NCBI GenBank assembly: GCA_902542325.1
Contig: CACBUE010000001.1
Span: 1 to 64,000 of the forward strand
DNA length: 64,000 nucleotides
Direction of reading: 5' to 3'
Source of the DNA: an uncultured SAR86 cluster bacterium
GTDB taxonomy: Bacteria > Pseudomonadota > Gammaproteobacteria > Magnimaribacterales > Magnimaribacteraceae
How positions within the stretch are numbered: the first letter of the stretch is position 1; each line of letters begins with the position of its first letter. Below are positions 1 through 64,000 of the stretch, in pieces. The notes under the pieces are model-generated. The model was given only the letters and a program-made list of their open reading frames with translations, did not search any database and was not told the origin of the DNA. A program made the translations under genes and the position numbers.

Positions 1-578
1 ATACACCAAAAATTATAAAAGCAGATTCATCCAATGTTGAAGAAGTAAAGAGTGCAATCACTCTAGGGTTTGCTGCTGATCCTTTACTGAGATGGTTTTT
101 CCCTGATCCACACAAATTTCTAAAGAATTTTGCATTTTGGATGGATGCCTTTTCTAAACCCGCTCTTGAGTCAGATTCTATTTTTACTGATGAAAATTAT
201 TATGGAGGCGCAATTTGGCATCCTCCTGGAATCCATTTAGACGCCGAGGTGCTAGGACCAACGCTTGAAGACATTCCCTCTTATAGGCTGGAAAGTGCCT
301 TACAAATGTTCGATGAATTTGATGAGTGTCACCCTAAAGAAGATCACTGGTATTTACCTTTTATAGGTTTAGATCCTTCAAAACAAGGTCAGGGTATTGG
401 TTCTTTAATTCTCAAGGAATCTTTAAAACAGGCAGATGAGCAAGGAAAAATTGCATATCTTGAATCTTCCAATCCTATGAACATGAGCCTTTATGAAAGA
501 CATGGATTTGAAACTATTAAGAGGATAGAGATTGGAGATTCACCCCCAGCTCACCCCATGATTAGATACCCGAGGTAG
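1..578 (+). CDS. GNAT-family N-acetyltransferase (5' end outside window)
   Basis: Member of the GNAT superfamily, which moves an acetyl group from acetyl-CoA to an amine; the substrate cannot be told. The frame is open from base 3, before the first in-window ATG at 141, and the upstream residues (GFAADPLLRWFFPDP) are typical of the N-terminal region of this family, so the gene starts before the window. The acetyl-CoA loop is visible as QGQGIGS, followed by the C-terminal LYERHGFE strand-helix common in GNATs. It ends 3 nt before the next gene, so the two are probably cotranscribed. Family call is firm; substrate unknown. Confidence 0.85.
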   Translation, partial: TPKIIKADSSNVEEVKSAITLGFAADPLLRWFFPDPHKFLKNFAFWMDAFSKPALESDSIFTDENYYGGAIWHPPGIHLDAEVLGPTLEDIPSYRLESALQMFDEFDECHPKEDHWYLPFIGLDPSKQGQGIGSLILKESLKQADEQGKIAYLESSNPMNMSLYERHGFETIKRIEIGDSPPAHPMIRYPR

Positions 579-581
579 ATT

Positions 582-1451
582 ATGAAACATTTAGAATTTC
601 ACGATGTAGAGATACATGAACTTAAATCAGAGATAATTGGAGAAACTTTTGAGATTCTAGTAAAACAACCGGATCCCAATATTATTTCTTTGTTTGGAGA
701 TGCGCCACTGCCAGTAATTTATGGGACAGATTGTAATATCTCAGCTGGAGGCTACATCAACACTATAGACGGGTTATACCTTGGTGGAGAAATTCCGCCG
801 GCTCTTTTCATAGGCATACAATACAAGCTTGGTGATGAACCAGACTTCATGCAGTTTGTAACTAATAGAACTCGCGAATTCACGCCTGTTGAGGATATTG
901 AAAATCAAAAATTAATGGAACAAATGACTCTCAGGGAAGTAAAGGGAGGCGGTGCGGATAAGTTCCTGAAGTTTTTAACAACCGAATTAAGGGATTGGGT
1001 TTCAGAAAGATTTAATGTTTCTGATGACACGACATATATTGGAGACTCTATGGGCGGTTTATTTGGACTCTACACTTTGTTTCATCAGCCAAAAGCCTTT
1101 AAGAGATATGTGATTGGTAGCCCCTGGCAAGAGTGGAGTCATCCCAACACTTTTGATCTTGAAGAAAGCTATGCAGAAAATAATGAGGATATGGAAGCTA
1201 TTGTATACATGGCATCCGGATTAGAAGAAGATGTTATTGGACCTTATTTAAAAAAAATGAATCCAGTAATGGTCGAGATCTTCTCCAAAGCCAAAACTGC
1301 TGACTATACTGAACAGATGATAGAAAAGCTCAATAGCAGGAATTACCCAAGCCTTAAGTTAAAAGGTTTGATTTTAGAAGACGAGACGCACTTCACTATT
1401 ACTGGAGCATTATTTAACAGAGGACTAAGACACGTATTCAATGTTAAGTGA
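582..1451 (+). CDS. alpha/beta-hydrolase, esterase-D-like
   Basis: A 289-residue serine hydrolase of the putative-esterase type (esterase D / enterochelin esterase-like fold). The nucleophile elbow is GDSMGG with Ser156, and the likely catalytic His270 lies in DETHF near the C-terminus; the acid is not assigned. There is no signal peptide, so it is probably cytoplasmic. It follows the acetyltransferase by 3 nt, and its stop overlaps the GTG start of the next gene, indicating one transcript. The natural ester substrate is unknown. Confidence 0.8.
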   Translation: MKHLEFHDVEIHELKSEIIGETFEILVKQPDPNIISLFGDAPLPVIYGTDCNISAGGYINTIDGLYLGGEIPPALFIGIQYKLGDEPDFMQFVTNRTREFTPVEDIENQKLMEQMTLREVKGGGADKFLKFLTTELRDWVSERFNVSDDTTYIGDSMGGLFGLYTLFHQPKAFKRYVIGSPWQEWSHPNTFDLEESYAENNEDMEAIVYMASGLEEDVIGPYLKKMNPVMVEIFSKAKTADYTEQMIEKLNSRNYPSLKLKGLILEDETHFTITGALFNRGLRHVFNVK

Positions 1452-2479
1452 GTAATATGAAAAATTTAAGAAACCGAAAATGGACCTTAGCTAGCAGACC
1501 AGTCGGGATGGTTGGGGAACATAATTTTTCCTATGAAGAGGAGGAAGTAAGAGATATTGAAGATGGAGAGTTTCTTATTAAGAACTTGTATCTTAGTTTT
1601 GATCCTGCTCAAAGAGGTTGGATGGAAGATAGAAAAAGCTATGTACCACCAGTTGGAATTGGAGAGGTAATGAGAGCTGGCTCTGTAGGCCAAGTTATTG
1701 AATCAAATAATCCTAATTATGCTGTAGGTGATAAAGTTCAGGGCACTTTTGGATGGCAAGAGTACGCCATTTCAGATGGAAAGGGTATTTTAAACGCTAC
1801 TGTCATTCCGGAAGGAGCATCTCTCACAGCACCTTTAAGCGTCTTTGGCATTACTGGACTCACTGCTTATTTTGGTTTACTAGATGTTGGACAGCCTAAA
1901 GAAGGGGAAACGGTTCTTGTATCTGGAGCAGCGGGCTCTACAGGATCAATCGTTGCACAGATTGCTAAAATCAAAGGCTGTCGTGTCATAGGTGTTGCTG
2001 GTGGAGTTGAGAAATGTAAATGGTTAACTGAGGAAGTAAAAATCGATGCAGCAATAGATTACAAAACTGCAAATTTACAGGAAGTTATTCCTGAATTATG
2101 TCCAGAAGGCATAGATGTTATTTTTGATAATGTGGGAGGTGAGTTTTTAAACACATCACTTTTGAGTATTAATCAAAATGCAAGAGTGGCAATTTGTGGA
2201 GCCATCTCAGGCTACAATAATGAGGAACCAGCTCCTGGACCATCAAACTATACCGCTCTCTTAATTCAAAGAGCCAAGATGGAAGGATTTATTGTGCTGG
2301 ATTATATGGATAGATTCCCTGAAGCAATTGGAGAATTAATGCAATGGGTTCAGGAAGGAAAAATAATATATCAAGAAGATATCCAGGAGGGTATTGAGAA
2401 TGCACCTGAAACTTTATTGAGGCTCTACACGGGTCAAAATAAAGGCAAGCAACTTCTTAAAATAGCTGATCCCGAATAA
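1448..2479 (+). CDS. NADP-dependent MDR oxidoreductase (CurA / leukotriene B4 dehydrogenase-like)
   Basis: A 343-residue zinc-independent medium-chain dehydrogenase/reductase of the type that reduces alpha,beta-unsaturated ketones and aldehydes with NADPH. The N-terminal YLSFDPAQRGWM segment and the nucleotide-binding loop SGAAGSTGS with downstream Q are typical of the CurA/PTGR family; no zinc-site cysteines are seen. The start is GTG at 1448, overlapping the previous stop codon; an ATG at 1457 is the alternative. It converges on the CDGSH gene with a 3-nt gap. Confidence 0.85.
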   Translation: MSNMKNLRNRKWTLASRPVGMVGEHNFSYEEEEVRDIEDGEFLIKNLYLSFDPAQRGWMEDRKSYVPPVGIGEVMRAGSVGQVIESNNPNYAVGDKVQGTFGWQEYAISDGKGILNATVIPEGASLTAPLSVFGITGLTAYFGLLDVGQPKEGETVLVSGAAGSTGSIVAQIAKIKGCRVIGVAGGVEKCKWLTEEVKIDAAIDYKTANLQEVIPELCPEGIDVIFDNVGGEFLNTSLLSINQNARVAICGAISGYNNEEPAPGPSNYTALLIQRAKMEGFIVLDYMDRFPEAIGELMQWVQEGKIIYQEDIQEGIENAPETLLRLYTGQNKGKQLLKIADPE

Positions 2480-2482
2480 ATT

Positions 2483-2722
2483 TTAAAGATCTTTGTGAGT
2501 TCCGTCACAAAATGCACCGTTTTTACTCATCTTGCATCCACAGAAGAAAACATCTTTCTCTTCATCAAGTTTTACTTTCAATGGCAAGAATTCAGTTCCC
2601 TCATGAGAGCCATCGCAGAAAGGTTGTTTAGAACTTTTTCCACAACTGCACCACCAGTAACTTTTTTCAGACTCAACGGTAACTTTATAAGGAAACTTTT
2701 GAACTACTTTTGGATTATTCAT
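2483..2722 (-). CDS. CDGSH-type iron-sulfur protein (two motifs)
   Basis: A 79-residue protein almost entirely made of two CDGSH iron-sulfur motifs, each with three Cys and one His ligand for a 2Fe-2S cluster: C25, C27, C36, H40 (CDGSH) and C61, C63, C72, H76 (CDGTH). Tandem-motif forms without a membrane anchor are known in bacteria and the mitoNEET/Miner2 superfamily; roles suggested there are redox or cluster transfer. No transmembrane segment is present. It is transcribed alone against the MDR gene. The family is clear and the physiological partner unknown. Confidence 0.9.
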   Translation of the reverse strand: MNNPKVVQKFPYKVTVESEKSYWWCSCGKSSKQPFCDGSHEGTEFLPLKVKLDEEKDVFFCGCKMSKNGAFCDGTHKDL

Positions 2723-2798
2723 AAAAAAAAAGTAACATAAATTCTAGATAAAATTACTAATGAGATTTATTCTCAGATACTCTATAAAGTAGATTTTT

Positions 2799-3347
2799 AT
2801 GAGCGTTAAAGAAATATTGAGAATGGGTAACCCTCTTTTAAGAAAAGAGGCTGAAGATTTCACTATAGAAGAAATCAAAAGTCCCGAAACAAAATTATTA
2901 CTTGAAGATATGTGGGACTCTCTTGAAGTTGCTGGTGGAATTGGATTAGCAGCTCCTCAAATTGGCATTTTAAAAAAACTAGCTGTAATAAAGTTATCTG
3001 AAGAATCAGATAGATATCCAGATATGGAGGATAGTGAGCCTTATGTCATCTTTAATCCAAAAGTTTCTGTGGTGGATGAAACTGAACAAGGTTTTTGGGA
3101 AGGTTGTCTTAGTGTTCCTGGATTAAGAGGTTTTGTTGAAAGACCGAGGAGTATTAGAGTAGATTTTTTAGACGAAAATGCGGTGCCAAGAACTATTGAG
3201 GCTGAAGATTTTCTAGCTACGGTTTTTCAACATGAGTTGGATCATTTAGTTGGAAAACTTTATGTAGATAGAATGAAAGATATAAAGACTTTAATGTTTG
3301 AGGAAGAAATGGTGTTTGATGAAATAAAAGAAGAAGTCTTGGATTGA
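2799..3347 (+). CDS. def: peptide deformylase
   Basis: Removes the N-formyl group from nascent proteins using a metal centre. All three signature motifs are intact in 182 residues: GIGLAAPQ (47-54), EGCLS (101-105, metal ligand Cys103) and QHELDH (H145, E146, H149). The length is slightly above the usual 170. It lacks the common fmt neighbour and instead precedes an ADP-ribosylglycohydrolase gene by 13 nt, so it may be a second def copy; another def-fmt locus elsewhere in the genome would confirm that. Confidence 0.93.
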   Translation: MSVKEILRMGNPLLRKEAEDFTIEEIKSPETKLLLEDMWDSLEVAGGIGLAAPQIGILKKLAVIKLSEESDRYPDMEDSEPYVIFNPKVSVVDETEQGFWEGCLSVPGLRGFVERPRSIRVDFLDENAVPRTIEAEDFLATVFQHELDHLVGKLYVDRMKDIKTLMFEEEMVFDEIKEEVLD

Positions 3348-3360
3348 TAGAGGAAAAATT

Positions 3361-4428
3361 ATGACAAATGAAGAAAGAATTAGAGCAGCTTGGCAGGGGA
3401 GAATATCCGGTTGCTTGTTAGGAAAACCTGTAGAAATGATTTCTATGAGAGAAGGCCCACAAGGATTAAATACCTTTTTACAGGATTCAGGATCACTTCC
3501 TCTTCGCAACTACGTCAACTATATGGAGCATGAATTACTGAGGGGTGCAAATAAACGATGTTGCTTAGGAATGATGGAAAGGGCTGAAGTTGATGATGAC
3601 ATAACCTATCTCGTTCTGGCCTTAATGATGATGGAGCAGTATGGCTTAGATTTAAGTACAGATGATGTTGCAAGATCATGGATTAACTTATTGCCAGTCG
3701 GAGCTACATTTACTGCAGAAAGAGATTCATATTTAAAGCTCATAGAAAAATCAAATATGGCATATCAATTTGGTGGTCCGCGCAGCTTTGATCTAGAGGA
3801 AATAAATGATGGAGAATACAACGACTGGATAGGAGCTCAGATCCGGATTGATATGTATGGATGGTTGTTACCCGGAAAACCAAAATTAGCTGCAGACTTA
3901 GCAAGAAGAGATGCAATGCTATCGCATAGGTCCTGTGCTGTAGAGGCCTCAGCTTATATCGCCGCATTGTGTGCATTGGTTCCAGTTTCTTCGTCAAGAG
4001 AAGAGGCTGTTAAAGCAGCATTAGATTTTATAGAAAAAGATTCCTTGGCTTATGAGGCTGTTGAAGTAGGTATTAAATATAAAAATGAACCTGCCTCTAA
4101 TCTTCATCAACATTATGGAGATATGTCACCCGTTCATAGCTTAAATAATTTAGCGGTAGTAGTGTGGGCATTTTTATCATTTCAAGATTCATTTGATGAA
4201 GCAATCGGAGAAACCATCTGTTGTGGGTGGGATACAGATTGCACAGGTGCAACGGTAGGAGGATTACTTGGCTTAGATATGGGAGCTATACCGGAATCAT
4301 GGACATCTCCGTGGCAAGGCAGAGTACAAACAGCGATTGCCGGAGTTGGAGAACTCGATCTAGATAGCTTAGTTAAAAGAACATGCACCCTTGTCGATAA
4401 ATTTTCCTCTGTAGCTGACCTAGCTTAA
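3361..4428 (+). CDS. ADP-ribosylglycohydrolase-family protein
   Basis: A 355-residue member of the DraG/ARH fold, in which a two-metal centre cleaves ADP-ribosyl or related N-/O-glycosidic bonds. The N-terminal RIRAAWQGRISGCLLG start, the metal-binding acidic run D78-D80 and the C-terminal DTDCTGA (291-297) are the expected landmarks. Start ATG 3361 follows an AGGA-type ribosome site. It sits 13 nt after def and 5 nt before ribokinase, so it belongs to a small operon that handles ribose-containing compounds. Real target (protein ADP-ribose, ADP-ribose derivative or nucleoside) is not determined. Confidence 0.85.
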   Translation: MTNEERIRAAWQGRISGCLLGKPVEMISMREGPQGLNTFLQDSGSLPLRNYVNYMEHELLRGANKRCCLGMMERAEVDDDITYLVLALMMMEQYGLDLSTDDVARSWINLLPVGATFTAERDSYLKLIEKSNMAYQFGGPRSFDLEEINDGEYNDWIGAQIRIDMYGWLLPGKPKLAADLARRDAMLSHRSCAVEASAYIAALCALVPVSSSREEAVKAALDFIEKDSLAYEAVEVGIKYKNEPASNLHQHYGDMSPVHSLNNLAVVVWAFLSFQDSFDEAIGETICCGWDTDCTGATVGGLLGLDMGAIPESWTSPWQGRVQTAIAGVGELDLDSLVKRTCTLVDKFSSVADLA

Positions 4429-4433
4429 ATTAC

Positions 4434-5345
4434 ATGAAAAATCCGATTGCAGTCTTTGGCAGCATCAATATGGATTTAGTAGTTTATAGTTCTGCCAAAC
4501 CTAAAGATGGTGAAACAATTTTTGGAAAAAAGTTTGAAACTTTTCTTGGAGGTAAGGGTGCCAACCAAGCAGTAGCTTCCTCAAGAACAGGTTCAAATGT
4601 GTTGTTTGTCGGGACAGTTGGCAATGATCTCTATGGCGAACTACTTAGAGAAAGACTTGACTCAGAAAATATTGATACAGAATTATTGGGATGTCACGAT
4701 GGAGAATCTGGCGTGGCTTTGATTAATGTCGTCGAAAGTACCTCTCAAAATCAAATAATAGTTGTCCCAGGAGCGAATTCTCATACACGATCCGAACAGA
4801 TGAGCGATCAAGTGCTTTCATCTACGGATATCCTTATTTCTCAAATGGAAGTTGAATCCAAAGAAATTGAGAAACTGTTTTTAAGGGCTAAAGAAAGAAA
4901 TTGCTATCGTATATTAAATGTTGCGCCAGCTTTGACATTAAGTAAATCGCTTTTTTCTGACACTGATTTATTTATAGTTAACGAAATTGAGTTAGAGTCT
5001 TTAACAAAAAAATCAATTCAAATAGATTCCTTGGATTCTATCAAAGAGGGTATTGAATCCATGGGTTTAAATAATCAACAATCTATAGTCATAACTCTTG
5101 GATCTAAAGGTGTCTATATCCATCAAAATAATAAATATGAGTTTATCGAGAGTCATAAAGTTGATGCCATTGATACAACTGGATCGGGGGATTGTTTTAT
5201 CGGAGCATTAGCAAGCTCCTTACTTGAGAAGCATGATTTATCAGAGGCTGCTATTTTTGCCAATAAAGCTGCCGCTATTTCTGTGACAAAGAAAGGTGCA
5301 TCGGCTTCTATGCCAACTACCCAAGATGTCTTAGAGTTTGGATAA
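4434..5345 (+). CDS. rbsK: ribokinase (PfkB family)
   Basis: Phosphorylates ribose to ribose 5-phosphate with ATP. Both PfkB signatures are present in 303 residues: GGKGANQA (39-46) near the sugar site, and DTTGSGD (247-253), which supplies the catalytic base Asp253 and the anion hole; NEIE (183-186) is the conserved magnesium-related motif. It is 5 nt downstream of the ADP-ribosylglycohydrolase and converges with a nucleoside hydrolase that would release free ribose, which supports ribose rather than another sugar. A related PfkB sugar kinase cannot be excluded. Confidence 0.87.
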   Translation: MKNPIAVFGSINMDLVVYSSAKPKDGETIFGKKFETFLGGKGANQAVASSRTGSNVLFVGTVGNDLYGELLRERLDSENIDTELLGCHDGESGVALINVVESTSQNQIIVVPGANSHTRSEQMSDQVLSSTDILISQMEVESKEIEKLFLRAKERNCYRILNVAPALTLSKSLFSDTDLFIVNEIELESLTKKSIQIDSLDSIKEGIESMGLNNQQSIVITLGSKGVYIHQNNKYEFIESHKVDAIDTTGSGDCFIGALASSLLEKHDLSEAAIFANKAAAISVTKKGASASMPTTQDVLEFG

Positions 5346-5346
5346 A

Positions 5347-6327
5347 TTATAGTTCTACCAAAAAATCTATTACCCTCTCCTTAAATAAGGAATTAAAAGC
5401 TTCAACATCTAAATCTAAAGCAACTTCAGAGTTAGGCTTCGGCTTGAAGATCTGTCCCATAATAGATTCATTGAATTCACTAACTGTTTGTCCATCCGTA
5501 AATTCACCTTTAGTTTCTATAGATACATAGGCTTTTTTGAAATCTGCTATTTCAGGCATAAACGAGAGGGCAACAGCTAAAGAGTCATATAAATGAAGTC
5601 CCTGATCAATTATTTCTTTATTTGGATTTATTTTTAACCATGGATCTACTGATTTCTGAACAAATTGACAAAAGGGATGTTCATTTTCTCCAATTAAATT
5701 CAGCTGTTCTCTACCAAACCTAGTTTTATGACAGACATCTAATGGAACCATTCTTATTGGAATGCCAGAGCCAAAGACTCGAGCGGCTGATTCAGGATCA
5801 GCCCATACATTAAACTCTGCAGCTGGTGTAACATTTCCTTGCACAGTTGATGCTCCGGCCATCATGGTTATTTTATTTATGTGAGTTGGTAATTCAGGAT
5901 CTAAGTCTAAAGCTTGAGCGATGTTAGTTAGAGGGCCAATAGTCACAAGCTCAATATCACCAGAATTTTCTTTTGCTGTTTCAGCAATAAAGGCTGGTGC
6001 ACCTTTCTTATCATTTTCAACTGGTAGTATTGGAGTCAATTGTTCCATTTCCTCCCTTTGGCCAAGCCATTTTCTTTTTTCATTTCTATCCTGACTATAT
6101 GTTCCAGGTTTTCCAGTATGAACAGGTATATCTTTTCCAAGCTGCTCAACTAAATAAGTAGCATTGCTAAAACCTCTTTCTACAGGGACATTTCCTTGAA
6201 CGGTTGTGATGCCCAGTATTTCAAGTTCCGGAGAGTTCATCGCAAGCATAATTGCAAAACAATCTTCAGGATCACCACCCTTTGTTCCCATTGCTGGGTC
6301 AGTATCAATTATTATTTTCTTTTTCAT
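5347..6327 (-). CDS. nucleoside hydrolase (IUNH family, divergent active site)
   Basis: A 326-residue IUNH-family enzyme; the family splits ribonucleosides into base and ribose at a calcium site. DTDP (8-11) and EFNVWADPE (Asn173) are recognisable. Two departures stand out: the usual DxDPGxDD loop carries about seven extra residues before Glu21-Asp22, and the usual catalytic His-Asp pair reads Tyr247-Asp248. No signal peptide is seen, so it is likely cytoplasmic. It faces rbsK with 1 nt between stops. Membership is firm; whether purine, pyrimidine or another riboside is cleaved is open. Confidence 0.87.
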   Translation of the reverse strand: MKKKIIIDTDPAMGTKGGDPEDCFAIMLAMNSPELEILGITTVQGNVPVERGFSNATYLVEQLGKDIPVHTGKPGTYSQDRNEKRKWLGQREEMEQLTPILPVENDKKGAPAFIAETAKENSGDIELVTIGPLTNIAQALDLDPELPTHINKITMMAGASTVQGNVTPAAEFNVWADPESAARVFGSGIPIRMVPLDVCHKTRFGREQLNLIGENEHPFCQFVQKSVDPWLKINPNKEIIDQGLHLYDSLAVALSFMPEIADFKKAYVSIETKGEFTDGQTVSEFNESIMGQIFKPKPNSEVALDLDVEAFNSLFKERVIDFLVEL

Positions 6328-6369
6328 ATTTCGTGATATGTTAACTCTTTAAATAAGTAATAGGGAGAA

Positions 6370-7923
6370 ATGCTTATGAGACCAGTTGTCGAAACTAAAA
6401 GCGGACCAGTAGAAGGTTTAATTGAAGAATTTAATGGAATTAAGGGCTACAGTTTCAGAGGTATTCCTTATGCAGCTGATACATCAGGTAATAACAGATG
6501 GCGTGCTCCTCAGGATATTGAACCATGGGTAAAAAATTTTGATGCAAGTTCATTTGGACCACAATGTCCTCAATTTAGAAGAGGAGAGGGGGGATTTAGA
6601 GATTCAATTGCTAATGCTTACGAAATTGAAATACCAGAGGAGGAACCACCTCAAGAATCAGAAGATTGTTTAAGGCTGAATATCTATTCAGGAGATTTAG
6701 CTCCGAAAGAAAAGTTACCCGTTATGTTTTGGATTCATGGCGGAGCTTTAAGATTTGGATCGGGAGATAATTATTTACCGGATGGAATTCTATCTAAAGG
6801 AAAAATACTTGTAACAATAAATTATAGATTAGGAGAATTAGGTTTTTTTGCTCATCCATCAATAAATGATAGTGAAGAAGAATTTAAAACTAATTTTGGC
6901 TTACTTGATCAAATTAAGGCTTTGCATTGGGTAAGAGAAAATATAGAAAACTTTGGCGGTGATCCATCTAATATAACTATATTCGGAGAATCTGCTGGAG
7001 GATTTTCAGTTGCAACGCTTTTAGTATCTCCTCTCTCAAAAGGTCTGTTTCACAAAGCAATTGTCCAAAGTGGTGGTTTTTCAAGAATGGCTCTCCATTC
7101 GTCTGAAAAATCGAGTAATGGTTTTTCTGCTGCTGATCTCGGATCAAGATTCGGAGAATTTTGTGGTATCCCAAATAGTGATGATCAGTTAAAGCTGATG
7201 AGAGAACTTGATATAGACAAGATAATTGAGGTGGGAAAAATCGGATTTTCTTCTTCATTTTATGTTGATGATAAAACTATCCTTGCCCCTGTGATGAAGA
7301 GTTTTGAAGAAGGTTTAAATCATAAGGTCCCAACAATTATTGGGACCAATGCGGATGAAGGGACGGCGCTTTACTGGGGAAGTCCTCTGGCAGATGTAGC
7401 ACCTCCGGTTAATTCAGTAGAAAAATATAAGCTGGTCATTTTGGATAAATTTGAAGAAAAAGCTGAAAAAATTCTTTCTATTTATCCAGCCTCTGATAAA
7501 GAAGAGATGATCAAATCGAGCAAGAGATTATTGGGAGACTCTTTGTTTGGAGCACCATCTTTTTTCGCCTCTAAATTTATGGCAGAACGTTCTGAAGACA
7601 TTTATTTTTATCATTTTAATCAGAAGCCCTCAGGTAAAGCTGGAGAAGTATTAGGATCTTTCCATGCCTACGAAATAAGCTATGTCTTCGGAGTTGGAGG
7701 CTTGGGCATCATAGAAAATCAAAAGCTATCAGATATTATGCTTTCTTATTGGACAAATTTTGCTGAATCGGGAAATCCAAATTCAGAAGAGCTACCCGAA
7801 TGGGAAAAATTATTACCTGGTGAAAATAAGTGGCAGGTACTGGGATCTGAGGTAGGAAAAAAAGATATAGATAGGATAGGGATCTACGATTTACTTCAAG
7901 ACTTTGAATTCAAGGGTATTTAA
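6370..7923 (+). CDS. type-B carboxylesterase
   Basis: A 517-residue esterase of the carboxylesterase/cholinesterase family. The triad is Ser208 (FGESAGG), Glu330 (NADEG) and His432 (SFHAYE); the oxyanion loop HGGA lies at 123-126. No signal peptide is seen, so it should be cytoplasmic. The GGGAG ribosome site at 6363-6367 is only 2 nt from ATG 6370 but 8 nt from the in-frame ATG 6376, so 6376 is probably the real start. It overlaps the convergent SDR gene by 4 nt at the stop codons. Substrate unknown; hydrophobic esters are typical. Confidence 0.9.
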   Translation: MLMRPVVETKSGPVEGLIEEFNGIKGYSFRGIPYAADTSGNNRWRAPQDIEPWVKNFDASSFGPQCPQFRRGEGGFRDSIANAYEIEIPEEEPPQESEDCLRLNIYSGDLAPKEKLPVMFWIHGGALRFGSGDNYLPDGILSKGKILVTINYRLGELGFFAHPSINDSEEEFKTNFGLLDQIKALHWVRENIENFGGDPSNITIFGESAGGFSVATLLVSPLSKGLFHKAIVQSGGFSRMALHSSEKSSNGFSAADLGSRFGEFCGIPNSDDQLKLMRELDIDKIIEVGKIGFSSSFYVDDKTILAPVMKSFEEGLNHKVPTIIGTNADEGTALYWGSPLADVAPPVNSVEKYKLVILDKFEEKAEKILSIYPASDKEEMIKSSKRLLGDSLFGAPSFFASKFMAERSEDIYFYHFNQKPSGKAGEVLGSFHAYEISYVFGVGGLGIIENQKLSDIMLSYWTNFAESGNPNSEELPEWEKLLPGENKWQVLGSEVGKKDIDRIGIYDLLQDFEFKGI

Positions 7924-8699
7924 GCTCGTCTTATAGAAAGACCACCATCCACAGGTAAATAAACGCCATTAATATAGGATGAAGAGGGGAGGCATAGATT
8001 TAGAGTAGCGTGTGCAACCTCTTCAGGTTCACCATATCTTTTTAGACCAACTCTTCTTCTAGCATAGGTTTCTTTGTCTTTGGTATCTATAGCCGCGGTC
8101 ATGTTCGTATTGATAGGACCAGGACATATACAATTTACAGTCACCCCTTTTGGGCCTAATTCGAGTGCGAGAGAGCGAGTTAAACCAATCACACCATGTT
8201 TGGCTGCAGTGTAAGGACTATGAAATGGTGATGCACCAAAGCCTTCAGTAGACGATATGTTTACTATTCTTCCGTTGTCAGATTCAAGAAGATATGGAAG
8301 TGAGGCTCTAATTAATCTTACTTGACCAGTAAGAACTACATTCAAAGTATCATCCCAATAATTTTCAAAATTTTCATCATCTACAGCAGTGACAGAAGAT
8401 ATCCCTGCATTATTGATAACGAAATCAATAGTTTTATATGTCTCGATGGTTGCATCTATGCATTTATTTATTGAAGCACTATCTGTTACATCTAAAAGAA
8501 AGGGCATACATTCTCCGCCACTTGTTATTATTTCTGATGAAACTCTATTGACTTCCTCTTGATTTACATCGGTAGCAATAACCTTAACTCCCTCTGATGC
8601 AAAAACTTTAGCTGTTGCTTCGCCCATACCACTTCCAGCACCTGTAATGATTGCAACTCTTCCTTTGACTGATCTAGAAAGTTTTTTAAAGATTTTCAT
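7920..8699 (-). CDS. short-chain dehydrogenase/reductase (SDR)
   Basis: A 259-residue classical SDR using NAD(P)H. The cofactor loop TGAGSGMG (19-26), NNAG (97-100), catalytic Ser149/150, Tyr163 and Lys167 (YTAAK) are all in place, and the C-terminal SSYINGVYLPVDGG segment is standard. It resembles 3-oxoacyl-ACP-reductase-like members, but this family is too broad to name a substrate. It is divergent from the crotonase gene with 70 nt between starts. Its TAA stop shares the palindrome TTAA with the opposing carboxylesterase stop. Confidence 0.87.
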   Translation of the reverse strand: MKIFKKLSRSVKGRVAIITGAGSGMGEATAKVFASEGVKVIATDVNQEEVNRVSSEIITSGGECMPFLLDVTDSASINKCIDATIETYKTIDFVINNAGISSVTAVDDENFENYWDDTLNVVLTGQVRLIRASLPYLLESDNGRIVNISSTEGFGASPFHSPYTAAKHGVIGLTRSLALELGPKGVTVNCICPGPINTNMTAAIDTKDKETYARRRVGLKRYGEPEEVAHATLNLCLPSSSYINGVYLPVDGGLSIRRA

Positions 8700-8769
8700 A
8701 TTTAAAATATTTGAGTTATTCGACTACTTGTAAGATTATACGAACACAGACAAATTAAAAGGAAAAACT

Positions 8770-9462
8770 ATGACGGATCAAACAGCAACTTTAACGCAGG
8801 ATGGAGATGTTTCAATTATTACTTTAGATGATGGAAAAGCTAATGTTTTTTCAACTAATATGAGTAATACAATCAATTCTCTTCTAGATTCAGTGCCTGA
8901 AGACAAAGGTTCTTTATTAATTACTGGTCGAGAAGGTTTATTTTCTGCTGGTTTTGATTTAAAAACTATTTCAGGAGGAGATCCAAAGGCTGCACTCGAA
9001 ATGACACAAGCTGGTTTCAAGCTTTTGTCCAGAATTTATAACTTTCCAAGGCCTGTCATAGCAGCGTCTAGCGGTCATGCAATCGCTTTAGGAGCTTTCC
9101 TTTTGTGCTGTGCTGATTACAGAGTTGGAGCATCGGGTCAATTTATAGTACAAGCAAATGAAACTCGAAATGGGATGTCGATTCCAACTCCAATTTTAGA
9201 AATTTCCAAGTCAAGGATTCTCAAGAATCATTGGTATAGAGCAATCTTAAATGCTGAAGCCTATCCTATATCTGATTCTGTGAATGCAGGCTATCTAGAT
9301 GAAGTTGTTGAGTCTGAAGAACTCATGACAAAAGCTCTTGAAGTTGCTAAAGACTTAGCAACATTGAGCCATCCTCACTATAAACTCACAAAAGATCTTG
9401 ATCAAAAAGATGTTGTCAAAAGAATAAATGACTCCATCGAAGAGATGGCTAATCCTTTCTAA
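8770..9462 (+). CDS. crotonase-fold (enoyl-CoA hydratase/isomerase family) protein
   Basis: A 230-residue crotonase-superfamily protein, somewhat short of the usual 255-260. The SAGFDLK oxyanion strand and the PVIAASSGHA helix start are present. In canonical hydratases two glutamates add water; here the first (the GGGCE position) is Phe110, while the second probably corresponds to Glu131 in ANETRNG. It is therefore unlikely to be an ordinary hydratase and may be an isomerase, thioesterase-like or other CoA enzyme. Followed by an AT-rich hairpin and tRNA-Ala. Confidence 0.8.
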   Translation: MTDQTATLTQDGDVSIITLDDGKANVFSTNMSNTINSLLDSVPEDKGSLLITGREGLFSAGFDLKTISGGDPKAALEMTQAGFKLLSRIYNFPRPVIAASSGHAIALGAFLLCCADYRVGASGQFIVQANETRNGMSIPTPILEISKSRILKNHWYRAILNAEAYPISDSVNAGYLDEVVESEELMTKALEVAKDLATLSHPHYKLTKDLDQKDVVKRINDSIEEMANPF

Positions 9463-9470
9463 ATTGAAAA

Positions 9471-9496
9471 AAAAACTTACTTAGTAGTTAGTTTTT
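9471..9496 (+). terminator. possible weak terminator after the crotonase gene
   Basis: AAAAACT at 9471-9477 pairs with AGTTTTT at 9490-9496, giving an AT-only stem with a short T run, directly between the crotonase stop and tRNA-Ala. The stem is weak, so it may not terminate efficiently. Confidence 0.35.
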
Positions 9497-9518
9497 GTTA
9501 ATCTACGCATCCCTAAGT

Positions 9519-9594
9519 GGGGCCATAGCTCAGCTGGGAGAGCGCATCCCTTGCACGGATGAGGTCGTCGGTTCGATCCCGACTGGCTCCACCA
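9519..9594 (+). tRNA. tRNA-Ala(UGC)
   Basis: A 76-nt cloverleaf with acceptor GGGGCCA/TGGCTCC (one G-U pair), D arm AGCTC/GAGC, anticodon loop containing TGC, T arm with GTTCGATCC, and an encoded CCA end at 9592-9594. It stands alone between two protein genes rather than in an rRNA spacer, where tRNA-Ala(UGC) is often found. Confidence 0.97.
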
Positions 9595-9617
9595 TTTATT
9601 AAAACTCTAGCTGTATT

Positions 9618-10112
9618 TTGAAAAATTCAATCTCTTTAATAGGAATGGCTGGTGCAGGGAAGACATCTGTAGGAAAGGCTTTATCCCTTGAGCTAGGTTA
9701 TGAATTTCTGGACACAGACAAAATAATAGAAATCTCTTATGGAAAATCTAAAGATATTATTGATTCTGAAGGTAAAGATAGATTTCGGGCTATAGAAGAA
9801 AAAGTTCTACTTTCTACAAGATTTAAGAATACTTTACTAGCTACTGGGGGCAGTGCAGTTTTTTCTCCTATAGCTATGGAACATTTATGTGATAATTCTG
9901 ATGTTATCTATTTAGAAGTCGGCTTTGAAAATATTTCTGAGAGGGTGTTGGATTTTAAAGAAAGAGGTTTTATAAAAGAATCACATCAATCAATTGAAGA
10001 TGCTTATGTGGAAAGATTAGCCCTATACGAAAAATATGCTGATTTTTCTGTGACTAATAACGGTTCAATGGAAGACTGTATTCAAAAGATTTTGTCTTTA
10101 TTAGAATCGTAG
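9618..10112 (+). CDS. shikimate kinase family protein
   Basis: A 164-residue P-loop kinase most like shikimate kinase, which phosphorylates shikimate in aromatic amino acid synthesis. Walker A is GMAGAGKT (9-16); the shikimate-binding residues Asp34, Arg57 (with Glu60) and the GG pair 77-78 match the family pattern. The start is TTG at 9618: the first ATG (codon 10) would remove the first beta strand of the P-loop domain. It is not next to aroB, the usual neighbour, and the lid region is not a perfect match, so a paralogous sugar or cyclitol kinase is possible. Confidence 0.78.
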   Translation: MKNSISLIGMAGAGKTSVGKALSLELGYEFLDTDKIIEISYGKSKDIIDSEGKDRFRAIEEKVLLSTRFKNTLLATGGSAVFSPIAMEHLCDNSDVIYLEVGFENISERVLDFKERGFIKESHQSIEDAYVERLALYEKYADFSVTNNGSMEDCIQKILSLLES

Positions 10113-10191
10113 AAAATTTGAAACTTTCTAAAGCATTTCTCAATATTTTTATTGGTATACTTAATCTTTTAAATTTTTTTGAGCAAATAAG

Positions 10192-11004
10192 ATGAGTCAA
10201 GGTTCGTATACTTTAAATTATTGGAATGTGCCTGGTCGTGGAGAGAGCATAAGAGTGATCTTAGCCCTTGGCGGAATCAAGTTTGAAAATAATTTTGTAC
10301 CTTTACCTTTACCTTTAGAAAATCCTGAGAATCAAAGTCCTCCCCCATTTGATGATGGAACTTGGGTTAAACTCAAACCTCAAACTCCATGGGGAACTCT
10401 TCCAACACTCCTCTTGCCCTCAGGTGAAACAATTGGACAACAAAGAGCTATCCTTAGATACCTAGGTAAATTAATTAAGCATGAAGGAAACTACCTTTAC
10501 CCAGAAGAGCCCGAGACCTCTGCTAGAGTTGATGGATTTATGGATATGATGGAAGACATCTGGCCGATCTTAATTGGTTTAAATGGAGCAGATTCAATGG
10601 AAACGGCACCGTTATACTCAACAATGTTAGGACAAGGCACTTTAGATGATTTTCTAAATCCTAGAATGGAAAAAGGAAATGGCGATCTTGCGACACAGTT
10701 TGATTTTTTAGAAAATGCTATTAGCAATCAAGGTCCGTTTTTATTGGGTTCCACTCTTTCGTGCGCAGATATTCTTCTTTTTGCTGCTATCTCATGGTGG
10801 GGTGCAGGAGTTTTTCCAAATATGGACAAAATGTTAGAGGGTAGACCAAAAATTGAGAAATGTATAAGAGCAGTTGGGAATATAGAAGCAATTTCTGAAT
10901 ATTACAGTAGTCTAAAATCTAGCAGGAACTCTATGCCGGTAGTGGGATCAACAAACTACTCAGATTACTACAAAAATTATCACTTATTGTGTGGCTTAGA
11001 TTAA
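10192..11004 (+). CDS. glutathione S-transferase-like protein
   Basis: A 270-residue protein with a thioredoxin-like N-terminal domain (YTLNYWNVPGRGESIRVIL, the sigma/mu-class GST start, with the likely catalytic Tyr) and an all-alpha C-terminal domain carrying the SCADILLFAAISWW segment. It would conjugate glutathione to an electrophile or act in isomerisation. It is longer than typical 200-220-residue GSTs because of inserted loops around residues 45-65 and a C-terminal tail. Converges on the aminotransferase gene with a 3-nt gap. Substrate unknown. Confidence 0.82.
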   Translation: MSQGSYTLNYWNVPGRGESIRVILALGGIKFENNFVPLPLPLENPENQSPPPFDDGTWVKLKPQTPWGTLPTLLLPSGETIGQQRAILRYLGKLIKHEGNYLYPEEPETSARVDGFMDMMEDIWPILIGLNGADSMETAPLYSTMLGQGTLDDFLNPRMEKGNGDLATQFDFLENAISNQGPFLLGSTLSCADILLFAAISWWGAGVFPNMDKMLEGRPKIEKCIRAVGNIEAISEYYSSLKSSRNSMPVVGSTNYSDYYKNYHLLCGLD

Positions 11005-11007
11005 GTC

Positions 11008-12327
11008 TCAACTAACTGAGACAGCATAGTCTACTGATTTTTTTAATACATTAACCATTAAATCAATTTCTTGATCTCCAATAATAAATGCTGGGCCCAG
11101 ACAAATGATATCTCGATATTGTCCAGTACCTCCGGGATAGAGAAAAACTCCTTCTTCAAGACCCTTTTGCATGACTTTGCTGGTAATTTTCTTAAATTCA
11201 TCAAATGGTTTTAGGTTGGTTTTATCCTCCACAATTTCTATACCTATTAGAAGTCCTTTGCCTCTTATCTCGGCAATATTTGGATGTTGTCCTACTTCAG
11301 AATTGAGTTTTTGTAATAACTTTTCACCAAGAGATTGAACTTTCTCACATAATTTTTCCTCTCTAAGGGTCTTTAGGACCTCAGCTGAAGCTGCGCATGA
11401 TTGAGGTAGTGCAGCAAATGTATGAAACATAACCTCATAACCTGCTGATTGAATAGAGTCAGCTATCATATCGGTGCTGTAGGTTCCACCAATAGCTGCA
11501 TATCCTCCACCCATTCCTTTACCTGCTACAAGGATGTCTGGTTGAGTATTGTAAAAATTACTTGCGAAGTCTATTCCGACTCTCCCAAAGCCTGTCATGA
11601 CCTCATCAGCAATTAGTAAAATATCATTTTCATTTAATATTTTCTCTGCCTCTTCCCAATATCCATCTGGAGGAGTAATTGCTCCTCCACTAGATCCATT
11701 TATAGGTTCCATTAAAAGGGCAGCTATATTTCTTGGATCTAATCTCTTGATCGTATCTCTAAGATTATCTAAATAATAATCTTTTGAGTCAGGATGAAAA
11801 CTACCTAAAGGACATCTAAGTGGATAAGGTGTTTCTATTGTGGTTGGTGAAGGGACATAACTTTCCAGTCCTCTTTTTCGAGCTTCATGACCCGAAATAC
11901 CTGACATATTTAATGTAGTACCGTGATAAGAGAGACTTCTGGTAAGAATGATATTCTTTTCGGGTTTTCCCCTACTCGCTTGATATTGTATAGCTAGTTT
12001 GACTGCAGATTCGTTTGCTTCTGATCCACCAGATGAGAGATGTATTCTAGTTAGATGAGCTGGAAGCCAATGATTTCTCAGTTCATCAAGTAAAGCTTCT
12101 CTTTCAGGAGTAAGAAAGGGAGGGAGTATGTAAGAATTATTTATTACTGCTTTTGAAATAGCCTCCGCAACTTCTTCTCTTCCATATCCGATATTATTGA
12201 CTATCGCTCCGCCAGCGGCATCTAGAATTTTTCTTCCGTCTTTAGTGTATAAGTATGCTCCCTTAGAACTTTCAAATTCTATTCCCCATGTTTGTTTGAG
12301 AAAAGGCCATTTTATTTGTTCCATCAA
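11008..12327 (-). CDS. class III PLP-dependent aminotransferase
   Basis: A 439-residue fold-type I aminotransferase of the omega-amino/acetylornithine class. DEVMTGFGR (241-249) holds the Asp that contacts the PLP pyridine nitrogen, and Lys270 in DILVAGKGMGGGY is the Schiff-base lysine; SSGGSEANE (98-106) binds the phosphate. The substrate may be an omega-amino acid, a diamine or an amine-containing osmolyte. The transporter gene upstream on the same strand ends 6 nt before this start, so uptake and transamination of one compound may be coupled; that link is inferred. Confidence 0.87.
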   Translation of the reverse strand: MMEQIKWPFLKQTWGIEFESSKGAYLYTKDGRKILDAAGGAIVNNIGYGREEVAEAISKAVINNSYILPPFLTPEREALLDELRNHWLPAHLTRIHLSSGGSEANESAVKLAIQYQASRGKPEKNIILTRSLSYHGTTLNMSGISGHEARKRGLESYVPSPTTIETPYPLRCPLGSFHPDSKDYYLDNLRDTIKRLDPRNIAALLMEPINGSSGGAITPPDGYWEEAEKILNENDILLIADEVMTGFGRVGIDFASNFYNTQPDILVAGKGMGGGYAAIGGTYSTDMIADSIQSAGYEVMFHTFAALPQSCAASAEVLKTLREEKLCEKVQSLGEKLLQKLNSEVGQHPNIAEIRGKGLLIGIEIVEDKTNLKPFDEFKKITSKVMQKGLEEGVFLYPGGTGQYRDIICLGPAFIIGDQEIDLMVNVLKKSVDYAVSVS

Positions 12328-12333
12328 TTCACC

Positions 12334-13668
12334 TTAGAATGCTAAAAGTATGTCATCTATGATTAAAACTGCCATACTCAATTGTAATACTAAACTCCCC
12401 CATAAAATTAATTTAGTTGTTACTTTGGGTTGTAGCTCTGGTTCAAGCTTATTGACTAAATAGAGCGCACCTATATTAACAATTGGTAATCCCATTGCGG
12501 CCCATATGCCTGCTATGAGAAGTAAGGTGAAGGGATTTGGTAAAACAAAATAGAATAAACCAGATAGAAATGGGATAAGGAAAGCTATCAGTTTGATTAA
12601 CTTTTTTCTTGTATTTGCTTGCTCTTTTACCAGACCCATAGAAATTAAATAGTCAGATATGGTCCTTGTGAATGCAGCTGTTCCTGATAAGAGGGTAGAG
12701 AACAAAACAAAGAATGCCAGAATGATAAAAAGCCATTTAGCCCAACCGCCGAGCACAAGAGAGAACATATTCTGAAGAGAACTTATAACATCTATATCCC
12801 AAAAAGAGCTTGTTGCTAAAGATTGTTGTAATTCAGGGATGTTGTAAAGAACACCTGCTCCTAAAAAGAAAAAGGGAAGCGTTCCAAGGGTAATGAAAAA
12901 AACTGTCACCCAAACATCAGTCTGCATAGTTTTTATCCAATGTTTTGTCTCCTCAACATTATTTCCACTATTTTCCGCATATCCTTTTTCTAAACACCAA
13001 TATGTATAAGCCATTATTTCTCCATAGCTTATTCCAGTAAAACCAAAAACAGCTAAAGCTAGGGGTAAGTACCCCGATGGAAAAGAAAAGGTAAGACCAG
13101 ATGAAACTTGCTCAGCACTGACTTGATAATCAGTAGATTGCATTGCAATTGCGATAATCATCGTCATGAAGGAGAAGAACAATACCATCACAAGCAAGGT
13201 CTTCTCTAAGCTTTTGTAAGACCCAAAATACAACAATATCCAAGTAATTAAACAAGAGATTACAACCCATATCTCTACTGTCAGAAAGGGAAACATTGTA
13301 TTGCCGGCTTCGGCCACAGCACCTGCTAATCCGCCCATACCCGCAATTGAAGGTATGACTCCGATAAACATGAACCAAACTAACCAAGAAGTAGTTTTTC
13401 CTTGGATGGATGTCTTGAAGCCAGGCATATCAGCAAAAGCTTCTAAAAATGTTTTTTTCGTAACAACTACATATCGAGCTATCTCAGCTTGGATGATAGG
13501 TTTACTCCACATGCTTAAGAGCAACCACCATAAAAGCATAAACCCAGCAGCCGCTCCTAATAAAGGTGTCATCACTATTGATCCACTTCCTACAACACTA
13601 CCTGTGACAACCACACTCGGGCCAATGAATTTTAATCTTTCAAAAAAGGTTTTAGGTGCTTCTTGCAT
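12334..13668 (-). CDS. Nramp-superfamily transporter lacking the DPGN metal motif
   Basis: A 444-residue integral membrane protein with about eleven hydrophobic segments. The opening (RLKFIGPSVVVTGSVVG) aligns with Nramp/MntH first helices, but the DPGN metal-binding motif is replaced by G-S-G-S (27-30), and the TM6 metal-site motif is replaced by a polar SYGEIMAYTYWCLEKGY stretch (214-230). It belongs to an Nramp-related branch often annotated as a divalent metal transporter by homology only. Paired with the aminotransferase gene in one operon, it could carry another substrate. Starts 25 nt from a divergent hydrolase gene. Confidence 0.8.
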   Translation of the reverse strand: MQEAPKTFFERLKFIGPSVVVTGSVVGSGSIVMTPLLGAAAGFMLLWWLLLSMWSKPIIQAEIARYVVVTKKTFLEAFADMPGFKTSIQGKTTSWLVWFMFIGVIPSIAGMGGLAGAVAEAGNTMFPFLTVEIWVVISCLITWILLYFGSYKSLEKTLLVMVLFFSFMTMIIAIAMQSTDYQVSAEQVSSGLTFSFPSGYLPLALAVFGFTGISYGEIMAYTYWCLEKGYAENSGNNVEETKHWIKTMQTDVWVTVFFITLGTLPFFFLGAGVLYNIPELQQSLATSSFWDIDVISSLQNMFSLVLGGWAKWLFIILAFFVLFSTLLSGTAAFTRTISDYLISMGLVKEQANTRKKLIKLIAFLIPFLSGLFYFVLPNPFTLLLIAGIWAAMGLPIVNIGALYLVNKLEPELQPKVTTKLILWGSLVLQLSMAVLIIDDILLAF

Positions 13669-13693
13669 TCTTGTATAGATTTTCTCACTAAAT

Positions 13694-14575
13694 ATGGAAC
13701 AATTCCTTAATTCTTTTCAGAAAAAATTAATACCAATGAAATTTAAAGTTAGTTCAGGCCTAAATATTGAAGCAACTGCCCTAGGTAATCCTGATGACCC
13801 TCTTGTAATTTTGCTTCATGGAGGTGGTCAAACAAGACACGCATGGGGTGGGACAGCTGAAAAACTATCTCAAGCAGGATTCTATGCTGTAGCTATTGAC
13901 TTAAGAGGACATGGAGACAGTGATTGGAGTAAGGAAGGAGATTACGCAATTGAGAGCTATAAAGAAGATCTGGTAAGTATTATCCATCAATTAGGCAAAG
14001 ATGCCTCCTTGATAGGTGCCTCTCTAGGCGGGATGGTTTCTTTGTCCACCGCAGGTGATAAAGAATGCAGAGATATATGTAATGCACTAGTTATGGTTGA
14101 TATAGGGATTTATCCAAATGAAGATGGATCAAATGAAATTCTTAATTTTATGAGTTCAGGTTCTAAGGGATTTAGTTCGTTAGAAGAAGCATCTGATTCA
14201 ATAGCTTCCTATCTGCCGCATCGAGAACAACCAAAAGATATCTCGGGTTTAAAAAAGAATCTAAGATTGAAAGAAGATGGAAGATATTATTGGCATTGGG
14301 ATCCCAGATTCATTGAATCTAGGACAAGTAATAGAAGTGATTACAAGTTAAGACAAAAAATGTACGCTGAATCAGTCAATGTTCCTACTTTGCTCATTAG
14401 GGGAGCTTTAAGTAATGTCGTCACTCAGGAAGAGGTCGATGATTTCTTGGAAACTATAGATCATGCTGATTTCATTGAGATAGATCATGCTGCTCATATG
14501 ATAGCTGGAGATAGAAATGATATTTTTGCTAATGCTGCTATTTCTTTTCTACAAAAGACCTTAAATTCAGAGTAA
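13694..14575 (+). CDS. alpha/beta-hydrolase
   Basis: A 293-residue alpha/beta-hydrolase with oxyanion region HGGGQTRHAW (from 42), nucleophile elbow GASLGG (Ser110), and candidate catalytic His in DHAAHMIAGD near the C-terminus; RGHGDSDW is the conserved strand-4 loop. The family includes haloalkane dehalogenase-like, epoxide-hydrolase-like and esterase members, so the reaction is not defined. No clear ribosome site is seen at ATG 13694; ATG 13736 (residue 15) is an equally plausible start and would widen the gap to the divergent transporter. Confidence 0.8.
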   Translation: MEQFLNSFQKKLIPMKFKVSSGLNIEATALGNPDDPLVILLHGGGQTRHAWGGTAEKLSQAGFYAVAIDLRGHGDSDWSKEGDYAIESYKEDLVSIIHQLGKDASLIGASLGGMVSLSTAGDKECRDICNALVMVDIGIYPNEDGSNEILNFMSSGSKGFSSLEEASDSIASYLPHREQPKDISGLKKNLRLKEDGRYYWHWDPRFIESRTSNRSDYKLRQKMYAESVNVPTLLIRGALSNVVTQEEVDDFLETIDHADFIEIDHAAHMIAGDRNDIFANAAISFLQKTLNSE

Positions 14576-14605
14576 TTTAGAGTACCTTTTGATAATATCA
14601 ATCAC

Positions 14606-15193
14606 ATGATAGTTGGTTTAACTGGTGGAATAGGAAGCGGTAAGACTGCAGTTTCAGACTGCTTTGAAGAGCTCGGGATAGTTATAGTAGATGCTGATTT
14701 AGCTTCAAGAGTAGTAGTCGAAAAAGGTAAACCATGCTTAGAACAAATATCTGAACGCTTCGGTCAAGATATCCTAAATGAAGCAGGGGAGTTAGATAGA
14801 GCAAAATTGAGAGAAATAATCTTTAACTCTGATGAAGAGAAAGATTGGCTAGAATCTTTATTGCATCCAGCCATAGCAAGACAAATACAAGACGAACTTA
14901 AAGCCTCAACAAGCCCTTATTCTATTTTAGTTTCACCCCTTTTACTTGAGACAGGTCAAAAAGATTATTGCGATAAAGTTTTAGTGGTAGATGTTCCTGT
15001 CGAAACTCAGGTTGAGAGAACTTTGAAAAGAGATGGCGTATCTGAAGAGCAAGTTCATTCTATTATTAAAGCTCAGATTTCTCGACAAAAGAGATTGGAG
15101 CATGCTGATGAAGTTATCATCAATGATAATACTCTCGAGGCTTTGCAATTAGCCGTGAAAAAACTTCATCAACAATTTATTGCTGAACTATGA
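14606..15193 (+). CDS. coaE: dephospho-CoA kinase
   Basis: Last step of coenzyme A synthesis, phosphorylating the 3'-hydroxyl of dephospho-CoA. Walker A is GLTGGIGSGKT (4-14), the substrate-binding VDADLASR follows, and the ISRQKRLEHADEVIIN C-terminal signature is intact in 195 residues. Its stop overlaps the yacG start (ATGA type, 4 nt), the usual coaE-yacG pairing of gammaproteobacteria. Confidence 0.95.
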   Translation: MIVGLTGGIGSGKTAVSDCFEELGIVIVDADLASRVVVEKGKPCLEQISERFGQDILNEAGELDRAKLREIIFNSDEEKDWLESLLHPAIARQIQDELKASTSPYSILVSPLLLETGQKDYCDKVLVVDVPVETQVERTLKRDGVSEEQVHSIIKAQISRQKRLEHADEVIINDNTLEALQLAVKKLHQQFIAEL

Positions 15194-15372
15194 AATATGT
15201 CAAATGCCCAGAATGTGGACAGCAAGCAGAATATTCTGATAAAAATGAGCATAGGCCTTTTTGCAGCCGGCGCTGCCAACTTCTTGATTTAGGAGCTTGG
15301 GCAAGTGAAGATAGAAAGATAGCAGGAGAAAAAGTTTTTGAGCCAGAAGAAGATTTTGAAACGCGTCATTAG
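15190..15372 (+). CDS. yacG: DNA gyrase inhibitor YacG-like zinc protein
   Basis: A 60-residue protein with one treble-clef zinc site: C6, C9 (KCPECG), C25 and C29 (FCSRRC), then the conserved LLDLGAWASE helix. E. coli YacG binds GyrB and inhibits gyrase. Translationally coupled to coaE. The stop overlaps the convergent argJ stop by 4 nt. Confidence 0.93.
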   Translation: MKYVKCPECGQQAEYSDKNEHRPFCSRRCQLLDLGAWASEDRKIAGEKVFEPEEDFETRH

Positions 15373-16568
15373 CTCCTGTAATTGCTATTGATTAGAACAT
15401 AATCTTCAGATAAGTCAGAAGTCATCACCTCAAAGTCTTTTTTACCAAGTCCGAGACTCACTTCGATGAGAATTTCTTTTTTTTTCATTTCCTTTGATGC
15501 GCGTTTTTCTGAATATTTAGAATCAATATAGCCCTGTTTGACCAGTGGCTGTCCATTTAATTGAATCTTAACTTTATCGATTCTATCAATGTCTTTATTT
15601 CTACCAATTGCGGAAAGTATTCTTCCCCAATTAGCATCACTCCCAAACATAGCTGTCTTAACTAGAGGCGACTCAGCTATTGTGAACGCTACAGATTTAG
15701 CTTGATCAGTATTCTTGGCTTTACCTACCTTGATTTTAATTTTTTTTGTAGCGCCTTCTGCATCTTCTACAAGTAGTTCAGCAAGATTTTTAAAGATTTC
15801 TGTGATTGCATTAGAAAGTCTTTTTTCTTCAAGAGAACCCATTCTAATAGATTTTTCTTTATTACCATTTGCAACTAATAAAGAAGAATCATTTGGGGAA
15901 GTATCTCCATCAACAGTAATAGCTTCAAAACTAACTTTGAGAGCATTAGCATGGATAGTGTTTAGAGATTTTTGAGTTAATTTTGCATCTATGAATACAA
16001 AACTCAATAATGTAGCAAAGTCGGGTCTGATCATGCCTGAACCTTTTGCAAATCCAGTTACAAAATAAGAAGTCTTGCCAACTTTGACCTCTTTAGAAAT
16101 TATTTTCGGCTTTGTGTCAGTAGTTAAAATGGCCTCAGCAGCTTTTTTCCATTTATTCTCACTTAATCCTTTTGATGCTTCTCTAAAGGCGCTTAGATAA
16201 TTTTCTGTAGCTAATGGCTCACCGATGACACCAGTTGAAAAGGGTATAACGTTCTCTTGGCTAGTTTTGAAATCTAGCGCAATCTCTTTACAGTATTTTC
16301 TAACATCCTTTAAACCTTTGGGCCCTGTAGCAGCATTTGCATTTCCAGCATTAATCAACAAAACCTTTTTGGCTTTTTTAGAATTAGATAAATTTTCAAT
16401 TGCTAATTTAACTGGCGCAGCTTTTAGTTTATTAGAGGTAAATTTTCCGCTAAGTATTGATTCTTGAGGAAGCGTTACTAGCAGGCTATCTTCTTTTCTA
16501 CCATATCGCGTATTACTTGAAGCTGTACCAAGGCTTATGCCTTGAATCTTATATATTCTTTTTGGCAT
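15369..16568 (-). CDS. argJ: bifunctional ornithine acetyltransferase / N-acetylglutamate synthase
   Basis: Transfers acetyl from N-acetylornithine to glutamate, recycling acetate in arginine synthesis. The protein is an Ntn-type enzyme that cleaves itself between Ala185 and Thr186 in the motif KGSGMI-RPDFATLL; Thr186 becomes the nucleophile. DGDTSPNDS and the C-terminal NSNYRS end are also family features. 399 residues, full length. It starts on the last base of secA and is part of the secA-argJ unit; whether it also uses acetyl-CoA cannot be told from sequence. Confidence 0.95.
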   Translation of the reverse strand: MPKRIYKIQGISLGTASSNTRYGRKEDSLLVTLPQESILSGKFTSNKLKAAPVKLAIENLSNSKKAKKVLLINAGNANAATGPKGLKDVRKYCKEIALDFKTSQENVIPFSTGVIGEPLATENYLSAFREASKGLSENKWKKAAEAILTTDTKPKIISKEVKVGKTSYFVTGFAKGSGMIRPDFATLLSFVFIDAKLTQKSLNTIHANALKVSFEAITVDGDTSPNDSSLLVANGNKEKSIRMGSLEEKRLSNAITEIFKNLAELLVEDAEGATKKIKIKVGKAKNTDQAKSVAFTIAESPLVKTAMFGSDANWGRILSAIGRNKDIDRIDKVKIQLNGQPLVKQGYIDSKYSEKRASKEMKKKEILIEVSLGLGKKDFEVMTSDLSEDYVLINSNYRS

Positions 16569-19252
16569 TATTTTTTTCTAGCATTTTTCCTAGCCATTTT
16601 TGCTTCTGCTCTTCTTAGTCTTCTGTTGCCCTGCTCTTTAGTAGTTGCTTCTTCTTGCCTGGCTGGAGTCAATGCAGATTCAGGACTAGGATGGTCTAGA
16701 TTCTGAGCTTGATTTTGTTTCGGAAGGTTCAAGTCTCCAGAATCTTCTAATTCAATTTCCACTCTTGATAAGAATCTTATGCCCTCTAATCTTATCTTAT
16801 TTAAAAGGCTCTCAAATAATTCAAATGATTCTCTTCTAAATTCAAGTTTGGGGTTTTTACTGGCATAACTTCTAAGGCCAATACCTTGTCTCAAGGCATC
16901 TACCTCTGCTAGATGATCTTTCCAAGCATTATCAATTATCTGAAGGAGTATTTGCTTCTCAAAATCTCTCATGACTGGACCTATGCTACTGCTCTTTTCA
17001 CTATAAGCCTGATTTGCAGACAAGAGTATTTTTTGCTCTACATCTTCTCGCGTCATATTACTCTCTGACGCAATCCATTGTTTGATTGGAATTTGTAGTC
17101 CAAATATATTTGATAAAGAACTTTCCAACACATCAGTATTCCATTCGTGAGGCTCTAAATCTCCAAGAGAAACAGAATCTAATTCATCTGAAATTATGGT
17201 TTCTCTCATAGAGTCAAGCAGTTCAGTTATAACGTCAGACTCAAGAATATTATTTCTTTGTGAATAGATAATTTGTCTTTGCTCGTTTGCCATATCATCA
17301 TATTCAAGTAGCATTTTCCTAATATCGAAATTTCTTCCTTCAACTCTTTTTTGCGCTCTCTCTATCGCTCCGCTCAACATCCTATGTTCGATAGATTCTC
17401 CTTCCTCCAAACCTACTCTTTGCATAATATTTTTGAATTGATCGGAAGCAAATATTCTCATCAGATTATCTTCAAGAGAAATATAAAATCTTGAAGAACC
17501 AGGATCACCTTGTCTGCCTGAACGTCCTCTAAGTTGATTATCCATTCTTCTAGATTCATTTCTTTCGGTCCCAATAACGTGTAAACCTCCAGAATTAATA
17601 ACCTCTGAATTTAGATTTTTCCATTTAGATTCCAATTCTTCTTTTTTCGAATCATCTTTGTGCTTTTCAAGCTCTGCTTCCCAGTTTCCGCCCAGAACTA
17701 TATCTGTTCCCCTACCTGCCATATTGGTAGCTATAGTAATAACACCTGGTTTACCAGCTTGTGAAATTATTTCAGCTTCTTTTGCATGATTTTTTGCATT
17801 GAGAACTTGGTGTTCAATATTCTCCTTTTTTAAAAGGCTAGATAAAAGCTCTGAACTTTCTAAAGATGCTGTGCCAACGAGTATGGGATTACCTTTATTT
17901 TTATAGTCTTTAATTTCATTTATTACAGCTTTATATTTTTCAGCTTGGGTTAAATACACAAGATCATTTTTATCATCACGAACCATAGGTTCATTGGTTG
18001 GAACTTCTAGAACATTGAGACCATAGATTTCAGCAAACTCCTCAGCTTCTGTGCTTGCTGTGCCAGTCATCCCAGATAATTTTTCATATTGCCTGAAATA
18101 ATTTTGGAAAGTACAAGACGCCAGAGTCTGACTTTCCATTTGTATGGGTACATTTTCTTTTTGCTCTATAGCTTGGTGTAAACCATCAGCCAATCTTCTT
18201 CCCGGCATCGCTCTGCCTGTGTTTTCATCAATTAATACTACTTGGTTATTTTGGACCATGTAGTCAACATCTTTCTTGAAAAGAAAGTGAGCTCTTAATG
18301 AGGATTGAATATAGTGAAGAAGTCTTAAATTTCCTGAAGAGTAAAGACTTTGATCTTCTTCGAGTAAATTATCATCTTTTAATAGCTGCTCGATGAAATC
18401 ATGTCCGAAATCCGTCAGCTCAACCTGCTTTGATTTCTCATCTATAATAAAATGACCTGTATCTTTCTTATTTTGATCTTGGTCATCCTCTTCATCTGCC
18501 TCAATAATAGTTTGTTCTTCTAATTTAGGAATAAATTTGCTAATTTTTTGATAGATCTGAGCTGTATTTTCTGCTGGTCCGGAAATAACAAGAGGAGTCC
18601 TTGCTTCATCTATAAGAATAGAATCTACTTCATCAATGATTGCAAAATAATAGTCATTCATCATCCTATCATTTGTATTCACAACCATATTATTTCTAAG
18701 AAAATCAAACCCAAGCTCATTATTAGTTGCGTATATCACATCTGCTTCATAAGCAGCTTTTCTTTCTTCTAGTTGCTGTCCTGGAATGATAAAAGATACA
18801 GACATACCTAGATTTTCATATATTGGCCCCATCCATTCTGCATCTCTTTTTGCTAAGTAATCATTCACTGTAACTAATATAACTTTTCTTTCTGTTATGG
18901 AATTGAGGTAGGAGGGCAAGGTAGCTACAAGCGTTTTACCTTCTCCAGTAGCCATTTCAGCTATTTGACAATTGTGAAGGGCTATTCCACCTATCAGCTG
19001 GCAATCGTAGTGCCTTAAACCAAGCTGTCTTGTGCTTACCTCTCTAACGACAGCAAAAGCTTCAGGGAGCAGATCATCTAAAGATTCTCCATTGTTGTGG
19101 CGGTCAATAAAATTTTCTCTCTTTTTCTTGAGATCTTCGTTGGTGAGCTTTGAATACTCTTCCTCAAGGGAATTGATAGAATTCACCAAAGGTTGAATTT
19201 TTTTTAATACTTTCTGGTTTTTTGAACCAAATATTTTATCTAATAAACCCAT
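16568..19252 (-). CDS. secA: preprotein translocase ATPase SecA, without the C-terminal zinc domain
   Basis: Motor ATPase that drives secreted proteins through SecYEG. The 894 residues include Walker A ATGEGKT (101-107), the DEVDSILIDEARTPL region, the preprotein cross-linking domain, and second-motor motifs NMAGRGTDIVLGG and QLRGRSGRQGDPG. The C-terminus (about 846-894) is a linker plus a Lys/Arg-rich tail with no cysteines, so the zinc finger that binds SecB and phospholipid in E. coli is missing. Lies between lpxC and argJ, the usual neighbours. Confidence 0.97.
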   Translation of the reverse strand: MGLLDKIFGSKNQKVLKKIQPLVNSINSLEEEYSKLTNEDLKKKRENFIDRHNNGESLDDLLPEAFAVVREVSTRQLGLRHYDCQLIGGIALHNCQIAEMATGEGKTLVATLPSYLNSITERKVILVTVNDYLAKRDAEWMGPIYENLGMSVSFIIPGQQLEERKAAYEADVIYATNNELGFDFLRNNMVVNTNDRMMNDYYFAIIDEVDSILIDEARTPLVISGPAENTAQIYQKISKFIPKLEEQTIIEADEEDDQDQNKKDTGHFIIDEKSKQVELTDFGHDFIEQLLKDDNLLEEDQSLYSSGNLRLLHYIQSSLRAHFLFKKDVDYMVQNNQVVLIDENTGRAMPGRRLADGLHQAIEQKENVPIQMESQTLASCTFQNYFRQYEKLSGMTGTASTEAEEFAEIYGLNVLEVPTNEPMVRDDKNDLVYLTQAEKYKAVINEIKDYKNKGNPILVGTASLESSELLSSLLKKENIEHQVLNAKNHAKEAEIISQAGKPGVITIATNMAGRGTDIVLGGNWEAELEKHKDDSKKEELESKWKNLNSEVINSGGLHVIGTERNESRRMDNQLRGRSGRQGDPGSSRFYISLEDNLMRIFASDQFKNIMQRVGLEEGESIEHRMLSGAIERAQKRVEGRNFDIRKMLLEYDDMANEQRQIIYSQRNNILESDVITELLDSMRETIISDELDSVSLGDLEPHEWNTDVLESSLSNIFGLQIPIKQWIASESNMTREDVEQKILLSANQAYSEKSSSIGPVMRDFEKQILLQIIDNAWKDHLAEVDALRQGIGLRSYASKNPKLEFRRESFELFESLLNKIRLEGIRFLSRVEIELEDSGDLNLPKQNQAQNLDHPSPESALTPARQEEATTKEQGNRRLRRAEAKMARKNARKK

Positions 19253-19305
19253 AAAAATTTGTTAGGCGCAATTCTAACAGTTGCTAACGAATATCAGATA
19301 AAAAA

Positions 19306-20226
19306 TTATCCCGAACTAGGATCAATGATGGGCTCGAGGTATTTGATGGGAGAATTCACTGGATCATCATAAGTTTTAACTTCCCATGTATCTGGTCTAG
19401 CAATGAGTTCTCTTAAAAGTGCATTATTTACTTTATGACCTGACTTATAGCCTTCGAAAGAGCCTACCAAATTATGACCAAGTAAGTATAAATCCCCAAT
19501 AGCATCTAGGATTTTATGCTTGATCATTTCATTCTCAACCCGCAAACCATCTTCATTTAATATGCAATCATCACCAATGGCTATTGTGTTTTTTACACTT
19601 GCTCCTAGGGCAAGATTATTTTCATTTAAAGTTTCTAGCTCGCTCATAAATCCAAAAGTCCTTGCTCTGCTTACTTCTCTTACAAATGAAGTGCTATTAA
19701 AGTTAACTGAGGCTTTTGTAGCATGATCCTTGTGAACTGGGTGGTCATATAACATTGTAAAATCTACTTTGAATCCATCAAAAGGTGATACTTGAGCCCA
19801 AGCATCATCATGGGATACTTTCACTGTATCTTTTATCCTTATGAATTTTTTTATTTGGTCTTGTTCAAGTAAACCAGCAGATTCTAATAAGAATACAAAT
19901 GGTGCAGCGCTTCCATCCATTATAGGAATTTCAGGTCCATTTACTTCTACATATGCGTTATCAATACCTAGTCCTGCTATAGCAGACATGAGATGTTCTA
20001 TAGTTGAGATTCTTGTCTCTCCTGAAGTTAGGCTAGTAGATAATGAAGTATCGCCAACATTCTCTGCCGAAGCCTTTATTTCAACAACAGGATCTAAATC
20101 AACTCTTTTAAAAATAATCCCTGTATCTGTAGGTGCAGGAAGAATCTTTAATATGATCGGATTTCCCGTATGTAAACCTACACCAAATGCCTTAATAGGA
20201 TTTTGCAGGGTTCTTTGAGTGAGCAT
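19306..20226 (-). CDS. lpxC: UDP-3-O-acyl-N-acetylglucosamine deacetylase
   Basis: First committed step of lipid A synthesis, a zinc deacetylase, marking this as a Gram-negative with LPS. In 306 residues the ligands are visible: His in [13 protein letters not shown], and His and Asp in HKILDAIGD; the catalytic His lies in SGHKVNN near the C-terminus. The N-terminal [17 protein letters not shown] is typical. Upstream of secA on the same strand with a 53-nt gap, as in many gammaproteobacteria, although ftsZ/ftsA are not adjacent. Confidence 0.96.
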
Positions 20227-20248
20227 TTTGTTATTCTATAGATAAAGT

Positions 20249-20998
20249 TTAATTAAAAGAATTATTTTGTTTTTTGATCTCAAACAGCATTATCCCGGCA
20301 CTCACTGATGCATTTAAACTATCCATTTTTTCCGACATCTTTATCTTTATGAGTTCATCACAATTTTCTCTAGTTAGCCTTCTAATGCCTTTATTTTCAG
20401 ATCCAATTATCAACGCCAACTTCTTGGGGTAATTAATTTCGTTATAACCTAATGAGGCTTTAAGATCACTTCCATACACTGCTACTCCCATTTCTTTTAG
20501 ATTATTAATTGTCCTCACTATGTTAGTGACAATAACAAATGGAATAAGTTCTGAAGCTCCGCAGGATATTTTCCTAACTGTAGGGGTGAGATGACAAGAT
20601 CTATTCTTTGGGACTATTACTGCATCGACATCTGCTGCAGCCGCACTTCTTAAGCATGCTCCGACATTATGAGGATCTGAGAGTCCATCTAAAATAAGAA
20701 ATGTAAGGTTAGGTCTTTCAATTATTGATTGGATGAACGCTTCAGATTCTTCTAATCTCTTATTACATGTCACCGCAATACTTTGATGATTAATATCTTT
20801 AAATTCCTTTTCAAAAAATTCAGGATCTTTTTTAGTAATTTTTATTTTATTTTTTTCAGCTTCATCAACAACAGACTCGATCCTTGCATTTAAGGCTTCG
20901 CCAACATACAGAGATTGAACCGATTTAGGTCTCGAGATGATTATTTGGTTGACTGTATTTAAGCCACACACCAATTCCTGATCTGAATTTGAACTCAT
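20249..20998 (-). CDS. rlmB: 23S rRNA (Gm2251) 2'-O-methyltransferase, SpoU family
   Basis: A 249-residue SPOUT methyltransferase. The three SpoU motifs are present: LDGLSDPHNVGACLRSA, LIIGSENKGI, and MDSLNASVSAGIMLFE, which form the SAM-binding knot. The N-terminal L30e-like substrate-binding domain (residues 1-85) supports RlmB, which modifies G2251 in the peptidyl-transferase P loop. The start overlaps the rnr stop by 4 nt, the classical rnr-rlmB operon. Confidence 0.92.
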   Translation of the reverse strand: MSSNSDQELVCGLNTVNQIIISRPKSVQSLYVGEALNARIESVVDEAEKNKIKITKKDPEFFEKEFKDINHQSIAVTCNKRLEESEAFIQSIIERPNLTFLILDGLSDPHNVGACLRSAAAADVDAVIVPKNRSCHLTPTVRKISCGASELIPFVIVTNIVRTINNLKEMGVAVYGSDLKASLGYNEINYPKKLALIIGSENKGIRRLTRENCDELIKIKMSEKMDSLNASVSAGIMLFEIKKQNNSFN

Positions 20999-22932
20999 TT
21001 AACTAATCTAAGGTCTACTTTCTGAGAGAAGACTTCCACTTTTTCAATTGTTGCTTTAACCTCGTCTCCAAGAGAGTATGAGTGTCTTGAGCTATTGCTT
21101 TGTAGCATCTTACTATCTTCATCGAAGACATAATACTCATTACGCGGTAGATACTTTATGTGGCAGAGACCTTCAATATTTATCTCTTTTAAGTGAATAA
21201 ATAGACCAAAATTAGTAACACCAATTATCTGACCATTAAAAGTATTTCCAATATTCTCAGAAGCAAAAGCACACTTCAGCTGGTTTAGGGCTTCTCTTTC
21301 AGCTTTTTCGGCAATTCTTTCCTTTATGGAACAACTTTTTGAAGATTCTATTAACTGGTCATGGCTATAAACAGGTTTAGTTTTTATGGGATTTTCAGAT
21401 ATTTTGATATGTCCATGATTAGACTTTATTAGAGATTTTATTGCTCTATGAACAAGTAAATCAGGATATCTTCTTATTGGAGAAGTGAAGTGAGAATAGT
21501 TTGAGTAATTAAGGGCATAGTGGATTGCAACATCAGCTTCGTAAGTAGCCAAGCTCATAGAATATAAAATTTGCGAGTGAATGATGCTCTTATCTTTTCT
21601 ATCCTCTGCTATTTTAGCAAGAGATGTTAATTTTTTTATGTCACTACCATCACCCAAAGAAGCATTAATTTTTCTACTCCTTAAAAATTTTTCAAGAGTT
21701 TTAATTTTTAATATATCTGGCTTTGGGTGAACCCTGAAGACGGATGGCATTTTATGTTTCAAACATAATTCAGCAGCTGATATATTTGCTGCTAGCATGA
21801 ATTCTTCGATCATCATATGAGAAATCTCTCTAGGTGAATCAATAAATTTTACAATTTTCTGATTTTCTATCTTAGGGATGTATGTTGGTACTTCGAGCTC
21901 TAGCGAGCCCCTTTCAACTCTATTTTTCTTTAATCTTCTATAAATTTTTAATAGAACTCTTAAAGAATCTGCGTAGGGCTTTTTAAATTGTTTTTTCTCT
22001 ATTTCCCGTGTAACTGTAGGGTAAGTCAATCTAGACTTAGAATTGATTATTGCTTCAAAAAAAGAAGTATCCATGAGACTTCCATCTTCACTGACAGTAG
22101 TTTTACAAACTATACAGAATCTATCTTTATCAGGTTTTAATGAACACAAGTCATTACTTAATTCCTCTGGCAACATAGGAATTACTCTCTGCGAAAAATA
22201 AACTGAGGTTCCTCTATCAAAAGCTTCATCATCTAGATGACTTCCTTCATCTATATAACGTGCAACATCGGCTATTGCTACGTATAAAATTAGATTTCCA
22301 TCCTCATCCTTTTCTCCTAGTACAGCGTCATCAAAGTCTTTTGCGCTTTTTCCATCTATAGTCACAAAAGTTTTACCTCTGAGATCTACTACAGATTCAA
22401 TATCAAAATTCTTATCTTTTAACTTTCTCGATTCATTAATTACCGCCTTAGGCCATTCGCGTTTAAGATTATGATTAGTTACAGCCATCTCATATGCCAA
22501 ACTAAATTCATTATCTAAATCGAATAAAGAAATAAGATTTGCTTCAGGCAGTGTTTCTAGACTGGGTTGTTTATACATCGAAAATTTACCGATGCCACCA
22601 TCTTTTATCATTTTAGGATACGGCTCTTTGATTAAAACCCTTAAATCATTTTCGAAGCCCATGGGACTAGTGTATAACCTTTTTCCTCTTCTAAATATCT
22701 TCCCAATAAATTCACTTGTATTTTCTGAAATGACTTTATCTATTTTTGCCCAACCTTTTGGAGTAAGAGAAAATTGAACTAAGTCTCCAGGCATTGCTTT
22801 AAACACTTCTTTCTTTCCAAGTTTAAATTGAGAATCATATTTGGAATCATCGACATAAAATCCTCTGGATTTATTAGATTTTTTTACAATCCCTCTAAGT
22901 GCTTTAGAGGTTTGTTTATATGATTTTTTCAA
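20995..22932 (-). CDS. rnr: ribonuclease R (short form)
   Basis: Processive 3'-5' exoribonuclease that degrades structured RNA. The RNB active-site run TIDGKSAKDFDDAV supplies the acidic metal ligands, with RGTSVYFSQRVIPMLPE and HFTSPIRRYPDL further on; a C-terminal S1 domain begins near GNTFNGQIIGVTNFGLF. At 645 residues it is far shorter than E. coli RNase R (about 813): it lacks the N-terminal helix-turn-helix and the Lys-rich C-terminal tail. Sequence motifs and the rlmB neighbour argue for RNase R rather than RNase II. Confidence 0.92.
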   Translation of the reverse strand: MKKSYKQTSKALRGIVKKSNKSRGFYVDDSKYDSQFKLGKKEVFKAMPGDLVQFSLTPKGWAKIDKVISENTSEFIGKIFRRGKRLYTSPMGFENDLRVLIKEPYPKMIKDGGIGKFSMYKQPSLETLPEANLISLFDLDNEFSLAYEMAVTNHNLKREWPKAVINESRKLKDKNFDIESVVDLRGKTFVTIDGKSAKDFDDAVLGEKDEDGNLILYVAIADVARYIDEGSHLDDEAFDRGTSVYFSQRVIPMLPEELSNDLCSLKPDKDRFCIVCKTTVSEDGSLMDTSFFEAIINSKSRLTYPTVTREIEKKQFKKPYADSLRVLLKIYRRLKKNRVERGSLELEVPTYIPKIENQKIVKFIDSPREISHMMIEEFMLAANISAAELCLKHKMPSVFRVHPKPDILKIKTLEKFLRSRKINASLGDGSDIKKLTSLAKIAEDRKDKSIIHSQILYSMSLATYEADVAIHYALNYSNYSHFTSPIRRYPDLLVHRAIKSLIKSNHGHIKISENPIKTKPVYSHDQLIESSKSCSIKERIAEKAEREALNQLKCAFASENIGNTFNGQIIGVTNFGLFIHLKEINIEGLCHIKYLPRNEYYVFDEDSKMLQSNSSRHSYSLGDEVKATIEKVEVFSQKVDLRLVK

Positions 22933-23060
22933 TGGATGGATTTCTGTTAAGCATTTTGCTTTTAACTAACTAGTGTATTTTAAATCATTAAGTTCTCTAA
23001 GAGTGATTTTTGTATTAGTACAAGGTTGCTTGCTAATAACTTAGCTATTAAAGTTGTGTT

Positions 23061-23219
23061 ATGCATATTGGAATTATTATTTCTTTAATATTTATTAGCC
23101 TTTTATTCTTTCTTTGGCAATATTCGAAAGGAGAGCAAGTTGGAAGAAGAATTGGTTTCTTATTAAATATTTGGGGAGCAGTAATAGTATTCTACTTATT
23201 CATGGTTGTTTTTTTATAA
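23061..23219 (+). CDS. small membrane protein, 52 residues
   Basis: An ATG-to-TAA frame encoding 52 residues: a hydrophobic helix (about 3-19), a charged loop YSKGEQVGRR, and a second hydrophobic helix (about 33-52). The hydrophobic-charged-hydrophobic layout is unlikely by chance in a non-coding gap and fits a two-helix inner-membrane hairpin. It ends 12 nt before the acyl-CoA synthetase start. No strong ribosome site precedes it and I recognise no family. Confidence 0.5.
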   Translation: MHIGIIISLIFISLLFFLWQYSKGEQVGRRIGFLLNIWGAVIVFYLFMVVFL

Positions 23220-23231
23220 CTGGGGAAATTT

Positions 23232-24776
23232 ATGTCTGTCAAACATTATGATTGGTCAGCTTATCATGCTTACGTGAGGCCAACTAAGATAGCGATTCGT
23301 GATTTGAGTGCAAAACAAAGTCTTACTTACAAAGAGCTTGATGATAGAGCTTGTCTCTTAGCAAATTGGTTACAAAGAAAGGGAGTAGAAAAGGGTGATA
23401 GGGTCGCAATTTTATCTCAGAATTGTGCTGAATTTTTCGAACTAGAATTTGCATGTGCAAAAATAGGAGCTATTGAGCTCCCCTTAAATTGGCGATTAAC
23501 AAAACCTGAACTTGAATATATTCTTAATGACAGCACGCCTAAAGTTCTTATCTATGATGTATCTTTTTCCGATATCTCAAACGAATTAGTAAAAGACTGT
23601 AATATTTCCAGCTCTTTGGAGATTAATAAGGAAGATTTAGAAAGCGAGTATGAAATTACTTTAAAGGGATCTAGTTTTGATTACGATCAACCGGAAATTA
23701 CTCAAGAAGATTTGATTATGATCATGTATACATCTGGTACAACTGGTCACCCAAAAGGGGCGATGATTAATCATCAAATGCAACTGTATAACGTCATCAA
23801 TCTTGCCTCACCTGCATTTGTATCTACGGATACTGTTCAGCTAGTGGTTTTACCGCTTTTTCATACCGGGGGTATGAACTGCTATGCAAATCCTGTTTTG
23901 CATGCTGGTGGAGAATTAATTCTTATTAGAGATTTTGATCCTGGCTTAGCATTGTCAATTCTTGGAAATCCCGAATTTCAGGTATCTCATTTTTTTGCAG
24001 TTCCAGCCCCTTATCAATTCATGATGAATCATCCTGATTTTGATAGCACTGATTTATCAAGTCTGAAAGTTGCAGGAGTAGGTGGTGCTCCATGCGCAGA
24101 GGCAATACTCAGAACCTGGTCAGATAGAGGCGTTTCTATGATTCAGGGCTGGGGTATGACTGAGACAAGTCCTGGAGGAATAGGACTACCCGCTGAAGAT
24201 GCAGAAAGAAAGTTAGGCTCTGCAGGAAAACCATTATTACATACAGAAGTTAAAGTAGTTGATGATGAAGGTAAGGAACTCCCTTGGGGAGAAGTAGGTG
24301 AGCTCTATATTAGAGGTCCTAATATTACACCTGGTTACTGGAATAATGAAGAAGCTACAAAGAACTCTTTCGAAGACGATTGGCTTAAAACTGGTGATGC
24401 AGCTAGATTTGATGATGAAGGCTTTATCTATATCGTAGATCGCTGGAAAGATATGTATATATCAGGTGGAGAAAACGTTTATCCAGCGGAAGTTGAAAAT
24501 GTTCTTTATCAACTCCCGGAAATTGCTGAGGCAGCAATTATTGGTGTTCCAGATGAGAGATGGGGTGAGACAGGTATAGCTTTCATAAGCCTCAAACCGG
24601 AACAAATGCTGGAAGAAAAAGATATCATCCAGCATTGTCTAAATAACCTCGCAAAATTTAAAGTACCAAATTCAGTAGAGTTTTTAGATGCCTTACCCAG
24701 AAATGCTACTGGTAAAGTTTTAAAAAGGAATTTAAGAGATGATCTTCTTGGATCAGATGCTCCTGCAATTTCATGA
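23232..24776 (+). CDS. AMP-forming acyl-CoA synthetase / ligase
   Basis: A 514-residue adenylate-forming enzyme that activates a carboxylic acid with ATP and loads it on CoA. ATP loop YTSGTTGHPKGA (166-177), GWGMTETSPG, hinge DRWKDMYISGGENVYP and C-terminal catalytic Lys495 (ATGKVLK) are intact. The GGGGA ribosome site lies just before ATG 23232. The acid may be a fatty, aromatic or terpenoid acid; the neighbourhood (GST, LDI-like protein, SDR, VOC protein) suggests a catabolic acid rather than membrane fatty acid turnover. It overlaps the GST gene by 4 nt. Confidence 0.9.
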   Translation: MSVKHYDWSAYHAYVRPTKIAIRDLSAKQSLTYKELDDRACLLANWLQRKGVEKGDRVAILSQNCAEFFELEFACAKIGAIELPLNWRLTKPELEYILNDSTPKVLIYDVSFSDISNELVKDCNISSSLEINKEDLESEYEITLKGSSFDYDQPEITQEDLIMIMYTSGTTGHPKGAMINHQMQLYNVINLASPAFVSTDTVQLVVLPLFHTGGMNCYANPVLHAGGELILIRDFDPGLALSILGNPEFQVSHFFAVPAPYQFMMNHPDFDSTDLSSLKVAGVGGAPCAEAILRTWSDRGVSMIQGWGMTETSPGGIGLPAEDAERKLGSAGKPLLHTEVKVVDDEGKELPWGEVGELYIRGPNITPGYWNNEEATKNSFEDDWLKTGDAARFDDEGFIYIVDRWKDMYISGGENVYPAEVENVLYQLPEIAEAAIIGVPDERWGETGIAFISLKPEQMLEEKDIIQHCLNNLAKFKVPNSVEFLDALPRNATGKVLKRNLRDDLLGSDAPAIS

Positions 24777-25390
24777 TGAAGCTTTATGATTTTCCCCAAG
24801 CACCTAACCCAAGAAGGGTAAAAATATTTGCCGAAGAAAAGCAAATAGCCTTAGAGCTTGTCAACTGTGATATGGCAAGCAGAGAGCATAAGTCACCAGA
24901 ATTTTTAAAAAAGAACCCCAGTGGAAAAATTCCTGTATTAGAACTAGAAGATGGAAGATGCATATCAGAATCAATACCTATCTGCAGATATCTAGAGAGT
25001 CTCGAGCCAGAACCTAACTTATTTGGAGAAGATGCTTTTGAGACTTCATTCATCGAAAGTAGAAATAGACACATAGAGTTAGAACTTTGGACTCAGATCG
25101 GAACTTCATGGGTTAATGGACCAATTGTTGGCGCTATGGGTTTATTTAAGCAGATTCCAGCTGCCAAAGAAGCAAGTGATAATAATGTTAATTCTTACTA
25201 TAAAAGATTAGATAATGAATTCTCATCTTCAGAATATGTGGCGGGAAATAGGTATACTGTTGCAGACATTACTCTTCTATCAGCTATAGACTTTGCTTCG
25301 AGTATGGTAGAGCTTAAACCTCATGAGAGTCTAAAAAATCTGCATAGATGGCATAATCAGATACTATCAAGACCTAGTTCATCAATTTAA
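24773..25390 (+). CDS. glutathione S-transferase
   Basis: A 205-residue GST with an N-terminal thioredoxin-like domain (MKLYDFPQAPNPRRVKIFAEE, with the glutathione-contacting KIPVLELEDG and SESIPICRYLE segments) and a helical C-terminal domain (YTVADITLLSAIDFA). Starts inside the ligase stop codon (ATGA overlap), so the two are translationally coupled. In catabolic operons such GSTs act on electrophilic intermediates, epoxides or maleyl compounds; which applies here is unknown. Confidence 0.88.
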   Translation: MMKLYDFPQAPNPRRVKIFAEEKQIALELVNCDMASREHKSPEFLKKNPSGKIPVLELEDGRCISESIPICRYLESLEPEPNLFGEDAFETSFIESRNRHIELELWTQIGTSWVNGPIVGAMGLFKQIPAAKEASDNNVNSYYKRLDNEFSSSEYVAGNRYTVADITLLSAIDFASSMVELKPHESLKNLHRWHNQILSRPSSSI

Positions 25391-25397
25391 TAATCTA

Positions 25398-27059
25398 ATG
25401 CAAAACAATCATCCTGAACTGAACGAAAGAGCTAAAGGATGGCTAAATTTTTTACATCAAAAGGCAACTACATCAGATGATTGGTCAGAAGCAGGAACTC
25501 CAAATGAGTGGTGGGATCAGACATCAACACCACCAATGTGCTCTTTCCCCCGTTTTGATCTTCAAGAGTCAACCTATGCAATAGGGTTGATGGCCGATAA
25601 GACTCCTGCTTGGAGAGAGGTTTATTCAGAAATTCTTGATGAAATCGCTGAACGTTCAATTACTTACTGGGCAGCTGTTGATTGGCTATCTCAATTTGGT
25701 CATGATCCGAACAGGCAAAATTATCCCGAAGCATGGAAAGGTACTCTTATTCCAGAAGAATTTTGGGGTAATTATGACGCCCCCGGATGGACTGCTAATG
25801 GCGTTGCGCCGTGGGGATTTCATATGGATCCTATTGGTGCGGATGGTAATTTATTTTTTAAAGGCTGGCTCAATTTAACTCAATCTTTGCATACTTATGT
25901 TAGTGGTTATGATAAATGGTCTAGTTCCTTTAGTGTTGCCGGCGCTTATAATTCACGATTCGAATGGACTCAACATCAATTAGCTGACCATCTGCATCAG
26001 CAATGGTCTAAAACTCCTATGGGACCTCATTGTGAAAATACTAAAGCTTGGCCATTTTGTTTGTCAGCTGCTGGATTAGGATTAATGATGTATGACAAAA
26101 TTTTTGATAATAATTTCCATAGTTCATACTCTAATTGGTTATCTTTTACCAAAGATAAATATTATGGATTTGATAAGAGTGGTGCTTTGCAATGGGTCAC
26201 AATGTATTTCGATGAAATTAACGATCATCATCACAAAACATTACCTACTCATGGTCTTGCAATAGCGTTTTATGCAAAACCACAAGATCCTCATTTTGCT
26301 GAACTTCTTTATCGAGGTGCCATTAATTTTCTAGGATGGGACAACCCATCTATTCCGATTACAAATGAATATATATCTGATCCAAGAATGTTTGCGCTTG
26401 GATTGACTATGTCTAGAGAATTTGATGATCAAGTTACTTATGAGAGACTAAAAAAATATGCAGAAGAAAATTTTGAACCACAATTCTTTGGTATTAATGA
26501 CAGTAAGTTTGGATTTTGGTTTAACTTTGGAGAAAACTGGCCGAGAGGGCAGCTTTCTGCATTAGCCATGTGTGCAGAAGTTTGTGAACCTGATGCATGG
26601 GAAAATCTTTTCAATAATCCTAATCTAACTAAGTTCTATTCACCTAGCATTCAAGGGATTGACTTTCCATCTTTATATGTTGAAAAGGCTTTTCATGATG
26701 ACCAGAAAGGAAAATTATATTTCAGTATATGCGACGGTGATAAAACTAAGACTAATCGAAGTACAACTGTAGAAGTTTTCAATCTACCTAATTCAAATTC
26801 CATTGATGTTTTATGTGATGGTAGAGTATTTAAAGATTACAAAATCATCGATAATTCAAAAATAACTATTAATACCGAAGTGGCAAATCATAATTTTGAA
26901 ATAACGACAGGCTATTATTTATCAAAGTTAGAAGAACAAGACTTAAACAAGAAGCTTAAAGAATACAATAATCCAAATAATGAAAATTTGAGTAGTTCTT
27001 CAAAAGTAAATTCCAAATTAATCCTACCTACTAATCTTAATTCGCGCGGTTGCTGTTGA
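25398..27059 (+). CDS. linalool dehydratase/isomerase-like protein
   Basis: A 553-residue protein, Trp- and Tyr-rich, without signal peptide. Its pattern recalls the linalool dehydratase/isomerase (LDI) family, an alpha6/alpha6-barrel enzyme of monoterpene metabolism: Asp54 and Tyr60 spaced six apart, and Cys212-Glu213 with Cys221 nine residues on (HCENTKAWPFC), the spacing I recall for the LDI active-site cysteines. By the same remembered alignment the LDI active-site His is Trp157 here (NLFFKGWLNL), so chemistry may differ. Residues 430-553 add a C-terminal extension. It follows the GST by 7 nt in the putative catabolic operon. Family match from memory, not searched. Confidence 0.58.
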   Translation: MQNNHPELNERAKGWLNFLHQKATTSDDWSEAGTPNEWWDQTSTPPMCSFPRFDLQESTYAIGLMADKTPAWREVYSEILDEIAERSITYWAAVDWLSQFGHDPNRQNYPEAWKGTLIPEEFWGNYDAPGWTANGVAPWGFHMDPIGADGNLFFKGWLNLTQSLHTYVSGYDKWSSSFSVAGAYNSRFEWTQHQLADHLHQQWSKTPMGPHCENTKAWPFCLSAAGLGLMMYDKIFDNNFHSSYSNWLSFTKDKYYGFDKSGALQWVTMYFDEINDHHHKTLPTHGLAIAFYAKPQDPHFAELLYRGAINFLGWDNPSIPITNEYISDPRMFALGLTMSREFDDQVTYERLKKYAEENFEPQFFGINDSKFGFWFNFGENWPRGQLSALAMCAEVCEPDAWENLFNNPNLTKFYSPSIQGIDFPSLYVEKAFHDDQKGKLYFSICDGDKTKTNRSTTVEVFNLPNSNSIDVLCDGRVFKDYKIIDNSKITINTEVANHNFEITTGYYLSKLEEQDLNKKLKEYNNPNNENLSSSSKVNSKLILPTNLNSRGCC

Positions 27060-27114
27060 TACTTTTTTGAAAAGACTCTAATGTAAATATTTATTCATTT
27101 TTATTTATTGGTTT

Positions 27115-27945
27115 ATGTCTCTTTCAGAATTTTCATTAAAAGGAAAAAAAGCTTTAGTAATTGGAGCAAGAAGGAATATGGGGAAGGGCTTTGCTCTTGG
27201 ACTTGCTGAAGCAGGTGCTGATGTTGCAGTCACAGATCTAAACATCGAATCTGGTCAGCTTGATGCAGTTTGTAAAGAAATTAAGGCTATGAACAGGCAT
27301 TCTATCTGCATCAAGACAGATATTTCTTCTCAGCCAGATGTAAAAAGCATGGTTGATCAAGTTATGCAGGAATTTGGAGGTATCGATATTTTGATGAATG
27401 TAGCTGTCATGTATCACATGAAATCTGTTGTTGATCTAGATGAAGAGAGTTGGGATATGCTTAGTAATGTAAATTTGAAAGGTTACTGGCTCACTATTCA
27501 GGAAGTGGCTCCAATAATGAAGAAGCAAAAAAGTGGAAGCATAATAAACCTAACTTCGAGAGGCGGACTTAAAGCGCATGCCGATAAAGCTATGGGAAAC
27601 TACGCAATAATTAAATCAGGTATAGCAATGATGACAAGACAGTATGCAAGATATCTTGGACCTCACAATATAAGAGTCAATGCCATTGCACCTTCTTTAG
27701 TCGAGTGGGAAGAATTTCCGGGCCAAGAAAATAAAGAAAATAAAACTACAATTAAAGAAGAAGTAAAAAAAGAAATATCTGAAAAAGATAAATTTGAAGC
27801 ATGGTCTACTGGACCAGAAAATATTCCTTTAGGACGTGTTGCTACCTTTAATGAAATGGCTAATGCGGCTGTTTTCCTAGCTTCTGATGCATCTAGTTAT
27901 GTAAACGGCACTATCTTAAATGTGGATGGTGGATACATGGCATGA
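27115..27945 (+). CDS. short-chain dehydrogenase/reductase (SDR)
   Basis: A 276-residue SDR with catalytic Ser148, Tyr163 and Lys167 (YAIIK) and the usual C-terminal SSYVNGTILNVDGGY. The cofactor loop reads IGARRNMGKG rather than TGxxxGxG. A Lys/Glu-rich insertion of about 25 residues (NKENKTTIKEE onward) sits in the substrate-loop region, probably shaping specificity. Its stop overlaps the VOC gene start by 4 nt. It would oxidise an alcohol or reduce a ketone in the same pathway as the neighbouring LDI-like protein. Confidence 0.87.
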   Translation: MSLSEFSLKGKKALVIGARRNMGKGFALGLAEAGADVAVTDLNIESGQLDAVCKEIKAMNRHSICIKTDISSQPDVKSMVDQVMQEFGGIDILMNVAVMYHMKSVVDLDEESWDMLSNVNLKGYWLTIQEVAPIMKKQKSGSIINLTSRGGLKAHADKAMGNYAIIKSGIAMMTRQYARYLGPHNIRVNAIAPSLVEWEEFPGQENKENKTTIKEEVKKEISEKDKFEAWSTGPENIPLGRVATFNEMANAAVFLASDASSYVNGTILNVDGGYMA

Positions 27946-28862
27946 TAGATAACTGGGAATTCAATCATCTCGGGATGATGGTCACAGATCGAGATGAAAT
28001 ATTGAGCTACTATCAGTCTATTGGACTTGGAGTTAGCGTAGGACCTCAACCTCTATTGCCGTATATAGAAGGTGAGGGAGAGATAACTTTTTTTAAAGAG
28101 CTAGATGGCGAACCTGTCTCTCATAGATTCGTAACTGGGGGAGCGCATAGCTTCAAAGATGGACAATCACAAATTGGAAATTGTCAGTTGGAAGTTTATC
28201 CTATGCGACCTGGACCCGGCATGTTCATTAGCAGATATCTTGAGACGAAAGGTGATGGAATCAATCATATAGCTTTTAATACGACAGATATTGAAAGAGA
28301 TACACAATTCTTTTTAGATCGAGGTTGCGATTTAGTTTTTAATGTCACTACTAATGGTAAAACTGTAGAAAACTATATAGACACTAGATTGCATGGAGAT
28401 TTGATGATTTCTTTGAGACCACCTGCCGATACTTGGGAAAAATCTTGGCGAAAAAATAATGAATCACATCCTCTAGTGAACAAATGGAAATTTTTAGGAT
28501 TAGGAATATGTGTGAATGATTTGGAGTCTGCTTCTGGTTATTACTCGAAACTAGGTTACAAGAGAACTGAAGAAAAGAAGGTTAGAAAAGAATGCAAAAT
28601 AACTTCTGAAGAATTCTATGTAAGTAATGTACTTTTTGAATTGATACAGGCCGAAAAAGATAGTATTTATAAAAATTCATTAGCACAACGAGGTGATGGC
28701 GTGGCGGAAATGATATTTCAGGTTTCCGATATGAAGACAGAATTAGATTTACTTAAAAATAAAGGCGCCAAAATACTAAAAGTATCTGATGATAAGAAAA
28801 CGGCTTATATTGATTCATGCATGAAAGGTAACTTACTAACTAGGCTTATGGAAATAGACTAA
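27942..28862 (+). CDS. two-domain VOC (glyoxalase/dioxygenase fold) protein
   Basis: A 306-residue protein with two vicinal-oxygen-chelate modules: the first starts at FNHLGMMVTDRDEILSYY and includes GDGINHIAF, the second starts at FLGLGICVNDLESASGYY and includes GDGVAEMIF. This two-module layout occurs in extradiol dioxygenases and in epimerase/isomerase-type VOC proteins. His of FNHLG and of NHIAF are candidate metal ligands in module one; module two lacks the matching His. Translationally coupled to the SDR. Ring cleavage is possible but not shown. Confidence 0.78.
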   Translation: MIDNWEFNHLGMMVTDRDEILSYYQSIGLGVSVGPQPLLPYIEGEGEITFFKELDGEPVSHRFVTGGAHSFKDGQSQIGNCQLEVYPMRPGPGMFISRYLETKGDGINHIAFNTTDIERDTQFFLDRGCDLVFNVTTNGKTVENYIDTRLHGDLMISLRPPADTWEKSWRKNNESHPLVNKWKFLGLGICVNDLESASGYYSKLGYKRTEEKKVRKECKITSEEFYVSNVLFELIQAEKDSIYKNSLAQRGDGVAEMIFQVSDMKTELDLLKNKGAKILKVSDDKKTAYIDSCMKGNLLTRLMEID

Positions 28863-28864
28863 CC

Positions 28865-29002
28865 ATGGAATTTTCATCTTTCGTTGCTGCTATTTTCATA
28901 TTTCTTATCTGCTTAATAGTGGCGTTAAAGCCGAGTAAAATTATCACACTTCTGGGTGCAGCTTTAATTCTTCCGCTGCTACTTCTCGTAATCTATCAGT
29001 GA
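28865..29002 (+). CDS. small membrane protein, 45 residues
   Basis: An ATG-to-TGA frame of 45 residues beginning 2 nt after the VOC gene: a hydrophobic helix (about 5-21), a short KPSK turn and a second helix (about 26-43). Position right at the end of the operon and two clean hydrophobic segments support it, but there is no strong ribosome site and no recognised family. Confidence 0.45.
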   Translation: MEFSSFVAAIFIFLICLIVALKPSKIITLLGAALILPLLLLVIYQ

Positions 29003-29088
29003 TTAAGGTTACAAAGAGCCATCATTACGGAAAATAAACGAACAGGTTGACTTTTGAAAAGAAACACCAATTGATTACTTGATTATTT

Positions 29089-29118
29089 TTGACTACATAC
29101 TACACTTTACGTACTAAT
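29089..29118 (+). promoter_or_regulatory. possible promoter for the TonB receptor gene
   Basis: TTGACT at 29089-29094 followed after 18 nt by ACTAAT (29113-29118), a modest sigma70 match upstream of the receptor, whose start is preceded by a GGGGGA ribosome site. The -10 is weak. Confidence 0.33.
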
Positions 29119-29159
29119 TTTAAATTATTTAAGTTTGCGCGCTTAATGGGGGACCAAAA

Positions 29160-31775
29160 ATGTTTGGAAAAATTCGTGAAAAGTTAACCTTTTATCTTTC
29201 AACTCTTGTTTTATTAAATGCTTCTGCATTCGGTGGCTATGTTTTAGCACAAGATGCTTTAGAAGAAATTGTAGTTACTGCAAGGAAAAAAGCAGAGAGT
29301 TTACAAGACGTACCTTTGTCTGTTTCGGCTCTTAGAGAAAGCTCTCTTGAAGAACTTGGTGTAAATGTTTTTGAAGATTATTTACTCCAGCTTCCTAGCG
29401 TCACAGCTGGTGGAGCTGGTCCAGGAACAAGTACTATCTACATCAGAGGTCTTGCATCCACAACCCCAAACCTTACAACAGCAGGAGTTGGTGGTTTGGC
29501 CCCAAACGTATCATTTTATCTTGATGAGCAACCCCTGGCTCAACCAGGTAGGAATCTAGATGTTTATGCCGCAGATATTGGCCGTATAGAAGTATTAAAA
29601 GGACCACAAGGAACACTTTTTGGAGCTAGTTCACAAGCAGGTGTAGTAAGAATGATTACTAATAAACCTATAATAGGTGAGTCCGAAACAAATATCGAAG
29701 TGGAATCTAGATATATGTCTGAAGGTGATACCGGAGGTAAAGTTGAGTTCGTAACAAATCTTTCTCTTGGCGATACTTCAGCTGCTAGATTGGTAGCCTA
29801 TAGAGATAGAAGAGGTGGTTACATTGATCAAGTTGCTGGCAAAGTAGATGCTAGCCAATCAGCTCGCTTCAGGCCTTCAGGTACCGTAAGAAGCAATGGA
29901 CTTCCTGTTTCTGAAGGAAGAAATGGTTTTCAGGCTGGTGCAGATCTTTCTGGAGTAACTTTTGCTGATGCAAATGCTATCGTTAAAGAAGATATTAATG
30001 AAGTCACGTATGAAGGTTTTAGATTAAGTTTAGCTCAAGAAATAAATGATAACTGGGATGCCTTAGTATCAGTTTCGAATCAAACAATTGAATCAGATGG
30101 AGTATTTTTTACTGACCCAACTTTGGGTGATCTTGAAATCCAAAGATATCACAATGATACTTTAGAAGATGAATTCGATAATATGAGTTTGACCATTGAA
30201 GGTTCAATTGGTGACCTAGAAGTTGTTTACGCTGGCGCTTATACAGACAGAACTTCTGATCAGATCATTGATTACACAGATTACCTTTTTGTTGGTCAAT
30301 ATCTTCCTTATTACATTTGTGATTATTATGTAACTTACACAAAATATGCGCCTGGAAATGTACCAACTGGTGCTTGTCCTGCTCCCGATATGTTTGTTGA
30401 TTCACTGACAGATTCAAAAGTAAAAACACATGAAATCAGAATAAATGCACCCATTAGCGAGAACATGAGTATCACAGCTGGAGCATTTATGAGTGACCTT
30501 GAATTAAAAGAGCATAATATGTTTACTTATCCCGGTGCAGTTGAAAGCGATATTGGATGGGGCCCAAATTATGCTCTGACAGATACTTCTGTAGCTGGTT
30601 ATCAAGCTTTACTAGACGGTGATGGAAATTTAAAGTCTAAACAATACGCAGCTGCTGGATGGCATTCTGGTAGAGGTCCTTACATGCCGCCTGTAATGTT
30701 CGTAAATGATATTAAAAGAACAGACAAACAAAAAGGGATTTTTGGCGAACTAGCTATCGATTTGTCAGACACAATTGAATTAACGGTAGGTGCTCGTTGG
30801 TATGATATTGCAGTGGATCTAGAAGGAGCTGCAAATGCTGGATTTACAACTGGTTTTCTGAGTGCTGGAGCTGATCATCGCGACCAACAAAGATTTGGTA
30901 CTAATTTATCAGCAGCATTTAATGAACCTGGTGTTGTTACAGGTAATCCATTTATAGATGAATTGAATTATCCCGATAAGGCTGAATCGGATGGAGTTAT
31001 CGGAAAAGCTACTCTATCTTGGAATAAGTCAGAAGATGTAATGTATTACGTAACTTGGTCTGAGGGATTTAGGCCAGGACTATTAAATCGTCCAGCAGGT
31101 CAATCAACACCAGACGGATCCTATACTGTAAGACCTGTGACTGATTCTGATGAAGTCACTAATTATGAATTTGGTTGGAAGACAGTTTTACAAGATGGAA
31201 GATTGAGATTTAATGGTAGTGTGTTTATGGTCGATGTCTCAGGTTTACAAACAACTATTTTCGATCCAAGTATTGCTAATTTATTCTTCTCTGACAATGC
31301 CGCAGATGCAGACATAACTGGTTTGGAAGGTGACTTTATTTATTACCCAAATATTGATGGTTTAATGATATCTGGAGCTTTTTCGTTACTAGATACGGAG
31401 ATAAAAAAATCTCTCACAACCAATGATGTAATAGCTGGAAAAGATTTAGCTTTTGCTCCCGGAATGCAGGCTAATATATCAGCAAGATATGAGTGGGACG
31501 TGGCCTCTGGTAACTTAGGTCATATTCAAGGTCAGCTTGTAGCATCAGACAAAAGTTTTTCTGACATTATAGAACCCAATAAAGCAAAACAAGACAGTTA
31601 TAGTTATGCAAATATTCGGGCTGGTATCAGTAATGATTCTTGGGTAGCTGAAATGTATATAGACAACATTACAGATGAAAGAGCTGAAATAAGTAACAAC
31701 TATGTTTTTGACAGACAAAGAGTTGCTGTAATAAGACCCATGACTATTGGCCTTAGATACAAGCTAAACTTTTAA
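29160..31775 (+). CDS. TonB-dependent outer-membrane receptor
   Basis: An 871-residue outer-membrane transporter. A signal peptide (Lys/Arg start, hydrophobic 11-30, cleavage near LAQ/D31) is followed by the TonB box LEEIVVT (34-40), the plug domain (DVPLSVSAL, STIYIRGLAS, RIEVLKGPQGTLFGASSQAGVV) and a beta-barrel ending in the outer-membrane signature LRYKLNF. It resembles the broad receptor class used by marine heterotrophs for large or hydrophobic organics rather than a known siderophore receptor. It follows the LDI-like cluster by about 160 nt and ends at a strong terminator. Confidence 0.95.
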   Translation: MFGKIREKLTFYLSTLVLLNASAFGGYVLAQDALEEIVVTARKKAESLQDVPLSVSALRESSLEELGVNVFEDYLLQLPSVTAGGAGPGTSTIYIRGLASTTPNLTTAGVGGLAPNVSFYLDEQPLAQPGRNLDVYAADIGRIEVLKGPQGTLFGASSQAGVVRMITNKPIIGESETNIEVESRYMSEGDTGGKVEFVTNLSLGDTSAARLVAYRDRRGGYIDQVAGKVDASQSARFRPSGTVRSNGLPVSEGRNGFQAGADLSGVTFADANAIVKEDINEVTYEGFRLSLAQEINDNWDALVSVSNQTIESDGVFFTDPTLGDLEIQRYHNDTLEDEFDNMSLTIEGSIGDLEVVYAGAYTDRTSDQIIDYTDYLFVGQYLPYYICDYYVTYTKYAPGNVPTGACPAPDMFVDSLTDSKVKTHEIRINAPISENMSITAGAFMSDLELKEHNMFTYPGAVESDIGWGPNYALTDTSVAGYQALLDGDGNLKSKQYAAAGWHSGRGPYMPPVMFVNDIKRTDKQKGIFGELAIDLSDTIELTVGARWYDIAVDLEGAANAGFTTGFLSAGADHRDQQRFGTNLSAAFNEPGVVTGNPFIDELNYPDKAESDGVIGKATLSWNKSEDVMYYVTWSEGFRPGLLNRPAGQSTPDGSYTVRPVTDSDEVTNYEFGWKTVLQDGRLRFNGSVFMVDVSGLQTTIFDPSIANLFFSDNAADADITGLEGDFIYYPNIDGLMISGAFSLLDTEIKKSLTTNDVIAGKDLAFAPGMQANISARYEWDVASGNLGHIQGQLVASDKSFSDIIEPNKAKQDSYSYANIRAGISNDSWVAEMYIDNITDERAEISNNYVFDRQRVAVIRPMTIGLRYKLNF

Positions 31776-31792
31776 CTGTTAAAAGTTTTTTT

Positions 31793-31816
31793 AAAGGGAG
31801 CCATGGCTCCCTTTTT
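31793..31816 (+). terminator. intrinsic terminator after the TonB receptor
   Basis: Perfect 10-bp palindromic stem AAAGGGAGCC-AT-GGCTCCCTTT followed by T residues, 17 nt after the receptor stop. The two-base loop is short, so the central pairs probably open. It is the clearest intrinsic terminator in the window and isolates the receptor from the next gene. Confidence 0.9.
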
Positions 31817-31866
31817 GCTTCTTTTAAGAGAAGTGATTTTTTGAGCTTTGTTAGAATAGTTTAGAT

Positions 31867-33897
31867 ATGAATGATGACCAATTCGATTTAGATGAGACCA
31901 CGCTTTCCGTGGATTTGAGTAATGCTACTCAAGCAGTAAAAGAGAGTAGATTTGAAGATGCCTTTAATTTACTAAAAGTTCTTCTCAAGGAGAATCCTGA
32001 TCATATCGATATTCTATACTTGACAGCAGTTTCAACTAGATTTTTAAAAAAGTTTGATGATTCGAGGAAACATATTGAACATTTACTTTTCAATGCTCCT
32101 GATATGGGTCGCGCTTATCAAGAACTCGGTCACCTTAATAGAGACATCGGGAATGAAGAAAAATCAATTACTCATTACAGGCAAGCATGTGAACTTAATC
32201 CAGCTTTACCGGCATCCTGGAATGCCTTGCACAAATACTTTGAAAAACTTAATAACAAACCTGCAGCAGATCATGCTTTAGAGCAGATCAAGAAATTACA
32301 GACCTTACCAGGACAACTTTTGTTTATCGAGCAGATTCTCAACGAAGGAAGATTAGGACTTGCCGAGACAAAATGTAGAGCTTTTCTTAAAGAAAACCCT
32401 ACCCATACATATGCTATGTCTTTGCTTGCTGAAATTGCTAACAGATTTGGATATTTTGATGATGCAGAATTTTTGCTTCAAAAGGCTGTTGAATTTAAAC
32501 CCAAAGATGGTGATCTCAGGCTGAAATATGCCTCTATACTCAGGAAAAAACAAAAATTTGCTCAGACTACAGAACAAGTAGATATCTTATGTAATCAATT
32601 TCCTGATAACCTCAATTATCGTGCCCAAAAGGCTAGTGATGTTATGCAAGGCGGAGATCATGCAAAGGCCATAACTATGTTTGATGATATCCTCAAGATG
32701 AACCCATATAACTTTAGTACTCTGATATCTAAAGGTCATGCTCAAAAGACCTTGGGCTTTACTGATCAAGCAATCAAAAGCTATCAAACTGCTTATCAAA
32801 TAAAACCAGATCATGGAGAAGCTTTCTTTTCTCTCGCAAATTTGAAAACTTATTCTTTTTCTCAAAATGAATTGGATAGCATGCGAGAGCAAGTGCAGAG
32901 AGTTGATTTATCTTTAAGAGATAAGGCTTATTTTCACTTTGCTTTAGCTCAAGGCTGTGAGGTTAATGGAGAATACGAAGAAGCCTTTTTTCATTTAGAC
33001 AGAGGTAATCAGATAAAGAAGGATCAGAGTAAGTATTCAATTGAAAATATGGAGAGAGAATTTCAAGCACAAATAGATGTTTGCGACGAAGCTTTTTTTG
33101 AACAATTAGGTCAAGGTGGCCACGATACCAAAGATCCAATATTTATACTTGGTTTACCAAGAGCTGGATCAACATTAGTAGAGCAAATACTAGCATCACA
33201 TTCTATGATTGATGGTACTCTTGAACTTCCTAATATCCTTTCGATGGCTCAAAGTCTCAGAGGCGATGATATCTATGGAAAAGATGGCAACTATCCAAGG
33301 GCCATGGAGTCTTTGACATTACAACAAAGAGAGAATTTTGGAAAAAGCTTTATTGAAGAAACAAGAATGCATAGAAAAAATGCTCCAATGTTCACAGATA
33401 AGATGCCTAATAATTTTAGACATATTGGTTTAATCCATTTAATTATGCCAAATGCAAAGATAATTGATGCAAGAAGATATCCTTTAGATTGCTGTTTTAG
33501 TATGTTCAAGCAACTCTTTGCACAGGGACAGGAGTTTACATATGGCCTACGTGAAGCCGGTAGCTATTACAATAGCTATACAAAACTTATGGATCACTGG
33601 GATAGAGTCTTACCGGGTAAGGTATTGAGATTTAATAATGAAGATGTTGTTGAAGATCTTGAGAATCAGGTTTCAAGACTGCTTGAATTTTTAGAGATAC
33701 CTTTTGAGGAACAATGCATCTCTTTTTATGAGACGGATAGATTAATAAGAACGCCTAGCTCAGAACAAGTTAGAAAACCTGTCAATAAAGATGGCATGGG
33801 AAGATGGAAACCTTATGCTAAATATTTAAAACCACTCCTCGATGTCATAGATGAAGATCATCTTAAGCCTGAAGATATTGCTTATATAAGAGGTTAG
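31867..33897 (+). CDS. TPR-repeat protein with C-terminal sulfotransferase domain
   Basis: A 676-residue fusion. Residues 1-380 are tetratricopeptide-like helices (repeated units such as AIKSYQTAYQIKPDHGEAFFSLA); from about 425 a sulfotransferase domain begins with the PAPS phosphate loop FILGLPRAGSTLVEQ, and continues through DKMPNNFRHIGLI and INKDGMGRWKPY-type motifs. It would transfer sulfate from PAPS to a hydroxyl or amine, with the TPR part holding a partner or substrate. No signal peptide. Such fusions recur in marine alpha- and gammaproteobacteria; substrates are mostly unknown. A BCCT gene follows after 7 nt. Confidence 0.85.
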   Translation: MNDDQFDLDETTLSVDLSNATQAVKESRFEDAFNLLKVLLKENPDHIDILYLTAVSTRFLKKFDDSRKHIEHLLFNAPDMGRAYQELGHLNRDIGNEEKSITHYRQACELNPALPASWNALHKYFEKLNNKPAADHALEQIKKLQTLPGQLLFIEQILNEGRLGLAETKCRAFLKENPTHTYAMSLLAEIANRFGYFDDAEFLLQKAVEFKPKDGDLRLKYASILRKKQKFAQTTEQVDILCNQFPDNLNYRAQKASDVMQGGDHAKAITMFDDILKMNPYNFSTLISKGHAQKTLGFTDQAIKSYQTAYQIKPDHGEAFFSLANLKTYSFSQNELDSMREQVQRVDLSLRDKAYFHFALAQGCEVNGEYEEAFFHLDRGNQIKKDQSKYSIENMEREFQAQIDVCDEAFFEQLGQGGHDTKDPIFILGLPRAGSTLVEQILASHSMIDGTLELPNILSMAQSLRGDDIYGKDGNYPRAMESLTLQQRENFGKSFIEETRMHRKNAPMFTDKMPNNFRHIGLIHLIMPNAKIIDARRYPLDCCFSMFKQLFAQGQEFTYGLREAGSYYNSYTKLMDHWDRVLPGKVLRFNNEDVVEDLENQVSRLLEFLEIPFEEQCISFYETDRLIRTPSSEQVRKPVNKDGMGRWKPYAKYLKPLLDVIDEDHLKPEDIAYIRG

Positions 33898-33904
33898 GAT
33901 ATCT

Positions 33905-35497
33905 ATGAATGAACAATTAAAAAGTCCGCTAATTATGGAATCAAAATCTCTCAAAAATTCAAAGTTTTTGGGTTTAGATGTTAATTTTCCAGTTTTTTTG
34001 ATCAGTTCTGGGTTGGCAATTCTTTTTTCTTGTCTAGTATTAGTGTTTCCGGAGGCTTCCAATAATTTTCTTTCAAGTAGTAGGCAATTTGTTGTCAGTC
34101 GGTTTGATACTTTATTTACAGTTTCGATGTTATCTTTTACTTTCATAATTTTCTTTTTAATAGTTTCCCCTTTTGGAAAGATTAAACTTGGTGGAAAGGA
34201 TTCATCTCAGGAATTTAGTTTCTTATCATGGATTTGCATGCTATTCGCGGCAGGTGTGGGTATAGGAATGACTTTTTATGGAGCCGCTGAACCTCTCTCT
34301 TACTATACAGGGGTCTTTGGAACGCCATTAAATATCACCCCGGAGACTGAAGAAGCGAGGAGATTAGCTTTTAGCGCCACAATTTTTCATTGGGGTATAA
34401 ACGGTTGGTCTGTATATGCAATTATAGGACTGTCACTTGCTTTCTTTAGTTACAACTGGAAATTGCCTTTAACCATTCGTTCAATATTCTTTCCCCTTCT
34501 TGGTAATAAAATTTGGGGATGGCAGGGAGACTTAATAGACATAATAGCTGTTTTGGCTACTTTATTTGGTTTAGCTACTTCCCTAGGATTAGGTGCGCAA
34601 CAGGCATCTTCTGGTTTATTTTATTTATTTAATTTACCCAATAATTTAGCTAGTCAATCTTTGGTCATAATCTTTATTACATCTGTAGCAATTTTTTCAG
34701 TTTATAGAGGTCTTGATAAAGGTGTACGTATATTGAGTAATTTAAATATCGCCTTAGCTTTATTGTTATTACTTTTTGTAGTTCTTGCTGGACCAACATA
34801 TCAAATTATTTCTTCTTATGGGACGAATTTAATAGCATATTTTCAGGATATAGTTCCATTAAGTAACTGGAATAGACCTGAGGATCGTGATTGGTATCAA
34901 GATTGGACAATATTTTATTGGGCTTGGTGGATTTCTTGGTCTCCTTTTGTTGGAATGTTTATCGCTCGTATCTCAAAAGGAAGAACAATAAGAGAGTTCT
35001 TATCTGTGGTTATGTTTGTACCTCTTATATTCAATTTAATATGGTTCTCTTCATTCGGAGGAGCAGCAATTTTTCAATTTGAAGAAGGAATAGGTAGGTT
35101 AAGTGAGCCCGTAAGTGATATTTCCCTCGTACTTTTTTATATGTTAGATAATTTATTCTTACCCACTTTTACAAGCTTATTTGCTCTCTTTATGTTGGTT
35201 CTCTTTTTTGTGACCTCATCTGATTCAGGCTCTTTGGTCATTGATACGATAACTTCTGGAGGGCAAGATAATAATTCAAGTAAACAAAGAGTAATCTGGG
35301 CAATAATTCAGGGCTTAATAGCGATCGTGTTATTGGTTGGAGGAGGCTCTTATGCTTTATCAGCAATTCAGTCGGGCGCAATATCAATGGCATTGCCATT
35401 TGTATTTATATTGATAACTGCAACAATGAGTTTGTTGCGAGGAGTCTATATAGAACTATATGATTCAAAAAAAATGGAAGATTTACATGGAAGATAA
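33905..35497 (+). CDS. BCCT-family transporter (betaine/carnitine/choline type)
   Basis: A 530-residue membrane protein with about twelve hydrophobic helices. The family signature around TM8 is seen as YWAWWISWSPFVGMFIARIS near residue 340, after an N-terminal AAGVGIGMTFYGAAEPLSYY segment. BCCT carriers import quaternary amines or sulfonium compounds (glycine betaine, choline, carnitine, DMSP) with sodium or protons, or exchange them. The substrate is not readable from the sequence. It lies 7 nt after the TPR-sulfotransferase and overlaps the MarR gene. Confidence 0.93.
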   Translation: MNEQLKSPLIMESKSLKNSKFLGLDVNFPVFLISSGLAILFSCLVLVFPEASNNFLSSSRQFVVSRFDTLFTVSMLSFTFIIFFLIVSPFGKIKLGGKDSSQEFSFLSWICMLFAAGVGIGMTFYGAAEPLSYYTGVFGTPLNITPETEEARRLAFSATIFHWGINGWSVYAIIGLSLAFFSYNWKLPLTIRSIFFPLLGNKIWGWQGDLIDIIAVLATLFGLATSLGLGAQQASSGLFYLFNLPNNLASQSLVIIFITSVAIFSVYRGLDKGVRILSNLNIALALLLLLFVVLAGPTYQIISSYGTNLIAYFQDIVPLSNWNRPEDRDWYQDWTIFYWAWWISWSPFVGMFIARISKGRTIREFLSVVMFVPLIFNLIWFSSFGGAAIFQFEEGIGRLSEPVSDISLVLFYMLDNLFLPTFTSLFALFMLVLFFVTSSDSGSLVIDTITSGGQDNNSSKQRVIWAIIQGLIAIVLLVGGGSYALSAIQSGAISMALPFVFILITATMSLLRGVYIELYDSKKMEDLHGR

Positions 35498-35990
35498 TCA
35501 TCTTGAAGAAGCGCTGGTGGCAATTAGGCGGGTAATGAGAGCCACTGAAATAAATTCATTGTCTTTAGCAAAAAAATCTCAGCTTACCCCAACGCAACAT
35601 ATTGTTCTGCAGATCATTGCTAATAAGAAACACAGCACACCAAGTCATATTGCACATATAACAACTTTGAGACATACAACCATTGCAACGGTCATCAATA
35701 AACTTCTATCCAGAGATCTAATCACAAGAGAGAAGGGTATAAATGATAAAAGGATTCAATATTTAAATATCACTGAAGAAGGACTGGAGATACTCGAATC
35801 ATCGCCAGATGTTTTGCAAGATAAATTCAAAGAACAATTTTCTAGCTTAAATGACTGGGAGCAAAGCATGATCGTATCCTGCTTACAGAGGGTAGCAAGA
35901 TTCATAGATGCAGAAGAAATAGATGCTGCACCGATTTTAGACTATGGAGGGTTAAATCAAGAGCCAAAAGAATATCTGAATGAAGAATAA
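35487..35990 (+). CDS. MarR-family transcriptional regulator
   Basis: A winged-helix regulator of about 167 residues. The recognition-helix region SHIAHITTLRHTTIATVINKL and the wing ITREKGINDKRIQYLNITEEG are typical of MarR, which usually represses neighbouring genes until a small ligand binds. An earlier in-frame ATG at 35460 lies 38 nt inside the BCCT gene, but ATG 35487 has a GGAAG ribosome site about 7 nt upstream and only an 11-nt overlap, so I choose 35487. It probably controls the sulfotransferase-BCCT unit, which is inferred from position. Confidence 0.85.
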   Translation: MEDNHLEEALVAIRRVMRATEINSLSLAKKSQLTPTQHIVLQIIANKKHSTPSHIAHITTLRHTTIATVINKLLSRDLITREKGINDKRIQYLNITEEGLEILESSPDVLQDKFKEQFSSLNDWEQSMIVSCLQRVARFIDAEEIDAAPILDYGGLNQEPKEYLNEE

Positions 35991-36035
35991 TCTTCTTTTA
36001 ACCAAAAGAAGTTTCTTAAAATTTATATCTTTTTT

Positions 36036-37241
36036 ATGTGCAGGATTGATTTTAATTTAGGCTCCAAAGAAATTAAATTTAATTTGAGTAATATAAAAAA
36101 AAATATAGAGGAGGATCTCATAAAGTGGGATTCCATTAAGCTTCATAGAACAGGTACTAAAGGTGATAATGAAACTGCTTATTGGCTAGCCGATGAGATA
36201 AAAAAATGTGGTCTTACAGCAGAAGTAGATAAATTTAATTTTATTAAGAGAACTCCCGGTAAATGCGAGGTTACTAATGGCACTAATACTGCAATCGGAT
36301 TGCCCATGTTTGATGGAGGAAGCACTGCTTTCGACGGAATTAAAGGCCCACATGGTTCTTTGAATACTGACGATGTCATTGCAATAACTCAATATAGCTC
36401 TTCAGCTAATGACGAGTCTTCTATAAATCTTAATAAAGCAAGGGCAAAAAATAAACATCCTGCAATTGTAGCTATAGCAGATGTTTCTCCCAATATTCCA
36501 GGACTTGCTGTACTAAATGCTGAGTCTTATCGAAAACCCTTTGGACCACCTGTTCTTCAGGTTGCAACACAAGAGGGAGAGTGGCTTATGAAATTAAAAG
36601 CAGATGAAAAGATAAGTGTATCTGTTGAATTAATCGATGAAGAATCTGAAGGCTTAAATGTTCAAACTAAGATAGAAGGAAAAGACCAATCACTTAGTCC
36701 TTTAGTTGTCATGACACCAAAGAGTGGCTGGTGGACTTGTACTTCAGAAAGAGGAGGCGGAATAACTATTTGGTTAAACGCAATGAGATATTTATCCAAA
36801 ATCAAACCTAACCGGAATGTAATATTTACTGCAAATACAGGGCACGAATTAAGTCATCTAGGTTTGGATCATTTCTTAGAAAAGAATTCGTCATTAGTCA
36901 TAGATGCTTTTGTCTGGGTTCATCTGGGAGCTAATTTCGCTGCTAAATCAGATCAGGTATTATGGCAAGCCTCTTCAGATGAATATATGGAAAAAGGTTT
37001 GGAGCAACTTAAGGCTTTAAACTTAGATGAAATCACATCTTGGCCTGTATTATCTAGGCCATTAGGAGAAGCAAGAAATATCTATGATGGGGGTGGAAAA
37101 TTTATTTCATTACTTGGAAGCAATCCTCTTTTCCATCATCCAAAAGATATATGGCCAGACTCTATAGATATGGAAAAGTTGATTAAACTTAATTCTTTTA
37201 TGACGAATATGATTATAGATATGGCTAATGCTACTAATTAA
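36036..37241 (+). CDS. M28-peptidase-like protein with missing metal ligands
   Basis: A 401-residue protein whose layout follows M28 aminopeptidases: an N-terminal GTKGDNETAYWLADEIKKCGL stretch, a PA-like inserted domain (about 75-210) and a core strand-helix pattern. The metal ligands do not follow: where M28 has a GAHxD segment it reads MTPKSGW (226-232), the bridging Asp region is TSERGGG (236-242), and the EE pair is His270-Glu271 (NTGHELSHLG). It is either inactive or uses a changed site. No signal peptide and no evident ribosome site; cytoplasmic location is likely. Confidence 0.65.
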   Translation: MCRIDFNLGSKEIKFNLSNIKKNIEEDLIKWDSIKLHRTGTKGDNETAYWLADEIKKCGLTAEVDKFNFIKRTPGKCEVTNGTNTAIGLPMFDGGSTAFDGIKGPHGSLNTDDVIAITQYSSSANDESSINLNKARAKNKHPAIVAIADVSPNIPGLAVLNAESYRKPFGPPVLQVATQEGEWLMKLKADEKISVSVELIDEESEGLNVQTKIEGKDQSLSPLVVMTPKSGWWTCTSERGGGITIWLNAMRYLSKIKPNRNVIFTANTGHELSHLGLDHFLEKNSSLVIDAFVWVHLGANFAAKSDQVLWQASSDEYMEKGLEQLKALNLDEITSWPVLSRPLGEARNIYDGGGKFISLLGSNPLFHHPKDIWPDSIDMEKLIKLNSFMTNMIIDMANATN

Positions 37242-37324
37242 GAAACTTTTATTATTCATTTGCATTTTTAAGCTGTTCGCTTATTGCAAGAAAGATTTAT
37301 GGTATTGGATTTGAGATAGATTTT

Positions 37325-37702
37325 ATGAATAATGTGTACAAAATATTAAGAGAATATGAATGGGAAGAGGCCAAAGAATCTGGTCAAATTATTACGGCTT
37401 TAGATAAGCAAGATGGATTCATTCATTTATCAACTGCTTCTCAATTAGCTGTCACATTAGCTTTTTTCTTCAAGGAATCAGACTCTCTTCAACTCTTACA
37501 ACTAAATTTAGATAAGATAGATGAAACTCAATTAATCTATGAATTTCCTCTTCCCAATGAAGGAAAAAGAAAGAGTCCTTTTCCTCATCTTTACTCTCAA
37601 TTAATGACTCACCAAATATCTGAAAGTTGGAACATAAAAAGAGGAAGTTTTAGTCTTCCCGAAGAAATTCTGCTTCAAGCAGAAAACCTAATTAAAGAAT
37701 AA
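37325..37702 (+). CDS. DUF952 family protein
   Basis: A 125-residue protein with the DUF952 pattern: an N-terminal YKILREYEWEEAKESG helix, DGFIHLSTASQLAVTLAFFF and LLQLNLDKID. The family is of unknown function and related in fold to ADP-ribosyl-transferase-like domains in some descriptions, which I cannot test here. Single gene, ending 25 nt before the convergent tRNA-Thr. Confidence 0.85.
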   Translation: MNNVYKILREYEWEEAKESGQIITALDKQDGFIHLSTASQLAVTLAFFFKESDSLQLLQLNLDKIDETQLIYEFPLPNEGKRKSPFPHLYSQLMTHQISESWNIKRGSFSLPEEILLQAENLIKE

Positions 37703-37727
37703 AATACTCTTTCTCCATAACATACGG

Positions 37728-37800
37728 AGCTGGCGATAGGATTTGAACCTACGACCTGCTGATTACAAATCAGCTGCTCTACCAACTGAGCTACGCCAGC
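37728..37800 (-). tRNA. tRNA-Thr(UGU), CCA not encoded
   Basis: A 73-nt cloverleaf on the minus strand: acceptor GCTGGCG/CGCCAGC, D arm GCTC/GAGC, anticodon stem GCTGA/TCAGC around TTTGTAA (anticodon TGT), T arm with GTTCAAAT, discriminator T. The following triplet reads CCG rather than CCA, unlike the other four tRNAs in the window. It lies 10 nt downstream of birA on the same strand. Confidence 0.96.
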
Positions 37801-37810
37801 GCGACGGGCA

Positions 37811-38614
37811 TTATAGTTCTCTTATTGAAACTTCGCCATAACGAAGAGTAAGATTTTCAGAACCATCTTTGACAAGCATTTCTCCTCTGTCATTAACGCC
37901 TAGGACTTCAACTGTCTTATGAATGCCTTTAATAATGACATTGCATTTTTTTCCTATGAGCATATCAAACGATTCATAGTCCGATTTATAGGGTTTAAAA
38001 CCTTTCTCAGTAAATAGAGAAGTCAGTTGGAAAACTTTATTAACTATATCTCCTATGATTTCATTTCTATCATTTATTGATTCAGTTAGTTCATCTAAAG
38101 AAATCCATGACTGATCAATCTCTTTACCCTCTTCCTCAGACATGTGGACATTTATGCCTATACCTATTACAACGCCTACTTGATTATTTAAATCGATAGT
38201 TTCGATCAAGATTCCTGATATCTTCTTATTTTCAACCAACAAGTCATTAGGCCACTTTATGCCAACTTGATTTTGAGTTAATTCATTAAGGCTAGATGCA
38301 AGAATAGTTCCAATAGCTAGACTTAGTCCATCAAGTTGCGAATATTTCAGATTCGATAGCCATCCAATAGAAAGGTATATATTTTTCCCTTTTGGGCTAA
38401 TCCATTTCTTACCATTTCTACCTTTTCCAGCAATTTGCTGTTCGGACGTATGGATACATAAAAGAGATGATTGCTCAGACAAGAAATTTTTTGCATCATC
38501 ATTAGTGGACCCTGTAGATTGTGATACAAATATTTCGATATTTGAATCTAATAGATCTTTATCTAAGAAAACTTTTAATAAATCTATATCTAGAGAAATA
38601 TAATTGTCATTCAT
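37811..38614 (-). CDS. birA: biotin--protein ligase, catalytic domain only
   Basis: Attaches biotin to the carrier domain of acetyl-CoA carboxylase via biotinyl-AMP. In 267 residues: STGSTNDDA (33-41), the biotinyl-AMP loop GKGRNG (63-68), KWPNDLL (120-126) with its conserved Lys, and a C-terminal SH3-like domain. It lacks the N-terminal winged helix of E. coli BirA (321 residues), so it should not act as the biotin-operon repressor. Its orientation, facing away from the tuf operon, is unusual. Confidence 0.93.
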   Translation of the reverse strand: MNDNYISLDIDLLKVFLDKDLLDSNIEIFVSQSTGSTNDDAKNFLSEQSSLLCIHTSEQQIAGKGRNGKKWISPKGKNIYLSIGWLSNLKYSQLDGLSLAIGTILASSLNELTQNQVGIKWPNDLLVENKKISGILIETIDLNNQVGVVIGIGINVHMSEEEGKEIDQSWISLDELTESINDRNEIIGDIVNKVFQLTSLFTEKGFKPYKSDYESFDMLIGKKCNVIIKGIHKTVEVLGVNDRGEMLVKDGSENLTLRYGEVSIREL

Positions 38615-38648
38615 AACCTAAAAAATTTCCAAATTTAAGTAATTTAAG

Positions 38649-38677
38649 TTGACATAGTAAGCTTGCAGTTACAGAAT
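38649..38677 (+). promoter_or_regulatory. sigma70-type promoter for tRNA-Tyr and downstream genes
   Basis: TTGACA (perfect -35, 38649-38654), 17-nt spacer, CAGAAT (38672-38677, 4 of 6), then a GC-rich discriminator (GCGCGC) next to the expected start, the hallmark of stringently controlled stable-RNA promoters. tRNA-Tyr begins 29 nt after the -10. Confidence 0.75.
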
Positions 38678-38705
38678 TGCGCGCTGTTTTTTAACCTAAT
38701 TTATA

Positions 38706-38790
<85 letters not shown>

Positions 38791-38822
38791 CTAAAAAATC
38801 TCTCCAAAAGATGCGAAAACAC

Positions 38823-38851
38823 TTGCAATAGAGGCTTAAAAATACTATAAA
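38823..38851 (+). promoter_or_regulatory. second promoter, before tRNA-Thr(GGU)-tuf
   Basis: TTGCAA (38823-38828, 4 of 6), 17-nt spacer, TATAAA (38846-38851, 5 of 6), followed by AGCGCTCCG as a GC-rich discriminator. It sits in the 180-nt space where relatives usually have tRNA-Gly, and could make tuf expression partly independent of tRNA-Tyr. The rest of that space (to 38970) shows no tRNA or ORF. Confidence 0.6.
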
Positions 38852-38970
38852 AGCGCTCCGAGCTTTGGGTTGTAGTTTTTATTTCGTTAGATTTTATAGA
38901 TTATTTCGTTTCTCTGTTTATCAGAAAAAATACTCTACACCCTAAAAAAGCAGCAAAAATAAAGATTTTT

Positions 38971-39046
<76 letters not shown>

Positions 39047-39077
39047 GGAAATAGTAATTTAAATTTAGGGAAAAAAA

Positions 39078-40262
39078 ATGGCTAAAGAAAAATTTGAAAG
39101 AACCAAACCCCATGTCAATGTAGGTACAATTGGACACGTTGATCATGGTAAAACAACTTTAACTGCTGCGATAACGAAAGTTCAAGCTGAAGCTCAAGGT
39201 GGGGAAGCAATTGCCTTCGATGGTATTGATAATGCACCAGAAGAAAAAGAACGTGGTATCACGATATCTACCTCTCATGTTGAATATGATTCTGAATCAA
39301 GACATTACGCTCACGTAGACTGTCCTGGTCACGCCGATTATATAAAAAATATGATCACAGGTGCCGCTCAGATGGATGGCGCTATACTAGTAGTGAATGC
39401 TGCAGATGGTCCCATGCCTCAAACAAGAGAGCACATACTTTTAGCTAGACAGGTAGGAGTACCTCATATAGTAGTGTTCTTAAACAAAGCTGACATGGTT
39501 GATGATGCTGAATTAATTGAATTAGTTGAAATGGAAGTAAGAGAACTATTAACAGAGTATGACTTCCCTGGTGATGACACTCCTGTGATTGTAGGATCTG
39601 CATTGAAAGCTCTAGAAGGAGATGCAGAATATTCAGCAAAAATACAAGAGCTTGTGCAAGCTCTTGACGATTTTGTTCCTGAACCTACAAGAGACACAGA
39701 CAAACCTTTCTTAATGCCCATAGAAGACATATTTACAATCCAAGGACGTGGAACTGTTGTAACTGGCAGAATTGAAAGAGGTGAAATTAAAGTTAATGAA
39801 GAAATAGAAATCGTTGGCATACGTGATACTCAAAAGACCGTTTGCACAGGTGTTGAAATGTTCAGAAAACTCTTAGACGAAGGTAAGGCAGGAGAAAATG
39901 TCGGTATTCTTTTAAGAGGCACTGAGAGAGATGCTGTTGAAAGAGGACAGGTTCTCACCAAGCCAGGAGCTATTAATCCTCACACTAAGTTTGAAGCTAC
40001 AGTATATGTTTTATCTAAAGAAGAAGGTGGACGACACACACCTTTCTTCAAAGGATATAGACCTCAATTCTATGTAAGAACTACTGACGTAACTGGAGCT
40101 GTAGAGCTTCCTGATGGGGTTGAAATGGTCATGCCTGGAGATAATATCGATATGACTGTTGAACTAATTTCTCCAATTGCAATGGAAGACGGAATGAACT
40201 TCGCAATAAGAGAGGGTGGAAGAACAGTTGGTTCTGGAGTAGTTACTAAGATTATTGATTAG
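39078..40262 (+). CDS. tuf: elongation factor Tu
   Basis: GTPase that delivers aminoacyl-tRNA to the ribosome. 394 residues with GTP motifs GHVDHGKT (19-26), DCPGHADY and NKADM, and the effector segment EEKERGITI. It lies between tRNA-Thr and tRNA-Trp, the tufB position. A GGGA ribosome site precedes ATG 39078. It is the only tuf in the window. Confidence 0.99.
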
Positions 40263-40263
40263 T

Positions 40264-40339
40264 AGGCCAGTAGCTCAATTGGCAGAGCGACGGTCTCCAA
40301 AACCGTAGGTTGGGGGTTCGATTCCCTCCTGGCCTGCCA
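40264..40339 (+). tRNA. tRNA-Trp(CCA)
   Basis: A 76-nt cloverleaf starting 1 nt after the tuf stop: acceptor AGGCCAG/CTGGCCT, anticodon loop CTCCAAA (anticodon CCA), T arm GGTTCGATTCC, discriminator G, encoded CCA (40337-40339). The tuf-tRNA-Trp-secE order is standard in many gammaproteobacteria and implies processing from the tuf transcript. Confidence 0.97.
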
Positions 40340-40366
40340 CTCAGCCAAAAAGCTTAGCCTTATAAA

Positions 40367-40723
40367 ATGGGAAATATTATAAGAATGCAAAATTACATCC
40401 GTTGGATTTTTGGACTCGCTGTTGTGGGACTAGCTGTATACGGTAATTCTTATTATTTTCAAGAACCACTTCTTTACAGAGTAATAGGAGTGATCGTTAT
40501 ATCTAGTTTAGGTCTCTTTATTTTAACTACAACTCAAGAAGGTAAAGAGGCCCTTAAAACTGTAATAGATTCAAGAACTGAGATTCGAAGAGTCGTTTGG
40601 CCTACTAGGACAGAAACAACTCAAACTACTCTTATCGTCTTGGTGGCCATAACAATAGCAGCTCTTATCCTTTGGGGACTTGATTCCTTGTTTGGTTGGG
40701 CAACTGCAGCTTTATTAGGATAA
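40367..40723 (+). CDS. secE: preprotein translocase subunit SecE
   Basis: Essential clamp of the SecYEG channel. 118 residues with three hydrophobic helices (about 11-29, 36-52 and 88-110), like the E. coli three-helix form; the conserved amphipathic segment [20 protein letters not shown] precedes the last helix. An in-frame ATG at 40385 (residue 7) is an alternative start. The stop lies 2 nt before nusG. Confidence 0.95.
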
Positions 40724-40725
40724 AC

Positions 40726-41259
40726 ATGGAAAAACAGTGGTACGTAATACATGCTTATTCTGGATATGAGACTAAAGTTAGAGAAGCTCTAATTGAGAGA
40801 ATAGAAAGACTGGGAATGGATGATTTATTTGGAGAGATTATGGTTCCATCCGAAGAAGTCGTTGAAATGAAAGGCGGTCAAGAGAGGAAAACTCAAAGGA
40901 AATTCTTCCCCGGTTATGTTTTGGTAAATATGGAACTAAATGATGATAGTTGGCACCTCGTCAAAGATACTCCTCGTGTCATGGGATTCATAGGAGGTAC
41001 TAAAGAAAAACCATCTCCTCTTTCAAATATCGAAGCTCAAGGAATTATGCAACAGCTTGAACAGGGATCAGACATTACCAAACCGAAAGTATCTTTCGAA
41101 CCAGGTGAAATGGTAAGAGTAGTAGACGGACCTTTTAATGACTTCAGCGGAGTTGTTGAAGAAGTTAATTACGAGAAAAGTAAGGTTAGAGTCGCTGTAT
41201 TGATTTTTGGTCGATCAACACCTGTTGAATTGCAATTCAATCAAATCGAGAAAGGATAA
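40726..41259 (+). CDS. nusG: transcription termination/antitermination factor NusG
   Basis: Links RNA polymerase to Rho or ribosome. 177 residues: an NGN domain ([19 protein letters not shown] at the start, [10 protein letters not shown]) and a C-terminal KOW domain ([19 protein letters not shown]). The frame is open further upstream to 40696, but that region overlaps secE; ATG 40726, two bases after the secE stop, gives the normal NusG N-terminus MEKQWYV. Overlaps rplK by 1 nt. Confidence 0.98.
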
Positions 41260-41687
41260 TGGCAAAAGAAATAGAAACATATGTAAAACTCCAAGTCCCC
41301 GCTGGTCAAGCTTCACCAAGTCCACCTGTCGGTCCTGCATTAGGCCAACATGGCTTACCTTTAATGGATTTCTGCAATGCATTTAATGCAAGAACTAAAG
41401 ACTTAGAACAGGGATTACCCTGCCCTGTAGTCATAACAGTTTATGAAGATAAGAGTTTCGACTTTATTATCAAGACTACACCAGCATCAGTGCTTATCAA
41501 AAAAGCTGCAGGTATTAAATCAGGAAGCGGAACTCCCAATAGTGTTAAAGTTGGAAAGGTTACAAGAGCACAATTAGAAGAAATTGCAAAAATAAAAGAT
41601 CCAGATCTCACTTCTGCTGATATGGATGCGGCTGTTAGAACATTATCTGGAAGTGCCAGAAGCGCTGGTATAGAAGTAGAAGGTTAA
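41259..41687 (+). CDS. rplK: 50S ribosomal protein L11
   Basis: Part of the GTPase-associated centre on 23S rRNA and needed for RelA activation. 142 residues as in E. coli; the N-terminal domain has the [20 protein letters not shown] proline-rich segment that contacts the stalk base, and the C-terminal RNA-binding domain the GSGTPN motif. Starts on the last base of the nusG stop codon. Confidence 0.99.
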
Positions 41688-41688
41688 A

Positions 41689-42375
41689 ATGACTCAGAGT
41701 AAAAGAAAACAATACATCAACTCTTTAGAAGAAAAAAAATATAATGTTTCAGAGGCAATGGAATTTATTCAAGCTTCTCCAAAAGTTAAGTTCAATGAAT
41801 CAATTGATGTAGCCATAAATTTGGGCGTCGATCCTACTAAGTCAGATCAAAATGTTAGAGGTGCTACAACTTTGCCAGCAGGTTCAGGAAAGCCTTGTAG
41901 AGTAGCTGTTTTTGTAGAAGGCGATCAAGCTTCTGCTGCTAAAGAAGCCGGTGCTGATGCTGTTGGCATGGAAGACCTCGCAGAAGAAATTAAAAAAGGT
42001 GAAGTTGAATATGATGTCATCATAGCTACGCCGGATACAATGAAAATTGTTAGTCCTCTAGGAAAGGTCTTGGGTCCAAAAGGAACTATGCCCAATCCTA
42101 AGACAGGCACAGTCACAAAAGATGTAGCTTCTGCAGTGAAAAATGCGAAAGCAGGACAAATTAGATATAGAACAGATAAAGGTGCAATTATCCATGGAAG
42201 AATAGGGGATATAAGCTATACACCTGAACAGATTAAACAGAACTTAGAAACGCTTTTAGATGACTTGAAGAGGAATAAGCCCCCTTCAGCTAAAGGAGTT
42301 TTTATTAAAAAAGCAACTCTATCTTCCACTATGGGAGCTGGAGTTGAAATTGATTTATCTTCGTTAGTCTTTTAA
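41689..42375 (+). CDS. rplA: 50S ribosomal protein L1
   Basis: Forms the mobile L1 stalk that helps release deacylated tRNA, and represses its own operon in E. coli. 228 residues, with the conserved signature [33 protein letters not shown] and the C-terminal [15 protein letters not shown]. One nucleotide after rplK. Confidence 0.99.
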
Positions 42376-42432
42376 AGATTACAAAAGATAAAAGGTTTCT
42401 TCAGTATGGTGCGATTATTCGCCCATCGAAGA

Positions 42433-42537
42433 CCGTAGGTGCGAGGAAAGGTTCCTTGCTTAATTATTTTGACCTACGCAGATGGTAATTGACTGCTTGC
42501 AGTCATAGCCAAAAATGACAATACCAGTTATTGGTAT
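42433..42537 (+). promoter_or_regulatory. L10-type ribosomal protein leader before rplJ
   Basis: The 177-nt space before rplJ holds a closing stem CGTAGGT (42434-42440) with ACCTACG (42472-42478), an inner hairpin AGGAA/TTCCT (42444-42456), and two later hairpins, GACT/AGTC (42491-42504) and ATACCA/TGGTAT (42521-42537), the last ending just before the GGAGG ribosome site at 42540-42544. In E. coli the L10-L7/L12 complex binds such a leader and represses rplJL translation. The match is by position and shape. Confidence 0.75.
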
Positions 42538-42552
42538 TTGGAGGATAGGAAG

Positions 42553-43080
42553 ATGCCAATGCGCATTGATGACAAGAAAGTTGCTGTTGACGAGCTCAAA
42601 GACATAGCTAATAAAGCAACTTCAGCTGTAGCTGCTGATTATCATGGTGCATCCGTTACTGAGTTAACTAAACTTAGAAAAGATGCCCGAGACAACTCAG
42701 TTCACCTGAAGATTATTAGAAATACTCTTGCGAAGAAGGCTTTAAATGACACTAAGTATTCTTGTTTTGAAGACCTACTAGTAGGCCCAACTATGTTGGC
42801 TTTCTCATTAGAGGATCCCACAAGTGCAGCTAAACTAGTCAATGACTTCACTAAGATCAATAGTAAATTTGCGGTGAAAGGAATTTCTTTAGGAGACACC
42901 TTATTAGAGCTTTCAAAGCTCTCTGCACTAGCAAATATGCCCTCTAGAGAACAGGCCATAAGCCAACTAGCAGGTTTATTGAATGCACCTATGAATCAAT
43001 TCGTAAATATTCTTAATCAAGTACCTTCTAAACTTGTCAGAACCTTGCAAGCAGTGAAAGAACAAAAAGAATCGGCATAA
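42553..43080 (+). CDS. rplJ: 50S ribosomal protein L10
   Basis: Anchors the L7/L12 stalk to the ribosome and is the translational repressor of its operon. About 175 residues; NTLAKKALND and the C-terminal L12-binding helix are family-like. The frame is open from TTG 42538, but that codon lies in the ribosome site; ATG 42553, 8 nt after GGAGG, is the sensible start. ATG 42559 is the other option. Confidence 0.96.
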   Translation: MPMRIDDKKVAVDELKDIANKATSAVAADYHGASVTELTKLRKDARDNSVHLKIIRNTLAKKALNDTKYSCFEDLLVGPTMLAFSLEDPTSAAKLVNDFTKINSKFAVKGISLGDTLLELSKLSALANMPSREQAISQLAGLLNAPMNQFVNILNQVPSKLVRTLQAVKEQKESA

Positions 43081-43110
43081 CCTTAATTAACTAACATTTG
43101 GAGAATAAAA

Positions 43111-43500
43111 ATGGCACTAAGTAAAGAAGAAATATTGGACGCTATAGCAGAAATGAGCGTCATAGACATTGTTGATCTAATAGAAGCAATGGAAGAGAAA
43201 TTTGGAGTATCTGCTGCAGCTCCCGTAGCAGCCGCAGCTCCAGCAGCAGCTGGTGGTGGTGATGCAGGTGGAGAAGCGGAAGCAGATGATGCTCCTGTTG
43301 ATATTCACCTATCAGAAGTAGGTGATAAGAAAGTAGATGTTATTAAAGCAGTGAGAGCAATTACTGGTTTAGGCCTCAAAGATGCAAAAGCTATGGTCGA
43401 TGAAGCTCCTTCAGTTATAAAAGAAGGCGTAAATAAAGCTGAAGCCGATGAGCATGCAAAGGCCTTACAAGATGCTGGTGCAACTGTTGAATTAAAATAA
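43111..43500 (+). CDS. rplL: 50S ribosomal protein L7/L12
   Basis: Multicopy stalk protein that recruits translation factors. 129 residues: N-terminal dimer domain, an Ala/Gly-rich hinge (about 34-56) longer than in E. coli, and the C-terminal factor-binding domain with [24 protein letters not shown] ribosome site precedes the start. 41 nt to rpoB with no evident terminator or attenuator. Confidence 0.99.
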
Positions 43501-43541
43501 CAAATTTTCTATAAATATAAATAAATTAAAAAGAGGTCTTT

Positions 43542-46500
43542 ATGAGTTTTTCATATACTGAGAAAAAAAGAGTTAGAAGGAGTTTTGAAAAAATCTCCAG
43601 CGTTATGGAGCTTCCAAATCTTCTTGCAACTCAAATCCAGTCTTATGACGCTTTTTTACAAAGATACGTTGATAGTGAAAAAAGATTGAATGCTGGTCTG
43701 GAACAAGTCCTAAATTCAATCTTTCCTATTGAGAGCCATAATGGGTTCGCTAGGATGGAGTACTCTGGCTACACTTTAGGCGTACCTATTTTTAACGAAA
43801 GAGAGTGCAAGCTTAAAGGTATAACCTACGAAATATCTTTGCATATTAATTGTGATCTCTTTTTTATAGATAAAGACTCAGGCAAGCTTAAGGAAGGAAA
43901 GTCTCAAAGTGTTTATATGGGCACTGTTCCTCTTATGACCGATCATGGAACTTTTATAATCAACGGAACAGAAAGAGTTGTTGTTTCTCAGCTACACAGA
44001 TCTCCTGGATTATTTTTTGATCACGATAAAGGAAAAGGTCACTCTTCTGGAAAAGTCTTGTACGGTGCGAGAGTTATACCTTACAGAGGTTCATGGTTAG
44101 ACTTTGAATTTGATGCAAAAGATTTAGTTTATGTTCGAATAGACAGAAGAAGAAAGCTATTAGCTACCATCCTTTTAAAAGCTCTCAAACTAACTAATCA
44201 AGAAATCCTTGAAAGATTTTATGAGACGGAAATTTACAAAAATAAAAAGAATGATATTTTCCAATTACAGGTCATACCTAGAAGACTTATGGGAAGAGTT
44301 TCGCCCGTAGAAATCGAGTTGAAGGGTGAAGTAATCGTCAAAAAGGGAGATAGGATTAGTGCTAGGCATATAAGAAAAATCGAAAGTGCAAAAATAAAAT
44401 CGCTTGATATGCCCAAAGAGGCAATGTTTGGTCAAGTTATAGCTAAAGATATTTTGGATAAGTCCACAGGTGAAATCATCATTGAAGCTAATACGATTAT
44501 TGATGAAGATACTATGCCTGTTCTTGATGAATTAAATTTGTCAGAACTCGAGACACTTTATATTAATGATATTGAATCAGGACCCTATATTGCTGATACC
44601 CTAAGAGCGGATTCAACTACCAACGAAATCGAAGCTTTAGTGGAAATTTATAGGATGATGAGACCAGGAGAGCCACCAACTAAAGAAGCTGCTACTACCT
44701 TATTTAATAACTTGTTTTTTAATGCCGAAAGATATGATCTATCTGCTGTTGGAAGAATGAAATTTAATAAAAGGTTAGGAATTGAAGATCTTGAAGGGAG
44801 TAGTATTTTAAGTGATGACGATATTTTGAATACTTTAAAGACATTGGTATCTATCAGAAATGGACAAGGCAATGTTGATGATATTGATCACCTCGGAAAT
44901 AGAAGAATTAGGTCAGTAGGTGAAATGGTTTCTAACCAGTACAGAATAGGACTTGTGAGAGTTGAAAGAGCTGTGCGAGAAAGATTAGCAACCGCTGAAG
45001 CTGATGATTTAGGGCCACAAGATTTAATTAATGCGAAGCCTGTTTCTGCAGCAGTCAAAGAGTTTTTTGGATCAAGTCAATTATCCCAATTTATGGATCA
45101 AAATAACCCTTTATCTGAAGTAACTCACAAAAGAAGGGTTTCTGCATTAGGTCCAGGAGGACTCACGCGAGAAAGAGCAGGATTCGAAGTAAGAGATGTT
45201 CATCCAACTCATTATGGTAGGGTTTGCCCTATAGAGACGCCTGAAGGTCCTAATATAGGTTTGATAAATTCCTTAGCTGCTTACGCAAGAACTAATGAGT
45301 ATGGGTTCTTAGAAAGCCCATTTAGAAAGGCTGAGAATGGAAAAGTTGTTGATAGTTTCCATTATCTTTCAGCGATAGAGGAAGGAGATTACGTAATAGC
45401 ACAAGCAAGCGCTTTATTGGATTCTTCCAATAATTTTACAGAAGAATTGGTGCCCGTAAGATATAAAAACGAATTCTCTTTTATGCCTCCTGAACGAGTG
45501 GACTTCATGGATGTATCTCCTCAGCAGGCCTTCTCAGTTGCTGCTTCTCTTATCCCCTTTTTAGAGCACGATGATGCAAATAGGGCATTAATGGGTTCTA
45601 ACATGATGAGACAGGCAGTACCTACTTTACAAGCCGAAAAGCCTCTTGTTGGTACGGGCGTTGAAAGACTCGTTGCTAGAGATTCAGGTTCATGTGTCAC
45701 AGCCTCAAGAGGAGGTACGATAGAAAGTATAGATGCAAGTAGAATAGTAGTAAGAGTCAATGAAAAAGAAATCCAAGCCGGTGATTCAGGAGTTGATATA
45801 TATAACTTAATCAAATATACACGTTCTAATCAAAATACTTGTATAAATCAGAGGCCGATTGTCTCTTTGGGAGATAAAATCGATAAGAATGATATTTTGG
45901 CTGATGGCCCTTCAATTGATCTGGGTGAATTATCACTAGGTCAGAATGTAAGAATTGCTTTTATGCCATGGCATGGTTATAACTTTGAGGACTCAATTCT
46001 TATTTCAGACAAGCTTGTCAGAGACGATAAATTTACAAGCATACATATACAAGAATTAACTTGTGTGGCTAGAGATACCAAATTAGGGCCGGAAGAAATC
46101 TCAGCTGATATACCTAATGTTGGAGATAGCGCTCTTTCAAAGTTAGATGAATTTGGAATTGTACATATTGGAGCCGAGGTTAAGTCAGGTGATATTTTAG
46201 TCGGTAAAGTAACACCAAAAGGTGAAACACAATTAAGCCCAGAAGAAAAACTGCTAAGAGCAATTTTTGGTGAGAAAGCTTCAGACGTAAAGGATAGTTC
46301 CTTGAGAGTTTCCTCAGGCGCTGATGGTACGGTTATAGATGTTCATGTATTTACAAGGGATGGAATAGAAAAAGACGGCCGTGCAGAATCAATAGAAGAA
46401 TCACAATTAGCTGAAATTCAAAAAGATATAGACGATGAGTTAAAAATTCTTGAACAAGCCGCTCTCTCTCGTCTGGAGTCTATTTTAGTTGGAAAAAAAG

Positions 46501-47606
46501 TTGCATCAGGCAAAGGATTAAAAAAAGGTTCAACTATTAAAACTTCTGATTTAGAAGAAATTCCTGAAGATGATTGGTTCAAGGTTAGACTTGATAATGA
46601 AAATACAAATAAACAAATCGAAAATATTGCTAAGAGTTTAAAGGAATATAAAGAAGATTTGGACATAGCATTTGGAAAAAGAAAATCCAAAGTCACAGAT
46701 GGCGATGATTTAGCACCTGGGGTTCTCAAAATAGTTAAAGTTTATTTAGCAATCAAGAGAAGAATTCAGCCTGGAGACAAGCTTGCAGGAAGACACGGAA
46801 ACAAAGGTGTCATTTCTGTAATTATGCCTGAGGAAGATATGCCGTTTGATGAAAATGGACAGCCAGTAGATATTGTTCTCAATCCATTAGGAGTCCCATC
46901 TAGAATGAATGTAGGTCAAGTCTTGGAAACTCACCTGGGATGGGCCGCAAAAGAGCTAGGAACAAAGATTGGAGAGATGATCGATTCCGAAGTGAAAGCT
47001 AATGAGATTAGAGGACTTCTTTCAGAAATTTATGAAAAAGATGGATCTCAAGATCTCAGTTCTTTAAAAGAAAAAGAAATATTAGAGTTAGCAGAAAACC
47101 TCAGAGAGGGTGTACCAATGGCTACACCAGTATTTGATGGGGCTAAAGAATCTGAAGTTAAATCTATGCTCGAGCTTGCCGGCTTACCTTCTAGTGGACA
47201 AACACAACTATATGACGGAAGAACTGGTGAGAAGTTTGATAGAAAAACTACGGTAGGTTACATGTACATCCTTAAATTAAATCATTTAATTGAAGACAAA
47301 ATGCATGCTCGATCTACAGGTAGTTACAGCCTTGTTACTCAGCAACCTCTTGGAGGAAAGGCTCAGTTTGGTGGGCAGAGGTTTGGTGAAATGGAAGTTT
47401 GGGCTCTCGAGGCTTACGGAGCTGCTCATACGCTACAAGAAATGTTAACTGTTAAGTCAGATGATGTTGCGGGTAGAACTAAAGTTTATAAAAACTTAGT
47501 TGACGGAAATTTTGAAATGGAAACAGGTGTTCCTGAATCATTTAATGTTCTTACTAAAGAGATTAGATCTTTAGGAATTGATATTGATTTAGAACAGATT
47601 GACTAG
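43542..47606 (+). CDS. rpoB: RNA polymerase beta subunit
   Basis: 1354 residues (E. coli 1342). The rifampicin pocket is wild type in sequence: [18 protein letters not shown] with Asp519, His529 and Ser534 matching E. coli D516, H526 and S531. The C-terminal [13 protein letters not shown] and [11 protein letters not shown] segments contact the active site and beta-prime. Follows rplL in the standard operon; 9 nt before rpoC. Confidence 0.99.
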
Positions 47607-47615
47607 GAGAATAAT

Positions 47616-50600
47616 TTGAAAGATTTAGTAGATTTATTAAAAACACAAGGCCATGGAGTTGAATACAATTCAATAAGAGCTGGCTTGGCTTCACCTCAAC
47701 AAATCAGATCTTGGTCTTACGGAGAAGTCAAGAAGCCAGAAACCATCAATTATAGGACCTTTAAGCCTGAGAGGGATGGTCTATTCTGCGCCAAAATTTT
47801 TGGACCTATCAAAGATTATGAATGTATATGCGGTAAGTACAAAAGAATGAAGCACAGAGGAGTTGTGTGTGAGAAATGTGGTGTTGAGGTCACACTTTCA
47901 AAAGTAAGAAGAGAAAGAATGGGCCATATAGAATTAGCTGCACCCGTAGCTCATATATGGTTTTTAAAGTCACTACCTTCTAGGCTTGCCCTAGCATTAG
48001 ACTTAACACTGAAAGACTTAGAGAGAGTTTTATACTTTGAATCATTCATAGTCACTGAACCAGGGATGACAGACTTAGAAGTAGGTCAGCTTCTTACAGA
48101 TGAAGAATACTACGAAGCTTTAGAGACTTGGGGTGATGAGTTTGAAGCAGGAATGGGTGCGGAATCTATACAAACTTTATTAAAAGAATTAGATCTAGAG
48201 GCTGCTATTAAAGATATCCAAGAGGAAATGCCTTTAACTAAGTCTGAAGCTAAGCTAAAGAAGTATGCCAAGAGATTAAAATTACTTAAATCATTCAATG
48301 AATCAGGTAATAGACCAGAGTGGATGATTTTAGAAGTTCTTCCGATTTTGCCACCTGATTTGAGACCCCTAGTACCTTTAGAAGGGGGAAGATTTGCTAC
48401 ATCAGACTTAAATGATTTGTATAGAAGGGTAATAAACAGGAATAATCGTTTGAAGCGACTTCTTGATCTAAATGCTCCTGATATCATTACAAGAAATGAA
48501 AAAAGAATGTTGCAGGAATCAGTCGACGCACTATTGGATAACGGAAGAAGAGGAAGAGCAGTAACTGGTTCCAATAAAAGACCTTTAAAATCTCTTGCAG
48601 ATATGATCAAAGGTAAACAAGGAAGGTTCAGACAAAACCTTCTTGGCAAGAGGGTAGATTATTCAGGACGTTCAGTAATAGTAGTAGGTCCTACTCTTAA
48701 ATTACATCAATGTGGGTTGCCTAAGAAAATGGCTCTTGAGCTTTTCAAGCCATTTGTTTTTGGGAAACTTCAACAATTAGAACTAGCTAATACAATTAAA
48801 CTTGCTAAACGTATGGTGGATAGAGAGGAACCTGAAGTTTGGGATATTTTAGACGAAGTTATTAGAGAACATCCTGTCATGCTAAATCGTGCACCAACTT
48901 TGCATAGATTAGGTATCCAAGCCTTTGAACCAGTTCTAGTAGAAGGTAAAGCCATTCAACTTCACCCATTAGTTTGTAAGGCATACAACGCAGACTTTGA
49001 TGGAGACCAAATGGCTGTGCATGTTCCCTTAACTTTAGAGGCACAGCTTGAATGTCGAGCTTTGATGATGGCTACAAATAATATACTCTCACCGTCAAAC
49101 GGAAAACCTATCATCGACCCTTCACAAGATGTAGTTCTAGGTCTCTACTATATGTCTAGAGAAAAGATCAATGACCTAGGTGAGGGAAGAATTATGTCTT
49201 CACCCGATGAAGTTAATAGAGCTTATTATTCTGGAACTGTTGGCCTTCAGGCTAAGATCAAGGTTAGATTAAAACCTAATAAATTAGATGATGAGCCTTC
49301 TAAGATAGTAGAAACAACAACTGGAAGAACTCTTCTCTATGAACTTCTACCTGAAGGAATGTCCTTTGATCTTGTAAACAGAACATTGGATAGCAAGCAG
49401 ATTTCTTCATTAATCGATTTTGTATATAGAAAAGCTGGGCTAAAAAGTACAGTTATATTCGCCGATAGACTGATGTATATGGGCTATGAATTCTCTACAA
49501 AATCAGGTTCTTCTATTGGAATAGATGATTTCGTTATTCCTGATGACAAACAAAAAATAGTTAGTGAGGCCGAACAGGAAGTTAAAGACATTGAGTCGCA
49601 GTTTGCATCGGGACTTGTCACAAAAGGCGAAAAATATAATAAAGCAATTGATATATGGACAAGGGCAAATGAAATGATTGCTAAGTCTATGATGGACAAT
49701 ATTTCTCAAGAGGAAGTTGAAGATTCAGAAGGTAAGAAAATTCTTTCTGATTCATTTAACTCAGTATATATGTATGCAGATTCTGGTTCTAGAGGATCAC
49801 CAGCGCAAATAAGACAATTAGCTGGTATGAGAGGTTTACTTGCTAAACCGGATGGATCGATAATTGAGACTCCCGTGACCTCTAACTTCAGAGAAGGCCT
49901 AACTGCTCAAGAATATTTTATTTCAACCCATGGTGCTAGAAAAGGTCTTGCTGATACGGCTCTTAAAACAGCTAACTCTGGATACTTAACCAGACGTTTA
50001 GTTGATGTAGCTCAAGATATGGTCGTGAGTGAAGAAGACTGCGGGACTGAGAATGGTATCTTAATGAGACCTATAATTGACGGAGGTCAAGTTCTTGTGC
50101 CTCTTGGGGACAGAGTTCTAGGAAGAACTGTTGCCGTTGATGTCATGTCACAAGATGGTAAAGACGTTCTTTTAAAGAAAGGAACTTTAATTGATGAAGA
50201 TATCGTTGATAGTTTAGATGAAAAAAATATCTACGAGATTAAGGTAAGGTCTGCTATTCATTGTGAAACAATTCATGGTATATGTGCAAAATGTTACGGA
50301 CGAGATCTCGGAAGAGGTCACAAAGTTGATATTGGCGAGTCAGTTGGAATTGTTGCAGCGCAATCAATTGGAGAGCCAGGCACTCAGCTTACCATGAGAA
50401 CATTTCATATAGGAGGAGCTGCCTCCGGAACTTCAGCTGAAGACAACATTGAAACTAATTTTCCTGGAAAAGTCGTGTACAGCACTAGAACTGTCAAGAA
50501 GAAGGATGGTACTTTCATTACTCTAGCTCAGTCTTCCCAAATAAATGTTATTGATGACAGAGGAATGGTAGTGGAAAGTCATAAAGTCCCCTATGGTACA

Positions 50601-51779
50601 GTTCTTAATTACTCCTCTGACAGTAAAGTCGAGGCTGGGGATGTACTAGCTAAATGGGATCCGCTTACAAGACCTGTTGTTGCAGAAGTTGCTGGTAAGG
50701 CAAAATTTGTCGATATTGAAGATGGAATAACTGCTAGAGTTAAACAAGATGATGTAACTGGATTGAGTAATATTGAAATTATAGATGTTACCGAAAGACC
50801 TAAAGGAGAAGCTCAGGATAAACGTCCTGCTATTCATATAGTTGACGGTAGAGGTAAAGAAAAGACTCTACCTGATTCTGAAGCTCCTGCTGTTTATAAC
50901 CTACCTGGTAATGCATTTCTACAGCTTACAGATGGTCAAGATATTGAAGTTGGAGGAGTAATAGCAAGAATATCTCAGGCATCCACTAAAACAAAAGATA
51001 TTACAGGTGGTCTTCCTAGAGTTGCTGATCTATTTGAAGCTAGAAAGCCTAAAGAGCAAGCAATTTTAGCTCAAGAGTCTGGAATCGTATCGTGGGGTAA
51101 ACCAACCAAGGGTAAAGAGAGATTAATCATTACTGATGAAGATGGAAACGAAAATGCTACTCTTATACCTAAAACGAGGCATATAAATGTCTTTGAAGGT
51201 GAAAGGGTTGAAAAAGGAGATATAGTTTCTGATGGAGCAATGAGTCCACATGATATTCTAGCCTTAAGAGGACTTGAAGAACTCACAGAATACATAGTAG
51301 ATGGCATTCAAGAAGTTTATAGGCTTCAAGGTGTCAGTATCAATGATAAACATATTGAGGTGATATTAAATCAAATGCTCAGAAAAGTTGTGATAACAGA
51401 TCCTGGCGACTCTGAATTAATCCTAGGAGAGCAAGCAGAATTTTCTAAAGTAAGTGAAATCAACCTATCGTTGCGAGAAGCAAAAAAAGCTGAAATAAAA
51501 TTTGAGAGAATCCTTCTTGGAATTACAAAAGCTTCACTTGCTACTGAATCATTTATTTCTGCTGCCTCTTTCCAAGAGACAACAAGAGTGCTTACAGAAG
51601 CAGCCACTACAGGAAGAGTGGATCATTTAAGAGGCTTAAAAGAGAATGTTGTAGTAGGAAGATTAATTCCTGCTGGTTCTGGTCTAGCAAAACTGAACTC
51701 TGAAGTTGAAAATGTTGAAGAAGAATTCGAGATAGATCTTGAAAAAGCACTAAGCGATGCGCTTAACGAAGCTGAGTAA
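47616..51779 (+). CDS. rpoC: RNA polymerase beta-prime subunit
   Basis: 1387 residues (E. coli 1407). The catalytic magnesium loop NADFDGD is at 458-464, the zipper zinc finger has CICGKY...CEKCG near the N-terminus, and the second zinc site is [16 protein letters not shown]. The start is TTG at 47616 with an AGGAG ribosome site at 47605-47609; no ATG gives the conserved N-terminus. Followed by a promoter for the str operon. Confidence 0.99.
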
Positions 51780-51783
51780 TACG

Positions 51784-51812
51784 TTGACGTGGAACATGCC
51801 TCTCTTTACAAT
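51784..51812 (+). promoter_or_regulatory. str operon promoter
   Basis: TTGACG (51784-51789, 5 of 6), 17-nt spacer, TACAAT (51807-51812, 5 of 6), 24 nt before rpsL. The short leader leaves little room for a regulatory RNA. It gives rpsL-rpsG-fusA a transcription start separate from rpoBC. Confidence 0.75.
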
Positions 51813-51835
51813 TCTCGACCTTTAAAAAAATAATT

Positions 51836-52207
51836 ATGGCAACAGTTAATCAATTAGTTAGAAAACCTCGTAAGAGAAAAGTCTCTAAAACAGATGTACC
51901 TGCATTGAAAGGTTCTCCTCAAAGGAGAGGTGTCTGCACCAGGGTTTATACAACAACTCCTAAAAAACCTAATTCTGCTTTAAGAAAGGTTTGCAAAGTA
52001 AGGTTAACTTCAGGTTTTGAAGTGATATCTTATATAGGTGGTGAAGGACATAACCTGCAAGAACACTCTGTTGTGCTTATTAGAGGAGGGAGGGTTAAAG
52101 ATCTTCCAGGAGTTCGTTACCACACAGTTAGAGGGACTTTAGATACTGCTGGCGTGGATGATAGAAAACAACGCCGTTCTAAGTATGGCGCAAAGAAACC
52201 TAAATAG
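51836..52207 (+). CDS. rpsL: 30S ribosomal protein S12
   Basis: Decoding-site protein. 123 residues with [13 protein letters not shown] and [13 protein letters not shown], where the lysines altered in streptomycin resistance (E. coli K43 and K88) are unchanged. First gene of the rpsL-rpsG-fusA unit; 2 nt before rpsG. Confidence 0.99.
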
Positions 52208-52209
52208 AT

Positions 52210-52680
52210 ATGTCTAGAAGAAAAGCAGCACCCAAAAGAAAAATTTTACCTGATCCCAAGTTCGGCAATCTAAAAGTTGCTAAGTTTATGAATCAAATCA
52301 TGACGGATGGAAAAAAGTCTGTTGCTGAAAAAATCATCTATGGGGCATTTGACGAGATATCCAAGAAATCGGACAAAGAACCCGTAGAAGTTTTTGAAAA
52401 AGCTTTAGAGGAAGTTGGTCCTATGGTTGAAGTAAAAGCGAGAAGAGTCGGTGGTGCTACTTACCAAATACCCATGGAAGTTCGACCTGCAAGAAGAAGC
52501 GCACTAGCTATGCGTTGGATAGCAACTTATGCGAGATCTAGATCAGAAAAGAATATGACACTTAGGCTAGCTAATGAGCTCTTAGATGCCTGCGAAGGAA
52601 GAGGGGAAGCAGTCAAGAAGAAAGAAGATACACATAGAATGGCAGAAGCAAATAGAGCTTTTTCCCATTTTAGATTTTAA
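52210..52680 (+). CDS. rpsG: 30S ribosomal protein S7
   Basis: Primary binder of the 16S 3' domain and exit-site protein; translational repressor of the str operon in E. coli. 156 residues, with [14 protein letters not shown]-like N-terminus (here [17 protein letters not shown]) and [16 protein letters not shown]. Spacing to rpsL is 2 nt. Confidence 0.99.
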
Positions 52681-52700
52681 TAATTACTTTTTAAAAAATT

Positions 52701-54809
52701 ATGGCCAGAACTACTCCGCTAGAACTGTATAGAAATATTGGTATTTGCGCGCACGTTGATGCAGGAAAAACTACTACAACTGAAAGAGTTCTCTTTTATA
52801 CAGGCATATCTCACAAAATAGGTGAAGTTCATGATGGCGCTGCCGTAATGGATTGGATGGAGCAAGAACAAGAGAGAGGTATTACTATCACGTCTGCTGC
52901 AACTACCTGTTTTTGGGAAGGCACAGCTAAACAATTTAAGCAGCATAGATTCAACATAATCGACACACCCGGTCACGTTGATTTTACTATCGAAGTCGAG
53001 CGTTCTCTCAGAGTTTTAGATGGAGCAGTTGTAGTTTTTTGTGGCAGCTCTGGGGTTGAGCCTCAATCTGAAACTGTTTGGAGACAAGCTAACAGATATG
53101 AGGTTCCAAGAATCGCATTCATCAATAAGATGGATAGAGCAGGAGCAGATTTTTTAAAAGTTATTGACCAAATGCAAACTAGGCTAGGGGCTAATGCTGT
53201 TCCTATTCAACTTGCTATAGGTGCTGAAGATGATTTTAAGGGTGTTGTCGACCTAATCAAAATGAAGGCTATTTACTGGAATGGAGATGACATGGGTACA
53301 ACCTTCACAGAGGAAGATATACCAGATGATCTCGAATCTCTAGCTGAAGAATGGCGTGAAAAGATGGTTGAGTCTGCAGCTGAAGCTAATGAAGAGCTTA
53401 TGGATAAGTATCTCGAAGAAGGAGATTTGTTACCGGAAGATATAAAAACTGGCCTGAGAATCAGAACTTTAGAAAATGAAATCGTACCTTGTCTATGTGG
53501 TTCTGCTTTTAAAAATAAAGGTGTTCAAACAATGCTTGATGCTGTGGTTGATTTTCTTCCAGCGCCAAATGAAGTAAAAGCTGTTACTGGTGTTTTAGAC
53601 AATGAGGAAGAAGGCAGCAGAGACTCTGATGATGAAGCTCCTTTTGCCGGTATAGCTTTCAAAATTGCTACCGATCCTTTTGTTGGTTCTCTTACTTTTG
53701 TTAGGGTCTACTCAGGTGTCTTAAATACTGGAGATTCAGTGTATCTTCCAATTAAGGGTAAGAAAGAGAGAATTGGTCGAATGCTTCAAATGCATTCAAA
53801 CAAAAGAGATGAAATCTCTGAAGCAAGAGCTGGAGATATCTGTGCAGTAATAGGTTTAAAAGAAGCAATTACGGGTGAAACTTTATGTGATGAAAAGAAT
53901 AAAATCACGCTTGAATCTATGAATTTTCCAGAACCCGTTATTTCTGTAGCAGTTGAACCTAAAACTAAAGAAGATCAAGAAAAAATGGGCGTTGCTTTAG
54001 GTAGATTAGCTCAAGAAGATCCATCTTTCAGACTTAGAACGGATGAAGAATCTGGACAAACAATCATGTCGGGAATGGGAGAACTTCACCTAGATGTTTT
54101 AGTGGATAGAATGAGAAGAGAATTTGGTGTCGAGGCAAATGTCGGAAAGCCTCAGGTGGCTTATAGAGAATCTATAAGGAAGTATGTAGAAGAAGAAGCT
54201 AAATTTGTCCGTCAATCAGGTGGAAGAGGACAATATGGCCACGTATACATTAAGATGGAGCCCTTAGAAGAACAAGATGATGATAAGGATGAAAACTATC
54301 AATTCGTAAATGAGATAGTTGGAGGAGCTATACCTCGGGAATTCATAGGAGCAGTTGATAAAGGTTGTCGCGAACAAATGGAAGCCGGTGTTATCGCCGG
54401 GTATCCTCTTGTGAAGGTAAAAGTAACATTATATGACGGTTCTTATCATGATGTTGATTCTAGTGAAGTCGCTTTTAAAGTAGCAGGTTCAATGGCTTTC
54501 AAAGGTGGCGCTCAAAAAGCAGATCCTGTATTGCTTGAACCTATTATGAGTATTGAAATAGTCACTCCCGAAGAGTATATGGGAGATGTAGTCGGTGACT
54601 TAAGCAGAAGAAGAGGAGTCGTTCATGGAATGGAGGAAGGACCTTCTGGAAAGATAGTTTCAGGGGAAGTTCCCCTTGCTGAAATGTTTGGATATGCAAC
54701 AGATATAAGGTCTGCATCTCAAGGCAGAGCAACCTTCACAATGGAACCTTTGAAGTATTCAGAAGTTCCATCAAATGTTGCTGAAGCGATAATAAGTAAA
54801 AACGATTAG
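52701..54809 (+). CDS. fusA: elongation factor G
   Basis: Translocation GTPase, 702 residues. GTP motifs [17 protein letters not shown] and NKMDRAGA, then domains II-V, with GRGQYGHV in domain IV. Runs as the third gene of the str operon. In many gammaproteobacteria tufA follows directly; here the next gene is rpsJ after 221 nt of regulatory DNA. Confidence 0.99.
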
Positions 54810-54832
54810 TATTTCTTGTTATAAAGTTAGTT

Positions 54833-54857
54833 AAAACCCCTTTTAATATAGGTTTTT
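54833..54857 (+). terminator. possible terminator after fusA
   Basis: AAAACC (54833-54838) pairs with GGTTTT (54851-54856), loop of 12, followed by more T residues, 23 nt after the fusA stop. The stem is short, so termination may be partial. Confidence 0.42.
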
Positions 54858-54870
54858 TCTACTTTTTTAG

Positions 54871-54899
54871 TTGACACAAAGGGGTCACAAAACTAGAAT
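54871..54899 (+). promoter_or_regulatory. S10 operon promoter
   Basis: TTGACA (54871-54876, perfect), 17-nt spacer, TAGAAT (54894-54899, 5 of 6), followed by CACCGCTCG near the start. It is the strongest promoter-like sequence in the window and would drive rpsJ and the downstream ribosomal genes. Confidence 0.85.
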
Positions 54900-54907
54900 C
54901 ACCGCTC

Positions 54908-55030
54908 GTTTAGTTGGAGGGGCCTTACTCTCGGAATGTTCTGGGGTTAAGGCGAATTAATTTAATAAATCAACCTACACTGTAGGGGGGTTTTTTTACG
55001 CTCTGTATTTTAGGGCTTGAAAGGAAAAAC
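54908..55030 (+). promoter_or_regulatory. S10 leader with attenuator-like hairpin
   Basis: The roughly 120-nt untranslated leader has a long hairpin closed by GCCTTA (54922-54927) and TAAGGC (54948-54953), then CCTAC/GTAGG (54974-54986) running into GGGG and seven T residues (54991-54997), a terminator shape upstream of rpsJ. In E. coli free L4 binds the S10 leader to cause attenuation and block translation. The resemblance is structural; the specific L4 site is not verified. Confidence 0.65.
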
Positions 55031-55351
55031 ATGCAAAATCAAAGCATTAGAATTAGGCTAAAAGCTTTTGACCATAAGCTTATTGACCGTTCTGCTAAAG
55101 AGATAGTGGAAACGGTTAAACGTACTGGAGCAAAGGTCAAAGGTCCTATACCAATGCCAGTAAAGAAACATAAGACTACCATCCTAATATCTCCTCACAA
55201 AGACAAAGACGCAAGAGACCAGTACGAAATCAGAACTCACAAAAGAACGCTAGATATCCTAGAACCCTCAGAAAAAACACTAGATGCTTTAACAAAATTA
55301 GAACTATCTGCTGGAGTGGTTGTGCAAATTAGTTTAGACGAGAACAAATAA
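55031..55351 (+). CDS. rpsJ: 30S ribosomal protein S10 / NusE
   Basis: Small-subunit protein that also partners NusB in antitermination and links NusG to the ribosome. 106 residues, with [23 protein letters not shown] and [22 protein letters not shown]. Preceded by AAGGAAAAAC ribosome site. First gene of the S10 operon; 1 nt before rplC. Confidence 0.99.
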
Positions 55352-55352
55352 A

Positions 55353-55988
55353 ATGAGCATAGGATTGATAGGAAAAAAACAAGGCATGACGAGGCTTTTT
55401 ACACCTGAAGGTGATGCTTTCGCAGTTAGTGTTGTAAGTGTCAATCCAAATATTATCACTCAAATAAAGTCTGAAGAAGTTGATGGTTATTCTTCTATAC
55501 AAGTGACAACAGGTCAAAAGAAAGACAAACATCTTTCTAAACCTCTATCGGGTCATTACAAAAAGGGATCAGTAAATCCTGGAGATGGACTTTGGGAATT
55601 TAGAGTAAATGTTGAAGATCTCGAGGACTTAAAAATTGGAAGTCAGTTGAATATTGATATGTTTGAAGAAGGCCAAAAGATAGATGTTCAGGGCAAGTCT
55701 AAAGGAAAAGGTTTTGCTGGAACTGTTAAAAGATGGAATTTCAAAATGCAAGATGCCACTCACGGAAATTCAATTTCTCATAGGGCACCTGGTTCAATAG
55801 GACAGTGTCAAACTCCAGGTAAAGTCTGGAAAGGAAAGAAAATGTCAGGCCACATGGGTGATGAGAAAAAGACAATACAAAATCTAAAAATTGCTTCTGT
55901 CGATACGGATAACAACTTATTACTTATCAAAGGAGCTATACCAGGTCCCACAGGTTCTAATGTAATCCTTAAACCTGCAGTAAAATAA
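55353..55988 (+). CDS. rplC: 50S ribosomal protein L3
   Basis: Early-assembly protein reaching the peptidyl-transferase centre. 211 residues; the loop [17 protein letters not shown] and the tip segment [15 protein letters not shown], with the Gln that is methylated by PrmB in E. coli, are present. 1 nt before rplD. Confidence 0.99.
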
Positions 55989-55989
55989 T

Positions 55990-56613
55990 ATGGAACTAGA
56001 AGTACTAAATCAGAATGGTTCCGGAGACTCGAAAGTTTCTCTGGCTGAAAGCGTATTTAATCAAGAATTTAACCAAGATCTGGTTCATCAGCTAGTCAAT
56101 ACTTATATCCATAACAGTCACCAGAGAACTAAAGGACAAAAGAATAGATCGGCTGTTAGAGGAGGAGGTAAAAAGCCTTGGAAGCAAAAGGGTACTGGAA
56201 GGGCAAGAGCTGGAACAATAAGATCTCCAATTTGGAGAGGCGGTGGTATGACATTTGCACACACCTACAGTGATATCAAGCCTAAAAAGATCAACAAAAA
56301 GATGTATAGATCTGCTATGAGATCAATTTGGTCTAAGCTAGCTGAAGAGAATAAGCTTGTAGCGGTTAATGATCTAAAAATAGACGAGCCAGTTAAATCT
56401 TCTCAAGTAAAAACTATACTTTCAGATTTAGGTCTGAATACGGCTCTAATTGTTTTATCCAGTAGTAATGATAATTTGAATAAAGCTTCAAAAAATCTCA
56501 CTCAATGCAAAGTCCAAACTATCAGTTCAATAGATCCATCAGCCCTGATTCAAGCTGAAAAGGTGGTTGTAACATCAGCAACATTAGAAAAATTAACAGA
56601 GGTGCTCTCATAA
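55990..56613 (+). CDS. rplD: 50S ribosomal protein L4
   Basis: Exit-tunnel protein and, in E. coli, autogenous repressor of the S10 operon. 207 residues with the tunnel loop [20 protein letters not shown] and RSPIWRGGG. Its presence here, with a hairpin leader before rpsJ, supports L4-type feedback. Overlaps rplW by 1 nt. Confidence 0.98.
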
Positions 56614-56903
56614 TGGAAACTGAACTTTATTCAGTTATTAAGTCACCTTACTTAACAGAAAAGGTTTCTTCTCTAATGGGTGAGTCAAATCAATACGCTT
56701 TTAAAGTTGATATAAACGCAACCAAACTGCAAGTAAAAAAAGCTGTAGAAGGTTATTTTTCTGTCAATGTTGAAGATGTGAACATAATTAAAGTTAAAGG
56801 AAAAACCAAAAGGTCTAGATACAGAATCAGGAAGAAATCCGACTGGAAAAAAGCTTACGTCAGATTAGCTGACGGTCAATCTATAGAGGTCACTTCAGAA
56901 TAA
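56613..56903 (+). CDS. rplW: 50S ribosomal protein L23
   Basis: Tunnel-exit protein that docks trigger factor and SRP. 96 residues, [12 protein letters not shown] at the start and the [22 protein letters not shown] basic loop. Shares single-base overlaps with both rplD and rplB, typical of coupled translation. Confidence 0.97.
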
Positions 56904-57733
56904 TGGCTACTCAAATAAAAAAATCAAAACCTACTTCTCCTGGAAGGAGATTTAGATCTTGGGTTTCAAGAGATGACCTTCATAAAGGAGATCCTTATGC
57001 TCCTCTTTTAGAAGCGAAAAAACAGAAATCTGGCCGAAATAATCAAGGCCGAATAACTACAAGACATCGCGGGGGTGGGCATAAAAAACATTACAGGATT
57101 ATTGACTTCAAGAGACTAAAAGATGGTGTACCAGCCAAAGTAGAAACAGTCGAATACGATCCTAATAGATCTGCAAACATTGCATTATTGCTGTACGCAG
57201 ATGGAGAAAGAACTTACATAATATCTCCTGATGGACTAAATGTTGGTGATACACTCCTATCCGGTAAAGATTCTCCAATCTCTCCAGGAAATTGCATGTC
57301 ACTTAAAGATATGCCTCTTGGAACTGTCGTTCATGCTATTGAATTATTCCCAGGAAAAGGTGCGCAGATGGCAAGAAGTGCTGGCACATCTGCACAAATA
57401 TTAGCAATAGAAGGTAGATATGTAACTTTAAGGCTTAGAAGCGGAGAAGTTAGAAGAGTTTTATCTGAATGTAGAGCCACTATAGGTAGCGTATCTAATT
57501 CTGAACACTCCCTTCGTTCCATAGGTAAAGCAGGCGCAAAAAGGTGGTTAGGAATTCGTCCTACAGTCAGGGGTGTTGCTATGAATCCTGTTGATCACCC
57601 ACATGGTGGTGGAGAAGGTAAGACTTCGGGCGGAAGACATCCAGTTACTCCATGGGGTGTTCCTACAAAGGGATACAAAACTCGTAAGAAAAATAAATCC
57701 AGCAATCGAATGATTGTAAGAAGAAGAAACTAG
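56903..57733 (+). CDS. rplB: 50S ribosomal protein L2
   Basis: Essential for subunit association and the peptidyl-transferase region. 276 residues; [12 protein letters not shown] near the N-terminus and [20 protein letters not shown], holding the conserved His of E. coli position 229, near the C-terminus. 4 nt before rpsS. Confidence 0.99.
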
Positions 57734-57737
57734 AATT

Positions 57738-58004
57738 ATGCCAAGATCATTGAAGAAAGGACCATTTGTTGATTTACATCTACTTAAAAAAGTAGATCAA
57801 GCTGTGGCGACTAATGATAAAAAGCCCATTAAAACTTGGTCTCGTAGATCAATGATAACTCCTGACATGGTCGGCCTAAATATTGCTGTGCATAACGGCA
57901 GACAACACGTTCCTATTTTCATACAAGAGGACATGGTGGGCCATAAACTTGGTGAATTTGTCTTAACAAGAACATTCAAAATGCACTCTGGAGATAGAAA
58001 GTAA
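57738..58004 (+). CDS. rpsS: 30S ribosomal protein S19
   Basis: Head protein next to the A-site finger. 88 residues (E. coli 92), [15 protein letters not shown] at the start and [26 protein letters not shown]. 2 nt before rplV. Confidence 0.99.
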
Positions 58005-58006
58005 TA

Positions 58007-58348
58007 ATGAGTCAAGCATCAGCAAAACTTAGAAGTGCGCGAGTCTCTAGCCAAAAAGCTAGACTGGTAGCTAATCAAATTAGAGGAAAACATATTGAAG
58101 AAGCTCTTGGTATACTCTCGTTTGCTCCTCAAAAATCTGCTCATATTATTAAAAAAATTCTTGAATCAGCAATCGCTAATGCTGAACATAATCAAGGATT
58201 AGATATTGATTCATTATTTGTTTCAACTATTGCTGTAGATGAGAGCTTTACCATGAAAAGGGTAAGAGCCAGAGCAAGGGGACGCGCTGATCGATTTTTT
58301 AAAAGAAGCTGCAATATAGCACTTACATTAGAGGAAAAAGGTAAATAA
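58007..58348 (+). CDS. rplV: 50S ribosomal protein L22
   Basis: Tunnel protein whose beta hairpin lines the exit path. 113 residues; [15 protein letters not shown] and the hairpin segment [18 protein letters not shown], without the deletions known from macrolide resistance. Overlaps rpsC by 1 nt. Confidence 0.99.
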
Positions 58349-58998
58349 TGGGACAGAAGGTACATCCAATAGGTTTTAGGTTAGGAATAACTACTCAACA
58401 TACTTCTAATTGGTATGCAGAGAAATCTCAATATACTGAAAATCTACTTAAAGATATTGAAGTAAGAGAGCATCTAACTAAAAAACTTTCTCATGCCTCC
58501 GTAAGCAGAATAGATATAGAGAGAACTGCTGATAATGCAAGAGTTCTTATTCATACTGCAAGACCAGGCATAGTGATAGGAAAAAAAGGCGAAGATATAG
58601 ATAAAATGAGAGAAGATATAACTAACAGGATGGGTATACCTGTAACTCTCAGTATTCAAGAAATTAGAAAACCAGATCTAGACGCTAAACTTTTGGCTGA
58701 GAGTGTCGCACAGCAACTTGAAAGACGAGTAATGTTCAGAAGGGCAATGAAAAGAGCAGTCCAAAATGCAATGAGACAAGGTGCAGAGGGTGTCAAGATA
58801 AGAGTTGCAGGAAGACTTGGTGGCGCTGAAATAGCTAGGGCAGAGATTCAGAAAGAAGGAAGAGTGCCTCTTCATACATTAAGAGCTGACGTAGATTATG
58901 GTCTAGCTGAAGCAAATACTACTTATGGTGTTATTGGTGTTAAAGCATGGGTTTTCAGAGGAGAGGTACTAGATACCTCTAATAAAGATTCTGACTAA
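58348..58998 (+). CDS. rpsC: 30S ribosomal protein S3
   Basis: mRNA-entry and helicase protein. 216 residues (E. coli 233, so the C-terminal tail is short). The KH domain [17 protein letters not shown] and [12 protein letters not shown] are clear; N-terminus [14 protein letters not shown]. Confidence 0.99.
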
Positions 58999-59010
58999 AA
59001 GGTAAAAATA

Positions 59011-59418
59011 ATGTTTCAACCTAAAAGAACAAAATATAGAAAACAGCAAAAAGGTAGAAATACTGGGAATGCTCAGAGAGGAGCTACCCTAAGTTTCGGC
59101 ACCTTTGGTTTAAAAGCAACCCAAAGAGGACAATTAACCTCAAGACAAATAGAGGCTGCCAGGAGAGCAATGACCCGTCATGTTAAAAGAGGTGCAAAAA
59201 TTTGGATAAGAGTTTTTCCTGATAAACCAATAACTAAAAAACCTTTGGAAGTAAGACAAGGTAAAGGCAAAGGAAATGTTGAATACTGGGTATGTCCAAT
59301 AAAACCAGGAAAAATTCTATATGAAATGGAAGGTGTAGATGAAGAGCTAGCTAAAGAAGCATTTGCCTTAGCTTCAGCAAAAATGCCAATTTCAACAACT
59401 TTTATCAGGAGAGTCTAA
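59011..59418 (+). CDS. rplP: 50S ribosomal protein L16
   Basis: Binds near the A-site tRNA. 135 residues with [17 protein letters not shown] and the conserved RIFPDKP-like segment ([14 protein letters not shown]). Overlaps rpmC by 1 nt. Confidence 0.99.
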
Positions 59419-59633
59419 TGGCAAAAGAGAGCTTATTAGATAGATTAAGAAGTAAATCAACTGATGTACTTGATGAAGAAGGAAAGCTTAGAAAAGAATT
59501 GCTAGAACTTAAAATTAAACATGCATCAGGACAACTGAAAGAAACTCATAAAATTAGAGAGATAAGAAGATCAATTGCACAACTTAAAACTCTAAATAAA
59601 GAACAAGAAGCACAAGAAAATAATGACGGATAA
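59418..59633 (+). CDS. rpmC: 50S ribosomal protein L29
   Basis: Small helical tunnel-exit protein. 71 residues, slightly longer than the 63 of E. coli because of N-terminal and C-terminal extensions ([22 protein letters not shown]); core [28 protein letters not shown]. Overlaps rpsQ by 11 nt. Confidence 0.97.
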
Positions 59634-59883
59634 AAGAACAAGAACAGAAACAGGCAGAGTGATAAGTTCCTCTCGAGACAAGAGCATTACTGTTCTTGTT
59701 GAAAGAAAGGTCAAGCACCCTTTGTATAAAAAGATTATGCGTAGGTCTTCGAAGTTACAGGCACACGATCAAGACAATATCTGTAATGCTGGCGACCTTG
59801 TCACAATTCAGGAGTGTAGGCCCATATCCAAGACAAAATCTTGGAATTTATTGAAAGTAGAAGAGAAATCTCAAGAGATATAA
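59623..59883 (+). CDS. rpsQ: 30S ribosomal protein S17
   Basis: OB-fold protein binding the 5' domain of 16S rRNA. 86 residues with [25 protein letters not shown]-type core and [12 protein letters not shown]. Starts within the 3' end of rpmC. Confidence 0.98.
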
Positions 59884-59890
59884 TTTAAAG

Positions 59891-60259
59891 ATGATACAAG
59901 AGCAAAGCTATTTAGAGGTCGCAGATAACAGTGGTGCCAGGAAGCTCATGTGCATAAGAGTCCTTGGTGGATCAAAGAAGAAATTTGCTAAGGTTGGTGA
60001 TGTAATAAAAGTTACCATTAAAGAAGCAATACCTACTGGAAGAGTAAAAAAAGGTGAAGTTGTTGATGCTGTAATTGTAAGAACAAAAAATAAACTTCGC
60101 AGGTCCGATGGATCTGCAATTAGGTTTGATGATAACGCAGCGGTATTAATTAATGCTCAAAAACAACCAATAGGAACTAGAGTTTTTGGACCTGTATCAA
60201 GAGAACTCCGTAGTGAAGAGTTCATGAGAATAGTTTCACTAGCTCCTGAGGTTTTATAG
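59891..60259 (+). CDS. rplN: 50S ribosomal protein L14
   Basis: Bridge protein at the subunit interface. 122 residues; begins [21 protein letters not shown] and contains [10 protein letters not shown]. First gene of the E. coli-type spc part of the cluster; no separate promoter is visible in the 7-nt gap from rpsQ, so it appears to be read through. Confidence 0.99.
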
Positions 60260-60261
60260 TC

Positions 60262-60573
60262 ATGAATAAGATAAAGACAGGTGATCAAGTTATTGTCATA
60301 GCCGGTAAGGACAAAGGCAAACAAGGCTCAGTGACCAAGATACTTACAAACGGAAGATGCTTTGTTTCTGGAGTTCAAATGGTCAAAAGACATACTAAGC
60401 CAAATCCCAATGCAGGTATTGCCGGTGGTGTTGTTGAAAAGGAGGCCTCAATAGATATGTCAAATATATCTATTTTCAATCCATCAACAAAAAAAGCTGA
60501 CAAAGTACTTATTCAATCTCAAGAAGATGGTTCAAGAAAAAGAGTCTATAAATCTTCAGGTAAGGAGATATAA
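60262..60573 (+). CDS. rplX: 50S ribosomal protein L24
   Basis: Assembly initiator with a KOW motif ([20 protein letters not shown]). 103 residues, with [21 protein letters not shown]. Two nucleotides after rplN. Confidence 0.98.
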
Positions 60574-60575
60574 CT

Positions 60576-61115
60576 ATGATGCCATTAAAAGAACATTATA
60601 AAACAAATGTGGTTTCTGAACTCAAAGGTAAATTAGGGCTTGAATCAATAATGGCTGTTCCAAAAGTTACAAAAGTAACTCTCAATATGGGTGTCGGGGA
60701 GGCAATGAATGACAAAAAACTTTTAGAACGGGCAGTTGAAGACATGACCCTAATCGCTGGTCAGAAACCATTAGTAACGAAAGCTAGAAAATCTGTAGCT
60801 AATTTCAAAATTAGAGACGGGATGCCAATCGGTTGCAAGGTGACTTTAAGGGGTGACAGAATGTATGAATTTTTGGACAGACTTATAGGAATCGCAATTC
60901 CTAGAGAAAGAGACTTCAGGGGCCTAGAGACAAAATCTTTCGATGGAAGAGGAAATTATTCTATGGGAATCAAAGAACACATAATCTTCCCAGAGATCGA
61001 TTATGACAAGGTAGACAAAATTAGAGGAATGGATATATGTATATCTACTTCAGCAATAGATGATGAGTCGGGTGAGGCTCTTCTAAGGGCAATGAAGTTC
61101 CCTTTTAAAAGTTAA
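60576..61115 (+). CDS. rplE: 50S ribosomal protein L5
   Basis: 5S rRNA and P-tRNA binding protein. 179 residues, [33 protein letters not shown] and [16 protein letters not shown] 60576 and ATG 60579 are tandem starts; GGAG nearby serves either. Confidence 0.99.
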
Positions 61116-61125
61116 AGGATAAGTT

Positions 61126-61431
61126 ATGGCAAAAGCATCAATGAAAGCAAGAGAAGAAAGAAGAAGAAAAACAGTTCTAAGGTATGCTGCAAAAAGAGCA
61201 GAGTTGAAAGAAATTATTCGTAGTCCAAAGTTTTCTCAAGAAGAGAAAGATGTGGCACAGATAAAACTACAAAAACTGCCTAGAGACGCAAGCCCTGTAA
61301 GAATGCAAAGAAGATGTGCTATTACAGGGAGACCACATGCTGTATATAGAAAATTTGGCCTTGCACGTAATAAATTAAGAGAACTGGCTATGAAAGGAGA
61401 TATTCCAGGATTAGTTAAATCAAGTTGGTAA
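61126..61431 (+). CDS. rpsN: 30S ribosomal protein S14 (zinc-free type)
   Basis: 101 residues, the long form; the zinc-ribbon cysteine pairs of the short S14 type are absent, leaving only a lone Cys in [21 protein letters not shown]. Starts [13 protein letters not shown]. Confidence 0.98.
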
Positions 61432-61438
61432 AAATAAT

Positions 61439-61831
61439 ATGAGTATACAAGATCCAATTGCAAACCTATTCTCAAGCATAAATAATGCACAAGCTAGGAA
61501 TAAGGAGTTTGTGAAAGTCCCTTCCTCTTCTAAGAAGATGGCACTTTTATCTATGCTCAAGCAAGAAGGGTATATACATTCTTACTCTACTTCTGAAGGC
61601 TCTAAACCAGAAATAGAGATTAAACTTAAATACTTTGAAGGCGCTCCTGTTATTAAGCAGTTGAAAAGGATTAGTAAACCGGGATTAAGAAGATATTCTA
61701 ACTATAAAGAACTGCCTGAGATAAATGGCGGCCTCGGAATAGCAATTGTTTCAACAAATAAAGGACTAATGACTGATCAACAAGCTAGAGAAGAAAAGGT
61801 TGGTGGGGAATTAATTTGTTCAGTTTTTTAA
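61439..61831 (+). CDS. rpsH: 30S ribosomal protein S8
   Basis: Central-domain assembly protein and translational repressor of the spc operon in E. coli. 130 residues, SIQDPIANLFSSINNAQ at the start, RISKPGLRRY, and GLGIAIVSTNKGLMTDQQAR at the C-terminus. Confidence 0.99.
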   Translation: MSIQDPIANLFSSINNAQARNKEFVKVPSSSKKMALLSMLKQEGYIHSYSTSEGSKPEIEIKLKYFEGAPVIKQLKRISKPGLRRYSNYKELPEINGGLGIAIVSTNKGLMTDQQAREEKVGGELICSVF

Positions 61832-61844
61832 GAATTATAAAATT

Positions 61845-62378
61845 ATGGCAAGAACATCCTTAAAAGCTCTAGATATACCTGAAGGAGTTACTCTTGAAAA
61901 TAATCAAGGTGTAATTACTTTTACAGGAAAATTAGGAAATTTATCTTTAGAAGTCCATCAAGATGTGGATATTAATAAAGATGAAGGCACTATTAGTTTT
62001 AGCCCCAATAAGGAGACAAAAGAATCTCTGGCTATCACTGGAACCATGAGGGCCTTAACTGCTAATTGTATGCAAGGAGTGGCTACAGGGTTTGAAAAAA
62101 AATTAGAAATTAATGGAGTAGGTTACAGAGCTTCTCTTGAAGGTAATTCTATAAATTTGAGCTTGGGTTTCTCTCATCCAATAAAACATGACTTGCCAGA
62201 AGGAGTGACCGCAGAACTGCCAAGTAATACAGAAATTATTCTCAAATCTATGGATAAGCAACTTGTTGGACAGGTTGCTGCAGAGATTAGGGATTACAGA
62301 CCACCTGAACCCTATAAAGGTAAAGGCGTTAAGTATTCCGATGAGAGAATAATAAGAAAAGAATCTAAGAAAGCATAA
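61845..62378 (+). CDS. rplF: 50S ribosomal protein L6
   Basis: Binds near the sarcin-ricin loop. 177 residues with two related domains, GVGYRASLEGNSINLSLGFSH and the C-terminal RPPEPYKGKGVKYSDE. Start preceded by an A/T-rich stretch without a strong ribosome site. Confidence 0.99.
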   Translation: MARTSLKALDIPEGVTLENNQGVITFTGKLGNLSLEVHQDVDINKDEGTISFSPNKETKESLAITGTMRALTANCMQGVATGFEKKLEINGVGYRASLEGNSINLSLGFSHPIKHDLPEGVTAELPSNTEIILKSMDKQLVGQVAAEIRDYRPPEPYKGKGVKYSDERIIRKESKKA

Positions 62379-62384
62379 TAAAAG

Positions 62385-62735
62385 ATGGCTATAAAAAATA
62401 TAAAAAGACTGAAAAGAGCTAAAAAGAGTAGATCTAAGATTGAACTCTCTGAAAATAACAGACTAACTGTTTTTAGATCTAATACGCATATTTATGCACA
62501 AATCTTAAATTTTGATGGATCACAGGTAATTGCAAGCGCTTCTACAACTGAAGCTTCTTTGAAAGCCAGAAACAATGGGAATATAGAAGCTGCCACTAAA
62601 GTAGGTAAATTAATCGCAGAAAGGGCAATAGAAAAAGGTGTAAACAAAGTAGCTTTTGATAGATCAGGTTATAAATTTCATGGTCGTATTAAAGCTCTAG
62701 CTGAATCGGCTCGCGAAGCTGGTCTCTCATTTTAG
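62385..62735 (+). CDS. rplR: 50S ribosomal protein L18
   Basis: 5S rRNA binding protein. 116 residues, [20 protein letters not shown] and the C-terminal [24 protein letters not shown]. Confidence 0.99.
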
Positions 62736-62743
62736 GAAAGAAT

Positions 62744-63238
62744 ATGGAAAATACTGCTGTAACAGATAATCTCGGATCAGAAGTTTTAGAAGAAAAATTA
62801 GTTCAAGTAAATAGAGTGGCTAAGGTTGTCAAAGGAGGCCGAATTTTCGGATTTACTGCTGTAACGGTTGTTGGTGATGGAAACGGAAAAATTGGTTTTG
62901 GGAGAGGAAAGGCAAGAGAAGTACCTATAGCTATACAAAAAGCCTTAGACCATGCCAGAAGAAATATGGTTAGTATTGAATTGAAAGGTGACACTATTCA
63001 GTATCCGATAAAAACAAAATTTGGTGCCTCCGTTGTTTATATGAAGCCTGCTGCTCCTGGAACGGGAATTATAGCTGGTGGTGCAATGAGAGCTGTTCTT
63101 GAATTAGCAGGTGTAAAAGATGTTTTGGCAAAGTGTTATGGCTCTACTACTCCAGTTAACGTTGTTAGGGCAACACTAAAGGCTTTGAGGGAGATGGAAT
63201 CTCCCGCAAGAGTTGCAAAAAGATTAGGTAGAGGTTAG
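62744..63238 (+). CDS. rpsE: 30S ribosomal protein S5
   Basis: Accuracy and mRNA-entry protein. 164 residues, [16 protein letters not shown] with the conserved Gly/Arg residues of the spectinomycin loop region, and [23 protein letters not shown]. Confidence 0.99.
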
Positions 63239-63240
63239 GA

Positions 63241-63420
63241 ATGGCTGATAAAGATATTACAGTTAAACTTAAAAAGAGCCTTATTGGCTCTAAAGATTAT
63301 CAGAAACAATCTGTTAGAGGATTAGGCTTGTCTAAGTTAGGGCAAGTTGTGTCAGTCCAAGATACTCCTGAAAATAGAGGAATGATCAATAAAGCTATTC
63401 ATTTACTAGAAGTTAACTAA
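63241..63420 (+). CDS. rpmD: 50S ribosomal protein L30
   Basis: A 59-residue frame starting ATG 63241, 2 nt after rpsE, and ending TAA 63418-63420. KVKLKKSLIGSKDYQKQSVRGLGL-like core (here TVKLKKSLIGSK, RGLGLSKLGQ) and NRGMINKAIHLLEV match L30. Its position between rpsE and rplO is canonical. Confidence 0.98.
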   Translation: MADKDITVKLKKSLIGSKDYQKQSVRGLGLSKLGQVVSVQDTPENRGMINKAIHLLEVN

Positions 63421-63430
63421 AGGTAGAGAA

Positions 63431-63865
63431 ATGAAACTCAATGAATTAAAACCAAATCCTAAAAGAGTAAAGGATAGTAAACGTATCGGTAGAGGTCTTG
63501 GAAGTGGTTTTGGTAAAACAAGTGGTAAAGGTCACAAAGGTCTTAAATCTCGTTCAGGTGGAAGAGTAAGAATTGGCTTTGAAGGCGGTCAAATGCCGCT
63601 TCAAAAAAGGGTTCCTAAGTTTGGTTTTACGTCTAGAAAGAATAGAAATACCGAGCAACTTCGTTTAAGCACTTTAGTTTCTTCTGGCATATTGGAAGTA
63701 AGTATAGAAACTTTAATCGAGGCTGACTTAATAAGAAATTCAACCAAAAAAGTAAAAGTATTTTTGGATACCGATTCGTCTACAAAGATGAATCTTAAGG
63801 GTATACATACAACAGCTTCAGTTAAGAAATTAATTGAAGAAGCAGGAGGCTCTGTAGAGGTCTAA
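63431..63865 (+). CDS. rplO: 50S ribosomal protein L15
   Basis: 144 residues with the conserved Gly/Arg-rich N-terminus (RIGRGLGSGFGKTSGKGHK), GFEGGQMPLQKRVPKFGF and the C-terminal globular domain. Late-assembly protein; 2 nt before secY. Confidence 0.99.
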   Translation: MKLNELKPNPKRVKDSKRIGRGLGSGFGKTSGKGHKGLKSRSGGRVRIGFEGGQMPLQKRVPKFGFTSRKNRNTEQLRLSTLVSSGILEVSIETLIEADLIRNSTKKVKVFLDTDSSTKMNLKGIHTTASVKKLIEEAGGSVEV

Positions 63866-63867
63866 AT

Positions 63868-64000
63868 ATGTCAGTCAATCCCTCAGCTATAGGACAAAAT
63901 AAAGGTCTTTCCGAGTTGTGGAAAAGACTTCGTTTTGTTTTTATGGCTGTAATCATTTATAGAATAGGAACACATATCCCTATTCCTGGTATAGATCCTG
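63868..64000 (+). CDS. secY: preprotein translocase subunit SecY (3' end outside window)
   Basis: The frame from ATG 63868 continues to the window edge: about 44 residues with ELWKRLRFVFMAVIIYRIGTHIPIPGIDP, the start of the first SecY transmembrane helix. Position after rplO is the standard spc-operon place for secY. Completes the Sec system with secA and secE in this window. Confidence 0.97.
   Translation, partial: MSVNPSAIGQNKGLSELWKRLRFVFMAVIIYRIGTHIPIPGIDP

Follow-up and report, generated by a model that had tools for sequence, protein, structure and literature searches.

The window analyzed here is a 64,000-nucleotide stretch of the small genome of an uncultured ocean bacterium of the SAR86 cluster (GenBank GCA_902542325.1, contig CACBUE010000001.1). 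It carries a tight operon in which one gene encodes a protein of the Ldi superfamily, named for linalool dehydratase-isomerase (LDI). The genes of the locus are as follows.

23232–24776, + strand: acyl-CoA ligase, the first gene of the operon (PF00501, 2e-95; NCBIfam NF004837, above cut-off)
24773–25390, + strand: glutathione S-transferase (GST) family protein (PF02798, 1e-16)
25398–27059, + strand: Ldi-superfamily protein, 553 aa (PF18566 match, profile-PDB match, orthologues)
27115–27945, + strand: SDR-family dehydrogenase (PF13561, 6e-56)
27942–28862, + strand: two-domain VOC/glyoxalase-fold protein (PF13669, 7e-14, two stretches)
29160–31775, + strand: TonB-dependent outer-membrane receptor, next downstream (PF00593/PF07715)

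The GST gene overlaps the ligase gene and lies 7 bases ahead of the Ldi gene, and the VOC gene overlaps the SDR gene. The solved structures nearest to the ligase are fatty-acyl/feruloyl-CoA synthetase and FadD13, and the VOC protein is weakly similar to methylmalonyl-CoA epimerase. A first-pass annotation of this DNA had named an acyl-CoA ligase, an SDR, and a VOC protein as neighbors, which Pfam shows to be correct; the gene directly upstream is the GST. The TonB receptor follows the operon in most relatives, and its tie to the operon is uncertain. Just past it, positions 31867–33897 encode a TPR-repeat protein fused to a sulfotransferase domain.

The Ldi open reading frame is intact, without interruption, and orthologues that are 78–99% identical occupy the same operon position in nine contigs (named SAR86 or Gammaproteobacteria), indicating that it is a real gene. 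It is present once in its own genome; the closest named record is a 99% identical protein from SAR86 genome AG-461-M22. Across the SAR86 loci of the two genera examined, the constant core is ligase-GST-Ldi, and in loci L007 and L008 the SDR and VOC genes are absent after the Ldi gene. At L009 (5805–7991), ligase and GST are read as one ORF through a small length change around an A run, which is probably a sequence error. At L043 (genome G382, contig C14), Ldi, SDR, and VOC genes occur twice in inverted orientation (1965–7321 and 17257–19898) with one VOC cut short, reflecting either a real inverted duplication or an assembly artifact.

Gene context varies beyond these loci. The Ldi gene of other SAR86 genera adjoins a sulfatase and a desaturase (L045), lies between a DAPG-hydrolase-like protein (PF18089) and a PF04199 cyclase (L046, 1622–5473), or is found near a P450, an amidase, and an amidohydrolase (L047). 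In L039, it adjoins a P450, an epimerase/3-beta-HSD-like protein, and a zinc alcohol dehydrogenase. No catabolic partner was recognized beside the Ldi gene at L086. We also considered whether the 205-aa product encoded ahead of the Streptomyces Ldi gene is a GST, which would make a conserved GST-Ldi pair, and rejected this for lack of similarity or any Pfam match. Together with the type of ligase, these neighborhoods suggest hydrophobic-compound catabolism, consistent with the capacity reported in SAR86 genomes for steroid side chains and aromatic/polycyclic compounds and with their many GSTs (PMC11582366).

Within the Ldi gene, the following features are used below.

25557–25577, + strand: D54 through Y60, opposite LDI S66 and Y72 (HHalign and MAFFT)
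25824–26483, + strand: Ldi domain match, residues 143–362 (Pfam PF18566)
25866–25868, + strand: W157, at the LDI H128 position (alignments)
26028–26036, + strand: H211-C212-E213, a clade-specific His followed by the putative catalytic Cys-Glu (LDI C170-E171; MAFFT)
26058–26060, + strand: C221, the counterpart of LDI C179 (MAFFT)
26673–26906, + strand: C-terminal beta-rich domain, residues 426–503, predicted beta-sandwich (structure model, weak Foldseek matches)
27045–27056, + strand: C-terminal cysteine tail R-G-C-C, C-x-C-C in other SAR86 orthologues (alignment)

The sole Pfam match of the 553-residue protein is to the Ldi domain, at 45.2 bits (E 1.2e-11) against a curated gathering cut-off of 26.1 bits. 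In a single-sequence search of the PDB, no chains but those of LDI approached significance (E 0.0045), and a profile built from ten relatives matched LDI chains at 2e-13. HHalign paired residues 10–363 with LDI at 98–99% over about 291–331 columns; on the basis of this profile alignment, an (alpha/alpha)6 barrel is the likely fold. An AlphaFold2 model of the full protein, computed with a shallow set of 10 orthologue sequences, reached a pLDDT of only 37, too low for use. These searches, including the HMM comparison that the first-pass annotation had proposed as a check, bear out its claim of an LDI-like protein. The N-terminus, MQNNHPELNERAKGWLNFLHQ, has no hydrophobic leader or signal peptide by inspection, Ldi homology starts near residue 10, and no transmembrane segments were seen by inspection.

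LDI is of interest as a rare case of an enzyme converting alcohols to alkenes without a cofactor. It is a periplasmic protein made with a signal peptide, forms a homopentamer whose active sites lie between subunits, and interconverts myrcene, linalool, and geraniol. To our knowledge, it and linalool isomerase (Lis) are the only characterized Ldi members, and both are alcohol isomerases/dehydratases. The activity of LDI requires C170 and C179, and no cofactor has been seen in it (PMC6600392; also PMC12455561). A C48–C101 disulfide that caps the LDI active site is likewise essential (PMC6600392), and Lis requires a reductant (PMC4791888).

We assigned residue equivalences from HHalign and from a MAFFT alignment of 24 sequences spanning LDI, Lis-like proteins, and the SAR86-type clade. 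LDI numbering was taken from the PDB chain sequence by fixing D38 and then verifying Y44, C48, Y65, C101, H128, C170, and C179. Both methods place C170/E171/C179 of LDI at C212/E213/C221, as the spacing of these residues had led the first-pass annotation to propose, and the Cys-Glu-x7-Cys motif (CE-x7-C) is invariant in 24/24 aligned proteins. Its suggestion that Trp157 occupies the LDI His site was also right, since W157 aligns with H128 by both methods. Its pairing of D54/Y60 with D38/Y44 was mistaken: D38 and Y44 align with A23 and S30, and D54 and Y60 fall at the positions listed above, so the shared six-residue spacing is a coincidence. HHalign and MAFFT further give C48 to T34 and Y65 to F53, and MAFFT gives C101 to T89. 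The N-terminal alignment around D38/Y44 is less certain than the core and is anchored by L040, whose GKPHEAWD bridges GCSFEAWE of LDI and GTPNEWWD of the SAR86 protein.

Among the 24 sequences, His at the H128 site is confined to LDI and the two proteins nearest to it, L051 and L057; the SAR86-type clade has Trp or Phe, and the remainder have Tyr, except for Trp in L012. H211, directly before the catalytic Cys position, is present in 15/15 clade members and 0/9 other sequences. The MAFFT alignment also shows K216 as a gain of the clade and an insert of about 40 residues with PGWxANG ahead of the DPIG motif. D27, D28, W29, and D54 are invariant within the clade and may be candidate stand-ins for the lost acid/base groups. 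The change of acid/base residue that had been proposed thus stands for the His, but the set is larger: D38, Y44, H128, and the C48–C101 disulfide are lost, and H211 is new. Because CE-x7-C and PF18566 are kept while H128, D38, Y44, the disulfide, and the signal peptide are missing, we assign the protein from its sequence to the Ldi superfamily, and not as an LDI orthologue.

Comparison with individual relatives sharpens this picture. LDI (LinD) of Castellaniella defragrans (PDB 5g1u/5hlr/5i3t) shares with the SAR86 protein, besides the Ldi domain and the Cys-Glu-Cys residues, a DPI...N-x-x-x-K-G-x-L-N-L block; it differs in the substitutions given above and in its signal peptide, and the SAR86 protein adds the insert, the beta-rich C-terminal domain, and the Cys tail. 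Lis of Thauera linaloolentis, represented in the alignment by L011, a relative of similar membrane-anchored build, belongs to the superfamily, is larger than LDI, and has a catalytic domain predicted to be cytoplasmic. Four N-terminal transmembrane helices are predicted for Lis, in contrast to the SAR86 protein. L040 (genome G091, 31% identity), a Tyr-type protein, has a GxPHEAWD N-terminus, the C-terminal architecture, a PGWAANG insert, and CE-x7-C in common with the SAR86 protein, but carries Tyr at the H128 site and Ala at the H211 site and lacks the Cys tail.

In a maximum-likelihood tree of Ldi proteins, the SAR86 orthologues form one clade with the L039 protein of G046 (another gammaproteobacterial family), proteins of G1258, G952, and G969 (same phylum, different class), and a protein encoded on a Streptomyces plasmid. 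This clade is set apart from L040 with support of 100/98. LDI, L051, and L057 form a separate group (100/99), and the deep branching order is unsure because several branches are long. Clade members from other taxa (L039, 52% identity; L077; L078; L079; Streptomyces plasmid L037, 38%) have Trp or Phe where LDI has H128, carry GPHCENTK or GLHCENTK, and share the insert and the C-terminal domain, and all but Streptomyces share the Cys tail. They differ in their gene neighbors and, for L039, L077, and L078, in a tail longer than CxCC.

The clade spans 18/35 genomes of the window's SAR86 family, three genomes of another class, one other gammaproteobacterium, and two Streptomyces plasmids, both of whose matches are 38.5% identical to the SAR86 protein. 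Within the SAR86 order, 18/203 genomes have this gene, all of them in the window's own family. In the other class, the profile matched 9/385 genomes, with three full-length clade members, one clade fragment (L080, at a contig end), and the rest short or distant. Any Ldi member was found in 6/369 sampled gammaproteobacterial genomes; such proteins are still uncommon, but less rare than the first-pass annotation had implied. Viral contigs, scanned twice for diverse Ldi relatives, yielded none.

Some of the other Ldi loci have distinctive surroundings. L057 (7142–10563) encodes an LDI-type protein of 383 aa that keeps the His, near a GST/maleylacetoacetate-isomerase-like gene and a two-cupin gentisate-dioxygenase-like protein. 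L052 (3255–14222) encodes a membrane-anchored Lis-like protein among oxygenase-like genes, resembling in sequence a luciferase-type monooxygenase, an FAD hydroxylase, and a Rieske-type oxygenase. L052 belongs to genome G091, which thus has two Ldi proteins, the second being L040.

Residues 426–503, folded alone, gave a beta-rich model with pLDDT mostly 75–89 (mean 70 for the C-terminal domain modeled alone). Foldseek gave weak hits for it (best E 0.004), mainly to beta-sandwich domains of GH30/GH51 glycoside hydrolases, which do not suffice to assign a function. The C-terminal extension noted earlier does exist but is not peculiar to this protein, as most distant superfamily relatives also run past the LDI domain. 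Beyond the beta-rich domain lie a variable linker and then the cysteine tail. C-x-C-C ends every other SAR86 orthologue fetched; in L039 (CACC) and in L077 and L078 (both CPCC), a few more residues come after the motif, L079 ends in CSSSCC, and Streptomyces clade members have no Cys tail. Across the 14 tailed sequences, mean column conservation is 0.43 for linker residues 506–540 and 0.86, 1.0, and 1.0 for the three Cys positions. In the window, the first tail Cys is replaced by Arg through one T-to-C difference at 27045 (CGC for TGC, 27045–27047); L001, a relative with 99% identity, reads TGC at this codon, and among the genomes fetched Arg occurs in this genome only. It may be a genuine substitution or an error in the sequence.

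Our best explanation, held tentatively, is a cytoplasmic, cofactor-free Ldi-superfamily enzyme whose hydrophobic substrate, an alcohol or alkene, gains or loses a hydroxyl or has one shifted. We favor it because PF18566 scores above its cut-off, the profile alignment covers approximately 290–330 columns, and the counterparts of C170/E171/C179 are invariant, two of them essential cysteines in LDI, with Lis being reductant-dependent. The ligase/SDR operon, the P450 and dehydrogenase neighbors in L039 and L047, and the SAR86 genes reported for hydrophobic-compound and steroid side-chain degradation add to the case. Counting against it, several LDI key positions are lost, so the reaction may differ, and gene context is varied (L045, L046, L047, and L086). 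These same losses of D38, Y44, and H128, with the gain of H211 and K216, the PGWxANG insert, and the varying catabolic neighbors, speak for other chemistry on the same fold and Cys-Glu-Cys center, for instance, that of a lyase, hydrolase, or isomerase whose substrate is a ring compound, acid, or CoA ester; C212 would then be the nucleophile, and H211 would act as base for it. We regard such other chemistry as a real possibility, though not the expected outcome, since LDI and Lis are alcohol enzymes and the operon suits alcohol-to-acid catabolism.

Two further readings fit the data poorly. The C-x-C-C ending is unusual and strongly kept despite the variable linker before it, as might be expected of a scaffold or binding protein, or of a tail serving as an export, lipidation, or metal-binding signal, in a protein that is no enzyme of the Ldi type. 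The invariance of the catalytic triad across the superfamily makes this quite improbable, and we rejected a genome-wide sorting signal, as no other long ORF of the genome was found to end in CxCC. The domain match and CE-x7-C would also be expected if the protein were a genuine LDI or Lis, with linalool, myrcene, or geraniol as substrate; with H128, D38, Y44, the disulfide, and the signal peptide missing, and with LDI clustering with the His-bearing L051 and L057 away from the SAR86-type clade, this is highly improbable.

Under the favored hydroxyl-transforming reading, catalysis would be of the acid/base type. C212, E213, and C221 would transfer protons to and from the substrate, like their LDI counterparts; H211, perhaps with D27, D28, or D54, would replace H128/D38; and W157 would line the pocket or stabilize a cationic intermediate. 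The substrate may resemble an isoprenoid; the side chain carried by a terpenoid, a sterol, or a product of pigment breakdown is one example. The isoprenoid-alcohol chemistry proposed in the first-pass annotation is possible on this sequence evidence. The SDR would oxidize the product alcohol and the ligase would then form a CoA ester, feeding CoA-ester catabolism. The tail of two or three Cys may protect the thiols of the active site from oxidation when cells live aerobically. For the cholesterol side chain in Sterolibacterium, an earlier proposal invoked a tertiary-to-primary hydroxyl shift of the LDI kind (PMC3691188); the evidence on the SAR86 protein points to hydrophobic compounds broadly, not to sterols in particular.

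Among the papers searched, we found none tying SAR86 to LDI-family enzymes, nothing on PF18566, and, for fungal homologues, nothing on LDI relatives. The SAR86 Ldi branch is real, distinct from LDI, and apparently uncharacterized. At its most ambitious, the case would be for a widespread aerobic cytoplasmic branch whose rebuilt H211/W157 site performs a new (de)hydration or hydroxyl shift on an isoprenoid or sterol product common in the sea, and whose CxCC is a built-in thiol reductant protecting oxygen-sensitive catalytic cysteines; we consider this full version unlikely. The clade supplies homologues that differ at the LDI His site. SAR86 is among the most abundant bacterial groups of the ocean, and its apparently cytoplasmic Ldi branch would carry LDI chemistry into aerobic surface-ocean carbon cycling.
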